Part shown: piece after piece, positions 1-64,000 of the stretch
How positions within the stretch are numbered: position 1 is the stretch's first letter
Layout of the letters: each line of letters begins with the position of its first letter
DNA from: Lepisosteus oculatus
Taxonomy: Eukaryota; Chordata; Actinopteri; Semionotiformes; Lepisosteidae
DNA: 64,000 bases
Direction: 5' to 3'
NCBI RefSeq assembly: GCF_040954835.1
Contig: NC_090706.1
Location: forward strand, 39,937,148 to 40,001,147
Translations under genes and position numbers: made by a program
The notes under the pieces: generated by a model
What the model was told of the DNA's origin: nothing
What the model saw: the letters and a program-made list of their open reading frames with translations, nothing else
Database searches by the model: none

Positions 1-1
1 C

Positions 2-169
2 CTGGACCACGAGGATGACGCTGCGGGAGAGGACCAGGTGCCGAGCGACTCCCCAGTTAGAGCCTTCACCCCCATCTCCGAGGCCAAGGACTGCCTTGTG
101 GACTTCAAACAGCAGTTTGCCTCCAGGACGGGCCAGAGGGCTGGGAAGAGAAGGAGGCTGAAGAGATAG
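2..169 (+). CDS. uimc1: C-terminal end of probable UIMC1 (RAP80), partial
   Basis: Only the last 55 codons and the TAG stop (167-169) are in the window. The reading frame opens at base 2. The peptide has an acidic start, then a stretch reading FTPISEAKDCLVDFKQQF, and ends in a very basic tail (GKRRRLKR). UIMC1/RAP80 binds K63-linked ubiquitin and recruits the BRCA1-A complex to DNA breaks in the nucleus. From memory, the RAP80 C-terminus has a similar CLVDFKKQ stretch followed by a basic tail. In human UIMC1 sits directly upstream of HK3 in the same orientation, as this fragment does relative to the hexokinase gene here. The ubiquitin-binding motifs and zinc finger would lie outside the window. 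The identification therefore rests on a short tail plus gene order; an unrelated nuclear protein with a basic tail remains possible. Confidence 0.6.
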   Translation: MDHEDDAAGEDQVPSDSPVRAFTPISEAKDCLVDFKQQFASRTGQRAGKRRRLKR

Positions 170-305
170 ATTTTCATGTGTCTAAACTGCCTGTTGCAGA
201 ATTTGGAAGTTTTTACTGTGTTCTTACACCTGAATCTTTTTTTTTGTAAACTGTTCCCAGTTAATATTAGTTTTATATTAAATTTCTTTTTTTTATCTTT
301 TTCAA
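170..305 (+). terminator. 3' UTR and poly(A) site of the uimc1-like gene
   Basis: A variant poly(A) signal ATTAAA lies at 277-282, about 110 bases after the stop codon. A T-rich then GT-rich stretch (284-340) follows, as expected downstream of a cleavage site. The UTR would be short, about 130 bases. Confidence 0.5.
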
Positions 306-3300
306 GTGAGAGTGATGTCTCTGTGGTAGGTTTGTTGTAACGGTGAATTCTCAGGTTCCGAGATCCTGGCCGTAATGTTATTTTTTATGTGAAAGCCCTG
401 GATGTTTTATTTATTTTTAAGTGAATTCATAACCCAATCTCACACATAGAGACCTTTTCTGAATTCCCAGCCTGCCCAAGACCAACCTTACAAGAGACAT
501 GGTTTTGAAAACACAGTACTATATGAAAAATCGCCCTACTTGGTTTGGTAACAAAAGACTTAAGAAAGAATATGAACTGCTTTAATGCAAGATGGATGAC
601 CTGCCTTACTGATTTTTGCCTGAACTACAGTAGTTCTCCAAGTCAAGAAATGCCACTCAGTTCTGCCAGTATTCCAGGATGTGCATCAGCACAGCTTTAT
701 TTCTTAGAATTGTTGACCCAAGTACATGACATCTCCTGCTTCTCAGCTTCCGAAGAAACGAGATCACAAAAGCACACTTCATTTTTTCCTGAACAGTCCC
801 ATTTCTATTTTAAGTTTATTTTTACATTGATGAAGCTGTTTGAAATAAAATGGACCTCGACAGCACTCATCTCTCCAGCTACCCGCACATTCCAGCTGTT
901 TTTCCCCACATGGTCTTGCAGTGCTCTGACAGCCTTTAAGTGTGCAAGTCTCAAAACTGCTACTTTGTGTACAGGTTGTTGAAGTAAGGAAATTATTTAT
1001 TTTAAGGCATCAAAAGAAGAGTGCTTAGTAGAAGTTTAATCACAGACTAACTCCAGTTTTGTTGGCCTTGGACAAACACAATTCCAGAAGGAAACAGATT
1101 TCTTGAAAAAAGCCCACAGACAGGGGTTGCTCATTGCTGCTACCGAGGCACAGTACAGAAGCCATCATCAGGGCCTTCTGCATCAAACTGTACCTGTAGC
1201 ACCAGATTGCTCTGTGGTTGTGTGTGGTCCGATATGGCTACCTATTTTTCACCCAGTAACACAGTTCTCACAGACATTTTTTTTAAAAAGCATTTTTTCA
1301 TACTGTTTTTTCAAAACTTTTTTCTAGCTGGATTTTATGGGATGAGTACTGTTAAAATACGCATATTGAAATAGGTTTGCTTTTGATGGCGCCAGTTTAG
1401 TGCAGCGGTTCTCGCCTGTGTTGCCCAGACTGGAATGGTCATGACACTTGTGCCACTTAAGTCAAACGGCCATGCATTTCCGAAGTGCGCTCGCACATCC
1501 TTGTCTACAGCACGAAGTTAATGGCATGTACTGTATACAGTCCATGTGCTTTCATAGCAACGGCAGAACGGAAACGAATTCATATCGCTGTTGAATTTAC
1601 ATGGTGCATACTAATATATATTTTTTATGAATGCATAAACATGGAAATTCGCGTGTGCAGCACATTTCATTAGTAGATCCCCAAGACTAGCGTGCAAGTA
1701 TGTAATAGGTATGCAATAAGAGTTTCAGAAGATAGTTAGATTGAAGGCAATGCACCCTAACATGATGTTCACAAAATTGTCTCTTAACAATTGCACAAAG
1801 TCGTAACCATCGTAGCTGTACCCTGCCATCCATCAGTTTATTAAGAATCGTTCTTGGGTAACATCAGAATGCAATCAACATTTGTAAGAATGGATGACGG
1901 GAGTTTCGTAATTATGACAAAGCGAAAAGGCGGTTTAATCAAAGTTTTTTTAAGCAAAAGTCTCTTGTAAGTGTCCATACCCTAACAATGTGTAATGTCA
2001 CCGGGGTGTGTCCGAATATGGCGGGGTATACTGCAGTAAGAAGTGGAATGATTTTAATACCAGGAACTTGAACTTCAGACAGTCCCAGTCACCCAAGACA
2101 TACAGAAGGAAAACGTTCCTGTGGTTTGAAGGTAAAACCGTATATCTTATGCCTTTTGGATAGTAATGTTTAGAAAGTCAGCTTAAACGTTTTTATTTTG
2201 TGTTCTGGGGGACTGGGAACATGTTTTAGGAGCACTTTTGAAGAAGCCCGTTAACGCTGAGCATTAGTTATTAGCTACTGTCCAGTTTTAATGCAATCCA
2301 AATTTAAGAAAATAAGGTACAAGGACGTTAACGGTTAATCATCTAATATTATCCCAATTATTTTTTTCTGGCAAAACAGCACGCTTGCTTAAATTTAATG
2401 TTAAAGTTTTAAACATTAAAAAACAACCGTTCAGGATACTGTGGTCCAACTTGTTTATCAATTGAGGTATTAAAAGGACTATTGCGTCTGGCGAAAAGTG
2501 TGATTCTTCTAGAAAATGTACCAGCTGCTTTTTAATAGTTTATTTTTCTGTTGTGATGAATCGGCCCATTGGGCACAGTTCACCGTATACTTTAATTCTG
2601 AAGCGCATATAGATTTGCTCCTCATTGCAGGTCGAGGAATACAGCGCGATCACGTTTGTGAATCTGAAGCAGAGTAAACGTTGCACTCAATTAATCGGCG
2701 AGTCCTCTGTGGAAAGCATCCATACTTACTGTAATTCATATTTTAACACGGGGCATGATAGTGTTCAAAATATTTACTTATTTAAGATATAAATACTTAT
2801 TACTTATTAAATATTAATATATTTAAGAGTGTAAAACCCACAGACCTGGGGCTGAAGACTAGTGCCTATTTATTGCGTTGAAATAAAACAACATACAGTA
2901 TTGGCCAAACACAACAAATACGTTTACTTCTCAAATTGCGACATGTTTTCGTCAAGCGCACGCAGGGGAAGAAAGAGCGTAATTCAAGGCACCGTGATGC
3001 TGTCTTCTTCAGTTCTTACTGTACCTACCGGCCACCATCACCTGTCATGCTCAGTGGGTGTCCTCTGATCTCACCAGGGTGCCGGGACGTGGGAAGAGTT
3101 CTTTTACAGTTAATTAACCTAGCTTTATCAGTCCGCGTGATATAGGCCCTTGACTTTCGACTGTGGATGTCAAACTTGGTTCCTTTGGATGCCTGTGGTG
3201 AATGGCAGGTTGCAAAAACATTTCGAATTTGCTGACCCAGATCCTCACTCCTAACATTTCACATTTCAGATACTGTAAGGTGTAAGGGTGCTGCACAAGT

Positions 3301-3532
3301 TAGCAGAACGCATCGAAAAGAATAACTCAGTTAAGAGACAGGGTTTTTGTATCTGTCATTAAAGGTGTTATTTTTGAAGTCCAGGACCTGATTGGTAGTG
3401 GTGTAGCTCGATGTCAGGACCGCACAGGTCATGACAGTGTCTACAGTGCCAGGCAGAGAGAGAGAGACTACAGGGTCTATAGACTGAAATTCGTGAAGTT
3501 TACAGGTACTTAATCCCTCCCCATGAGGCATA

Positions 3533-3596
3533 GGGGTGAGAGAGTGAGGACATGGGGGTGAGAGAGTGAGGGTGAGAGTGAGGACATGGGGGTATG
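3533..3596. repeat. Short degenerate tandem repeat
   Basis: The words GGTGAGAGAGTGAGG and GAGGACATGGGGGT recur two to three times in direct order within about 65 bases. Confidence 0.55.
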
Positions 3597-5593
3597 TCGC
3601 ATGTAGGACACAATCAGCCGGACGCGTGGGGTCTATCCAGTCTAAATGCTGTGCTGTCCTTCTCTCCCAGGCCCGTACCCTGACCTCCCAATGAGCAGCA
3701 CGGACAGCCATGGAGGCACAGGCGCTGCCCCGGTGAAGATTCCCAGTCTCCGCCAGGACGTCCCGGCTCGCGTGAGACCCCCTTCCGCCTCCCTCAGTAA
3801 AGTGCAGGACAGGGCAGCCCTGAGTCCAGCTCACAGAGCGCGGGGGCGAGGGGCAGAGCAGGGGCAGGTGTGAGCTGAAAGAACAAGCTCTGAGAGTCAT
3901 CCTGTCGCTCTGTCGTTCTGCACGATTCATTCACTTTAGACGTCGTTCGTTACAGTAATAATGAGAACCAAAGGTATATAGTGCCTTTCTCTGTGTGCAA
4001 AACAGAACACAGTCAGGGTAGTGGCTGATATGCTGTTAAGAAAGGGATTCCTGTGTTTACTGTACAAAAGCCCAGACTAAATTCAACCCCTTCCCAACGC
4101 CCAAGACACCTTATAGCAGTTGAAGTACTGGAGTGAGATGCTTCAGCCACAGATGAGTAAGACAGAATGATCGGCCTCCCCATTAATGAGCTGGGCTGAG
4201 CAGGGCAGGCACATGCAGGAGCTCCCAGCCACCGAGCAGAGCCCTCTGGGGAGGAGAGCTGGCACTGAGACCTCTGACAGCCAGCTGTGATCCACTCCCT
4301 GCTCTCTGGAAACACGTTTCTGATTTTCACAAGATCAACCTGGGGAGGATATCTCCTTACTCACCTAGGAAACACCTACTGTATGTTTTCCAGGTGAGCC
4401 GAGAGAAAGTCTGCTCTCTTATCTCGATCGGATTTGAGCTAGACGTTTTCTGATTTGAGATTTCAGCATTGTTGTGGTAAATAAATGCTGAGGGCAAAGA
4501 CGGTGGCTCCTGAGTGGACACCCACTGGTGAGTGGACTCGGGGGGGAGGTTCAGGCCAAATTTCACCAGCACTCTAATGAAAAAGATGGAAATTATTTTA
4601 GCCAGTTGCATTTATCAGAAAGGCTGGCTATGCTGAACTGACAGAATAGCTGCTACTGTAAATTCCCTGTGCAACAGGTTGAACAGCTGAAGCTGAAACA
4701 GAGTTTCAATTACAGACCTTTTCTGGCAACTATCTCACCTTTACAGCTGAGCTGTGCAGCCTGTTCTCCTGCAGGTCCCTGACAGCTCTTAGCAGTAATT
4801 AGTGGACTGCGGATACATAAGGAATTGCTTTTTATTTATATTCAAACCCCTTTTTGCTATTTTGGTACTACAGGAAAAACAAGGTTAGTGCCATGATTTG
4901 ATGTGTTGTACTGATATAAACACATTGATTGTGATGTTTCCTGATGTACTTATACTGGTGTGCTTTAAAGATTTTTTTAGAATTTTAGATTTAGTTTTAT
5001 AAATAACAAATTATTTGTTGTAGTGAAGAGGTTTTTTATTGTTTTTTATTCAGTGTGAGCATACGATATCTCATGGAATATATAACTGTGTGGAGCTCAG
5101 ATACAGTATATATAGAGTAGTGTAGAAAGGGACCGTTTCGGATTCTGGGTTTATCTGTCCTAGGATGTACTTTATGACGGGCTTATCAGGAAACTATAAT
5201 CACTTGTGTGAGAGCGCCACCTGCTGGACAAGCGTGGTCTGTCCAGGACAGGTTTAACTGCTTTGTTCTGAAAACCAGTACAGCTAGAGGGGATCGTTTT
5301 CAGTTGTTCTGTAGTTTCAGTTCTTTGGTCAGCCTGTGCGGCAGTGTGTTCGTGCTTTCTTAGGCCTGTTAAAACGTTCTGAAAGCAAAGAGAAGAAGGG
5401 GGCAGAAAGAAGGTGAAAAGAAACAACAATTTCAGGGTTAAAGAGCAAGATGAAGTACAGTTTAAAAACGAGGTGACCTTTGCAGGCAGTCTCCATACCC
5501 TCACAATGCAGCCACAGCACAGTGCAAGAGATAAATCATGGGTAAGTATTGAGACAGGCAAGATGATAAGAAAGATTGCAAACAGAAACACTG

Positions 5594-5594
5594 G

Positions 5595-5638
<44 letters not shown>
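5594..5638. repeat. (ATA)n / (TAA)n microsatellite
   Basis: An uninterrupted run of about 15 trinucleotide units. On the minus strand it reads as a poly-Tyr run in a spurious open frame. Confidence 0.95.
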
Positions 5639-6327
5639 CCTTACCAAAATGATTTGGAATGTAAGACTTAAATATAAATGGCATCATTAAATTAATATAA
5701 AGGGCTCACTGACAGGTACTGTAAAGGAGTGAAGACGTGTCTCTGACGCACTGCCCACTGCTGACAACAATCTTCCCTTCCAATTAGCAAGAAAGTAATT
5801 AATAGTATCCAAAAGTTTGTTTAAAAATGACTTTTAGTACAACTGTATACACAACATCCATGAATAAAGGCCTGTAACTGTTTTTAAACAGTTCACCTGT
5901 TTTTTTTGTTGTTCGACTGACACACGATACCAATACTGCACAGCCTGGCTAAGAAGAAGCTGTCACTGGGGTATAATGTGGTGTTTGTGAGGCAGAAGCA
6001 CAGGTTAGTTTTCTAAGCTTCATTCCTGTGCCTGATGCCTGTGTCGCTGCCGAAAGAGCTGAGGTCATGTTTCTAGGCCATTCTGACCACGAGAGCTGCA
6101 CACACTGGTGCTGTATCTCTGTTCCGCTGCTGTGGTTGGGGCTGTGACTGGGCACAGAAGGGCACTGAGAATCTGACATCATGTGAATCTCAGTTCATGT
6201 GCTAAGACTCAGAAACATGAAAGCATATTGTAGCGATAAACAGCCGTAGGAGAAGTGCAAGTCACAGACTCTGTGAGTAGCTTTGTGGTGTTATGTGGTT
6301 GTGTCTGGGGCTTGTGGTGTTGAAGGG

Positions 6328-6466
6328 GTTGGGTAGCTGTGTGGAGCAGTGGTCAGGGCTCTGCATTAGTCTCAGGAAGGTGAGATGCTGCTGCATGATA
6401 ATATATAGATGGATGATGATTTTTGTTACTTTGGATAAAAGCCTCAGCCAGATAAAATGTTAATAA
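6328..6466 (+). mobile_element. tRNA-derived SINE fragment
   Basis: Begins with GTGTGGAGCAGTGGTCAGGG, typical of a tRNA-type head with the A-box region, and ends with TTTGGATAAAAGCCTCAGCC followed by an AT-rich tail. That tail resembles the common fish SINE ending 'TTTGGATAAAAGCGTCTGC'. The middle is shortened, so this is an old internally deleted copy. Confidence 0.55.
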
Positions 6467-6944
6467 TTAAGAAAGAAATTACACATTTCTGTATGTGCAA
6501 GAGAGCTACCCTGTCAAACTGCACAGCAGTGTTTCTGAATATGACTTTGGTGTGAGACCACTCTGTGGAGTGTGATTAAAAGAATCCCAACTCACTTTCA
6601 CCTCCTCCCCACTAAGCTGGACAAATCTTCTTCTCCAGCACGTGTGCTCTAAAGTACAGGGAAGAATAGAATTTCGTTTTCCTAGTTTGAGCACAGCTTT
6701 GTCTTGTTTCTTCTGCTTCTTTTGAAGGTTGATAAGATCCTGACTTTGCACCAAAAATCTTGTGCTGCATCACTTCATCAGATCCTAACAATCCAGCCTT
6801 CAATCTGAAGACTGTCAGAGTCACGTCTGTGAAATGATAGCCTCGGTAGAGATCACGGAGAGTCGAGCCAGTCTGGTTCACCTGTATCGCAGATGTTGTC
6901 CTGCTATACTGGACGCTTGTCCTGATCCAGAAAGTCCCCTGCAG

Positions 6945-7107
6945 GTCGAGGAATGGCTGCAGCCCTTCAGACTCTCCTGGGAGAAGCTGCGGGACATCTC
7001 CAGCCGGCTGCTCAGGGACATGGAGAAGGGCCTGGACAAGCACAGCCACCGCGGAGCCCCAGTCAAGATGCTGCCCACGTTCGTGAGGTCCACTCCAGAC
7101 GGAACAG
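6945..7107 (+). CDS. hk3: hk3 exon 2 (163 nt)
   Basis: The acceptor CCCCTGCAG ends at 6944 and the donor GTGCAT follows 7107. It encodes [15 protein letters not shown] through [15 protein letters not shown], the small-domain start with the family signature [14 protein letters not shown]. It begins in phase 0, so the missing first exon must end in phase 0. Confidence 0.92.
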
Positions 7108-10100
7108 GTGCATAGAGATACAGCCGGGGTTTCAGCTGGGACAGCAGTGACTCGGGGGTCTGGAGGTTTTATCTGGAGATGGCGATGGGCGGCTGTGAGG
7201 TGCTTCAGTCGGTGAATGTGCTCTCTCACAGCGCAGGGCCCGGCTCACAGGCCTGAGCGACTGAGCGTGGTTCTTCATGAACCAAATTTCACAAATAAAT
7301 GAAAGCCGAGGTTTCTTCTCTTGGAGCTACTAACTTCTTCTACGGACTAGCTCCAAAAATCTTTTTTTTCAACTGAAAAGTCTTCCACGGATGAAGTCTC
7401 TCTCTGATACTGTTCCAACAGTCAGTTGCTTCCTTCTGCTCCACTCTTCTGCACAAAGAGAATCTTCCTTTGCTCATCCCGGTTTGGCTATGTTGGAAGT
7501 CTCCACTTCCTGGTTTTGTCTGTCACCTGACCAGTTGTCTTCCATCGATTGCTCAGGTGACTGAGGATGGCAGGTCATTCCCAACTGCCTTCTGGGGAAT
7601 GTGGTTTTAGACAAGAACCTCCACCCTGAGGTCCTCCTGCATGGGTGCTCAATGAACATGGGACAGCAATTAGCATTGACAGCCAGGGTTTCACACATTC
7701 ACAGGGCTAACAGTCCTGACCTCCATGAGTTTGTGTGCGCGCCCTCACTGACCCAGCGGGCCTCTCCTGTTTCCACAGAGTCGGGTGACTTCCTTGCGCT
7801 GGATTTGGGAGGGACCAACTTCCGAGTGCTGCACGTCCGAGTGGAGGAGACCATGAAGAAAGTGGTGAAGATGGAAAGCCAGACGTGTCCTGTACCTCAG
7901 GAGATCATGCTGGGCACAGGCACACAGGTCAGTTGTCTTCAGCCCAGGGTCCCCTGTGTGCTGTGACTCCAGGTCTGGAGCAGGCTCTGCGTCTGGCTGT
8001 GTAAAACCGTGGTGTTGTACAGAGTCCGGAATGAACGCTAGAGCCCTCTCTCCAGCAGCAGGAGGCAGTGTTCTTCAGCGCCTGTCCTGAAATCCACTGG
8101 AATTTCACCCTCGTCCACTCTCGCATATAAGCAGTCACAGCCGCGCAGCAGACATTCCCAATGCTGTGTTGTCTTTCTTTATTTCTTTCTAGCTGCTTAA
8201 CCCATTTAAAGGGGAACTGCAACGCTATTTTCATATTTTGGGGGTTAGAAAGAATCAGCATTGATGAGCGCATTTCAAACCGCAGTAACAATAAAATGTG
8301 CACAGTAATGTGTAAAACCTCAATTTTTCAGGACCAAATAGACTACATTTCCAGGTTTGCGCAGCGCCATGTTCTGTAATTCAGAGCGAGGCGGCATAAC
8401 TTCCAGTGACGTATGCGGACCTATGATGTTGTAAACAAGCAGGCTTGTAAAACCCATCTCTTTTAATCCAATAGAAAATATTGCTTTCAATTTCAAGATG
8501 GTTTTTTAATCTTCCAGCAGGGTAAAGCGCACTAAACACATTCCTCCACACACACACATCTCTCCCGGGTCAGTGTTGTTTTGTCGCTGTAAGCTGTATT
8601 TCCGCTATGGAGGCCTGACAGAACTGCCCTGTGTTTCTCGAACGGAACCGCACAGCTGTTCGACCACATCGCGGCCTGCCTGGCGGACTTCCTCGAGTCT
8701 CAGGGCATCAAGCACCAGGTCCTGCCACTGGGCTTCACCTTCTCCTTCCCCTGCACGCAGAAAGGAATTGACAAGGTGGGTCCCTCTACAGGCAGCAGGC
8801 AGCAGTGGAGGACGAGCCCTTTGACCGGAAAAGTTTGGTTTAGTTTTAAGCTGGATGGTCAAACATCAATATTATGGCCAGCAGCCATATCACCCTGCAA
8901 CTCACCACTGGCAGCCCACTGGAGGTGGGAACCCGGTCAGTACCTGGATGGGAGACTCCTGGGAAAGACTAAGGTTGCTGCTGGAAGAGGTGTTAGTGGA
9001 GCCAGCAGGGGGCGCTCACCCTGCAGTCTATGTGGGTCCTAATGCCCCAGTATAGTGACGGGGACACTGTACTGTAAACAGGCACTGTTCCTTCGGGTGA
9101 GACGTAAAACCGAGGTCCTCTGAAGTGGCTTCATTACTCTGCTCTCCTCCCCACTGATAGCTGGTGTGTGGGGAGCGTTCTGGCGCACTATGGCTGCCGT
9201 CGCATCATCCAGGTGGGGCTGCACATTGGTGGTGGTGGAGGGAATCCCCATTACCTGTAAAGCGCTTTGAGTGGAGTGTCCAGAAAACAGCTGTATAAAC
9301 AATTAATTATTATTGTAATGCATGTGACCAGTGTACAATAAGCTTTATTAAGAAAATATTTTTAATACAAACTTGTGCATCTGTAGGTATTGCATTGTAG
9401 TCTGAAATATGTTTCTGCTTTCTTGACTTTATATTGCTCCCCTGTGTGCTGTTGTAGACAGTTTTATGAGGAATTTTTAGTAGGGATTTAAAGTTGAAAC
9501 TAGCTCGTACGTGGAAAGATTTTAATACATAGGGCTAAATTACACTGTTGCTAAATTGAACATTATTATGATATATTTAAATATTCCTTTTTTTTATTTT
9601 GTTTTGAACAGTTAGCCTTGCATTCAAAAGTGTTTTTCATCGGTTCAATAAGGCTTGTGGGTTTCTAGAATGAGCCCTGCTGTTGATGTTTAATACCCTC
9701 ATTTCTTTCAAGAAGCAGCTGGATGAGAACCTCTGATCTGGAACCAAATGATCTAGATGAGCTGAGTGGCTCCTCTCATCTCTGACCTGCCCTGTGTCCT
9801 CAAACAGCCTCTCAAAGGTCTCTCTCCCTCTGCTGTTGCAGAGTTATTTGATTTGCTGGACCAAGGGCTTCAAATGCTCAGGAGTAGAGGGACAGGATGT
9901 GGCCAAACTGCTCAAAGACGCCATCCACAGGCGGGGGGTGAGTGAGAAGATCTCGGGCTGCTCTGAGCTGCTCAGAGCTACGAGCTGTACCTACAGTAAC
10001 TTCCTGTGTCTTAGACGACGGGGACGATGGCATATTTTATTTCTGACATACGATCGGAGAGCCTGGAAGCTTTTGCTGACTTTTAAAGCCTGCACATGTA

Positions 10101-13100
10101 GCAGGAGACCATTAAGGTACCAAAAAAAGATGTTGTATTTGTTTTTTAACTTAAATATAATTGTCTTAAGTCTCTTCGGAGCGTGAAAGCACAGCTCGGT
10201 CTTTTAGCCGTCCAGGTGAAAATGCATGAGCCTTGCTGAACCCCCCGTGGCTGTGCTTGCTCTCACTGGGCACTCGCATGACCTGCCTCTAGGCTCACTG
10301 GGCCTGACAGGATCAGGAGCCCACTGTGTTGGGCCACCGGAGGGAAGAAAGACTGCTTGAGCTGGACGTGTCTCAGAGTCCTGTCCCCTTCATGCTGGTT
10401 GGAATGGGGTTCTGTTTCACGGGGGGTTACAGTGGGACAGCGAGGGCCGGCGTGGGGGAGGCTCACTGTGACGCGGCCCCTGCTTCTCGGCCGTCTGCTC
10501 TCCCGCCAGGATTACGACATCGGTTCGGTGGCCATGGTCAACGACACGGTGGGGACGATGATGAGCTGCGGGTACCGAGACCAGAGCTGCGAGATCGGCA
10601 TGATCGTCGGTGAGACGCGGCGAAGCGAGATTCCCGCCGCAGCGAGGCGGAGAGCTGGATCACACCGGGTAAAGCGTTTCTGCCGCTGTTGCAGGAACCG
10701 GGACGAACGCGTGCTACATGGAGGACATGAAGAACGTGAAGAGGGTGGAGGGAGAGGATGGCCACATGTGCATAAATATGGAGTGGGGTGGCTTCGGGGA
10801 CGACGGGTCTCTGAGCGACGTCCAGACCGAATTTGACCTGGAGGTGGATCGCCGCTCCCTCAATCCTGGTCAGCACATGTGGGTGCCACCGAATTTCTTT
10901 CTTTCTTTTTCCAAACTTTTTATCTAGCGATGAAAGGGTTTACAAATAGAACATAACCAAAAAAAAACAGCATAGACATTTGCCTTCATCTTACATTTCT
11001 GTTACATTGTATACATGAAATGAACTGTTTACACAACGCCAGCAGGTATGGAGGGCCATACAAAAAAAAATTTGATAAGAAACACAACCAACAACAGAAA
11101 AATCCCCACATAAGTATCACTGCACATTTTCTCGTAAACTAGAATCAGGTCCCTGTAGGGAGATAAATTTAATCCATGTTTCCCAGTATTTGCTATACCT
11201 TTCTGCCTGCAATCTGAGAGAAAAATGTATTTTTTCCATTATATAGATCTCATCCACAACATTAACCCATTGTGCACGTGCTGGAGGTTCTTTTATAAGC
11301 CATATTCATGTTATTGCTTTTTTACTATCTGCTAGAAGTAAAGGATAGTATATATCTATCCTTTACTTCAATATCATGAAAGTCAACATTTCCCAAGTAT
11401 ATAACAGGAAATTCAAATGGTATATTCACATTTACTAAATTATTAAGAGTTATATGTATAGATTTCCAGTATTGGTGTATTTCTGGGCATGACCACAATA
11501 TGTGTGAATGAGTTGCATCTTGCTCCACATAATCTCCCACCAAATTTCTTTCTAACGGCCTCCTCAAGGGCCAGATTCCAGCGGGTCTTATTGGTCTCAT
11601 GGTGCCCTGAAGTTAAAAGACAAAACAGGATAACAGATCCACGATACAAAGGCTGTGACTTTAGCTGTATGACATAAATGTTTGAAACAGACTGAACTGC
11701 AGTGTAATTAGTTGCCCTGTGTCTGCAGTGTCATTTTTGTGAGAGTGACCCTGTGTGTTGTTCCTGTGAGGGTCAGTGACTCTGTGTGTCTGCAGTGTTG
11801 TTCCTGTGAGTGTCAGTGACTCTGTGTGTCTGCAGTGTTGTTCCTGTGAGTGTCAGTGACTCTGTGTGTCTGCAGTGTTGTTCCTGTGAGTGTCAGTGAC
11901 TCTGTGTGTCTGCAGTGTTGTTCCTGTGAGTGTCAGTGACTCTTTGTGTCTGCAGTGTTGTTCCTGTGAGGGTCAGTGACTCTGTGTGTCTGCAGTGTTG
12001 TTCCTGTGAGTGTCAGAGACTCTGTGTGTCTGCAGTGTTGTTCCTGTGAGTGTCAGTGACTCTGTGTGTCTGCAGTGTTGTTCCTGTGAGTGTCAGTGAC
12101 TCTGTGTGTCTGCAGTGTTGTTCCTGTGAGTGTCAGAGACTCTGTGTGTCTGCAGTGTTGTTCCTGTGAGGGTCAGTGACTGTGCTGCTGTGTTTGACTC
12201 GAGCAGGTTTGAAAAGATGATCAGTGGGATGTACCTTGGAGAGCTGGCCCGACTGGTTCTGATCAGACTGGCCCAGGAGAAGCTGCTGTTCGGGGGAGAG
12301 ATGTCTGAGGCCCTGCTCACTCCAGGCAAATTTGAAACGAAGCACATTTCTGAAATTGAGGAGTATGTGTGAAAGGAGCCCACTTACCTACACAGAACTG
12401 TAAACACTAGGCCTTGAGCAAGGACAAAAACAGTAGTACAAATGTGACCTGCTCTTCCACACTCTATTTGCTATTTCTTTGATTGACAACTCTAAAGAAG
12501 ATTTGAATCGAGCCAGAGTAAATCTTATCCATTAATTTTATTCATTGATTTGAATAAATGATATCCGTTGATTTTATCCATTAATTTTATAAAAATGTTC
12601 TGCCTCGCAAACTCAGAACATTTTTCAAAAATGTATTTTCCAGAGTTAAAAGCAAAATTCGAATTAATGAAACTGGTTCTTAGAGAATTGCTCTCTCACA
12701 AATAAATGTACAAAGATGAGCAGTATACAAATCTTGGCTCTCGTCTGTTCAATTATTGAAACATTCAGATCATTCCATATGTATATCGCAGTGTATGAAA
12801 GATCTCATTCATATCTCTGCAGACAGTGGGAAGAGCAGCAAGTACAAACTGGCTCCTCACTTCCTTTTACCTGTAAATGATACAACATGTCTGCAAGACC
12901 ACACACAGAATCCACAGTTCCTAAGCGCTGTCCCACATTTATCACCAAGTTTCCAGTTCGATTCGGACAATTCCACAACTCTACAGAGCAAAACTAGTTT
13001 AAAACTTGTTTTTATTATCTTGGAAGTTACTGTAGCTGCATTAAATGGATGTTATGAGAGACACTGTGCGACCTTACTACAGCATGTAGTATTATAATGT

Positions 13101-15149
13101 CTTCATGTTAGACTTGACACTGTTTTTGTCCTGTGCTCAGTGCTCTTGTCTCTTGCGGGCTGTACACGTTTTTTTAATTTTTTCAGTTGTTAGCAGAAAA
13201 CAGGATGAGGATATTTTGGTCCAAAATAACATTTTTTCCTGGCTGTGAAAAGGTGTGTCAGTGTGTCGTGACGGTTAGCGAGCTTTAAAACACTGGGGCC
13301 GGAGGCCTGGCCTGACGACGCCTCTTGTGCCTCTCCGCTGTGTGTGCTAGGGACCGCAATGGGCTGACTCGGGCCAGAGAGATCCTGGAAGACCTGGGGC
13401 TGCGTCCCACCGGGAAGGACTGTGGGATTGTGCGGCACGTGTGCAGCACTGTGTCCACGCGCTCCGCCCACCTCTGCGCCGCTGCCCTGGCAACCGTCGC
13501 CAACCGGATCCGTAGCAACCGCGGCCTGGACCATCTCCGCACCACGGTGGGGGTGGATGGCACCGTCTACAAAAAACACCCCAAGTAAGACTGTGAGGCA
13601 AGATCCGGTTTAACGTGAGGCATTATTAGAAGGGGCAGCTGTGGGGTGACCAGATTGTTCAAGTTCAAGTTCAAGTTTATTGCCAGTATACTCATATACA
13701 GGTATACGGTATAACAAAATGCTATTTAGCTAGCTCTCAGATGATACGTAGTACAAAAAAACAACAACAATACAATTGTATAATAAAAGAAGGACAGAGA
13801 CAACAGGCAGTGTGCAAAAAAACAAAAAGGTAACAGGTAATGTGCAAAAACACCATCACTGTGAGGTTCAGATCATAGGTGAGAGGTGAGGTGAGAGTGA
13901 GAGAGGCTGGGAGTTTAATAGTTTGATAGTGCGGGGGTAAAAACTGTCTCTGAGTCTGGTAGTCCGGGCCCGAATGCTCCGGTACCGTTTTCCAGATGGT
14001 AGAGGGTCATACAGTCTGCAGCTGGGGTGTGTGGGGTCTTTGATGATGCTTAGAGCTTTCCTTGAGCACTGTCTGTCATAAATGTCCTGTATAGATGGGA
14101 GGGCAACCCCAGTGATGGACTGGGCAGTTTTCACCACCCGCTGTAGGGCTTTGCGGTTCTGGACTTTGTCTTGTGAGTTCTTAGTGAGTTAACGTTGGTA
14201 AGTAGGGTGTTGGAGCTGTGGCTGTGCTTAAGGTTAGAGTTATCATTACATTCTAAGATCTGTGGAAACAATGTGACTTGCATGTGTTTGAACAGTAGCC
14301 AAAGATCACTTCCATCGTGCCTAGCCACTTGTTTTGCTTCGATAAGGAACTGTGAGACCCGGTCTTTTGCCTAATTCTGCAGCTGTCAGTAGAGAAAGTT
14401 AATAAAAACCGGTGATTATTGTTCTGATCAGTAATGTAGTTCACCACATTCCCTCAAATCATTCAGTAACGTTTCAATGTGTAAAAAGCTCTTTCTTACG
14501 TTTATTCTTTCAAAACCTGAAAGTCAACAAACAGCACTTCAGCAGGACATGGACTTGGAAATGTGTCCCCAGACATTAGGAACTGCCACGTGTCACCATC
14601 TGCATTACGTAAATGTTTGCAAAATGACCGTGAGCCTCCTTGACACAGAGGTGACCTGACACAACACCAGGCACAACACCAAGCAGACACGAACACCTCA
14701 TCATCTGGCAGCTCGGCCTTGTGCATGATGCTGCAGGTACAGATACAGAAGACTGTTGTTCACCCCAGGGCTGTAGAGATATCGGGGGGGGACAGCACAT
14801 TTTCTGACCTCATATGAGAGGATAGATGTGTGCTGTACAGGCCGTATTGTCCGTGTGCAGCACGCCGGAGCTAGGCCGCGGCTCTGGCCGCGCGGAGTCA
14901 CGGCGTGATGGGGGATTTGCGTCCAGCCCCGGAGCTGACGGCCGCGCCCCTGCCGCCCACAGGTTCAGCGAGCGCCTGCAGCAGGCCCTGCGGACTCTGG
15001 CCCCGCGGTGCCAGGTCTCCTTCCTGCTCTCGGAGGACGGCAGCGGTAAGGGAGCCGCCATGGTGACGGCGGTGGCGCAGCGCCTGGCCGGCCAGTCGCG
15101 GCTGCTGGACGACAGCGAGGAGGACACCGCGGCGGAGGGGCGGTGCTGA
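6945..15149 (+). CDS. hk3: Hexokinase-3-like, single hexokinase domain (multi-exon gene)
   Basis: Hexokinase phosphorylates glucose at C6 with ATP, the first step of glycolysis, in the cytosol. Coding exons join 6945-7107, 7779-7927, 8656-8775, 9842-9937, 10510-10609, 10695-10878, 12207-12362, 13351-13584 and 14963-15149. They keep one frame and encode 462 residues. The lengths 163/149/120/96/100/184/156/234 equal those of one half of vertebrate hexokinases. Visible motifs are LDLGGTNFR (phosphate binding), [30 protein letters not shown] with the catalytic Asp at 10543-10545, [20 protein letters not shown] and [10 protein letters not shown]. The stretches [17 protein letters not shown] and LCAAALA resemble the HK3 N-half, and the upstream uimc1-like neighbour matches the human HK3 locus. 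The gene stops at TGA 15147-15149, right where the linker to the second half should begin, and no C-half exons follow. The first coding exon was not found. Glucokinase is the other single-domain family member, but the sequence is closer to N-halves of 100-kDa hexokinases. Confidence 0.85.
7779..7927 (+). CDS. hk3: hk3 exon 3 (149 nt)
   Basis: The acceptor is TTTCCACAG and the donor is GTCAGT. It encodes [17 protein letters not shown], the phosphate/ATP-binding motif at 7799-7825, and ends with IMLGTGTQ. Confidence 0.95.
8656..8775 (+). CDS. hk3: hk3 exon 4 (120 nt)
   Basis: The acceptor is CGCACAG and the donor is GTGGGT. It encodes [15 protein letters not shown] through the hexokinase signature [11 protein letters not shown], which precedes glucose-contacting residues. 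Confidence 0.95.
8872..9316 (+). mobile_element. 5S rRNA-derived SINE (SINE3-like) in hk3 intron 4
   Basis: The head contains GCAGCCATATCACCCTGCAA and GGTCAGTACCTGGATGGGAG, which match 5S rRNA including the internal promoter C-box region. The body carries CCAGCAGGGGGCGCTCACCC, then GAGACGTAAAACCGAGGTCC. The 3' tail TGTAAAGCGCTTTGAGTGGA ends in an AATTATTATT run, typical of LINE-mobilised fish SINEs. This is the most complete of five copies in the window. Confidence 0.9.
9842..9937 (+). CDS. hk3: hk3 exon 5 (96 nt)
   Basis: The acceptor is GCTGTTGCAG and the donor is GTGAGT. It encodes [20 protein letters not shown] through AIHRRG. Lys and Gly residues of the WTKGF segment line the glucose site in this family. 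The [10 protein letters not shown] wording is close to the HK3 N-half. Confidence 0.95.
10510..10609 (+). CDS. hk3: hk3 exon 6 (100 nt), catalytic Asp
   Basis: The acceptor is CCGCCAG and the donor is GTGAGA. It encodes [18 protein letters not shown] then [15 protein letters not shown]. The Asp of VNDTVGTM at 10543-10545 corresponds to the catalytic base of hexokinases and is intact. Confidence 0.95.
10695..10878 (+). CDS. hk3: hk3 exon 7 (184 nt)
   Basis: The acceptor is CTGTTGCAG, only 85 bases after the previous exon. The donor GTGGGT at 10879 splits an ATG codon that is completed by the next exon. It encodes [34 protein letters not shown] and SLNPGQHM. The family usually has EWGAFGD, so Gly at the fourth position is a small deviation. 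The glutamates that contact glucose are present. Confidence 0.93.
10890..11690 (-). mobile_element. L1-type LINE 3' remnant in hk3 intron 7
   Basis: On the minus strand 11325-11600 encodes a peptide with [20 protein letters not shown] and [12 protein letters not shown], resembling the C-terminal cysteine/histidine region of L1/Tx1-clade ORF2 proteins. The minus-strand 3' side ends in A-rich sequence (T-rich on the + strand near 10895-10920). The ORF is interrupted and only this end is kept, so the copy is inactive. Confidence 0.65.
11714..12183. repeat. 40-bp minisatellite abutting hk3 exon 8
   Basis: About 11-12 direct copies of a 40-base unit of the form TTCCTGTGAGTGTCAGTGAC followed by TCTGTGTGTCTGCAGTGTTG. 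The first copies are degenerate and the inner ones almost identical, with a few shared variants (GGTCAG, GTCAGAGAC). The array ends about 24 bases before the exon 8 acceptor. Each unit contains GTGAGT and CTGCAG, like 5' and 3' splice signals. Confidence 0.95.
12207..12362 (+). CDS. hk3: hk3 exon 8 (156 nt)
   Basis: The acceptor is CTCGAGCAG and the donor is GTATGT. It encodes [40 protein letters not shown] and [17 protein letters not shown] is a strong hexokinase family motif. Confidence 0.95.
13351..13584 (+). CDS. hk3: hk3 exon 9 (234 nt)
   Basis: The acceptor is GTGTGCTAG and the donor is GTAAGA. It encodes [40 protein letters not shown] and [16 protein letters not shown]. The VGVDG loop contributes to ATP binding. 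DLGL, HVC and LCAAALA match the HK3 N-half as remembered. Confidence 0.95.
13645..14165 (-). mobile_element. Rex1/Babar-type (CR1 group) LINE remnant in hk3 intron 9
   Basis: The minus-strand frame 13868-14137 encodes [57 protein letters not shown] and [10 protein letters not shown]. This is the conserved C-terminal end of the reverse-transcriptase ORF of Rex1/Babar-like fish retrotransposons. A 3' UTR-like stretch (13660-13860) follows. The copy is 5'-truncated and dead. Confidence 0.75.
14963..15149 (+). CDS. hk3: hk3 terminal coding exon, stop after one domain
   Basis: The acceptor is CGCCCACAG. It encodes [40 protein letters not shown], then [20 protein letters not shown], Cys and a TGA stop. 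In 100-kDa hexokinases the homologous exon is longer (about 305 nt) and runs through a linker into the second half. Here it stops about 15 residues after the domain. The region is very GC-rich. Confidence 0.9.
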
Positions 15150-15894
15150 CCGCCGTCCTGGGACTCCTTCCTCCGCCCGGAGACCGGGAGCAGGGGGCAC
15201 CTCGAGCACGTGGTGGGAACCCCGCTTCAGAAGCTGGACCTCTTGTCTTCAGATAACGAACAGAATTAATATCCCCCCCCCCCTCCCCTTCCCAGTTGCG
15301 TGGGTACAGTCCTTTTTGGGGTGCAGCGATCTTTTCTTCTCCGTAGTTATTAATGTGTTCTACCCCCTCTATATTTATTGACACCCGCGCGTGGTATTCT
15401 GTGGCGACCTCTCAGGTCCCGCCCGCCGGTGACACTCCTGCTGCGTGGGCCCGCCCTGTGCGCTGCTGCAGGGAGCTCTTAGGCTTGAGCCACACGAGCG
15501 AGAGGAAACCATCGCTCTGATCTCTCTCTTCCTTCAGCCAAGGAACATGCAGGCCAGTAAGTAAGCCTGGGGAAGGGCTGCCAGCCTCCTGTTATGGTTT
15601 TGTGAAGAAACAGTGAAACCCGGTCATTTGTTTTAAATAATTCAGTGAACGGCTTCTTTGACCATCGACAGTGAGACTGGGGTTATCGCAGTAGATCTTC
15701 CAGTTTGCCAGTGGCGGAGTTGGTGTTGAAGATACACGTAATGCTAAAAACAGTATTTTGAACATAGACGTGGGGTTTAAGAATCCTTTGACTCCCTGTC
15801 TGTCCTTCTAGCACTCCGACCGGACTGGAGCGTGGAACAGTATTCCTTTACAGAGTACTGGGATTTAAGACAAGGCACATGTTGCTGTAGTTTT

Positions 15895-16085
15895 CATATC
15901 CAAGCCACACTTGTCTGTCCCAGGAATTTTACCCCCAGCCATTCTTGTCCCTGCTCACACAGCTGGGTGGGCCGGAGCCCCTGGGACACAGGACCTCACT
16001 CAAGGCACAACAGCAGAGTCTACAGCTGGGACTCGAACCCACAACCCACCAGTCATGAGAACAGAGATGTCTAGTTAACTATGTC
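15895..16085 (-). mobile_element. tRNA-derived SINE, minus strand
   Basis: The plus strand shows CTCAAGGCACAACAGCAGAG then GGGACTCGAACCCACAACCC. On the minus strand the latter is GGGTTGTGGGTTCGAGTCCC, a B-box. It resembles other tRNA-headed copies at 22.85 kb and 35.5 kb. Confidence 0.6.
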
Positions 16086-17670
16086 ACCCTAAACCCCCTC
16101 CATTTGCTGAAGAGTTTCAAAATTTACCATTTTTAGGTCTATTGACTTCTTGCAGTGCAACATACAGTAATCATCTGCTGAGTACTGAATTTTGTCTTAG
16201 TAAATGAGAGCAGTGCATGCAGAATTTATACCGAGAAATTGTTCATTGGAAAATAATGGCACTTGAAACAGATTTCTCCAATGTCAGGAGCTGTGTTTTG
16301 AATTCAGGCTTTAGACCTAACTGAAGAACGTGAGATTGTGAAGTCAGGCTAAAAAATGAATACGATTTTTTTATAATTAAATTGATAATGTGTTAAAAAC
16401 AAATTATGCTTAGTGATACTTGGTTTCACATCTGTGGACAGTTTGTAATGCAAAATGATAGGCAGTACATACATAATGTATGTGTAACAGTACTGCATAT
16501 TCTCTACATGTATTCAATATAAGTACATAACGTGTTGATTGAAATAAGCAATCTGTGAGACATCTCCCTGGTGCGAAGTACTGAATTGTATGAATCAGAC
16601 TGCTGCACAGCTATAATAATATAATCTCAGAGTCAGCCAGCATGGGAGAGGTTCGGTTTCATGGTAGAAGATATTCCTTGATTTTTTTCCCTCTCTGTTC
16701 TGAGCAGGCCATTCATTATTTTGTGTAATTCTCCGATATGACATTCCTATTCCAAAAGGCGCAAGACGATCTTGTTTGTAAATTTAAATTTAAGTTTAAT
16801 TCAGTTTGTAAAAGCTGTATCTGAATCGTCATTTTAAAGGTGGCTCTGACCTTAGTGGAGGACAGAGATAATGGATTTCCAGGGCCAGAGTTTTGCAGGC
16901 TTTATGAGCTGAGCTAGACAGAGACGACTTAACTAGTCATCAGACTGAGTTCATCCAAGCACCTGAGAGATTAATTATATCACTGACATCATCTTGAATG
17001 GTCTTGAATAGCTTTAAATTAATTTAAACAAATGCATCAAATTTATGGTAATAATACAGTTATACATACCTAAATATTGTATGCTGTCAATATACTGTAA
17101 AAGGGGCCAAAGTTGTTTCTAATGCTGAAGCACGTATTGAAAAGCACAGTGTTTAAATATTGCAATTTTTAATACATAATACTGGTTGCGCCATGTGAAA
17201 AATCTTATTTTGACACATAATGGAATAAATCTTACTGGCATCGGCTTTGAATACCTTCCAAAATATGAATGCAGATGAGATTTTTTTTTTAAACTCCCTA
17301 TTTTCAATAGACATCATTTAAAACGTAAGAATTTGTCTGTAACAAGTAATAAGATAATATTTGAAAATTGGACTGTGGACAAGCAGGAGGAAATGTATGA
17401 GAAGCGACTTCATTGCTCTGCAAGAGTTTGTTTCAGAACGACGTAAGCTTAGCTTAGTTCTGCTTTTAAGAAACATAAAAAAGAGTTTTAGCTGTTACAT
17501 GCCAAATCATGCAAGTGCTGCACAACAGTCTTCTGAAAATGTGTTGAAATTATATTTCTGTAAGTACAGTATAGTTTAAAGTATTACATTTTGATAAGTT
17601 TATAATACAACGTTTTGTTTCTTATTTATGGCTGACTGTGTTCATTGTGCTGGTGGTCTAATGGAATTTA

Positions 17671-17706
17671 AATAAAACCTGCAACAAAATAAATATGAGA
17701 AATAAA
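17671..17706 (+). terminator. Cluster of three AATAAA signals
   Basis: AATAAA occurs at 17671, 17688 and 17701, followed by a T/GT-rich stretch. It could end a long hk3 3' UTR of about 2.5 kb or be incidental in AT-rich DNA. Confidence 0.3.
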
Positions 17707-18039
17707 AGTTGTACTTTACTCTCTATGCATTGTTTTGAAAGCAAAAAATCTGAAAGCTTGAAAACACCAAGTCCACACCAAAGGAAAAAAGGTCCACACT
17801 CTCAAGTACGTTTATTCTCATGCACCTTATGCTCTGGATTTTTGTGTGGTTGTCATTAGCAATGAGCCTGAATAAGTGAATTGAAATAATGTTGATGGTA
17901 ATCAGAGGCATTTTAACCCTTACGGTGCAGTGCTTTTGAATTGCACATGTAGTGAATTACAGAGATCCAATAACGACAGCGGCTCAACAAGAGGCTTGAC
18001 ACATTGTAACATCATTGCTGGACAAGGAATCAGAGTGCT

Positions 18040-18365
18040 GTGAAAAAGAACATAAAAACATAAGGGATTTTTGAAGTAAGAGGAAGCCTTTTGGCCCTTC
18101 TGGACATTTAGAAGTACCTTATTGATCCCAGGATCTCATCTAACCATTTCATGAAAGACATCACCATATCGGCTTCAACAACACGGCCATGTAGCTTGTT
18201 CCCTACCCCCACCACCCTCTGGGTAAAGAAGTGTAATAATAACCATTTTCTTGTGTTTAGATGCACTTCCACGTAGTTTCCACTTCTGTCCACTGGTCCT
18301 TGTTTCACTGTTGAGTCTGAAGTCTACTGGAATGGCACTGTCAGTCTCTTTAATGATCTTAAAGG
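18040..18365 (+). mobile_element. MITE-like DNA element, 5' portion
   Basis: Begins with ACATAAGGGATTTTTGAAGT and AGAGGAAGCCTTTTGGCCC, an eroded form of the end seen at 62.67 kb. The interior includes CTAACCATTTCATGAAAGAC and CGGCTTCAACAACACGGCC, also seen in altered form at 47.0 kb. A 5S SINE begins directly at its right edge. Confidence 0.5.
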
Positions 18366-18847
18366 CAGCAGCCATGTCATCCTGCAACTCACTGAAGCTC
18401 AGCAGGTGTGAGCTTGGTCAGTACCTGGATGGGAGACCTCCTGGGACAAAAACGAAGGTAGAGGAGTTAGTGGGGCCAGCAGGGGTCACTCACCCTGTGG
18501 TCTATGTGGGTCCTAATACTGTATGGGGACACTATACTGTAACAAAAAAAGGCCCCGTCCTTCAGATGAGACGTAAAACCGAGGTCCTGACTCTCTGTGG
18601 TCACTAAAAATCCCAGGGCATCTCTCGAAAAGAGTAGAGGTGTTACCCAGGGGTTCTGGCCAGCTCTCCTCCCCACTGATAGCTGATTTGTGCTGAGTGT
18701 TCTGGCGCACTATGGCTGCCGTCGCATCATCCAGGTGGGGCTGCACACTGGTGGTGGTGGAGGGGATCCCCATTACCTGTAAAGCGCTTTGAGTGGAGTG
18801 TCCAGAAAAGCGCTATATAAGTGTAAGCAGTTATTATTATTATTATT

Positions 18848-18883
<36 letters not shown>
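18366..18883 (+). mobile_element. 5S rRNA-derived SINE with long AT-trinucleotide tail
   Basis: The 5S-like head has AGCAGCCATGTCATCCTGCAA and TCAGTACCTGGATGGGAGAC. The body matches the copy at 8.9 kb (GACGTAAAACCGAGGTCC, GCTGCCGTCGCATCATCCAG) and the tail is GTAAAGCGCTTTGAGTGGAG. The tail passes into (TTA)n at 18831 and then switches phase to (TAA)n up to 18883, a potential hairpin. Confidence 0.88.
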
Positions 18884-18884
<1 letters not shown>

Positions 18885-20764
18885 CCTTGTTGTGCTCTCT
18901 GTTCAAATCCTGCCTGTCAGAATGCTTGTGGTTGCTCATCACTATACTCATTCCTAACCAGCATTATCTAGTCTGTAGCAAAGTGACCACAATTGTACAG
19001 AATATTCTTAATGAGGCTTAAGCTGATTTTCACAGCACACTTGATTTAAATTCTACACTTTTGACTGTGTCCTCACAATTGCTTGCCTTTTAATTGCTTT
19101 ACTAAATTGTTTGGATGATGTAAACAATGTGACTCAGTGTTTCCCATTTTGTGTTTATAGTTTATGTTTTTACTACCTGCATGCAAAACCCTCTATTTGT
19201 CTACATAAAACATCATCTGCCAGGTGTTTTTTGCAATCTAGATTTTTTTACTAAATCTTTTTTAAATTAATTTTCTGCTAATTAAACCTCCATAACATGA
19301 GCATTCATCCCCTTGTCTCCCCTTCAATAAATTATTAAATTATTGTCATCCCTTTAATAATTTAATAAATTTTCTATTAAACAGTGCTCAAATGGAATGC
19401 ACACATTTCCACGAATAAAATACTTTCCCCACAGTAAAATGCACTTCACCTGTGTTGATTGTTTTCTCTTGAAGTATAAAATACACTTTTTTATTAAATT
19501 GTATTATTTAATAATCATTTTATTATTGTTGTGCTAAATATCAAGCACACCAAAGACAAATGTCTCAGTAAAACTGAAACTGAACTAAAAGTTTGACATT
19601 TTGTTCTTTGTGGCCAACTCTCAATTTTGTTAAAATCTGGCTGGAAAAATGAGAATGAATACGATACACGAGTTGAAAGGAAATGATTAGTGTTTTTACA
19701 ATACCAAAAGAGAAGCTTAATTGGCTCCCCCTAGCGGAGAAAAAAAAACAACAAAACCGGTGCAACAAAACTAGCGAAATCAATTCTAAAGAACTAGTAC
19801 AGCATTAAATGTTCAATATATGTGATCAAAGAGCAATCATCAAGATAATAAAGTTAATGGCGTTAATTGAATTGTTTTTCGTAAAAACAATACGTTTAAT
19901 TTATGTATATTCGTATGCGTAAAACTAAAATTGCGTATCCAGACAGTTTTAAACCATTGTGCACAATTGTGTAGTTTGGGTAATTGTGTGATCTTCCACT
20001 GCAGTACACTGTGGTAGGGCCACAGGGAGTGTCTATACGTTATGGCCTAAGAAAAATGCACAAAAATTACACAAACGCTTATCTGTGTTCCAGAGTACAG
20101 TGTATTTTTTTTTAAAGTTTAACAGACTAAATCTAAACATTTTAATCTAAATTCGTACAGGGCACCGACTGTAAACACGTGCTCAGGTCGATGTTGATAT
20201 ATCCGACGCCTTGTCTACTTCAGTAATTTTTTTGTTGTTGTTCCCGTTTTCCTTTAAAATATACTCTGATCGGATCGATTGGCTGCAAACTCCTAGGGGG
20301 GCAGCTAATATAGTGGATCGACACCGTCTACAATTCTGAAGCCTTTTTTTAAAAAAAAAAACAACAACAACAGCCAACAATTAATATCAACTTCATCGTC
20401 ACCACACGCGTCCAGAGAGCAATCTTTTGCAATTCCTCATCTCCCAACACCGCTGGTGTAAGCGAGCCGAGCGATCAATTACACAATTCCAGCCTTACAA
20501 AACACTCCCCGAGAACAGTCTGTCTCTTTTATTTTATTTTTATTTTTAACCCAAAACATTTTAATACACGTTTCGCTCTCGGTGTGAACAGCGGGATCGA
20601 ATTAGCGATCGCCAAATTCTGGATAAATCGCCCCCCCAAAAAAAGTTTGGCTACGCATGCTCGCTCGTATGAAAACGCCAGACCTGCAAAACTGCAATTT
20701 CATATTCCGTCAAACGTGAACTTCATGTTTTGCAGTTTTCGGCTTGGGGGGGGGGAGTGGAGTC

Positions 20765-20784
20765 GGGACGGGGGAGTGGGTGGG
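20765..20784 (+). promoter_or_regulatory. G-quadruplex motif upstream of arid6
   Basis: Four G-tracts of three or more with short loops (GGGACGGGGGAGTGGGTGGG) lie about 250 bases upstream of the arid6 start codons, within a G-run-rich segment 20748-20799. Such motifs are common in vertebrate promoters. No TATA box was clearly placed. Confidence 0.35.
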
Positions 20785-21030
20785 TGGTGTTGGTGGCTGA
20801 AATTATAGCTGCATTTCTAACTGCGGAGTGAAAAAAAAAAAACTTTTAATACATATTTATGCGCCCCGGCATTTCCACGAAGTTGTACTTGAGCGTAGTT
20901 GAGTTTTGGCCACACCTAGATCCTGTCCTATTTTAACAAAAAGAGAAGCCTTTTTCAGTACCATTTGTTTGTGCGTCCCGGTGAGGACCCGGCTGTGTAA
21001 CTCGATAGGAGCCAGCGGAGGGGGGGGACT

Positions 21031-21072
21031 ATGAGGGAATGCGGAGGAGCAATGGAGCACAATACGATCCAG
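21031..21072 (+). CDS. arid6: arid6 exon 1 (7 or 14 codons)
   Basis: ATG at 21052 gives MEHNTIQ then donor GTAAAG. This aligns with the ARID5B first exon (MEPNSLQ) and joins in phase 0 to exon 2 WLGAPC (ARID5B WVGSPC). An in-frame ATG at 21031 would add MRECGGA. I prefer 21052 for its homology and its G at -3 and +4. The first intron is about 5.6 kb. Confidence 0.8.
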
Positions 21073-24000
21073 GTAAAGTCAAATCCCCCGGTTTATAGCG
21101 CTGAGAAAATAAATCAGGGGCGCTTCTGGAAACAAAGACCCGGGTTCGGATTCTGGAATTCGAGCCCGTTCGGGTCCGGGACCCGGCTCGTTGTCGGTCG
21201 CGGCCGGCGTCTCCCGGTCTCTAGGAACAAAAACCAAAGTTTGAAGGATTGGATTCGCCTGTTTCGAGATTGATTGTTCGGGGGGCACTTCTGAAATCTT
21301 TAAACTTCGCTTTGAATGCTGAGTGGCAACTTTGTGTGTGTGTTTTTTTTTCTCTCTCCCCCTTCTGCCCTGTGCTGTTTCTTTTTATATAAAAATGGGG
21401 GCTTTTTTTTTTCTCTCGCAAGCCGCTGACATAAGCGAGTAATAATTTTGTAACGCGATGAAACGCGGCGGTGTTTTTTTTAATTACAATATCAAAAATG
21501 TCGATATTTGTTCTGTCAATGATTAATAATCCCTTTTGTGTGTGCCGTGTCGAGTTTGCTCCTCGTTTTCCCAACCCCCCACACTAAGACATGAAAGAAG
21601 TTTTCTTTGAAATTATTTTTAAAAAAGCTTTTTTTGTGTGTGTGTGTGTTAAGCTCTATTTTCTCGGGCATCTGTAAATAATCAGAGAAACCCCGATGTA
21701 AACCAGATTGTTTTGTTTCGGACCGAGTTCGGTTTTAGTTTTAATTTCGGGTGTTTTTTTGACCGATCCTTTATAGATAAACCGGAGCGTGAACGTTGGA
21801 ATTATCGATATCAATTTTACTTAAAAATTAAAAACCCTGCTGGCATAACTAGGTGGAGCATTTGATTTATTACATAAATGGCCGGCTTTTTTCTCTCGAG
21901 TTTTTAATTTACTCTCAAACTGTACTTCCCTTGTACAGTTGAAGGAATTTGAAGGAATGCTGGTGTTGAGGAATAAATTACTGTACTTTGTACTTGCATT
22001 TTTTTTAGATTACCGGATTAGCACTTCTCCTTAAACAATTCAGTTCGGTTTTTTTTTGTAGCGAATTAATGTATTTTCAGCGTTTTTCCCCCACTTGGAG
22101 AACACGTAATTTGGCTATGAAAAAAACGTCATTGTATCGTTTTTAATGTGAAAACGACTAACAAAGAATATGGTCGACCAAGGGACGGAAGCATTTGAAA
22201 AATTAAACAATTAATAATACCGTAGAGATATTATGTATGCTAGTGGAAAGTTTTTCGGATATTTATTTAATGATACACTTTGAAGGATGATGGGAATTCC
22301 CAAGGTCACTATAGGCGCTTGAAGTATGAATTTATTCCATATCCTTGACTTCCTCTCAGCTAATTTTTGGAGCCATTACACATCAGGCGCTGACGAGTCC
22401 AGGTGTAGCTGTTTTGTTTAAAACCCAGATATTCAAACAGTTACATAAACGGAAGTGTATTTTCGCAGTTTCGTGGGAGAACTGAATATCACGCCGTATG
22501 TGCGAGTGAAATATGAATAGAGACACACATCTGAGGGGGGAAAAAATACGGTTTCGTATTTTGGCCCTCGGACAGAAATGAAAGTAGGAAATATATATAT
22601 ATACCGGCTATAAAAATGTGAAATGGTCACGTGGAATCATTTGTTTCGCGTCGTTCTGTCTGATCAATATGTCTCTTTTTATTTATTGTTTGCATTTGAA
22701 AACTTGAATGTTAAAAGGTTCCGTAGCTGTAAAGTGAGTGTTATTTTCTAATTGCCGTTTTGGCAATACAGTAATATGGCAAATGGCACATTTTGGTAAT
22801 ATCCAGAATGTCTTCTGTTCGTCCTCTCTTATCCACACGGGGTATATTAGAGGAGCAGTGTGTCTTGCTCAAGGCACACCAGCAGTGTCTCACCTGGGAT
22901 TTAAACCTGTAACCTCCCTGTTACAGTTTTGAGCCCAGACCCCTGCCCACTGGCCACACTGCCTCCCCTGTATATACCTCAGAAGGATGGAGTCACTGTG
23001 TGCTGTTTGTTTCAACTCTATAGCTGTATTCCTCAGCTCCACTGAACAGCGTTATAGGAGTACTGGTCTTGAACCAGACTGTGAAATATAATACTGTATG
23101 TAATTATTACCTTTTGACGTGGAACGCCTGTGGTAGGCAGGCGATATGTGATGGTGAAAAATTCACTTTTACGCCTGTGTAAATACTACACCCCAGGACT
23201 CCGGCCTTAATCCTGGGGAGCCCCAGTTCAGTGCATTTCGTAGATCACCCTAGATTGTGGTTTGCTAATGGGGTTGGGGGAAAAGTGCATGTTGTTAATC
23301 AATTGATTCACTAAATTAGTTGCTGGTTTCGAGCAGGTCTGTGTCTCCGCGAGAAGCTGATAGTGATGGGAGTTTGAGCTCTGTTGCACTCAGTGCAGAA
23401 GAAGAGCGATAAAGTTCAGTCTTGACTCTAATTGAGGAGTAGCATATATTGGAAAACAGAATCAGGAAACATTTGTAGGCAACTGTGAGATTTCATCTGT
23501 GTTTTGAAAGAGACAGGGGTTGAATGTTTCTCCTGGTTCTGCTGGTCCCAGTGTCTTGGGTGAGTTCTGGTAGTTAACCCTTAAGTGACGTTAAAATCTG
23601 AAGGACTGAAATGTTTTGGGCTTTTAAAGAGTGCAGAGTTTTATTCTTGCTGTTAAGTGCGTTTCAAAGCTGTAACGTTTGTTTGGCTGCTGAAAAGGGA
23701 TGCTGCCAATTAGGCGAGCTGTTGATGGATTCAAGGGTTTCAGCTAAGGGTCACAGACCCAGCCAATCTTATGCTCCTGTGGAGATAGAGGGGAGCGAGT
23801 GTGGGGTGTACTTGGTAAATACAAATGGCAGTGTGTTGGATGTGGGACTCGGGAGTTCACAGGCACGCGGGGCTGAAACTGGCCTAACGATGAGTTTATA
23901 CACGGTTTCAGACAAATCAGTATAACACTCTCTATTACCAAACATGCTGGAGACCCCCAGTTCAGCACATTTCGCAGGTCACCCTAAATCACAAGTTTCT

Positions 24001-27000
24001 AATGCTTGGGGGTACTTGTATGTCATTAATCAATTAAGCAATTAGCATGTTTAGTTAAAGCCAGCCAGAGTCGCTTTAGTTTGAAAGGCATTGGGATTTA
24101 TATTCTAGATGTTTTTATTGATTTAATCTAGCAAAAATTACTTTTTGATTGACCAGTTGTGCCACGTGTTTAGAAAGGGGCGATTTAATGGGTACCCCTC
24201 GAACTTTCTGGAACTCCTATACTGTTATAGGCAACACCTGCCTTGGGGAGACAGAGGGGCTCTGTGAATAGTGCACCAAAGACTTTTTGTTTGTAATTTT
24301 ATGTAGTCTAACGTGTCTGTACTGTATTTAGAGCATCTTCATCTCTGGTGTAATTTGAAATTGAAAATCAAGTTTAAATTTCTACTATCTCCTTCTTTCT
24401 TTTAACTTAAAAGCTCTTGAACTGCTGAAAAATGTGGTACAAATCTTACTGGCAGTATACGGACGAATTAAGAATAGACCCTTTGCTGCCCCTTACTTTC
24501 AAACAATTATTATAGAAAGCAAATGCTAGAAGCAATGATGGCAAAGTGTACAGCCTGTATTAATAAATGCAGACTTACATCTTGCAAATACAAATGTCAG
24601 GAGTCTGTGTGGTCTGTGTTGACCAGTTCAATTCTCAGTTCATTGTGTGGTATTAAATCACATTTATTTTTTCACATGTTGTGTGTGACTGTATTTGCTC
24701 TTAATCAAACACATGTTAGTCTCTGCTGTGGTCTAGTGTTCTACCCTTCTCACATCTGTCGGTGATGTGATGTTCAAGGAAGACCTGCCTGGGACAAGAG
24801 CAGAACTTCTTTGATAACATCAGAAAGAGCCAATGCTTCAATTAAAAAGGAATGCAGGTTAAAAGGTGAAGATATTCACGGACTCCATCAGCTGCTTTTC
24901 TGTTTCGGCAAGGGAAACAGTACCTCCTGTTACTGCAGCAGCAGTAGAGCTCATGGAAGTCCTCCATTGCTGCGTGTTACTCAGCAGGTATTTAGGCTCG
25001 TGACTTTGTGATCAAAACTTTTAAAAAGAACTGGGAAGAACTTCTAAAGGAAGCTGAGAACTCTCTCAGCAACTGTTCATGAACAAATGAAAAATTATAT
25101 GCCCTCCTAGTATGATATTTGACTTCTGTTGGCAGTCTTGCCTGCTCTGAAAGAGTCTTGTGCAAGTGAACTGCTACCTTATTCCAGGGAATCGCTGGCC
25201 ATTCAGTTGAAACCTGTCTCTCTCTCTGGCCCCCAGGAGACTGAGGCAGTTGTTGGTGACTTCGGGGGAATTGATTTCGCATGTCCTTCTGAAACACAAA
25301 ATGAGCCAGGTTTATCACAGGTGCTGTGCCAAGGCTCCGTCTGTGGAACCTGTTGTGTGGATTCGACTGGGTTGCTTAGATTTTTGCCATTTGAAAAGGT
25401 GTATCACAGAATATTAGGATTGTTATCTGTGCGTAAATAGCTGTACTTTACATCCTAAATCGTCCTTCTGACTAAAAGTGTTCTTTAATGTTTTAAATGC
25501 TTGCTTCCACAAGATCCCACAGCGCTGTGTTGTCTGTGTGAGCACAGCCCAGCATTAAGTAACCCATCCAATACTGACACCTTTTTCGTATCGGAAGATT
25601 TGAGACCATTCTGGGTGAAAACGCTCGCCTGACAATTTCCGAAACTCCTGGGTCAAACCCGCTGCTTCTACTAGCTCTTGAGAGGCTGCTGCTGCCTTTC
25701 AGAAAACTGGGAACACAGTCTTTCTGGAGCTTTGCAAATCCCCTTGTTGTTATTATTTGTGAGTTTTGTTCCCCTTAATTAGAACAGTATTAGAAAACAT
25801 CATTCTAATGTGCAGATCATTGTAGTGTACAAACTGAAAAACATTTAATGATTAAGCTTCCCCCCAAAATCCAAATCACCCAGGAAAGAGGGGCAGTCCA
25901 CATTTCTAGGAAATATGAGAAAAGGGACAGTTTAATAGGTGTTTCTCAGAAGTACTTAACATTATATGGTGCAGAATTCAACTGGCATGCATCTTTTAAA
26001 AATGTTTATGACCAGGATTGAGTGAAGGTTTATTCCCTGCTGGAGAGAGAAGAAAAGAAACGTGACATTTTGGCTGTGGAGCCACCCAGAGAAGGCTCCA
26101 CAGCTGAGACGTTGTTTCTTTTCTTCTCTCTCCAGCAGGGAATAAACCTTTACTCGCTCCTTTGCAGCCTGCGCCTGCTGACGCAGCTCCCTGCTGGAAC
26201 TCCATGTCTATGACCGGCTGCTTTGGAAGAACAGGGAATAGGTCTGGGCCAGTCTGCGCTGGTTAACCCCTGGGGGCGGAGTGGCGGTGGCTCTGTGGCT
26301 CAGGATCTGCGCCCGTGGTTGCCGGTTCAAATCCCGCGGCCGGCAGAGGAATCCTACTCCGTGGGGCCCCCGAGCAAGGCCCTTGACCCCAGCCGCTCCA
26401 GGGGCGCCGTATGAACGGCCGACCCTGCGCTCTGACCCCCAGCATCTCTCTCTCTCCCCCCGCCTGTGTTCCTGTGTGTCTCATGGAGAGCAGGTTGGGG
26501 TATGCGAAAAGACAAATTCCTAATGCGAGAAATTGTGTACGGCCAAGAAAGTGATGTCTCTCTTAACCCAGGTGAGGCGCTCCGGCCTCTTGTGGCTGCC
26601 TGTGTCAGAGGTGTGACCAGGCCGCCTCTCCTCCCTTCTTCTCCGCAGTGGTTGGGGGCTCCCTGCTGCCTTCGTGGCTCCTATGCTTTCTACAAGTCCT
26701 TCCGCTGCTGCGGCGAGGCGGGGCGCCGGCCGGGCGTGTGGCGCCTGGGGGAGTTCTACTTCGTGCGCTGCGGCCCGCTGGAGCCCGTCTGCATCGCCGA
26801 GGTCACCCTGCTCTGGGAGGACCAGTCGCAGCGCCACCTGCTGGCCAGCTCGCGCCTCTACTTCCTCCCCGAGGACACGCCGAAGGGCCGGACGGGAGAG
26901 CACGGAGAGGTGAGGGGGAGCGCAGGAGGGCACGCTCTGCAGGTCAGCTGTGACGAGGCATTCATCACTAAATAACCATCATCATAATTATAATTACGCT

Positions 27001-30000
27001 TATACAGCGCTCTTCTGCACACTCCACTCAAAGCGCTTTACAGGTTAAGGGGACTCCCCTCCACCCCCACCTGGTTGATGCGATGGCAGCCGGAATGCGC
27101 CACACGGCGGGGGGGAGCAGAGTGATGAAGCCAGTTCAGAGAGGGGGATTATTGGGAGGCCAGGGGGAAATTTGGCCGGGACAGCGGGGTAACAGCCTTA
27201 CTCTTTTCGAGAAACACCCTGGGATTCTCACCATGGGAAGGACGGTGCCTTTTTTTTTTTTTTTTTTTACAGTCTAGTGTCCCCGTCACTATAATGGGGC
27301 ATTAGGCCCCACACAGACCGCAGGGTGAGCGCCCCCTGCTGGATGACTAAAGGATGGGATTGTTCTGTTTCGAGATCTCTGGAACGGGTTTTGCACGACA
27401 GGATGGAGGCATTTATTTTTACGTGTATAATCCCATACCGGCTTGAAGACCGTGTCTCGAATACTGTGGGGAGCTGAGAAAAGGAGCTGCTTCACTTTGC
27501 AAGGGAGCAAGTGAGACCTTTAAGGGGACTTAAAGAGGCTTAAGGCTGTTTCATGTTGGTCGGAATTATAAACGCTGTGGCCCCTTTCGCTTGTTCAGTT
27601 CCCAGAATCTCATCGGTGCGTCTTAAAAGATCACGTACGTGCAGCACCGACGTTGTAGCCAGGATGCTCTGTGTCGCAAAGCGTCTGGGGTTTCCTGTCC
27701 TGAATTGCTCCCAAACCCCATTTCTGCATGCTGCAGCGTTTCAGTGTAATTCCCGATCTCGAAGAGGCCATCTGGTCCACATACAGAGGGATAGAAACAG
27801 CCCCTCCCTGCCCTGATAAATGATCTGCTCCCCTTCGCAAACCCACCCGAAAATAACCGTCCTGTGTGACTCTACTTTTTCACACATAGGCAGCCCTCGT
27901 CCTGGAGAGGGACCTATACAGAGAGATCAGGCTGATCTCCTTAAGCCAATGAGCACCATGTAAGTGAACCCCATTGAAATGAGGGTCCCGGGGGACTCAA
28001 ACTTTAGGTCCTTGGGTTAAGACCGTTTTGTCGGTCCCAAACCACGTTTTTGTTTTGTGTGCGTTTTGAGCATTTGACCACGAATCCTCAACATTTGCAT
28101 TGACACCCGCAGCAGCGTGGAATGCTCTCCGTGCGTGGGGCTGCTGGGAATGGGGTGCGAAAGCTGACAGATGGCGGGGTGCAGGCTGCAAAGCGACCTC
28201 ACACGGGTGTAAAAAAGTCTGGAAGTTGATCTAGGGGTAAATGCACCACCCTCTCTCTGGATGAACGCTGGTGCTGAGTAAGTGCCTGATGTGTAGCTTT
28301 TGCTGCTGCTGTTTCCTTGCCTGCCGTGATGCGTCTGCGTCTGCGTCTGTACTGTGGACTGCTGGTCACACCTAAGCCAGGTGTCAGGCCCACCCTACAG
28401 GCTCATTATCCTCTTATTAACTCCATCCATTCGTTATCCAGAGGCCTCTCATTAGGCGAGGGTCAGATGCCTGGCGTGTGTGTGTTCTGGATAGACAGGG
28501 TGGACCTTATTTATCGTTGAGTTTCAAATCATTTCGAAGGGAATGGTCACCTGCAAGGAGTAAAAATGTTATTGGTGTTTAAAGGCCAAATTCCACAGGT
28601 ATTTCTGTGTCTCACTTTTTACTTTTGCAGTGTACATAGTCTCCATGACAGGGTTTTGAGGGCACAGAGGGTGACCCTGCAGTTATGTGGTCTCAGTTGT
28701 GGTTCTGCAAAATTGAGGAGCTGGAGTGTTGTGCACTAGCCTGAGTATTTTTAACTGAGACAGGAAGTAAAATATGCAGGATCCAGCTATCAATTTCTAT
28801 GTTCTCTTTCATCCTTATGTGCATCTCCATCTAGTCAGGTTTCTTTTTTCTGTATGATGGAGGAAGGCCCTACAAATACGCCAGCATTCATGCTTTCTTG
28901 GGAAACTGCAACGCCTGTAATCAAATCCAGTCTTTGTTTACTGAAAGATAGTTGAGTCATCAGACTTGTTTTCAGCCCCGTCTAATCGCAGGAGTGACGA
29001 AACACAAGGGCTGATTGGCAGTAATGATTAATTAAAGAAGACAATCAGTTTTCAGGCCAGGTGATTACGTTAGGGTAGAAGATGAAGTCGTCAGAAAGAG
29101 AAGAATCCTGAAGATCGTCAGCGCGTCTTGGGCACGCCGACTTCAGCAGGATTCATTGAACGACATGTTTGTGTCATTGAATAGATTGCTCGTTAGAGCG
29201 CTGAGGTTGTGTGATAATCCAGCCTGTGGGGTGTCAACAGGCTCTTTCTGGGTTTGCGACGAAGAAGCTGGAAGGCATAGTTAAAAATGAGCGCAGGAAT
29301 CTGTGATGGTGGAGAGAATGTTACGTACACACTTGAATTTCTATTTCTGTAATTTCATTTCTCTGCCAGCATCTGCTCTTTTAAAGATGAAGTCGTAGGC
29401 TTTTCAGGAATTTGAGCATTGCACTGTCCCAGTAGTAATCTGAGCTATATGAGAGACCGTGTAATTTCCCTTCCTAACAGTGATCTTTGTTTTTAGTTTG
29501 CTGAATTAACCTTCTGCGTGTGCGTGTGGGGGGGTGCTTCTTGCTCCTGTGATGTGCACTTTGACCCCCGAGTCTTCTTGTCCAGTGCACTGATGTCATA
29601 GGGAACAGAAAGCTGGTGCTGATCATGTTTTGTTTTTCTGGAAGGGTGAGATGTCCCATGGAAGGTACACCCTATACAGTGTATCCTGTAAGGAGCATGC
29701 AGTGCACGAGACTTCCATTGAGCAAAATAAAAAGCAACGTTTTAATTGTCAGGGAAATCAATGAAAATAAATATGGATGAATTACTTGGAAAAGCAAAAA
29801 GCACAGCAAGGCACATTTTTTTTCTCCTTTGAGAATATGAGAATAGAAAAATAAAACCCTCTGAAAATGAGCTCAAGTCTGGTTAGTGTGATGCATAGTC
29901 TTTGCAGAAAAGTCCGTCTTTTTTTATGAGCAATCTGCCAGACACAATAGGATCAGGTAAGAGATACTTGTCTTATCTGTCTGACTCGCAAGGAATGGAA

Positions 30001-33000
30001 TTTGAAAACCCTTTTGGAAATGGCAAACAGGCTCCCCTTCATCTCGTCTTTGTGAGAGATGTAACTGTGCTCATTTCTTATAGCCTGCGGGCAAGGTGTT
30101 TCATTATCGCCATTAACAGCCTCTGAATGGCAGTCGGTCACGCATCGGGATCTTCTTGTGCCTCACAGAGCTGTAAATGTGTTTGTGTTCCGAAGAGGGA
30201 ACTGGAGTTATGATTAAACTGCTAAGATCTGGTCCTTGTAGTCTTATTTTTCTATATGCAGATGCATCCACACCCTCTTGTTTCAAATGTGTAATGGACA
30301 GATCAGCTCAAAGAAGTCCTTTTTCAAATAAAAAACATCAGTTTTATACAGTGCCATACAACTCTTGGATAAGTAAGGTCTTAAAGGAAGAGTGGATTGT
30401 ATGATTGATAGTAGATTTGCCCAAGACAAAAATTGATCACACAGAAGTATGTGAACAGATTATTCAGTCCTGGGTTCACCAGGAAGATTTGTAAATAACT
30501 GAGGAGGATTTATGCATGTGTTAAATTTCTGGTTATTCCAGTTATTTAGTGAAAAATTCATTCATTTGGTTACGATGGATACATAATGCTGGAATTCAGA
30601 TGTATGCGAAACATTTCTGTGGCTTCAGCCAGCTTTGCTGGTGTTGACTTGAAAGAAGCAATTAAGCTGTCATTTCTGATGACTTAGTAGCAGTTGTAGT
30701 AGGGCTAACGTATCCTGTGATTAAGCTGTCAAAATAATGGCTGAATAATGTTCAGACGGACTTTGTTCTGAGCTGTGCAGCTCGTCAACATTTTCACAAG
30801 TGAAAAGGTGGCCCTGGTACGAGGAAGGTGCAACAGACCAGTGAGCTCTGTGGTCTCCAGCGCGTGTGTCTGTGTGAATGCGTGTGTCTGCGCATGTGTC
30901 TGTCGCGGCGGATTCCCATTGCGTGTTGTCTGATGCCAGGATGAGGTTCTGGCCGTGTCGAGGAAGATCGTGATCCGGGTGGAGGACCTGGTGAAGTGGA
31001 CCTGCCCAGAGCCCGTCGGCTGGGGGAGGACCGGAGAGAAGGACAGGGAGCCCAGTGGGGTGCAGACGGAGGGGACCCCCCGGCTGCTGGGGGCTGGGGA
31101 CTCGTCTGAGGAGCGATCTCAAGGTACGTCTGCCCTGAAGGAACCCGCCCGCCATCTAAAAATGTATTTCACACGTATTTAGCTCAGCTTTCTCATTATC
31201 ATTGAACCGACGTCTACACCTGGGAATAAGTAGGCAGCGATTATCCGGTTTGCTCAGCTCAGGTAGGGAGGTGAGATCTGACTCGAAATGCACAAAAACC
31301 AGACGTGATTTTCTTGGGGGGCGAACGAGGAGCTCAAGGTGGTGGTGCACCCTGGGGACAGATGGGCTGTGCGTCTGCGTCAAGACGCATCGCAACCGAG
31401 AGGAGGTTCGGCCCAGCTGGTCCGTTAGCTGGTGGGAAGGCTGTTGATTCAAGGGATCTCTGCTTGTCGTTTCTTGATCGAAAGTAACGAGGTGGCTGGG
31501 CAGCGTGTTCCTCGTTCCCTGTAATGCTTTGCACCCTGGCTGCTCGGGTCAGTTAGCTGCTAACCGCCAAGCGAGCCGCCTGTGTCCAGCCTGACGCTCT
31601 GCGTTCCCCGGCGGGTGCCGACCGTGCCGTGACCTCTGTGTCTTGCAGGCGGGGGGGCAGAGGAGTGCCTGCGGGTGAAGGTGCTGAGCTACCCCCAGTA
31701 CTGCCGATTTCGCTCGCTGCAGAAGCGCATGCAGGACCGGGCCCGCGGCCCCGGCCTGCGGGACCCCCACCTGCTGGCCCTGGGGGGGGTCCGGGTGTCC
31801 AGCCGCAACACCAGGATCCTGTACTGCCGGGACACCTTCAACCACCCCACCCTGGACAGCAACGCCAGCGTCTGGACGGAGTTCGGTACGTCTGCGAGCG
31901 CGCCCCGTCTGCTTCAGCGTGAGCCGGGCCAGTACCTGGAGGGGAGACTCCTGGGAAAGCTGAGGCTGCTGCTGGGAGAGGTGTTAGTGGGGCCAGCAGG
32001 GGGCGCTCACCCCGTGGTCTGTGTGGGTCCTAATGCCCCAGTATAGTGACAGTTAGACTATACTGTAAGCTGGTGCCGTTCTTCAGAGGAGACGTAAAAC
32101 CGAGGTCCTGACTCTCTGTGGTCATTAAAAATCGGCATGTTTCTCGAAAAATTTCCCTTTGGCCTTTACCAACCATGATTTGTAGGTCCAAAAACTCAAA
32201 ACTCTTTTTTTTTTGACACAGCGACGGGTGTGTTACGTTACTGTAGAAATCTGACTGGATCGAGGGAATCCAGTTCAAAGCTCGCACCACTAAACAAATA
32301 AACAATGTAAATACAAATTTAGAAGGATTACAACATCCTTTTTAGTTACCTTATTCAGATACAAAAAAAATAATTCATAGTTTTGTGTAGCTATGAATTA
32401 GTGCCAGGTGAGGTTTGTCATGATTGTCAACCACTTTCTTTTGCTGAAAAAGCATCAGAAGCCTGCAGATGAGGCCTCTGGTCCTTTTCTCTTGTTTGTA
32501 ATGGGGCCAATTTTGTCCCAGGATGCAACTCTCTCAGCCTGAAGGGTCGCACTCGGAAGAGGAAAGGGAGGGATGGGAAGGGGGTGGAGTCTCGGCATCA
32601 CAGCCAATCAGAAGCTTGGATCGAGCGAATGAAGGTAGGCCAGCATGCTGCCTCGCAACGATGGGGACCTGGGGTGCTATTTGCATAGAGTTTGCATTTG
32701 TGTGGATTTCCTCTGGATGCTCTGGTGTCCTCCCACAGTCCAAGAACATACTGGAAGGGCCCAGGCATGAGTGTGGGCGTGTTTGTGTGTGTGTGTTCCC
32801 TGCGAGGGACTGGCATCCTGGCCAGGCTGTACCGCTGCCTGCTGGGAGGTGCTCTAGTAATCCCTGGAAGAAGCATTTAGAAAAAATGGATGGCTGGATG
32901 GACGTGTTGGGGCTGCACTAAAGAGGACCAGACGCGTGAGGGGCGTGCGGCTCACTCTCTCCCCTGGTCTGTGGCAGGAGAACGTGATGGGCAGCGTGGA

Positions 33001-36000
33001 GGCGCAGTGCGAGAGCACCTGGCTGCCCCAGGCGGAGGAGCAGCACTTCCTCGACCAGCTCTATCTCTTCATGGAAAGCAGGGGCTCCCCCATCTGCAAG
33101 GTGCCCAACCTGGGCTTCAAAAAGAGTGAGTACGCAGCCCGGGCCCCGCCCCAGGGCCACTTCCTGCTTCCTGTCCCCGGCCCTGGTCACTTCCTGCCTT
33201 GTGGAGCTCTCAAAGAGACTTCGGTCTTCTCTTGCTCATCTGGTGGGTACCAGATGAAAGTAATCTGCCTACAGTCCAAAAGACTGACGCATCACCCTGC
33301 TGTACCAGAACTATTCCCAGATGTTGGAAAAATCCTATTGTAAACCCACAGTCCCTCTAGTACGGTTCAGTCCCACAAACCACCAACCTGAGGGCAGTCC
33401 TAGAAAAATGGGACAGTTACAGATATTTCAGAATTTAGTACCAGCTGTTGTTGTTGTTGTTGTTGTTACTTCTGGGGGCCCGATGCACTGGATTTTGGCC
33501 TATACAGGCTGGATCTACTTTTATTACAAAATGTTGTTTTCAGAATTCAGACACCTTAGCGTAATTGTATGCCTTCTCAATGTGTGGAATAGAACTGGAA
33601 CAGGAGAAAATATGGCTGGCTTCACAAGTTCAAAATGCTTTTGTTTTGAAGACGAGCAGCTGTAGTTTTGCTCAGCGACGACCTAATACGGTTCCTGTGG
33701 TCAGACCTGTACTGCTTTTCTCCGCAAACGTCTTTCTTTAACGTGCAAGATCACCGTGAGCTGTGGTTTACAAAGTGCTTTGCCATCCTCTGTATTCTCT
33801 AACCACACAAGAGATAAACAGAGCTGTGTGTTTTGATTATCCTGTTAGTGAGTATAAACTGTGCAGAAGACAGATGGACAACATCAGCGAAGTCAAGAAA
33901 CTAAATTGTAATATAAAATAATTTGGATAGGACTGTCTGGTTATCTGTAGACGTTTCCTGTCCTCATTTAATTTGTTTAGAAAATCTCAGATTGAGGGAA
34001 CAAAGCCAGTGATTTAAATGTTTTCCTAAAAGACGAAAGCCTCGAAGTGTTGATGTACAAGCCCAGTGGGTGATGTTTGTTTAATGTGCCAGCACACTGC
34101 AGTAAATGTGTTTCACATCGGGTCTCAGCCCTTTCGCTCACGACTCTGACTCATTTCGTGTGCGTTTTCTTTTTCCAGTTGACCTCTTCCTTTTGTTCAC
34201 GGTTGTCAAGAAGATGGGAGGATACGAGACGGTAAGCAATAGTTTGGGCGCGGGTTCGTTTGCGTGTGCGGTTCAGCGAGAGCGCGGGGGCCTGAGGACG
34301 CCTTGACGGCGGTCAGCTGCGCTGCCGGAGAGCTTTCTTCTGCCCCTTCGGGATTGCACGACGGATTCCCGGACCACTGTGCCTCTAGCCGTTATCGTTC
34401 AAGTTACTTCAGCCGATCAACGCTAAGGTCTAAATAAATATCGAATGATGCAATAATGCTATGAATAATTCTATATGCATCATCATTCTGATGGATCATG
34501 TTGATGTGAAACAATGAATGAGTCCATGAGTAAACGGACTGCGTGCTCGAGTGGTGGCTGTGACTGAGCCCGGGAGAGGCAGGGCGTCTCGGGAGCCGCG
34601 GCGGCGATGCGCGCTGGGGGTGGCCTGTGACCGTGTGCGGGGACCGTTGCAGGTGACGGCGCAGCGCCTCTGGAAACAGGTGTACAACGAGCTGGGGGGC
34701 AGCCCGGGCAGCACCAGCGCGGCCACCTGCACGCGGAGGCACTACGAGAGGTGAGTGGGGGCTTTTATCTTTGGGTTGCACTGACATTTCCAGATCCGGT
34801 GTTCGTTTTATATTAAATACTGTATCTTAATTCAGTGTTGCCTTTCATCTTAAAATATATATTTTGTATTTGCCCCTCTTCTGACATCTTCGGGTCACGA
34901 AGTTGTCCTTTATTTGAAGGTATAAAATTATCACTTAAAAAATGATCCGGATTCTCTCAGTCATTGATGTGACTGAAAACTTGCGATGTTCAGTCTTAAA
35001 TTCTGGGTTACCTGAGTACGACAAAATGCACACAGAAGCCAGATAAGTAAACAGACTATTTTGTTCTATGCAAGAACCAGGCATAAAAATAGTGCATTTC
35101 TAGACTATAAAAGGGTTGCTTACTGCTTTTTGTGGTTTAGGACGTACATTTTTAAGCCAATTGCTGTTCTTTTAAAAAAATTTGCAGTCTTATGATAAGC
35201 CAAAAAACATGGCCATTTTCAAAATGAGTGTATTTGAGTCCTTTGTTTACTGCATTTCCTTCAGGTAGCATGTTTCTGATGAGCATTACTTATCTGATGC
35301 ACAGAAGAATTATGCTATAATCAAGAGTAATCCACGAAACAGCCTTACTGAAAGTCTCCTTAGTGTCTTGTCTGCGTACCTCTCCAGAAATGTAGTCCAA
35401 ATGTCATGTTTATCACCCCATCTGGGCTGATAATTATGTTCATTCACTGTAATGTACTGCACACTATTCTGGATGTGCAAGCAACAAGAACAAAGCTTTG
35501 CAGGACCTTTAGTGTGGAGCACTGATCAGGCGTCTGTATTTATAACTGCAAGGCTCTGGGTTCTAAACCCAGGTGAGACACTGCTGTTGTACTCATGAGC
35601 AAAGTACTTCATTCACATTGGTCTAGTGGGATGCCGAGCTGTATACAGGTGTCCAAATATAAGTCCCTTTTATAAAAGCATCAGCCAAGTAAATGAACCT
35701 TTCAGGAAACTACTGAAGGTTTGCTTTCACCGAGTCCATTGTAAACACTACAAGAATGCAGCTCTTTCTGCAATGAGGGTAAGCTCTTACACTAGTAGTT
35801 CATATACAGCCGCCACCCTTTTTATAAAGTCTTAATTCTGCAGAGTGACTTATAACAATGTTTAAAAAAACAATTCAAGTAAAACATAATGGCAAAGACA
35901 TTTCATTTAAAAGGTGTGGTTTTGAAATTGCCCCTGGTTGTTAGGCTCGGTGCACCTGCGGGGACAATCATGTGACACTTTTCCTGAAAGGAGCAATAAA

Positions 36001-38917
36001 GTTATTGGATCCCAAGTTCTTGTTAGTTCGATGTGTTTAAATGTGAATATGAGAGACATTTAAAAGCAAAGTAGTTTCACAAAAGAACTGAACACTGAAA
36101 GCTGACCACTCCATTTGGTTTCAACGCCATTGCCATCTGTGTCAACCCTGCCCAGGTCAGAGCGTAGCCAGTGTTGCGTGCGACTCTGAAAATCATGTCA
36201 ACATTGTCTAGGCTCATCCTTCCCTACGCCCGGCACCTTAAAGGAGAGGATGATGAATCGGACCCCTTGCCCACACCCCAGACGCCCAGTGGCAGCAGAG
36301 AGGCCCAGACAAAAAGGAAAGCACAGGAGCAGATCCAGAAAGAGACGAAAACCTGCAGTGTGCCGAGCCAGGTGAGCGTTGGGTTCGGTTTCTGCTGTGC
36401 AATTCCTACACCTTGAAATCGTGCTTCCCTGGTGAGAGAACCTTGGAAAACATAGCTCTCTAACTAAGTTCTTAGTTTGGAAATCATAGTTCTTTAAAGA
36501 AGCTCCAGCCTATGTAGTCGAGTGAACCCCACATCACCTGTTTGTGAAGACTGAGAACACAGGTAACCTATTGATCAATTCTGCATATAATTAGTTCAGT
36601 TACTGTAACTCCTGCTCTTAAGGGCTGAAGGGTCTGCTAAATTAGTTAACAAAGCGCCTGTTTAATTGATCACCGTTAAACAGCTCCATTCCTGCCTGAA
36701 TGGGAGCTCTCCAAGACCCGGTCAGGTGAGATGAGTGATCTAGAAGAAGTAGCAACACTTCTTAATCTTGAAGTCTTAGGGTCTCTGCATGTGTGTCTAT
36801 CTGAAATGGTCAGCGCTACCAGATGCAAGCTGTCTCAGGATAAATTACAGTGTTTCTTTCTGGAAAATGTTCCCTGCAAATATCCCGACTTCCTATAGCA
36901 ATATACATAAAATTAAACGATTAAAGTCTTGCTAGACCTGGAGTGAAGTCGGAAAATAATTACCAGGGAGACCCAAGCTAGGAGAATTAAGCCATGTTCG
37001 ACTCGGGAGTGACTGACTTTAAAAATGGCCCTGAGGTGACGATTCACTGGCGCTGTCTAGAATGCGCGTGGGGGGGCCGCTCTGTGTGTGCTTCAGCCGG
37101 TCCTGACGTGCTCGCGCCGGTGTCGCCCTTCTCTGTCCCAGCAGGAGAGCCGCGTGAGACTCAAGGGTGCAGAGGGGCCGAAGCAAGCGCGCGCGCGGAG
37201 CCGGGCGTCCCCGGCGGGGGGAGCCAGCAGGCCCGGCGGCGGCAGCAGGCAGCACCAGATCAGGACGAAGGATCCGGGCGCGGTGCTCCCCGCCCAGCAG
37301 GTGAAGCCGGGATCAGCCCTGGGTGGGCTTCCCGTGGGCCCTAAAGATGGAGCTGCCCGCCCGCTCTCTCCTCTGCAGGAGCTGCGCCTCGGTAGAGTCT
37401 CTGGGGCGTTTCCCCTGACCCAGGGGCTGTCCCCCCTTGACATTCTCAAGAGCCGTCTGGGCTACGGTGCTTCGGAGAGCCTGGCCTCATCTTCTCAGGA
37501 CCCCCGGAGGAAGCAGCTCTCTTCCACACCCCTGCCTCTCGTTCTGCTCCAGCCCGGAGCGGAAGAAGCAGGGAGGAGGTCCGGTTCCAAGGGGGACGGC
37601 GACCCACTCTCCCCGGAGAAGATCGACCACACTCAGCCTCTCTCCCCCTCTTCTTTGGCTGGACTGCAGAGGCTCTACGCCATGGGGAGCATCAGCTTGC
37701 CGAAGGACATGTCTCCCTTAGACTATCTCAAAACCCGACTGGGTTTGGGGACTCCAGAAAACCCCAGTATGACTTCGGGGGACTCGGGGAAAAATTCTGC
37801 CCCTCACCCATCCTTCCTGTTCCTCCAGCACAAGGCTGGTTCAACGGAGAATAAGACTGCGTCCGGCAAGGAAGGACGGCCCCAGTCCCTGGGGAGTGGA
37901 GCCGAAGGCGGAATTCAGAAACCGAGCCTCGGTCTTTCTGACGCGCCAGTTCGGGATGGCAGAACCAGGCACCCGATCCCCCCCCTGAAGATCATTCCAT
38001 TGGACATTGACTGCAGCCTGCAGGTACGGCAGCTCATGCGGACCCCACTGGGCTCTTCGCAGTTCCACTGCTTCACCAAGAAGCTCTCGGAGGTGCTGGC
38101 CCAGGACTTGAGCAAGACCCGTCAGCACGGGAGCCCCGCTTCAGGCTCGCCGGAGCAAATCGTCCCCCTTAACCTGAGCAAGCGCTGCACCATCAAGAGG
38201 CCGGCCGATGACCTGGAGGCCCAGGGTCTGCCGCCCTGCCTCTCTGGGAGCCCCTCGCCGCAGCCGGCCAAGAGACCGCGACCGGAGTGGGAGGCGGAGA
38301 ACGAGCCGGGTCGCCCCTTGAAGCAGAGCAGCCGGTTCCCGGTCGCCCCTGCGGCCCAGGAGGAGCCGGCCGACCTGAGCTCGCCCGAACGGGCCCGGGC
38401 CAAGCTGCAGGAAGCCCGCGCCCAGCAGGACGGCCGCTCCCCGCAGGGAGTGCACTGCAGCGGAAGACCCGCCTCTTTTGACCTCGACTGCTCGGCTCGA
38501 CCGGCGAAGCCGGGCGCTCAGGCCTCTCCCTGCGCGGGCGCACAGGGAGGACGAGGAGCGCCGGAAAGCCCCGCCGGACTCTGCAGGCTGGCAGCCCCCG
38601 TGCGGGCGGAGGCGTCGGAGGTCTCCCCGCCGGGCTCGACGCTGGCGAAGGCCCGGCAGGAGCGTGCCAGCCGCCGCGCGAGGACGGCCGCCGGCAAGGA
38701 AGAGCCGGCTGCGGCCGAGGAGAGGAGGGCGGGCCCCGCGGTCTGCCCCCTGTACCGCTTCAGGGGCAGGCAGGGGCCGCTGGACGAGACGGAGGCGAGC
38801 TGCGCCAAGCAGGTGGAGCCCGAGTGTTTCTCCTCGGAGGTGGCCTCGCTGCTCAACGCCCCCCAGCGCGCGCTGCAGAGCCAGTCCGCCTGGCCCGTCT
38901 CCCCTCATGGCCGCTGA
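21052..38917 (+). CDS. arid6: ARID5-family transcription factor, probably ARID6 (complete multi-exon gene)
   Basis: This is a nuclear AT-rich DNA-binding protein. Coding exons join 21052-21072, 26649-26909, 30940-31123, 31649-31885, 32522-32634, 32978-33125, 34179-34231, 34653-34750, 36212-36371, 37142-37300 and 37379-38917, giving 990 codons in one frame (1016 if 37301-37378 is retained). Residues 8 to about 140 resemble the BAH-like N-terminus of ARID5B (GSYAFYKSFR, FYFVRC, LYFLPEDTP, VEDLVKW). The ARID spans about 287-385 (FLDQLYLFME, PNLGFKKIDLF, GGYETVTAQRLWKQVYNELG, STSAATCTRRHYERLILPY). The rest differs from remembered ARID5A and ARID5B tails. It has two SPLD..LK.RLG repeats (about 495-511 and 589-605), a PLDIDCSL block (about 682-722), PLNLS and PADLS motifs of CtBP-binding type, and basic patches such as KRPRPEW. 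The symbol rests on my recollection that fish have an ARID6; ARID5-like is certain, the exact paralog is not. Confidence 0.85.
22843..22985 (-). mobile_element. tRNA-derived SINE fragment, minus strand
   Basis: The plus strand reads GCTCAAGGCACACCAGCAGT then GGGATTTAAACCTGTAACCT. The minus strand therefore carries a B-box like GGTTTAAATCC followed by the body. The same family is seen at 15.9 kb. Confidence 0.55.
26022..26160. repeat. Inverted-repeat (hairpin) element
   Basis: The left arm GGTTTATTCCCTGCTGGAGA and GGCTGTGGAGCC is mirrored by the right arm GGCTCCACAGC and TCTCCAGCAGGGAATAAACC, separated by a few bases. Arms are about 60 bases with some mismatches. The right-arm unit recurs alone at about 50528-50600. 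Confidence 0.85.
26268..26572 (+). mobile_element. Full-length tRNA-derived SINE
   Basis: The head GGCGGTGGCTCTGTGGCTCA is A-box-like and GTTGCCGGTTCAAATCCCGC carries the B-box. The body has GAGCAAGGCCCTTGACCCCA. The 3' part is CTCATGGAGAGCAGGTTGGG, GACAAATTCCTAATGCGAGA, then GGCCAAGAAAGTGATGTCTC. A second copy of the 3' part is at 47.94 kb. Confidence 0.85.
26649..26909 (+). CDS. arid6: arid6 exon 2, BAH-like N-terminal region
   Basis: The acceptor is CTTCTCCGCAG and the donor is GTGAGG. It encodes WLGAPCCLRGSYAFYKSFRC, GEFYFVRCGPLEPVCIAEVT and SSRLYFLPEDTPKG, closely following ARID5B N-terminal sequence. It is 261 nt, phase 0 on both sides. Confidence 0.95.
26966..27345 (-). mobile_element. 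5S-type SINE, minus strand, head truncated
   Basis: The plus strand reads ATTATAATTACGCTTATACA, then CACTCCACTCAAAGCGCTTT and, at the far end, GAGCGCCCCCTGCTGG. This is the reverse complement of the SINE tail and body seen at 8.9 kb. A run of about 20 T sits at 27250-27270. The 5S head is missing. Confidence 0.85.
30940..31123 (+). CDS. arid6: arid6 exon 3
   Basis: The acceptor is TGATGCCAG and the donor is GTACGT. It encodes DEVLAVSRKIVIRVEDLVKW, matching the ARID5B segment that reads VSEKVIVKLEDLVKW, then a low-similarity acidic/Gly region. It ends in phase 1. Confidence 0.93.
31649..31885 (+). CDS. arid6: arid6 exon 4
   Basis: The acceptor is TGTGTCTTGCAG and the donor is GTACGT. It encodes VKVLSYPQYCRFRSLQKRMQ, VSSRNTRILYCRDTFNHPTL. 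The SYPQYCR and ILYCRDTF.HPTL motifs are hallmarks of the long ARID5-type isoform. Confidence 0.95.
31906..32150 (+). mobile_element. 5S-type SINE, truncated at both ends
   Basis: It starts about 20 bases after the exon 4 donor with GAGCCGGGCCAGTACCTGGA (5S-like). It continues through GGCCAGCAGGGGGCGCTCAC and GACGTAAAACCGAGGTCCTG and breaks off before the GCGCTTTGAG tail. Confidence 0.85.
32522..32634 (+). CDS. arid6: arid6 exon 5 (basic linker)
   Basis: The acceptor is TTTGTCCCAG and the donor is GTAGGC. It encodes CNSLSLKGRTRKRKGRDGKG then a hydrophilic stretch ending WIERMK. It corresponds to the ARID5B LKGRPRKKK segment, a probable nuclear localisation signal. Confidence 0.9.
32683..32910 (+). 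mobile_element. tRNA-derived SINE fragment (GTGGATTTCCTC family)
   Basis: Contains TGTGTGGATTTCCTCTGGAT, CTCCCACAGTCCAAGAACAT and CGAGGGACTGGCATCCTGGC, with tail AAAAATGGATGGCTGGATGG. The same family, in fuller form, is at 53.96 kb. It ends about 70 bases before arid6 exon 6. Confidence 0.75.
32978..33125 (+). CDS. arid6: arid6 exon 6, start of ARID domain
   Basis: The acceptor is GTCTGTGGCAG and the donor is GTGAGT. It encodes TWLPQAEEQHFLDQLYLFME and GSPICKVPNLGFKK, the first helices of the ARID (ARID5B: FLVALYKYMKER, PYLGFKQ). Confidence 0.95.
34179..34231 (+). CDS. arid6: arid6 exon 7 (53 nt), ARID core
   Basis: The acceptor is TTTTCTTTTTCCAG and the donor is GTAAGC. It encodes IDLFLLFTVVKKMGGYET, the ARID helix preceding the DNA-contacting turn. 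Confidence 0.93.
34653..34750 (+). CDS. arid6: arid6 exon 8, ARID DNA-contact region
   Basis: The acceptor is CCGTTGCAG and the donor is GTGAGT. It encodes VTAQRLWKQVYNELGGSPGS then TSAATCTRRHYER, near-identical to ARID5A/B. Confidence 0.96.
35520..35705 (+). mobile_element. tRNA-derived SINE fragment
   Basis: Contains AAGGCTCTGGGTTCTAAACC (B-box-like), GAGACACTGCTGTTGTACTC, GAGCAAAGTACTTC and the tail TATAAAAGCATCAGCCAAGT, a match to the tail type seen at 6.4 kb. Confidence 0.6.
36212..36371 (+). CDS. arid6: arid6 exon 9, end of ARID
   Basis: The acceptor is ACATTGTCTAG and the donor is GTGAGC. It encodes LILPYARHLKGEDDESDPLP then a basic, Gln-rich stretch (KRKAQEQIQKETK). It completes the ARID C-terminal extension (ARID5A: LVLPYVRHLKGEDD). 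Confidence 0.95.
37142..37300 (+). CDS. arid6: arid6 exon 10
   Basis: Starts after CCCAG (or three bases later, at a tandem CAGCAG acceptor) and encodes QESRVRLKGAEGPKQARARS and further Arg/Gly/Gln-rich sequence. A possible donor GTGAAG follows at 37301. If that donor is not used, the exon runs on to the stop codon. Confidence 0.75.
37379..38917 (+). CDS. arid6: arid6 last coding exon
   Basis: Encodes about 512 residues to TGA 38915-38917. It holds the duplicated LSPLDILKSRLGYGASE / MSPLDYLKTRLGLGTPE motif, a block around PLDIDCSLQVRQLM, IVPLNLSKR and PADLSSPERA (CtBP-type motifs) and an Arg/Ala/Pro-rich tail of low complexity. It lacks the C-terminal STKL/NTKL ending of ARID5B and ARID5A. 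Frame is uninterrupted despite high GC. Confidence 0.88.
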   Translation, partial: ELRLGRVSGAFPLTQGLSPLDILKSRLGYGASESLASSSQDPRRKQLSSTPLPLVLLQPGAEEAGRRSGSKGDGDPLSPEKIDHTQPLSPSSLAGLQRLYAMGSISLPKDMSPLDYLKTRLGLGTPENPSMTSGDSGKNSAPHPSFLFLQHKAGSTENKTASGKEGRPQSLGSGAEGGIQKPSLGLSDAPVRDGRTRHPIPPLKIIPLDIDCSLQVRQLMRTPLGSSQFHCFTKKLSEVLAQDLSKTRQHGSPASGSPEQIVPLNLSKRCTIKRPADDLEAQGLPPCLSGSPSPQPAKRPRPEWEAENEPGRPLKQSSRFPVAPAAQEEPADLSSPERARAKLQEARAQQDGRSPQGVHCSGRPASFDLDCSARPAKPGAQASPCAGAQGGRGAPESPAGLCRLAAPVRAEASEVSPPGSTLAKARQERASRRARTAAGKEEPAAAEERRAGPAVCPLYRFRGRQGPLDETEASCAKQVEPECFSSEVASLLNAPQRALQSQSAWPVSPHGR

Positions 38918-41900
38918 GTCCCTCCCCCCGCCCCCCTCTGTGCCACACGAGGACCGCCAGGGGTCCCCCACGTGGGAGTCAGCAGAGGTTCTGAAAAAAG
39001 GCATCGCTGGGCTTCTCAAGGGATTTGCAGGAGCCGTGGTCCAGAATTCCTCCTGGCAAGTTTCTGGAAGTACAAGTTATATCAGGTACTCGGAACGGAG
39101 GGGACTCTCTGGACACGGTTGTACCCTGAAACCTGCACTGCGGGCAGTGACTTGCGCACCATGTGTAAGTGGGACTGGAGCAGTGAAGGCACCCGAGAGC
39201 ACACCAATCCGTTGTTCTCGCGCTCCTGAGAGCACACTGCAGTCCTTGGGTGGGCACCATTGAAGTAAGCGCTCTCTAGAGTCCGTTTCTCTTATTTATG
39301 CAAACTCTTGTTATCACGAGTACTGCTCGTCGTTGCTTCGGAATAGACCCAGTGGACTTCTTCGGGACGAGCAGGAAAAATAGAAGCCGGAGGGGTCAAC
39401 CAAAGGAGAAACTGGGGCCACTTCCCTGCAAAAAGAATCAAGAATCCAAACAATATTATTCCGTTCCAGTTCCTGATGCAGTAGTTTGAATAATCCCACT
39501 GATTTGAACATCCCTGCTTGTGTTTTCAAAATGTGAGAGTGCTTTGAGCGCCTTCTGTGCAGCAGATAAGTCTCCAAGGCTTGTCTTTGTGATGTATTTT
39601 AGCAAGTGATGTCTCACTATGGGTAGGATATATTTTATCCCAGTGAAGTCTGTCCTGAGATCTAAGGACCCTCAATATGATGGCCATGAAACATAACCGG
39701 CAGCCAGAAGATTTTCTCTCCTGCTGTTCCATTGCAAGTGGACTTGTATCCCTGTTTCGAGACCATACGTGCAAGGTCATTTGGAAAGTTTAAGATCAAA
39801 CCAAATTGTCTTCATTGCTAATCACAGTTAAAAGGACCGGGAAAGGTTGCCATTTGTTTTAGAAATCTTTTAGATCCTTTTTTAGAGCACTGGTGTATAC
39901 CTCCTTTTTTAGCACCGGATGCAACCTGGCTTCAGACTTGTCTTGTCTTCCCTTCAGTCTGAGCAGACACGCGCAGAGGACCTGTCAGTTCGTAGCTGAT
40001 GGTGGCAAAGGCTTTGCACAGGATGACGTTCTGTCTTTCGCTAATTCACAGCGTCTACAGCTTGCCCTTTTACTGGAAGCCAGCAGATCCGAGATGTTGC
40101 TGCTGAAGTGGCCAGCTGAGGCTCAGGTCAAGGCGACATGGTGCTGATAAATCCCGTGTCGTAAGCCCTCGTTTTAAATCCGCCCTTGGGCCCAGCGTCC
40201 GGTCCCATCTTGCAGCACCCCCGCTTCTTTCCACACGTCGGCGTGTTGCTCCTCTTGCCAGCGGGCAGGGAGGAGGAGCAAAGAGGACGGTTGGACAGTC
40301 CTTCCCGATCCTTCCAGACTGTGTGGCACCGTGCCGCATCCGTATCGGCACCTTCCTTTGAAAAAGGACGCGTCCGAGTTGGGCGAACTGGAGACTTTCG
40401 CGCTTTCGCCCAGCGGCCCTCACAGCAGACGGCCACGAAGTCGCCCGCCAGCGAGCCAGCGAGCCAGCGAGCCAGTGGCTGCAGGTTTTCATTCGAAAAC
40501 GCAAGACCCCCGAAGTCATGCGCTGGGCCTCTGTTAACACGTCGCAAGTCCTCGTTTTTTCGAGTGAACCTTCCTTCCGGAAAGGAAAACGTTTTCTCAG
40601 GAGACTGGGACTTCATCCAGAAGTGCTGGAGGGAAGGATGGGGACTCCACTTGACGCTTAAACGCGGAGCAGAAAAGAGAGATCTTTGGGTTGCTGGGGG
40701 GGCGTCAGGTGCAGGAGAAGGGCTGATCCCCGGTTCACGTGTCTCTGGAGTAGCTGCCGGTGTCCAGGGGCTGGGGCTGGGGTTCGGATGTACATCGCTG
40801 TTCCTGCGCCCCCTGAGTGTGGGAGAAGGGGGGTTTCCGCAGTCGGGACAGGAAGACCTCCCTCGGGACACAGCCCTTCATGTCAGCCGTGTTACAGAAA
40901 GGATTGTGTGGATATGTGGTGGCATGTAAAATTCTGGGAGCCTGTTACAAGCTCCTTATCTTCAGTTTTTTTTCCAAGGGGTCCTAGACGCCTTTTTCTT
41001 CCAGAGTGGACACGTACAGGGAGCAGAGCGAGACTGTAAACGACCGATGAGCTCTTCCTTGTGCTGAACAACGGATACTGTATTACACACCATGCTGCCT
41101 TCATACTTGACTCTAAGCAAACACTAATTTTATGTATTTAATGCATTAAATATTCTAAGATTGTCAAATCAACTAATTTTTTGTATAATCATCTCCTTGA
41201 CGAGGTATTTTGACATCTGTCAGATTTTATTGATGGCTATTAGGTTGATTATGGTTTTAATCATAGTTTTGGTATTGAGGTAACGTTTATTTTGTTCTTT
41301 AAAGAGAAATGCCAGCACACTGTCTTTGTGGTTTATCTTTCAGATTTGTGTTGTAAGTGTGTGATCATGCAGTATTGATGAAATGCAGATAGAGGGCTGG
41401 AAATACTGCAACTGATCTTATCCTATATTGAGTCTAGGAGTGATTGTTAATCCGTTGGCTCGACATTATTTTTAATTTTGAAAAAGTAAATGTATCCAGT
41501 GTACGGGCCAGTGATTTTTGCCTGTAAGTGTAGGAGTCATTGATTCTTCATAAAGTAATTCAATGATTGTCATTGAAGATTGAGTTGTTGTTTTTCATAC
41601 TTCTTCTTTGGGAGCAGAAATATCTTCCTGAAGATATGTTTTTATACGATGTTGGTTGTTTGATCCTAGGGAGCAAACCATGGATTTTTGGTAGGTACTG
41701 GTCCAGTTTTTTTTTTAAACTGGAATCTCCAAAATGTTTATTTTTCTGCCATTTTGTACTTGTTGCTTATCCTATTGCTACAACCCCTGTGTACTGGGCC
41801 AGTGGTGTACAGCTGTGTAGGGAAGCCCATGGCTCAAGGCAGCCTGTGGACACCATGCCTGTGATCTGAACAGGCCTCCAGTCTCCCGATCAGCTCAGCC

Positions 41901-42107
41901 TCTCAGGAGCCTTCATGTACTGTATGTCGCTTGTCTTTTTTACAGTTTCCTATGTTTTTCATCGCCTCAGGGGAAAACCTGCAAGACTAAACTGTAGAAG
42001 TGATGCAAACATTAATTTTTCAGAAACTCGGAAACATTGAATTGCCTCCTATCTTGATGTTTGTCAGTGGTAAAAAGGGTCAGTTATTTGTGTTTTGTTA
42101 CTTATTA

Positions 42108-42113
42108 AATAAA
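42108..42113 (+). terminator. Proximal AATAAA poly(A) signal candidate for arid6
   Basis: AATAAA is preceded by AT-rich sequence, but the downstream GT-rich element is weak (GGCGGGTGAATG). Confidence 0.3.
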
Positions 42114-43481
42114 GAGGCGGGTGAATGTCGGGGCTAGGTTTCTGCACAAGTGTGTAAGTGGAAATACTGTACACCTGACATTTCTCTCAAACTTATCTTT
42201 ACCTCCTATTGGATCATCAGTGATCCAAGACTTCAGGCCACTTCCAAGTAAATAAGTCAGTCCATAGACTAGTTCCGCTTTATCTGTGGATGAGAGGATG
42301 GTACCCTTATAGCTCATTTCAGTGTATACGGCGAAGTCTGGCCATGTTCAGAGATAATCCACTACTGCGGTATGGTGGCGTTTCACACTGGCGTAGCACT
42401 GCAGTTACTCCAGGCTGTAAATTAGAAATCTTAATTATTAAACTGTAATTTCCATTTTGATGTTTATTGTTGTGATTTGCAATTGTTGTTGTTGTACTTT
42501 TTGGAAGTGTAATCTTTAAGATGAGATGTCGGACATTTAGCCTGATCTTTGTCGCCATGTTCTTGTTTTCAGATGTCTTCAGTCAACTGTTCTGTCGTTG
42601 TTCAGTTTCAATCCATATCTTTCCCTGTGACTACAAGTTTGTAATGTTTTAAGCTTATTTAATTAGATTTTGTATGAGCTTGTCCATGTCAGAGCAAGTG
42701 TAACCACGCTTCTTGTCTACACTATATGCACATGAGAATGCTGCAATATGCTAAGAAAAGCTTATGCAATGGTTTACATTCTTTTTACAGCATGATCCCA
42801 GTGACTTTTTATAAGATGCTGAAATTGAGCTGTGCTCCTTAACTCGAGCCTTCTGCATTCTGTGGAAGGGGCGAGTTAATGGGATGGTATGTGTTTCAGG
42901 AAGATTGATTCCACCACAACTGGGACAAAGATCAGTAAACAAATGGTATGAATTACAGAAGCACGTCAAATGTGAAGTGCTGCAAATCAGTGTCTTACTT
43001 TCAGTCATTCCACACTCCAAAGCCATGGTCTTATTATTCATTTTTCACTGTGTAACATGGCTTTTACACAGGCATTTTACTTTTGTTGTTCACTGCAGCT
43101 TTTAAAAGATGTTTTTTTCCATTGCCTGAGTGATGCCTGCTATGATCACTCACTTTGGGATTCTGCTGGTCTTGTTAAACCTGTGTATAAGACATGAACT
43201 GTTCTGCTCATGGTCACTTTGTTCAGCAGACGCTGGTATTCTCTTGACAGACCTTAAATGACAGATTTCTGTTGTGTTATAGATGCCATTGTAAATACAG
43301 TGGCTGACTCAGTGATACTGGTTTTATCTTTATTTTAAAAATGACACTTCAAACCTGTTCAGATGGTCATCGACTTGTATTAACACTGTATATTTATATT
43401 AAAGGTTTGTGTTGCACCTTGCACTGTCTTGTGTTAATTGTACTGAAGTTTATTATTGGATTATTATTACCGGATGTCGTA

Positions 43482-43487
43482 AATAAA
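43482..43487 (+). terminator. Distal AATAAA poly(A) signal candidate for arid6
   Basis: AATAAA is followed within 40 bases by GGTGAGGGTTTTTTTAGGTT, a G/T-rich downstream element. This is the better supported end of the transcript. Confidence 0.45.
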
Positions 43488-44395
43488 ACAAAGTCAATGA
43501 ACTATCTCTTTAACAAAAAAATGTAGGGATTGGTGAGGGTTTTTTTAGGTTATGTGATGTAGTAGCAGAAAAGAGCCACTAGGTGGAGATATTCGTCTGG
43601 GGTGCCAAATGACTTTGGTCAGATTCTAGGACTTTTTCTTTAGTTCACAAAACTAAAGACCTAGACTGACCTCATCCATCCCTTTTTAAGCATAAATGAG
43701 TGTTTACAGCCTTTTTGCAAGATTTTTTTCTTTTTTTTTCCCCTCTTCAAAGTGCCCTCCTACTGCAACTCAAGCTGAATATTCTGAGTGAGCTTGGTGC
43801 AGCTTTCAAGAGAATCAAGTGTGCAGCTGAGTTTTTCTCAATAGAACAGTTTTTACATTTACATATATAAATTATAACCTACTTTTGAAACCTAGCGAGC
43901 CCAGTGATAAGGATGACCCCATATTCCTTTCCATCTGCCGGAGAACTGTGGAGTTCTGGAGAAACCTGGAGAACTGTGGTCCCCCTGCGGGGCGGCAGGC
44001 TTGATGACCTCCAGACTGAAGTCCTTTTTGTGGGATGTGGTTCTGGTGCAGCTGCTACTACTCCTTCTCCAGTCTGGTCACACACAGCTGTACCTGTGTC
44101 TGTGAGGAGATCATGCTCCCTGACGCTCAGCTGTTAGATTGAAGATGTTCAGAACTTGCTAGCAAGTCATAAAAACAAGACTGGTTCATTAGCTCCAACG
44201 AAAGGTACCGGAGTGCTCGGCTGCCACAGAACTGGAGGTTTGTGTGGTTCTGCTGCTCTGGTCTGGGAAATGTAATGGATCTTTATTACTGCTTGTGTAA
44301 AGCCCATTGGTTTGCTTGGAACTGTTCCAGTCCGCCGTCTTCATCCCAAGCCTGGTGTTCACACCTTGGCTTTAGAAGATGCCTGTCTGTAATTA

Positions 44396-44570
44396 ATAAT
44401 GACAATTCCTTACACTTTTATAGCGCTTTTCTGGACACTCCACTCAAAGCGCTTCACAGCTAGTGAGGATCCCCTCCACCAGCACCAGTGTGCAGCACCC
44501 ACCTGCCTCACACTGCTGGGCTCCAGTGGGCTCCCAGCGTGAGTTGCAGGGTAATATACAGTAGGTGCTG
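44396..44570 (-). mobile_element. 5S-type SINE tail, minus strand
   Basis: The plus strand reads CTTTTATAGCGCTTTTCTGG then CACTCCACTCAAAGCGCTTC, the reverse complement of the shared SINE tail, followed by a diverged body (CCCCTCCACCAGCACCAGTG). Confidence 0.75.
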
Positions 44571-46999
44571 TCTGTAGTTTCACCCTGTTCAGATGGTCAC
44601 CCGCACTGTCATGAGGGTCATCAAACTGAGCCAGTTCTCTAAAGCATGGGGCTGAGAAAGGGGCTGTGGTTTTCATTGACCTTGAGTGTATATGATGACT
44701 TTTACATCCGTGTTAGACTGCCTTTATTTTCATTTCTCCGTGCTTTCAGGAACCGTGAATCTGTGTTTATAAGGTGTCATGCATGCAAAATACTTTAGGC
44801 CATACCTCTTGAGTTGCAGGGATGAAAATATTTTGGTTCGTTATTCTGCCCTATGTTTCCAAGCTGCTCCTGCAGCCATTTAGGGAAAGAGTGCTACAAT
44901 TTCACTTCCACAACCTTTTATTATATCATGAAATGGGAATTTTCTGTAAGTTTGTTACCTTGAGAGAGCTCTGGCCTACAGGGCTGTCTGTCTCCTCTGT
45001 TCATGATGCTGAATTGATCATTCAACATTCCTCAGTGAAGCCTGGATGGATGGATTGGTAGCTTTGGCTCCTTCCTGTGTCATTTATTCTCACTGTAAGC
45101 ATTTAATTCTCTGCTGGGCTCAGCCTGCTCTGGCAGCAGCCTGCGGACAGTTTAGGAGATGCATCCCACCACTGAATGATGCATGAATGTCAGGCAGCTC
45201 TGCAGTCAGTCCAGCCTGATAGGTGAATAGAGTGCAGAAAAATCACACTACTGGTGAGAGCTTCTGTGCAGCAATGTACAGGTCATGTAGTATTCACGCA
45301 CTGTTACTCTCAGTGGTGATGTAACGTTTTTTATGTAGACAGGTAAACTTGAATATTCCTCACCATACTGAGAGGTAATTCTATATTCTATTGCAGAATA
45401 ATTGATTCTATAAATTGCATAAAGAATGCAAGATGTGAAGCAGTATATACAGTATGTCCTGTTCTTGCATTGGAATTAAATTTATATTGCACTTTAAGTT
45501 AAGATGACCTGTTGGGTAACATGGTCTTTGTGTGTCTGCATTTCTGTAGTAATTTAGCCAGCAGACACACGCATGATGTGCTGACACATTTGTGGTGCCC
45601 CTGCAGACAGGAATTGAGCTGCTCAGCTAATTCTGTAGCCTGTCAGGACCTCCAGCCTAAACAAGGACACGGGGAGAGAAAACGAGCGCGTTCCTGCTCT
45701 CACCAGAGCAGATATGTACAGTATACATGGTTCACTGCAGAGTGCACAGGTAAGAACGAGTCGGGGAGAAACATGCCATTTTCCACCCCTGCTGTGCCAT
45801 TGCTCAATTTTTTCTTGCATGGGCGTTCTGCCCGGGCATGACATTCAACGATCCCTCATCAGAGCCGCTAGTCCGTATCGGAGGAAGTGAAATCATTCCA
45901 ACCCTAACTGTCGCACTTACTGTATGTTATCTTAGAAACTGTGGCGTGGGATGTTTCCTGAAGAAGAAATCGGGACCTTCAGCGATCATCTGAATGAAAG
46001 CTTTCTCCTGCAGCACAAGGTCTCTCCCTGCTCACTACACTGGGGGACGGGTTTGGAAATTCTGGTCCGGACCCTCACTTCCAGCCCTGCCTGGCTCCTG
46101 AGGCCAGACAGGAGCAGGCTACAGGGTGGTCACGCTGCAGTCATGCCCTGCGGTTCCATCGCCAAACACCCAGGCTAATGGGCCTTCAGTGTGGTGAAGC
46201 ATTTTCACACCTGTTTTTTGCAGAAAACGAGATTTTGGCTGCAAAAAAAGCACGTCCTTCATAGCTCAGCGGAAGACATCATCCTCAAAGAGAGACTTCC
46301 CCCAGTACAGGTCCTCAGTGCGTTTGTGGTTTCAGAGTTTATACACATTTTAATTAGGTTGTTAATTGCCATACTAGGGTGCAATGGTGTTCTGTGACGA
46401 TTTGGTACTCTCTCAGTATACCAATAAGACATTTGTAATAATCTTACTACAAACGATGAGAACTAATTTGCTATATCTTGGGAATGACCCAAAAAGTTTC
46501 ACAGGTAAAGTAATGGGAATTTTTGGTATCAGTTTGTAATTTTCCACCTTGAAAGCAGCTTTCAAGGTGCAAATTATGTTTGTGAGTCAAGTGATGGTGT
46601 ATTTACAGTAGGTTTCTGTTTTCCCCCAAAGCAGTTTGAATTTTTCTAAGTTTCCCATCTTTGATGGGACATTCCATGGGTTATTGTTTAGCCAGCCTGC
46701 ATGAGCTTTAACTGTGCTAAAAACAAAAACAATTTTTAGTCGGTTGCTTAGTTCATGAATTGGCTTTACTCTTCTGTCATTTGGATCTACAAATCTGACT
46801 GCCTCGTCTTCCCAGCACACATTAGCCATCTGCTTTGCAGCTTGGTACTGACTTGCGCTGAGATCCCCAAGTTATAATCAAAGCTAACATTATGAAAACA
46901 CCGCTGGTTGTAATTTTCCATGAGAGCATACAGTCGCTACCAGAGTAAACAACCCCTCCCGCTTCGCCGGCTGGGTCACTGTTCTGTTGTGGATCCAGC

Positions 47000-47262
47000 A
47001 GACTTCCCTACCGTTTCTTGAAGGAGCCCAGGGAATGGACTTCAGCAACTGCATCTGCATGCAACTGGAAGTGCTTTTAAAACTGAGGACAAAGGGTAGT
47101 GGAGGGGTGGAACAGGATACCCAGCCATTTTGTCAAAGCCAATAACCCTGGCTCCTTCCAAGACACACCTGGTGGAGATCCTCACGTCAATTAACCTTAA
47201 AACGGCCCAGATGGGCTGAATGACCTCCTCTCGCTTGCACTCTTTCTTGTTTTCTGATGAAC
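47000..47262 (+). mobile_element. MITE-like element, 3' portion
   Basis: Contains TTTCTTGAAGGAGCCCAGGG and GACTTCAGCAACTGC (related to the 18.1-kb copy). It ends with GATGGGCTGAATGACCTCCT followed by CTCGCTTGCACTCTTTCTTG. That end is nearly the reverse complement of the start seen at 62.67 kb, consistent with terminal inverted repeats. Confidence 0.5.
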
Positions 47263-47937
47263 AGCTGTTCTAATAAGCATGAACCTCATGGATACTGTTA
47301 TAGTTAGAGGAGCTCTGGATATTAGCATTACTTAAAAATGAATCAGTTCTGATCACTCCCACCATTTTGTTTCCTACACCTTCCACGATTCCCCGGAAGC
47401 ACGGCTCCGTCGGCTCGCGTCAGGTCTGTGAGCAGGTGCAAATGCACGGCCCCTAGCTGGCAGCTTCGGTCAGTCTCGGGCTGAGAAGGGCAGCCCTTCT
47501 AATCACTCTGATGGAGGGCGGCAGCCCAGTGCTGCTGCACCGGGGGACGGAGGAGCTTGAAATCCGATGCTGGTCTGACATGGTGCGAGAGGAGGAGGGG
47601 GGGGCTCTGGGTTCCCAGCCCAGATTGCGCTGGGCAGATGTCTCCCCGAGAGTAATCAACATCACAATTGAAATAATTGGTACCTCCACCATCCGCCTGT
47701 CTGGGGGCTCAGGGATTGGCTGAGCACTGAGCACTAATTATTGTTAACCCACTTACAGAGAGAAGAGGCTGCAGGATGTGGGGTGCCCCATTAGGCAGTG
47801 GGGAGAGCCGGTGGGGGGAGGGGGTTCTTGTCTGTGTGTGTCAGAGTCAGGGAGAACACGTAACTGCCTGTTTACTACCTGATCTCTGTATAGGTTATAT
47901 ATACGTACATGTGTAAAAAAACGCAGCTGCGGAGGCT

Positions 47938-48040
47938 GTCTGTGTGTCTCATGGAGAGCAGGCTGGGGTATGCAAAAAGACAAATTCCTAATACAAGAAA
48001 TTGTATATGGCCAATAAAGTGATCTTATCTCTTATCTTAC
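47938..48040 (+). mobile_element. tRNA-derived SINE, 3' end only
   Basis: CTCATGGAGAGCAGGCTGGG, GACAAATTCCTAATACAAGA and GGCCAATAAAGTGATCTTAT match the 3' part of the copy at 26.27-26.57 kb. The tail is TCTTATCTTAC. Confidence 0.8.
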
Positions 48041-50527
48041 AAAGTTAACAAAAACAGATGTGAAAATAGCAATTTTGTCATTTTTTCTAAAGCTCTTGAT
48101 GAAGCGTAGGACACACGTTTCGCTCAGAGGTGGCACTCTTGCTCAGTCTGACACATTAAAACGTTTTCAATCATTTTCACCAAGTGAGGCTCTTTCTCTG
48201 CATAGTGTGAAGTGAAACAATGTGAAAACAGTGGAACAAATGAAAAATAAAAAAATGTACGCTACACACTCTGGCACATTGAAGTACGGTTGACAGGCGG
48301 TGTCCTACAGTGGTCATGACTGGTGGATGGTGATTACTTAACGTTTTAATGGCCTGGTTATTAGGCATGGCCCCATGGCAGAGAGTCTCCACGAGCTAAA
48401 GGTCTGAATTTCAGTTTAAATTTCACTAGGACTCATCTAAGTGTGCAGTACTCTTACAGAATCACCATAGACTATAAAACAAGTAACTAGCCCTGCTCCT
48501 GAAGACCCATAATGTGTTCTGGTGTTTAGTGCCAGTTAAGCTTTGAATATTAGTGGTTACTTGCTTCATTGAATGGTATAATGGAGTATGCTGGTCTCTT
48601 TTGAAGGACTGTTCAGGTTTAACTTAGGAGACCTTCCAAACTCTCTCTTCAGGAGTAGGGCTGTGGATGTAGGTTCTGCATGGTTACTGTGTTTCCAGAG
48701 GTTTTAACTTAAATAGCCACAGCTTTCATGTTACTTTCAATGAAGACTCGTTGAAAAGAGTGCAAGAGTGCACAACTGATCACTTCATATCAAGAGACAG
48801 AAGGGAGATTGGGTTAAGTTAAACATTTATGAGCTCACCGCCTTGGAAGGTAAATAAAGGGTTCAAAGACTCCTACAAAGCAATGATTTAAGGCCATCAT
48901 AACAAGATCATCCCTACTAAAACACTTGGTTCACGGTAAAATATAAACATCCTCACCGATGATGTAATGTTCTTGGATGATTAGCACTAACAAAACTAGG
49001 TTTGTTTTTCTTTGTCAGCGAAGGTTACTTTTGCTGCAACAGCTCCTTGAATTCAGTCAGTTTCAGGGTTTTCTGGTGGAAATTGGAGCTCTTCATCATT
49101 GGGTCTCAACTTGAAACATGAAAGGAAACCAAATTCTTCAGGACCTAAGGATCAGAGAGCTGCAGTCCTGCAGGCTGTGTAGCCAATCTTAAATAGTCAA
49201 TGAGCAAAAACCTGAAAAGTATTTGAACTCCTTTGCTTGAAGAAGGAATTAGGCATTTCAGAGCCCAGCTGGAAAGAAAGCCAATAGACACAGTGGCTCT
49301 CCAGCAGCAGAGATGAATATTCTCAGTATTGGAACATCGTGTAAATGTAGAACGTAAGAAGACAGAAGCTGAATGTGATATCCACAAGCATGCCTACATG
49401 TTGTAATCAGAGATTATCTTTAACATCGTGTATAAAGGGGACATACACGGTTCACATACTAAACATCAAAACAAACTGCATAACTCAAATTCACAAGGTT
49501 ATCAGTGTAAGGACAATCATTTTGTATCAGGCCACCTCACTTGTTATTGATGGATGTGATGGACCGTAGGTAAACTCCTTATGCTGATTAAAATATGTGA
49601 TCCACAGGGTTGATGGGAGCTCTTCACAGGCCAATGGCACGTGTGGGGAATGCTGGAAGCTGTACAAAAACTGCACAAGCATGATTTAGCGTACACCGGG
49701 TTGCAGATGATGCTTGGTGAAACTCTCTCTACCAGCATGATTCCTCTCGATGTTCCTGGACAAACCTGTGCACTGGTCTCTGATCCCTAAATGCTAAACA
49801 TATTCCCAACACACCCACCCCACACACAGACGCGCATCAGGCTTTACATGTGGTGAACAGAGCCTCCCTGGCACAGCTGCCCCACCTTCACCTGGCAAGA
49901 AGGCCCTCGTGTGTTGTGTGTTGTCGAGCCTTCAGGAAGGTCCCAGTGTAGCTCCGTGCAGTCGGGCTGCCTTCAGTCTCTACAGGAGCTGTTCTGCAGA
50001 CGCTGGACACTCCTGCCCAGAACATCACACCTAGACCTCCCTGTTGACCGGGCTATGAACACCACAGTTAGAGTATCATTCTGCACCCCTGCGCCACACT
50101 CGCGGACGTCCTTCAGGGACGTTCAACGCAAGGCCTTGATTCGTCTCTCAAGGGGACTCCAGCGAAGCTGTCCACTTGAGGTGTGGCTCCAACAAACCGA
50201 GGACACAAAAGCCTCTTTCTCTGGAGGAGTGGAGTATATCGGTTCCTTTCTGTGTATCCCTTTCTTCATTTTCACCGGGCTGGACAGGAACAAACTCTCC
50301 GCCGGTTCCGAGTCAACCTTCTCTCCCGCCAGGAGATTCCATACGTAAGCAGCTATGTCACTGGAGTGTGTCAGGATCCGTCGCAAAAATGGCTGAATAA
50401 TCAATGACGGTATCCCCATTGTTCAATCACCGGTCTGTCAAAAAACATTGAATCAGCGACCAAAATCTGAATGTATTTTTTAAAGGCCAGCCTTCACCAG
50501 TAGAGCGATAGGCTTCTTTTGAACCCG

Positions 50528-50600
50528 AAGAAGGCTCCACAGCCGAAACGTTGTGTTTCCTTCCTTCTCTTTCCAGCAGGGAATAAACCTTTGCTGGCTT
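50528..50600 (+). repeat. Solo copy of the GCTCCACAGC element
   Basis: GAAGAAGGCTCCACAGCCGA, AACGTTGTGTTTCC and TCCAGCAGGGAATAAACCTT match the right arm of the hairpin element at 26.1 kb. A short inverted GGCT/AGCC stem sits before GAAAC. Confidence 0.75.
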
Positions 50601-50870
50601 CTCTTGATTGTCAGTATACCCTGTCAAGAATGACATCATCAGCGCAGTCCATATATGGCCGGGCTGGGCCGGCGCTAGGACCCGGCGTTGTAACCTGCGC
50701 CTCCCCGCGGTGGTGGTAGCACTAGGACCGAGCAGAACATTAGGTTAGTGCAGAGAAGGACCGTCTCTTTGTTCCAATCTCGAGATCTGTCTCCCCGCAG
50801 CCTCACTCTCTCCTCTCCTTTTATTCCATTACAGTATTACACAGGTCTGGATGACTGCGAGGACAGCAAA

Positions 50871-50953
50871 ATGGCTGTGAATCTCAGCAAGAATCGACTG
50901 GCCCTGTTAACAGCCTACCAGGATGTTATCAGCGAGACTTCGTCCACCGACTG
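50871..50953 (+). CDS. dbnl: Drebrin-like protein, first coding exon (partial gene)
   Basis: The exon starts after CCATTACAG (exon from 50835, 36 bases of 5' UTR). ATG at 50871 has an AAAATGG context. It encodes MAVNLSKNRLALLTAYQDVI then SETSSTDW, with donor GTAAGG splitting the Trp codon. This is the start of the ADF-homology domain of drebrin/drebrin-like (Abp1) proteins, cytoplasmic actin-filament binders. DBNL also links actin to endocytosis through a C-terminal SH3 domain, which lies outside the window. MAVNLSKN favours DBNL (human MAANLSRN), while RLALLTAYQDVI also recalls drebrin DBN1. Human DBN1 lies near HK3 on 5q35 and DBNL near GCK on 7p13, so synteny does not decide. No second exon is seen before the window end. 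Confidence 0.7.
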
Positions 50954-53900
50954 GTAAGGCAAACGTACATAGGTATCCCCACCCGCTGGTGTGGTGCTGG
51001 GGTTTTATTATAAGGCGTAGGCTTGTGCAATATCACTGCCGAACAATGTGGGTACTGATGTCCACGGCCGGGGAATGATGCCTCATCATACTACTGTACG
51101 GTTTGCGCTGAAACGCCTCGGATAGATGCAGCAGCAGCCTTTCTGTGGATAAACTCTGGGCAGGCGATAAATGCTTTTGGCACTTGGGGTGCAGCCGTGC
51201 AAAATCAGTTACTTTGCATGTTTAATGACCGCAGTTTATGGAAATGTAAGCTGATATCACCTTACGTGATACGGCATGTTGATTTCGTGACAAACACCCC
51301 CCCCAACCTTATTGTACCCCCCAAAAGAGAAAAGGTCAGACTTTAACACCAGGGTTTTTTTAGAAAAAGGAAAAAAAAACACTTGATTAGCTTTGGGATT
51401 TGATAATGCTTTGCGTTCAACAGACAATTGATTCGTTAGCCATATTTTAGTATTTTTTATTGCACATAATTTTGCCTTTCTTGTTCTCTTTTTTTGGGGG
51501 GGCCAATTTACCCCCTCGTGAGTCCGTCACGCATTACGCATTGTCAGAAATCCGAGTAGCCGCTAATGTTTTGCAAGATGTACTATTGTTTGCTCTGTCA
51601 CAGGCTGCTCTGCCTCGGATGACCGCTAGTTCAGGCTAATTTGTAGTTCCGAAGCTTTTTCCGTTGGTCTTTTTTTTTTTTGTCGTACTGGGCACGGCTG
51701 AGGAGGGGTCCACCTCGCTCCTGTCGCTCGGCTGTGCTCCCTGACAGCACCTCCGCGAGTGGTGGAGTGGGCGAGGCGAGAAGGGACCGGCTTTCGGCGC
51801 AACAGTCAGCCCCAAGCCCACTGGCTCGGCACACGAGTGTGTGGCGTGCCCTTGCATCCCGTCGGATCCGACGCCAACGGCGTAGTAACTTTCTGCGGCG
51901 TTTCAGCTCGGCGGTGGCGATGTTCCTCAGCCCGCAGCCCGTGAGCACCTGGGGTGTGATGGGCAGTTGTTCATGCCTCGTTAGAGGACGCAGTGTTTTA
52001 GCTGCGTTTCAGCGGATTGATGAGATGTTTCCTTGGCTGAAGACAGGAGTCAATCGCTGATATAATTATTCATCGGAGCGCAGCTGTGCCGGGGAGAGGG
52101 GACAGCAGGGTCTATAGATTTTTTTTTTGGGGGGGAGGGTAGGACTTTCCTTTTGAAAATAACCTAAAGGTTTAAACAGGATGTCCATAGAACCCATTTA
52201 TATAGAGAACCAGGACTTTTCTATAGGATCTGTAGGTTGCTTTATGAAGGGTGCACAGTGAGTGTGGCGGTATAAAGACATGGAGATGTAATCCCAAAGG
52301 CTTGTAACAGGACTGCAGTATTTTGCTAAGGAGGACTGCTGGGAGGAAAGCTTAGGTGTCTACTTGTACTTCTACGAGAACGCAGCAGTTTCACTAGACT
52401 GTGGTAACTGTTGCAGGAGTGGCCCTGGTACTGTATTCACCTCTTGCAAGGAGACAAAGACAAAGACTCCTCCCTTTGAATAAGAGCTGAATCAATTTTT
52501 AGAATTGATGAGTTGCCTGGACATGAACAAAGTATATGCAGCAATGGGAAAATGAAGAAAACGTGTGACTATCTGAGCTGAACGTACCTACCTGCCTGTG
52601 CATAAGTTTATCAAGTCATCTAAAAACGTGAACTGGATCTGGCCGCTTGCATTGGGAGTCTTGTTTTCCCGTTGTAACGTTCATCTGTAGAGGAAACCCG
52701 GTTCTTTGCAGGTTGTTGTTTGTTTGTCTTTAATGGGATCAATCTTTTAGACAACTAGATAGGTGGTGGTTTTTGTCAGGTCATCTATAGGTCATTTCTG
52801 TACGATAAGAGTTTCTCCTGTGTGTATGTCGGAACACTTTACTCCAGTGCTCACATCCCTGTAGTGGCTGCCTGTTGACCTTTTACATTTGCTTTAAAGA
52901 AGCTGATGTCACTTTCCTGAAAGAAGACGTCACTTAAAAGAAGTGATATCTATATCCTTCATGGGTTAGGGTAAGGGGCTTATGTTTGTCCAGGAAATAC
53001 TCCACACACTCCAAATCATTTGCAAAGGTCTAAGATCAGTGAGTGGATCACTGAGCATTGTCTTCAGCTGGTTGGGTTCTGCAGATTTCTGTGGCTCCAG
53101 ATAAATTAATTCCATTTCACATTAGGACTGTCTCAAGTGAATATTATTTTAGGTTAAAGCAGTCATGCATAGCTGGACTGGGGCTGTCCTGCAAGCGTTT
53201 GTGTCTTGTTTTGAATGCGGCGCTGCTTTGTGATGTGCCTTGGAATGACAGTCGCTCCGTCCTCATGAATCTCGTTTTCACAGAATTGCTTTCATGCTGC
53301 TGGAAATGGAAAATTTGACATTTGTCCTCCAATGTGATCCGAAAGAATAAAAAGGAGTGGTGTGAAAATGGGGTACCTAATATGGACTCCAAGGTCTTCT
53401 TCAGGAATAAATGAAACGTCCTGTTTGTTCCTACAGTTTGCAGACACAGCTGGGGGGTCGTAGTCCCAGGTGTCACTGTAAAGTGACCAAGAGCATTGTA
53501 ACCAATATCCAAAATAAAACAGTGTTGCTTATGCTTAATTCTCAATTAGTGTTGGTCAAACCTAACTCTGAAGGGTTTTTCTGTTTATCAGTATTGTAAT
53601 TCTGTTTTTAAACTGAAACGCATCTGCAGAACTTCCAAGTAAGTAAATCTGGAATTTCCTTACAGCTCTGGGGTCTTGGGTGGGATTCTGGACTGGGATG
53701 ATTTCTGAGTGGAGATGTTTCCTCCTGGTGCTCCAGGACCCTTCCAGTTAACTGGTTCGGTTAGCTGGGGTCTCTCAGTTGTCTCTGTGTGCTCTGGGCT
53801 GGACTGGCCAGGATAGGCCGCATGCTGTGTTAGCCCTCATCAGGAATGGGAGGCTTCTGACGGTGAATGGATTTCAAGAGGCCCTGTTGCCATTTTGTAA

Positions 53901-53956
53901 CTGGGTTCTTAAAGCTTTGAACTGTTGTGAATAACTGGCACACACGGTGCTTTTGG

Positions 53957-54300
53957 GGGTGGCACTGTGGAGCAGTGGTTGGCACTGCGGTCTCCCATCA
54001 CCGGGGTCCCGTGTTCGATTCCTGGGGTGCTGTCTGTGTGGACTGCATGTTCTCCCCGTGTTCATGTGGGTTTTCCTCTGGGCGCCCCAGTTTCCTCAAG
54101 CCCAACGACATGTGGCTTTCAGTGAACTGGCCCCGGTGTGGGTGTGCGTGTCCGTGTCTGTGTGCCTGCCCTGCGATGGACTGCTGTCCTGTCCAGGGTG
54201 TATCCTGCCTTGTGCCCACTGCTTCCTGAGACAGACTCCGGGCCAACGTGACTCCCGACTGGGCAAGCCACTGCTGGAAGTGATGCGATAATGACATAGA
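53957..54300 (+). mobile_element. tRNA-derived SINE (fullest copy of its family)
   Basis: The head GGTGGCACTGTGGAGCAGTG is A-box-like and CGTGTTCGATTCCTGGGGTG carries the B-box. The body has GTGTGGACTGCATGTTCTCC, TGTGGGTTTTCCTCTGGGCG and CTGCGATGGACTGCTGTCCT, then CAGGGTGTATCCTGCCTTGT. The tail ends near GGAAGTGATGCGATAATGAC. This layout is common in fish genomes. Confidence 0.85.
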
Positions 54301-57300
54301 TCTGGTAACATTTTAGGGGTTAAAAACATGCCGTGAGTGTCTTTTATGTGTCCTTTTGGTAAAACATCTGCACTCCGCCTTCTAAAAAAATGTAAAACAT
54401 CTCACCAGAGAGAGGTATTTTTTTTTCTTAGTGGGAATTTCAGATGCCTTTTTTCCTCCGATGTCTTTTGCTAAGTAAGGTCCTGTGGGAAAGGGAGGTG
54501 TTGGAGTTTGAATCCAGGATTTCCATGTTAATATCAGGGTGGTAGCCGGACTGCCTCAGCCTCCACACCCCTGGCCTGCAGGGAAGTGGAAAGTCGCACC
54601 TTGGCCTTTTGTGGGCTCAGCCCATTGTCTGCAATACTCTTGAGGAGCAAGCCGTGAGAGTCTGAAGCCTCTGGTGCTGTACTGTGTATCGCGTTGTAGC
54701 AACAGAGCATTTGCAGTCCTGTCGCTAACAGTTCTGCTTCTTACCGAGTTCAGTCTTACCTGTCTGCTTTCAAGATGCCTCCTTTGATTGCAGGATGAGG
54801 GAGTGTCCTCAGGGCTGTCTGTGAGATGTCATTCCAGCAGCTGCACCATCTCCAGCCTCTGCCCAAACCCTCAGGCAGTGCATGTGCTGCGCCTACAGCT
54901 GCCTTTTCTCTAGCAGCAGACTGGACGACACGCCCCCTCTACTGATTGCAATCTTGAGAGTGCACTGCACTGCGCTGCGCTGCACTGCGCTGGGTTCCTC
55001 TGGTTAAATTCTGGAAGTACTTCTAGCGAGGTACTGTACAAAGCTGTGTTTTTCAGAAACCCACTAGTTACCCAGGGAGTGGGTATGACCTAGAGCTGAG
55101 TGAATGCTGTATTCTGCATCAGCAAGAAAGACACAACAAATGAAGATCTCAATATAAGGATTTCTTTTGAACTTTCAAACTCCTTTCCCCAGATTTGTCA
55201 CACATGGGGGGTGGGGGGAAATTATCAACAAGCTGCCGGGTTCTTGATAGAAGCAGAAAATGGCTTTGTAAGTCAGATGTTGCTGTTGCTATGGGCAGGA
55301 CATTGCAGGGCAGAAGGGTGACCATGTCTCTCTGAAGCTGAGCATCTTGTTAGCGTTGCCAAGGGCATTTGTCTCTGAATGGGAATTGCATGTCTATTGT
55401 TTTTGTCCAAGTGGAGGTACAGTACAATGACAGAACTGCAGACAGCTCAGTTTCTAGGCTGATGCTGAAATGGCACCAGGACATTCACCTTTGTGTCCAC
55501 TTCCTGATATTTGTTTATTTATCTGATCTTTGAAGATAAGGAGCTCATTGCACACACTTAAAAAGGGGCCCTCATTAATCTCAAGTGAAGTGAGAACAAC
55601 AAAGGCAAAACACTGAACCATTTCCTTCTCCACACAATGTGATAAGCCCTTGTTTTTGTATCAGGATACATTTTCCAGTCAAGGTTCAGAAAACAAAACC
55701 AGACACATAATAGGCCTGTTCCAGCGCATATTTCTTTTTCCATTAATAGCAACAACCAGGCTTCAAAGCATGCATTATATCCAGATAATTGACCTTCTTG
55801 GTTCACCCAGCTCGCCAGTGAAAAGCTTAACCTCCTCTTACTGTCGGTTTGTATCAGTCTGGAGCGTCAGCTTCATTCACTCATCTAATCCCTTGGTATT
55901 AAATTTGGAAGCAGCCGTTTAAAAAAAAAATAATTTAGTCCTAGCCAGTGGGTTTTGGTGACCTAATCTTAACACAGTGAAACCGTTAAGGTTTCCTACG
56001 TGGAGCGTTGTGATCAGTTTCATGATCTTAAGAGGCTCTGATGTTGGACCCTGATGAAAAGCATGACCTGTGTTATCGAAGCTTCGGTCATAATTCTCAC
56101 TTGGTGTAAAGAGATGGACCCCAGTCCGGTGAGAGAAAACTGCTCCAGAGTGAAGTACGTGACTTAGGGCCTCTCCGCACTGAAGTCTTCAGTCCTGCAA
56201 AGCACCTGCGTGGTGTGCACATTCCAAGTTTGAATGAAACGTTTGTTTGCTGCAATACTGGCATGGAGTGACACGGAAATATCTGCTCTTATTGACACTT
56301 GGACATTTGGATGGAAGCATTCGTAAAAACATGCTTCCATTATCGGGAAGGCAGAGGGCACACCCTGCTTCAGCTAGATCCCTGAGAGACAGCCCACGCA
56401 GACTCTGCACAGCAGGTGCCATAGTCCAGACTCAAAACCAGGACCCAGGATCTGTGAGGGTGCAGCACTGACTGCCACGTTTCGGGCTCCTAAAGGGAAT
56501 GGATGCCGAGAGGCTACTCTTGGAGCCCCAGAGCTGTAATGCCCTGTACTGAGAAAAATATTTCAAACACTTTTTCAACCAAAAGAAAGACTACCCGAAA
56601 CCAGAACGTCCCGTGTTCTGATGGATGATCGTGCCTTTCAGTCTCGAATGGCTGGAGTATTTTTAATTTGAAGAGCAGTGGCCATTGCTCTTGATATGGC
56701 AGGCCAGCTGCAGTGATCTGTATTGACTCATCAGAACTTTGCAGGAAGAGGAGAAAGAAACTGATTCAACTGGCCAGAGGGGGGGGACAGACGAATTCTT
56801 CACATAGCTGTGGCCAAGGAGTGGAATAAAAGTAGAATAAAGCTCTTCCCGCTGGGTCAGTGGGAGGTTAGCGAGTGTTATGATTTAACCCTGTCCCCTT
56901 TCTCAGCCTGTTAAATTTATCCTAAGAAAATACAGAAATGAATTTCTTGAAATTCAGATAGTAATTACCCCACAATTGCATTATGGGAATAACCTCACAA
57001 TTAAAACGGGAAAACCTTTGCTTGGTAAACCCGGATGATGTTCATGGGCCTCCCTAGGGCGCCCAAAGAAAGAGCCGGTGAATTTCTGTTCCTCTGGCAC
57101 GTCACAGGCCAAGCAGCCAATTAGGAATCGGCACTCCCAGCATTCTGAGTGATGCAAACTGTCCGCTCTGGGTTTATCCAAGAATCTAAAGAAGGGCAAA
57201 GCTAGGTGCATGATCCTGCAGGATGTGCACAGTAGGGGGGGTCAGAATATTGAGAGAATCTGTGGGGCTGCGAAGATGAGGACTAGAATTGGCCAGTGTT

Positions 57301-60300
57301 CTCCTGGAAATATTCCTGAAAAATGTTAAAGGTTCTAATGGTGCAGAAGTATGGGATAGCATGGATTTTCCATTATTGGCTGTTAAAGCTTATTTTGCTT
57401 TCAGACCACTGAACATTACCACTCTCCAGAGCAGATGAAACATTGTCCTGTGCTGTCCAAAGTTGCAGACCATATAGTGATTGATAATCTGTGGAAATCA
57501 TAAACTATATGTAACTCTATATACTCGTGGTACTGAGTGTCAAAGGAATTTTAAGCCAAACCTGTCCTGCCTTGTTCAAAGAGCAGAATAGTCTGTATTA
57601 TGTACATTGTCAGCTTTTTGCTTGACAGTTAGACCAGGCTAGAGATTTAGTTGTTTGTTGTATTTAGTGTTCAGCCTGTCTGAGTTTGGTTGGCTCTGAA
57701 AGTCTGGCATGTGAAGACGGCACTGTATGATGCTTGTAGATTTGCACGAGATAGCAAAAAATAAAAACAGGAAGACATGGTTTTCAAAATGGCTGGTCCC
57801 TTTCAAGGTGTTGTTTCAGGATGGTGAAGGCTACACCCCTTCACATGGAGTTCTCATCCTGAAAGCGGAGGTTTTGGCCAACTTTCTGCGATCTAAGTGC
57901 ACAGAGAAGAGAGCATCTCCATCTGTCTCGTTCTTGCTCCGAGCCCGGGTTAGGATGCAGGAAAGGAAGGGAAACTGAACACGTAAATGCTTCCCTCCCC
58001 CCTCCTTGGAGACCCAGAGAGACTTCATCAGCCCAGCTCCTGCCTGGGAGCGTACTGTATGATGTCCTGCGAATACGAATTACATCGGTACTCCGAGGCT
58101 GAAAGCCTCACCAAAGCGGTATTGGAACCAGTTTGTTTTTGCTCATTTTTAAAGCCTTTTGTTACAATCCGAGTTTTGGCAAGCTGCTTGAGTAGGGGCT
58201 GTGACAGCATCGGGCGTTCAGTCTCCAGATAGATTTTGGGATTGCCATTTAACGATTGTGTAGGGTCACTGGTGCCTCCCTCGCACGGGCAAAGGAGAAC
58301 CGATGCCAGCAGACCTCTGCTGTGGAAGCAGTGCAGACAGGGGGTCCGATGGAAGGCTGGACGTGGTTCTGTCATCTGACCGGGCGCTGGGATCACCAGC
58401 CACCGTTGCGTGGGGAACGGAGGAAGGACTGGCCCACTCGGGATCTGTTCAGCGTTTGGCGTCTCTTGCCCGGTTGTAGGAGTGGAGTCTCTAATTAAAC
58501 AGCTGCCTCTGGACTGGCGCGTCCGCCCTGCACTGCGAGCTGGTGGGTGAAGGCCAAGCCCAGCTCTCTGAACTGGATAGCTTGTCGTTGAGCTGCACTG
58601 CACTGGCACTGCCGACTCCCTCGTCGCCTTGAGCCGTTCAAATGAGCAGCCACTCTGCCGGATGTCTCGTTTTATTTATTCAGCATCGCAACGTGGCAGG
58701 ACGCGTGTTAGCCTTGTTGTTTTATAAAAATGTCAGAACAATTTCATTACAACTTGAGCTCCACGCATCTTTTGTTTCTCTTATGCCAGAAGGAATATCT
58801 CTCCACATTTTTATTTAATAACAAAAACGGCATGTATTGTGTGAGAAATGATGTTTATGCTGTGGCCATTCTGGGATTTGGAGGGCTCCAGCATAGACAA
58901 CAATGAGCCACGGTGATGCAACACCAAGCACAAAATAGAGCAGACCTAAACTATTGAAGTACGCATTGCTTGGTCTCACGTTATGTGTTATGTGGTTGTT
59001 TTTATATCATGTGCTTCTGTGCAGCAGACACATGCAGTGGTGTCACTTTCTTTCTATTGCCTTGTGTTTGCAGTTTGCTTTTAATCAGAATATCTTGGAT
59101 TGGAGGGGGGATTAAAGAAGATTGACAGAATGAAGAGGGATGTATTTTCTTTCCTGTCACTCAGAGGTGTCTGAAGTGAAAATACGTGGCTTCAGTTCAT
59201 GGAAACCCGAAGGCTTCCCTGGTTTTTGTGAGCTCTGATGTTAATTACTAGGAAAAGAAGTTGAATCGCCTGTTTTTTTTTTTAGTTCTTAAAAAAGTGA
59301 AAGATACTGTACCTGTACTGCTGTTGAGGCTTGGCAATCTTATCCATGACTGGCTTCCAGAGTGCCATGTCTTGTATCGACTCTAGTAATGCCAAAGGCA
59401 AGCTTGCATCACATAAAGAATTAGCAAGCGAAATGGAAATGTGATAATACTATTATGCAACCTTGCCTTTTTCGGCATGAGAGGCTTTGAAGCCGTGAGC
59501 ACAGAAAGAGAGCTATGAATTTAAAAAGCATACTACTGACCTACAAATGGATAAAAGACATTTCCAGCAATAGAAATCTGTAGTTTTTGATTCTGAAGGA
59601 AACTTCTTGGCAGGTTCCATTTTTGGTAGGTTCTGTGCAAACGTGCTTTCTGTTTCCCCCTTGAGCATGAGCGGCCGGGTGAGTTCAGCGCAGGCAGAGT
59701 GGGCTTTGGAAAGCAGCGCTGCCGGAACAGTGTAGTCTGTCCTTCGGGGCTCCTCAGGGGAACAGCCAGTCCTGTCCAGCGCCCGGTAAGAGACCTAGAG
59801 AGCAGGGGTGGTGTAGTCCAGTCCAGTCCAGTCTACTCCAGTCTTCAGTGGCTGCGGGCATCACTGGTCTTTATTCCACCTCTGATCTTAATTCACTGAG
59901 CTAATTTGTTGGGCAAGGAGTCAGATTTGTCTGTTTGTGTTTTCAGGTCTCAATCAGTTGCTAATTGAAAGGGGCCTCTAAAACCAAGGAATCAGCCCAT
60001 CCAGGATTGCAGCCGCCCATCTGTGACCTTCAGTAGCAGAGAATGTTAACTGTTCATTTTAAATACGGAGACATTGAAGTCAGTAGCCCAGTGGTATGTG
60101 AACAGTATTTCAGGGTAGGCATGGCTTTCTTGGTTATTGCTCTGTGACAGAAGGGAAGCTGTAAATACTCTGAGGAACCCAGTGGGTCTTCCCAGGTCTT
60201 CGGACCGGCACACAAAAGTCGAGCCAAGAGTCACTTCTGATGCTTGCCATCCCTTCGCCAACCACAGGGGCGGCGGTGTTACAGGGGGGTTAGACCTGCA

Positions 60301-61239
60301 CATGGCCTGGCCTGGGGAGTACTGTGGTATTTAAATCACTCATGGTTGCTGTCATAGGCTCCTTTATTGTACAGAGTAACTCTTGTGGTCTTCCTAGACC
60401 AACTTCAATCCATTGCGATGAACCATTAAAGGATCAGTATATTTCCTGTCAGCAGGTTGTTCTTTGTTTAAGAGCTCATTGGAGTAGCATCCTTATTTGA
60501 AGATTTTAAAAGTCATGGTTACACTTCGAAAAGAAAAGACAGAGAAAATATAGTAATGATAATGTATAGGCTTTAGCATGTCTTACAAACAGGCTACTAC
60601 TTTTAAATTAAAGTCATCTGCTATGGGAACACTAGCTAATTAAATGAACTCTACTATGGGCTGAATGCAGCCCTATAAAACCATTGAGTGATTATAGAGC
60701 TTGATTGTAACCACACTTCCTGCAGGGGAATGCTGAAATCTGCAGAGTGTTCAGGCAGTAGGACACACTCACTCCGTGCACTAGTGTCAGCTGCTCATTT
60801 GTCAGCGGCATGATACAGATTGTGAAATGAAGCATTCCAAGGTCCTAGTCTGATCACAGGTCCTCCTCCGTATAACTGCAGGCTTTAACATCCTAACTTC
60901 CTATCTTCTTGGATGACTGCTTAAGCCCCGGGATTGTTTTAACTCAAACCTACCCTTCCACCTGCTGAATGGCTGTGTGTGTTTTAGAAGACCCAGCACT
61001 CATGTGATGCTGGCCTCTGTACTGCTGTGAGACAGCACTCTGTTCCACAGGCCATTGCTCAGAGCTCTTCTGGTACGTTCATTAAATGTCCTACTTGAGC
61101 CTTTTGGCACTGGGCGGCAACGTATCCTCCTTCAGTGATGTCAAGTGAAGTGAGAATAAATGACTCCCCCCTGGTGCTCCTCACCGATGCCCATTTATTT
61201 AGTAGAACCTAAAAACTAAACTGAGAGCAGGAGGCACTT

Positions 61240-61372
61240 CTTTAGCCCAAGCATTTTGGGAGTGTGGATCAAGCTACCCGGCCATGTTATTGGCTGTATG
61301 AGGTCTGTGGGTCACTTCACTACTTACTACAGCCTTGATGGGCCAAGTGGCCTCCTCTTGCTTAGAACATTT
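61240..61372 (+). mobile_element. MITE-like element, 3' portion
   Basis: GTGGATCAAGCTACCCGGCC and GATGGGCCAAGTGGCCTCCT, then CTTGCTTAGAACATTTCTTG, align with the end of the copy at 47.0 kb. Confidence 0.45.
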
Positions 61373-62671
61373 CTTGTGTAGCTATACATCGTGTATATAT
61401 ATAGTGCCTCTATGTTTGTGGCGAGGCCAGTTGTGGCCGTTCCTCGCTGTCTGAAGCGGCTGCTCTGTGCCGGCTCGCCGTGACCCCTTGCTCCTGAGTC
61501 AGTGCCACTGGAGCTGGTTTGGCACTTGTGTGTCTTGCCCAGCGTCTTCTAAAACCCTTCGCGCCGTTTGGCTTCATCCTGAAAACAGGCCTTTCGTCTT
61601 TTAAGGGAATGTTTATGAATGGCTTGCGTCAACCAGGATTACTCCTCCGAATGGAATTCCTCGTGGGCTTTGGGTGCCTGTGAATTGTGCGTCTGGCTGC
61701 CTCTGTTTTCAGAGCACTCGGAGCACTCATCCAGCAGGCATTTTCTCAGTCTTGTGCCCTCGCATCTGCGGACACAGCTCAAGGGAGACGCTACTTCAAA
61801 GAGCACTGTGGCTCGTGTATTTTTCTGTAGTTCTGAGTCCCGAGATGACAGCTGGAGTCCGGGCTCTGTCTTGAGCTGGGTACTGCTCAGCTCGTTGCAG
61901 GTTGGCCAGGGGCTCAGCGATCCGCCCTGTGACTTGCTCGGGGCCTGCAAGCGTGCTGCGATGTCGGGAGGGAGCTGGGTCAGTTCTCCGAGTTCCAGCT
62001 GCTCTGTTAGCACTGTGGAGTTTATATTGTGAAAGAGAGCTGATAAGGGACTGTGCATGCGCCCGAAGAGTGAACAGTAAAACAAATTTAAGACCCAGTT
62101 ACCTCGCCCCTGTTTCCCTTGATAGAAAAGGGACACGCTGTGGTTTTGGAACGCGAGAGATGCCTGTAGAGTCTGTTGGAGGTTTGGTACACGTTAGGCA
62201 TCCAAGAGCACTGGCACAAACGCAGCTCCCTGCCCTCAGTTGTTTTCCAGCTTGGCATCGATGAATCCAGTTTGCCCTTTTCAGCTCTTTGCAGAGTGTG
62301 CTTTTAGCTCTACTCTGTTAGCTCATTCCGTTCCTTCTGTTTGCAGCGAGTACATGCTCTTGTGGCAGGACAAACAGCTCCAAGTGTGTACTCCCTTCAA
62401 ATTTCTTGACGGTTTTATGCCTCTTCTTTGATATAGCACTATCCAGCCTTTCTGGATTTTACCATTATTGCATTTGCAGGATTTTTGGGTGCGGTTTTTC
62501 TGTGCATATATCGTACATTTACACTACTGCACTTTCTTTCCCCAGTGCATCATTCTTCATTAATGATCTGGGTTCTTCACTTTGCTTTTAGTCTGATGTC
62601 ACTGTGCTTTTCCCCACTTTTTATTTTGCTTTTACCAAGGTATTCCACAATTGTCTCGTTCACTAAAACTG

Positions 62672-62760
62672 CCAATAAGAGCATAAGAGATGTTACAAGC
62701 GAGAGGAGGCCATTCTGCCCACTTCCAGCAGCTAATGGATCCAGGGGTCAGAAGTCAGGG
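62672..62760 (+). mobile_element. MITE-like element, 5' end
   Basis: CATAAGAGATGTTACAAGCG and AGAGGAGGCCATTCTGCCCA mirror, in reverse complement, the ends at 47.23 and 61.34 kb. Only about 90 bases are recognisable. Confidence 0.45.
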
Positions 62761-64000
62761 CTTCAACTACATGGCCGCCTGTCTTGTCAGAAAATACATT
62801 TCTGGTAAAGCACACCAATAAAAACTCTCCCCTTCTACGGTGAACCCCCACTGTCTTTGAGCGATTTCTGTTATAGCTAAGATAACAAATGCACTGGCAT
62901 TTGCAAAAAAAATCTCTGGTGGAGAACAGGAATTTTGAAGAAAACTGCAGACCCTCAGCATAACCTTCCTTTGGAGCTGGTGGGGGGGGGTAGACACTTT
63001 ATTTCAATTACTCTCTCGCCCTCGTGTCCTCGCGAGATGCTCATGAGATATCAGCTGAGCTTTAGAAGACCAGCCCAGGCTGCTGCCTCTAAGTCGCATG
63101 GTTTTTCCATCCTGGTTGACTTCCAAAGCCAGTGTGGTTGTTTTTTTTTTAAATTACAAGCCTTCTCGATATGCAGGAATGAGTCCCTCCAATAAATCCC
63201 ATTACTCCGCTGTCGCTGATTGCTTTCCCAGAACTGGATGTGCCCACAGTGTGTGTTGGATCCTTCAAATTGTATGTATAATTATTTCTAAATGTGTTTT
63301 TAGTGAATTCTTTCCATTATTTCATGAACGTGTTGTGTGCAGCTTCTCTGTCTGATGCTCAGCTGGGCTGTTTAATGTGATGCACTGGTTTAAGTGGGTC
63401 CTGAAATCTTTTAACATCCGAAAACCAAGAAATGCTGCAGGGAACTGTACTGATGTGACACCAACAGAGCCAGCAGAGGTCATCCATTAGAAAAAGATCA
63501 ACCCCCTTTTTTTTGGTCCCCAGAAATGCTGGTATGCCTGAATAATAATAAGAAATGGCACTGTTTCTTCCTGTCCACAAAGCTCGATATCTTCAGTGCA
63601 CTACCGTCCAAAAAAACCCAAAGCTATTATATATAAGACCCGACAGGCAGATTTTGGTATCCTGGCTGTTCGTCAGAGCTGTGCCTGACAGTGCTGCTGT
63701 TGTGCGTTGCTGTCGTGTATCTTGCAGCTGGGTGTGGCTGAGGGAAAGCTGAAGGATTGACGAGCTAGAGTCAGCAAATCCTGCTCATTTGGCAGCAAAT
63801 TAATTCAGTCCCTCTGAAGGAAAGGGAGATGTGAGCTATGTACAGCAGAGAAAACTGAAAGTACAGTGAGCCTAGCGGAAGTGTGATCACTTGTCTGCAT
63901 CAGGCGATGAAGTCTTAGATATAAATGTGATTTTTTTTTCGGTTTCAAAGTGAATAACGACAACCATGTTGTGGCTGAAACAGTTGCACATTTTTACTGT

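Follow-up and report, generated by a model that had tools for sequence, protein, structure and literature searches.

A single-domain, N-half-type hexokinase gene at the probable HK3 locus of Lepisosteus oculatus

The only 50-kDa vertebrate hexokinase familiar to us is glucokinase (GCK, hexokinase IV). In the available text of PMC1508162, hexokinase IV is held to be the oldest member of the family, and an early database is said to have yielded no HK3 for zebrafish. Mammalian HK3 is described in the accessible part of PMC2972215 as having two halves of which the N-half is inactive; the N-half alone is soluble and the C-half alone aggregates. The literature matches listed, which covered titles, abstract openings and few subscription papers, include no description of a single-domain HK3.

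Here we describe a hexokinase gene in a 64,000-nt stretch of DNA from Lepisosteus oculatus (the window), which contains no N. The gene is probably an HK3 orthologue that has lost its entire C-half, leaving a single N-half-type domain of ~51-54 kDa that most likely catalyzes ATP-dependent phosphorylation of glucose.

Gene structure and chromosomal surroundings

Spliced alignment with the human HK2 N-half identified nine in-frame exons at 6945-15149 (+), separated by eight GT-AG introns with phases 1,0,0,0,1,2,2,2. The features of the window are as follows.

1..169, forward strand: 3'-terminal coding exon of UIMC1 (RAP80), closed by the stop codon TAG at 167-169
3671..3771, forward strand: tentative first coding exon, ATG at 3691, 27 codons, phase 0 donor
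6837..6944, forward strand: alternative to the preceding, in-frame extension of the first hexokinase exon, ATG at 6837, open frame
6945..7107, forward strand: hexokinase exon 1 of the nine, 163 nt, VEEWLQPF...TPDGT
7779..7927, forward strand: hexokinase exon, 149 nt, LDLGGTNFR
8656..8775, forward strand: hexokinase exon, 120 nt
9842..9937, forward strand: hexokinase exon, 96 nt
10510..10609, forward strand: hexokinase exon, 100 nt, VNDTVG with the catalytic Asp
10695..10878, forward strand: hexokinase exon, 184 nt
12207..12362, forward strand: hexokinase exon, 156 nt
13351..13584, forward strand: hexokinase exon, 234 nt
14963..15149, forward strand: last hexokinase exon, 187 nt, with an 11-residue motif and a 22-residue part of the linker helix
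15150..21000, forward strand: stretch where a C-half would be expected, none found, tblastn and spliced scores at chance
21031..38917, forward strand: ARID5-like neighbour gene, its ends and exon junctions set by eye
50871..50953, forward strand: neighbour gene for drebrin or a drebrin-like protein, its first coding exon, limits read by eye

Counted from 6945 to the TGA at 15147-15149, the product has 462 amino acids and a mass of 51.1 kDa, and Pfam finds Hexokinase_1 and Hexokinase_2 once each. The preliminary description of nine coding exons that encode one hexokinase domain and then stop is borne out by the spliced alignment, and the 15-residue motif and SEDGSGKG that it reported can both be read in the translation. 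NCBIfam returned no families and Rfam no matches in the whole window. The first eight exon lengths and phases equal those of the HK2 N-half of the same genome, in which the exon matching the last one is 305 nt long and continues into the C-half. The exon sizes are thus those of the N-half set, as first described, but they are not proof of N-half identity because the C-halves of this genome have the same sizes and GCK nearly so.

The nine exons contain no certain start codon. Because an acceptor-like CTGCAG (score 2.1) directly precedes 6945, a short coding exon further upstream is likely. A hydrophobic N-terminal peptide, by which HK1 and HK2 bind mitochondria, would have to be encoded there. 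The candidate at 3671-3771 has acceptor and donor scores of 11.7 and 4.3 by weight matrices, and two other donors of the same ATG score higher. Candidate first exons with an acceptor score of at least 9 occurred in 3 of 14 control stretches (overlapping, on both strands), and the present candidate does not stand out from these. Alternatively, the ATG at 6837 could open a longer first exon, though its 36 codons may stay open by chance.

The UIMC1 frame runs from the upstream adjoining stretch (L044, ORF 9083-9313) into the window; phmmer matched its C-terminal stretch (E 5.2e-6) and a zinc-finger exon in L044 (E 6.9e-5) to RAP80 (9sqy). UIMC1 ends upstream at 169 and the hexokinase gene follows on the same strand, the order and orientation of UIMC1 and HK3 in human; this synteny upholds the earlier assignment to the HK3 locus. 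With its ARID exons joined, the next gene downstream yields an ARID domain (PF01388, E 1.2e-24) and has ARID5B as its best solved relative (E 8.9e-41); Pfam gave no match to its single short exons or to its N-terminal stretch. For 50871-50953, drebrin (E 0.0062) and drebrin-like (E 0.012) were the only phmmer matches at E <=10. The hexokinase set of the genome consists of a two-domain HK2, a two-domain HK1/HKDC1-like tandem, a single-domain GCK and the gene described here. GCK is a separate gene on chromosome C2, and ARID5-like exons lie on three hexokinase-bearing chromosomes, C2, C4 and C11, including those of HK2 and HK1.

Placement among hexokinase halves

A tree of separate hexokinase halves, proposed as a check in the preliminary description, was built with a Schistosoma outgroup and placed the gar enzyme on the N-half side (support 97/96). 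Its sister was the human HK3 N-half, at 84/79 with the outgroup and 82/80 unrooted, a grouping that is not starred; the human row is a single fast-evolving sequence with a long branch and odd composition. Approximately unbiased (AU) tests rejected grouping of the gar enzyme with GCK (p 0.014), the C-halves (p 0.016), the HK3 C-half (p 0.0005) or the HK2 N-halves (p 0.0009). A group of the gar enzyme, the C-halves and GCK was not rejected (p 0.207 unrooted, 0.061 rooted). Profile HMM scores were 703.8 bits for N-halves, 661.4 for C-halves and 579.4 for GCK. Among the 15 other rows, the closest to the human HK3 N-half was the gar enzyme (50.9%), followed by the C-half of HK3 itself (49.4%). Signature residues were ruled out as proof of HK3 N-half identity, since the gar enzyme shares 6 residues with HK3-N only (of 140 unique) and 7 with GCK only (of 64).

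It is unlikely that the gene is instead an ancient single-domain hexokinase, older than the fusion of N- and C-halves, that was retained at this locus and never had a C-half. Such an origin would fit the attachment of the gar enzyme to the branch that links the other N-halves to the group of C-halves and GCK, and placing it outermost with the Schistosoma enzyme was not rejected (p-AU 0.076, or 0.16 when the human HK3-N row is left out). Diagnostic columns are evenly divided as well; at the 50 that separate five N-halves from the C-halves and GCK, the gar enzyme has 19 N-type, 19 C-type and 12 other residues. Against it stand the N-half placement, the position beside UIMC1 that human HK3 shares, the location on a chromosome of the hexokinase-ARID5 set, and a C-terminal tail that extends some way beyond the ends of the compared C-halves. 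The two-halved structure of mammalian HK3 given in the available text of PMC2972215 also argues against it. We infer descent by C-half loss because HK1 and HK2, both here and in human, and mammalian HK3 are two-domain proteins. An ancestral two-domain HK3 would have lost its whole C-half, leaving a free-standing N-half gene at the HK3 locus.

Active site and linker helix

The gar enzyme matches GCK at 26 of 28 checked catalytic and ligand positions, and its two differences, M for K296 and T for S411, also occur in the C-halves of human HK1, HK2 and HK3. The catalytic Asp and the glucose and ATP contacts are kept, in agreement with the intact catalytic motifs first described, and the degenerate N-half active site of mammalian HK3 is not found here. 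The human HK3 N-half matches GCK at 18 of the 28.

Active-site residues alone are no proof of activity, because the HK1 N-half is inactive despite similar residues, according to the available text of PMC5803496. The same text reports that the HK2 N-domain is inactive as residues 1-462 and most active with the full linker helix alpha-13 (1-479). The gar protein ends at the equivalent of HK2 residue 483, so that its tail is long enough for the full helix, and the linker equivalents of D447, S449, K451, R462 and R468 are kept. In the accessible part of PMC7949118, D447, S449 and K451 are required for HK2 N-half activity, while D202A, R468A and alanine changes at T216 and D220 increase it. PMC5803496 stresses, in the part available, the R468-D202 salt bridge of HK2; the gar enzyme has Gly at the 202 equivalent and cannot form this bridge, a point against activity. 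Where HK2 has T216 and D220, the gar enzyme has Ser and Arg. The enzyme is nevertheless probably active, its retained N-half carrying out standard ATP-dependent glucose phosphorylation with the aid of a C-terminal tail that equals the complete alpha-13 in length.

An HK3 N-half kept as a non-enzymatic protein with a regulatory, sugar-binding or cell-protective role is quite improbable. The inactivity of the mammalian HK3 N-half (PMC2972215) and of the HK1 N-half (PMC5803496) would be compatible with such a role, as would the non-glycolytic action of HK3 reported for myeloid cells in the available text of PMC9091226. However, all 28 checked positions are as in GCK or the active C-halves, unlike the human HK3 N-half, and this speaks against a relic because drift would be expected at these positions if catalysis were dispensable.

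Search for a C-terminal half and comparison with known hexokinases

The window and L044 were searched by tblastn with both halves of the genome's own and of human HK2, and the best match outside the hexokinase gene had an E of 0.18. Spliced alignment of three C-halves to 15150-21000 gave scores of 87.8-92.4; random sequences of the same dinucleotide make-up, 12 for each C-half, averaged 90.8-93.3, and the positive control reached 1471. Spliced alignment upstream of the gene likewise found no second half above chance in random controls. One weak tblastn match at 15792-15887 (E 7.5) was rejected as a C-half remnant, as its matching query spans an exon border and spliced scores including it did not exceed those of random sequence. 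These results agree with the preliminary description, which saw no C-half exon in the following 6 kb or elsewhere in the window; the gene has one half only, not the two fused halves of mammalian HK3. That description offered C-half loss or an early stop as routes to the single domain. The former is the better fit, since the sequence downstream of the stop yielded no recognisable remnant of the linker or of a C-half.

That a C-half is present but was missed through mis-assembly, trans-splicing or long-range splicing is very unlikely, even though a single 1.2-Gb assembly of 813 contigs was searched and only the best candidates were scored. The window has no N, and the ~6 kb that separate the stop codon from the next gene are continuous. 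Neither the three forward frames of 15100-16000 nor spliced alignment showed a recognisable continuation of the linker. In the genome, 72 of 73 matches to the human HK3 C-half lay in five hexokinase loci and the remaining one was at chance level, as was everything outside these loci in the genome searches, and no unassigned C-half exon was found. A partial tandem or dispersed HK2 copy, or a decaying pseudogene, is hardly credible: identity is highest with the HK2 N-half (62.0% own genome, 62.7% human) and the branch is longer than that of the genome's own HK2-N, but the AU test rejects grouping with HK2-N (p 4.6e-6 for the own sequence alone), introns are retained, 462 codons run without frameshift or stop, and differences from the own HK2-N are concentrated at third codon positions (121, 91 and 206 at positions 1, 2 and 3, of 446 codons).

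There is a reasonable case, built on sequence comparison, that a two-domain HK3 in a ray-finned lineage gave rise to a free-standing active N-half, the reciprocal of glucokinase, with the N-half site working when the C-half was lost, helix length kept and two positions that restrain the HK2 N-half changed. If true, this would be a second 50-kDa vertebrate hexokinase, made from the other half of the 100-kDa enzyme. It would also point to a catalytic N-half in ancestral HK3, with inactivation following in the lineage that led to mammals, and would allow the claimed control of N-half activity by alpha-13 length to be tested in a natural case.

The gar gene resembles mammalian HK3 in its locus beside UIMC1 and probably in having its N-terminus encoded by an exon of its own, ahead of those for the domain; the HK3 N-half is its best tree partner, at the 82-84% support given above. 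It differs in lacking the active C-half of the mammalian enzyme and in its intact site, the human HK3-N departing from GCK at 10 of the 28 positions. The HK2 N-half, reported in the available text of PMC5803496 to be active alone with the full helix, is closest to it in identity (62-63%) and likewise has its motifs and the residues of the linker helix intact; unlike the HK2 N-half, the gar enzyme is not fused to an active C-half and has Ser and Arg in place of T216 and D220. Glucokinase is likewise a single 50-kDa domain, with a near-identical exon plan and the same catalytic residues, but it is a separate gene here, its grouping with the gar enzyme is rejected, and in the unrooted tree it sides with the C-halves (99/96). 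The gar enzyme would mirror glucokinase, one 50-kDa enzyme being nearer the C-halves and the other nearer the N-halves, an image that rests on the unrooted tree because the place of GCK is unsettled with the outgroup.

Structure of the single-domain gene

Spliced alignment with the human HK2 N-half recovers all nine hexokinase-domain exons, which when joined hold 462 open codons followed by TGA at 15147-15149 (product 51.1 kDa), in agreement with the preliminary description of nine coding exons that encode one hexokinase domain and then stop. Pfam finds one Hexokinase_1 and one Hexokinase_2 in the protein, and the introns between the hexokinase exons are GT-AG in 8/8. Exon lengths and intron phases are identical to those of the HK2 N-half in the same genome until the last exon, of 187 nt versus 305 nt in HK2, where it continues into the C-half. 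The gene is real, intact and unusual.

Features of the window:
6945-15149, forward strand: nine hexokinase-domain exons
3671-3771: candidate upstream first exon (comparable strong-acceptor candidates in 3 of 14 overlapping control stretches)
6837: in-frame ATG, alternative start
21031-38917, downstream of the hexokinase gene: ARID5-like gene (ARID domain E 1.2e-24; best match ARID5B, E 8.9e-41)
downstream of the hexokinase gene: drebrin-type first exon
8879-9298, 18360-18830, 26994-27226, 31919-32150, 44409-44505, both strands: copies of one dispersed repeat

The exon at 6945, previously read as the first, was recovered, but it opens with an acceptor-like site (score 2.1 on weight matrices) and no clear start codon was seen within it. 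An upstream coding exon is likely by analogy, since the 32-aa N-terminus of mammalian HK3 is encoded by its own exon, "1b" (PMC2972215).

A 40-bp minisatellite (11755-12181; 10.7 copies, 97% matches) lies in the intron that precedes the 12207 exon. The dispersed-repeat copies are 74-93% identical to the 18360 copy and appear SINE-like by eye; an Rfam search of the window gave no match.

Search for a second half and origin of the gene

Five hexokinase loci were found in this genome:
chromosome C2, 69.11-69.12 Mb: HK2, two-domain
chromosome C2, about 70.4 Mb (70.43 Mb): GCK, single-domain
chromosome C4, 30.83-30.88 Mb: tandem of two-domain copies
chromosome C11: the window gene, the fifth locus

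Of the C4 pair, one gene clusters with human HK1, and its neighbour we infer to be HKDC1-like, the compared set having contained no HKDC1. The single copy of each hexokinase gene suggests a lineage, plausibly that of gars, that did not pass through the teleost genome duplication. GCK lies ~1.3 Mb from HK2, which bears on whether GCK arose beside a two-domain gene. The HKDC1-like gene (C4:30.829-30.842 Mb; DNA pieces L039 and L040) has altered N-half motifs (LDVGGSKFKV, SECGSGKG) with Ser at the T168 equivalent, and its C-half retains the checked positions; its N-half may be another that is losing catalysis.

The earlier observation that no C-half exon lies in the next 6 kb or elsewhere in the window is borne out. 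Outside the gene, the best tblastn match to a hexokinase half in the window and the neighbouring upstream stretch, L044, has E 0.18. Across 15150-21000, spliced scores of three C-halves were at chance level (87.8-92.4, against random-sequence means of 90.8-93.3 from 12 random sequences per C-half; positive control 1471), and upstream of the gene those of two C-halves fell below the random maximum. Against the 1.2-Gb genome, all 67 matches of the window protein lay inside the five loci, as did 72 of the 73 hits (E up to 1) obtained with the C-half of human HK3 as query; the remaining one (C1, E 0.59) is at chance level. As these searches score best candidates only, they make a strong but not absolute case that a further C-half is absent genome-wide.

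The preliminary description offered two routes, C-half loss or an early stop. Because two domains are present in HK1 and HK2 of both human and this genome, and in mammalian HK3 (PMC2972215), C-half loss is the simplest history, and a deletion from inside the linker exon to past the former C-half would fit the absence of recognisable C-half relics. That a mere early stop created the single-domain gene is less likely, unless it is very old.

Descent of the gene

In an unrooted tree of 15 sequences, the N-halves and the window protein separate from the C-halves and GCK (99/96), and the window protein pairs with human HK3-N (82/80). With a Schistosoma hexokinase as outgroup it stays on the N-half side (97/96), paired with HK3-N (84/79), and GCK's own place loses resolution. 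When HK3-N is removed it remains on the N-side (98/95 unrooted, 94/95 rooted), outside the five other N-halves (100/98). The N-half profile gives the window protein its best score, 703.8, against 661.4 for the C-half profile and 579.4 for GCK. Among 15 other sequences, the one closest to HK3-N is the window protein (50.9%), followed by HK3-C (49.4%).

Grouping with GCK (AU p 0.014) or HK2-N (p 0.0009), the alternatives named at first reading, was rejected, as was grouping with this genome's HK2-N alone (p 4.6e-6), the C-halves (p 0.016) or HK3-C (p 0.0005). The tests did not reject four other arrangements: joining the window protein to the C-halves and GCK together (p 0.207 unrooted; rooted 0.061, or 0.158 once HK3-N is dropped), joining it to the outgroup (0.076, or 0.16 once HK3-N is dropped), joining it and HK3-N to the outgroup (0.077), and joining it to the other N-halves to the exclusion of HK3-N (0.161 and 0.168). 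Counting against N-half affinity, 50 diagnostic columns divide into 19 N, 19 C and 12 other (77 columns with GCK left out: 37, 19 and 21), and 6 residues are uniquely common to the window protein and HK3-N but 7 to it and GCK. From sequence alone, support for N-half affinity is fair, not conclusive.

The HK3 assignment is carried by synteny. UIMC1 ends upstream on the same strand (C-terminus versus RAP80, E 5.2e-6; zinc-finger exon, E 6.9e-5), and human HK3 adjoins UIMC1 in the same order. The gene is probably HK3 by descent; it is not GCK by descent, and in architecture it lies outside the 100-kDa hexokinase class.

An ARID5 query gave nine genomic matches: five on C11, all in the window's own ARID5-like gene, two on C4 (23.24-23.29 Mb, about 7.6 Mb from the tandem), and single ARID exons on C2 (71.87 Mb, about 2.7 Mb from HK2) and C3 (69.67 Mb). 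That three of these four chromosomes carry hexokinase genes is consistent with a set of ohnologues that includes HK1, HK2 and HK3. The arrangement looks like a 2R paralogon with an ARID5-like member at the HK3 locus, C2 and C3 having one exon each; human 5q35 seems to have no such member.

Active site and comparison with known N-halves

The window protein was compared with GCK at 28 sites surrounding glucose, ATP and the catalytic Asp and agrees at 26; it differs by Met at 296 and Thr at 411, both shared with the human HK1, HK2 and HK3 C-halves. The catalytic motifs are intact, as first described. Human HK3-N equals GCK at 18/28.

According to the literature, both halves of HK2 are active but only the C-half of HK3, and of the HK3 halves alone the N-half is soluble and the C-half aggregates (PMC2972215); the HK2 N-domain ending at residue 462 lacks activity, which returns when helix alpha-13 is lengthened to 479 (PMC5803496); and in the HK2 N-half D447, S449 and K451 are essential, while T216 or D220 to alanine raises activity (PMC7949118). 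The window protein retains residues equivalent to D447, S449, K451, R462 and R468 and terminates at HK2-equivalent 483, its tail beyond about residue 470 having no visible homology to the linker. In the alignment it has Ser at 216, Arg at 220 and Gly in place of D202, which in HK2 forms a salt bridge with R468; PMC5803496 and PMC7949118 disagree on whether that bridge is beneficial. With active-site residues, linker residues and tail length kept, the stand-alone protein appears to have most of the elements known to be required by an N-half on its own, and is predicted to be catalytically active.
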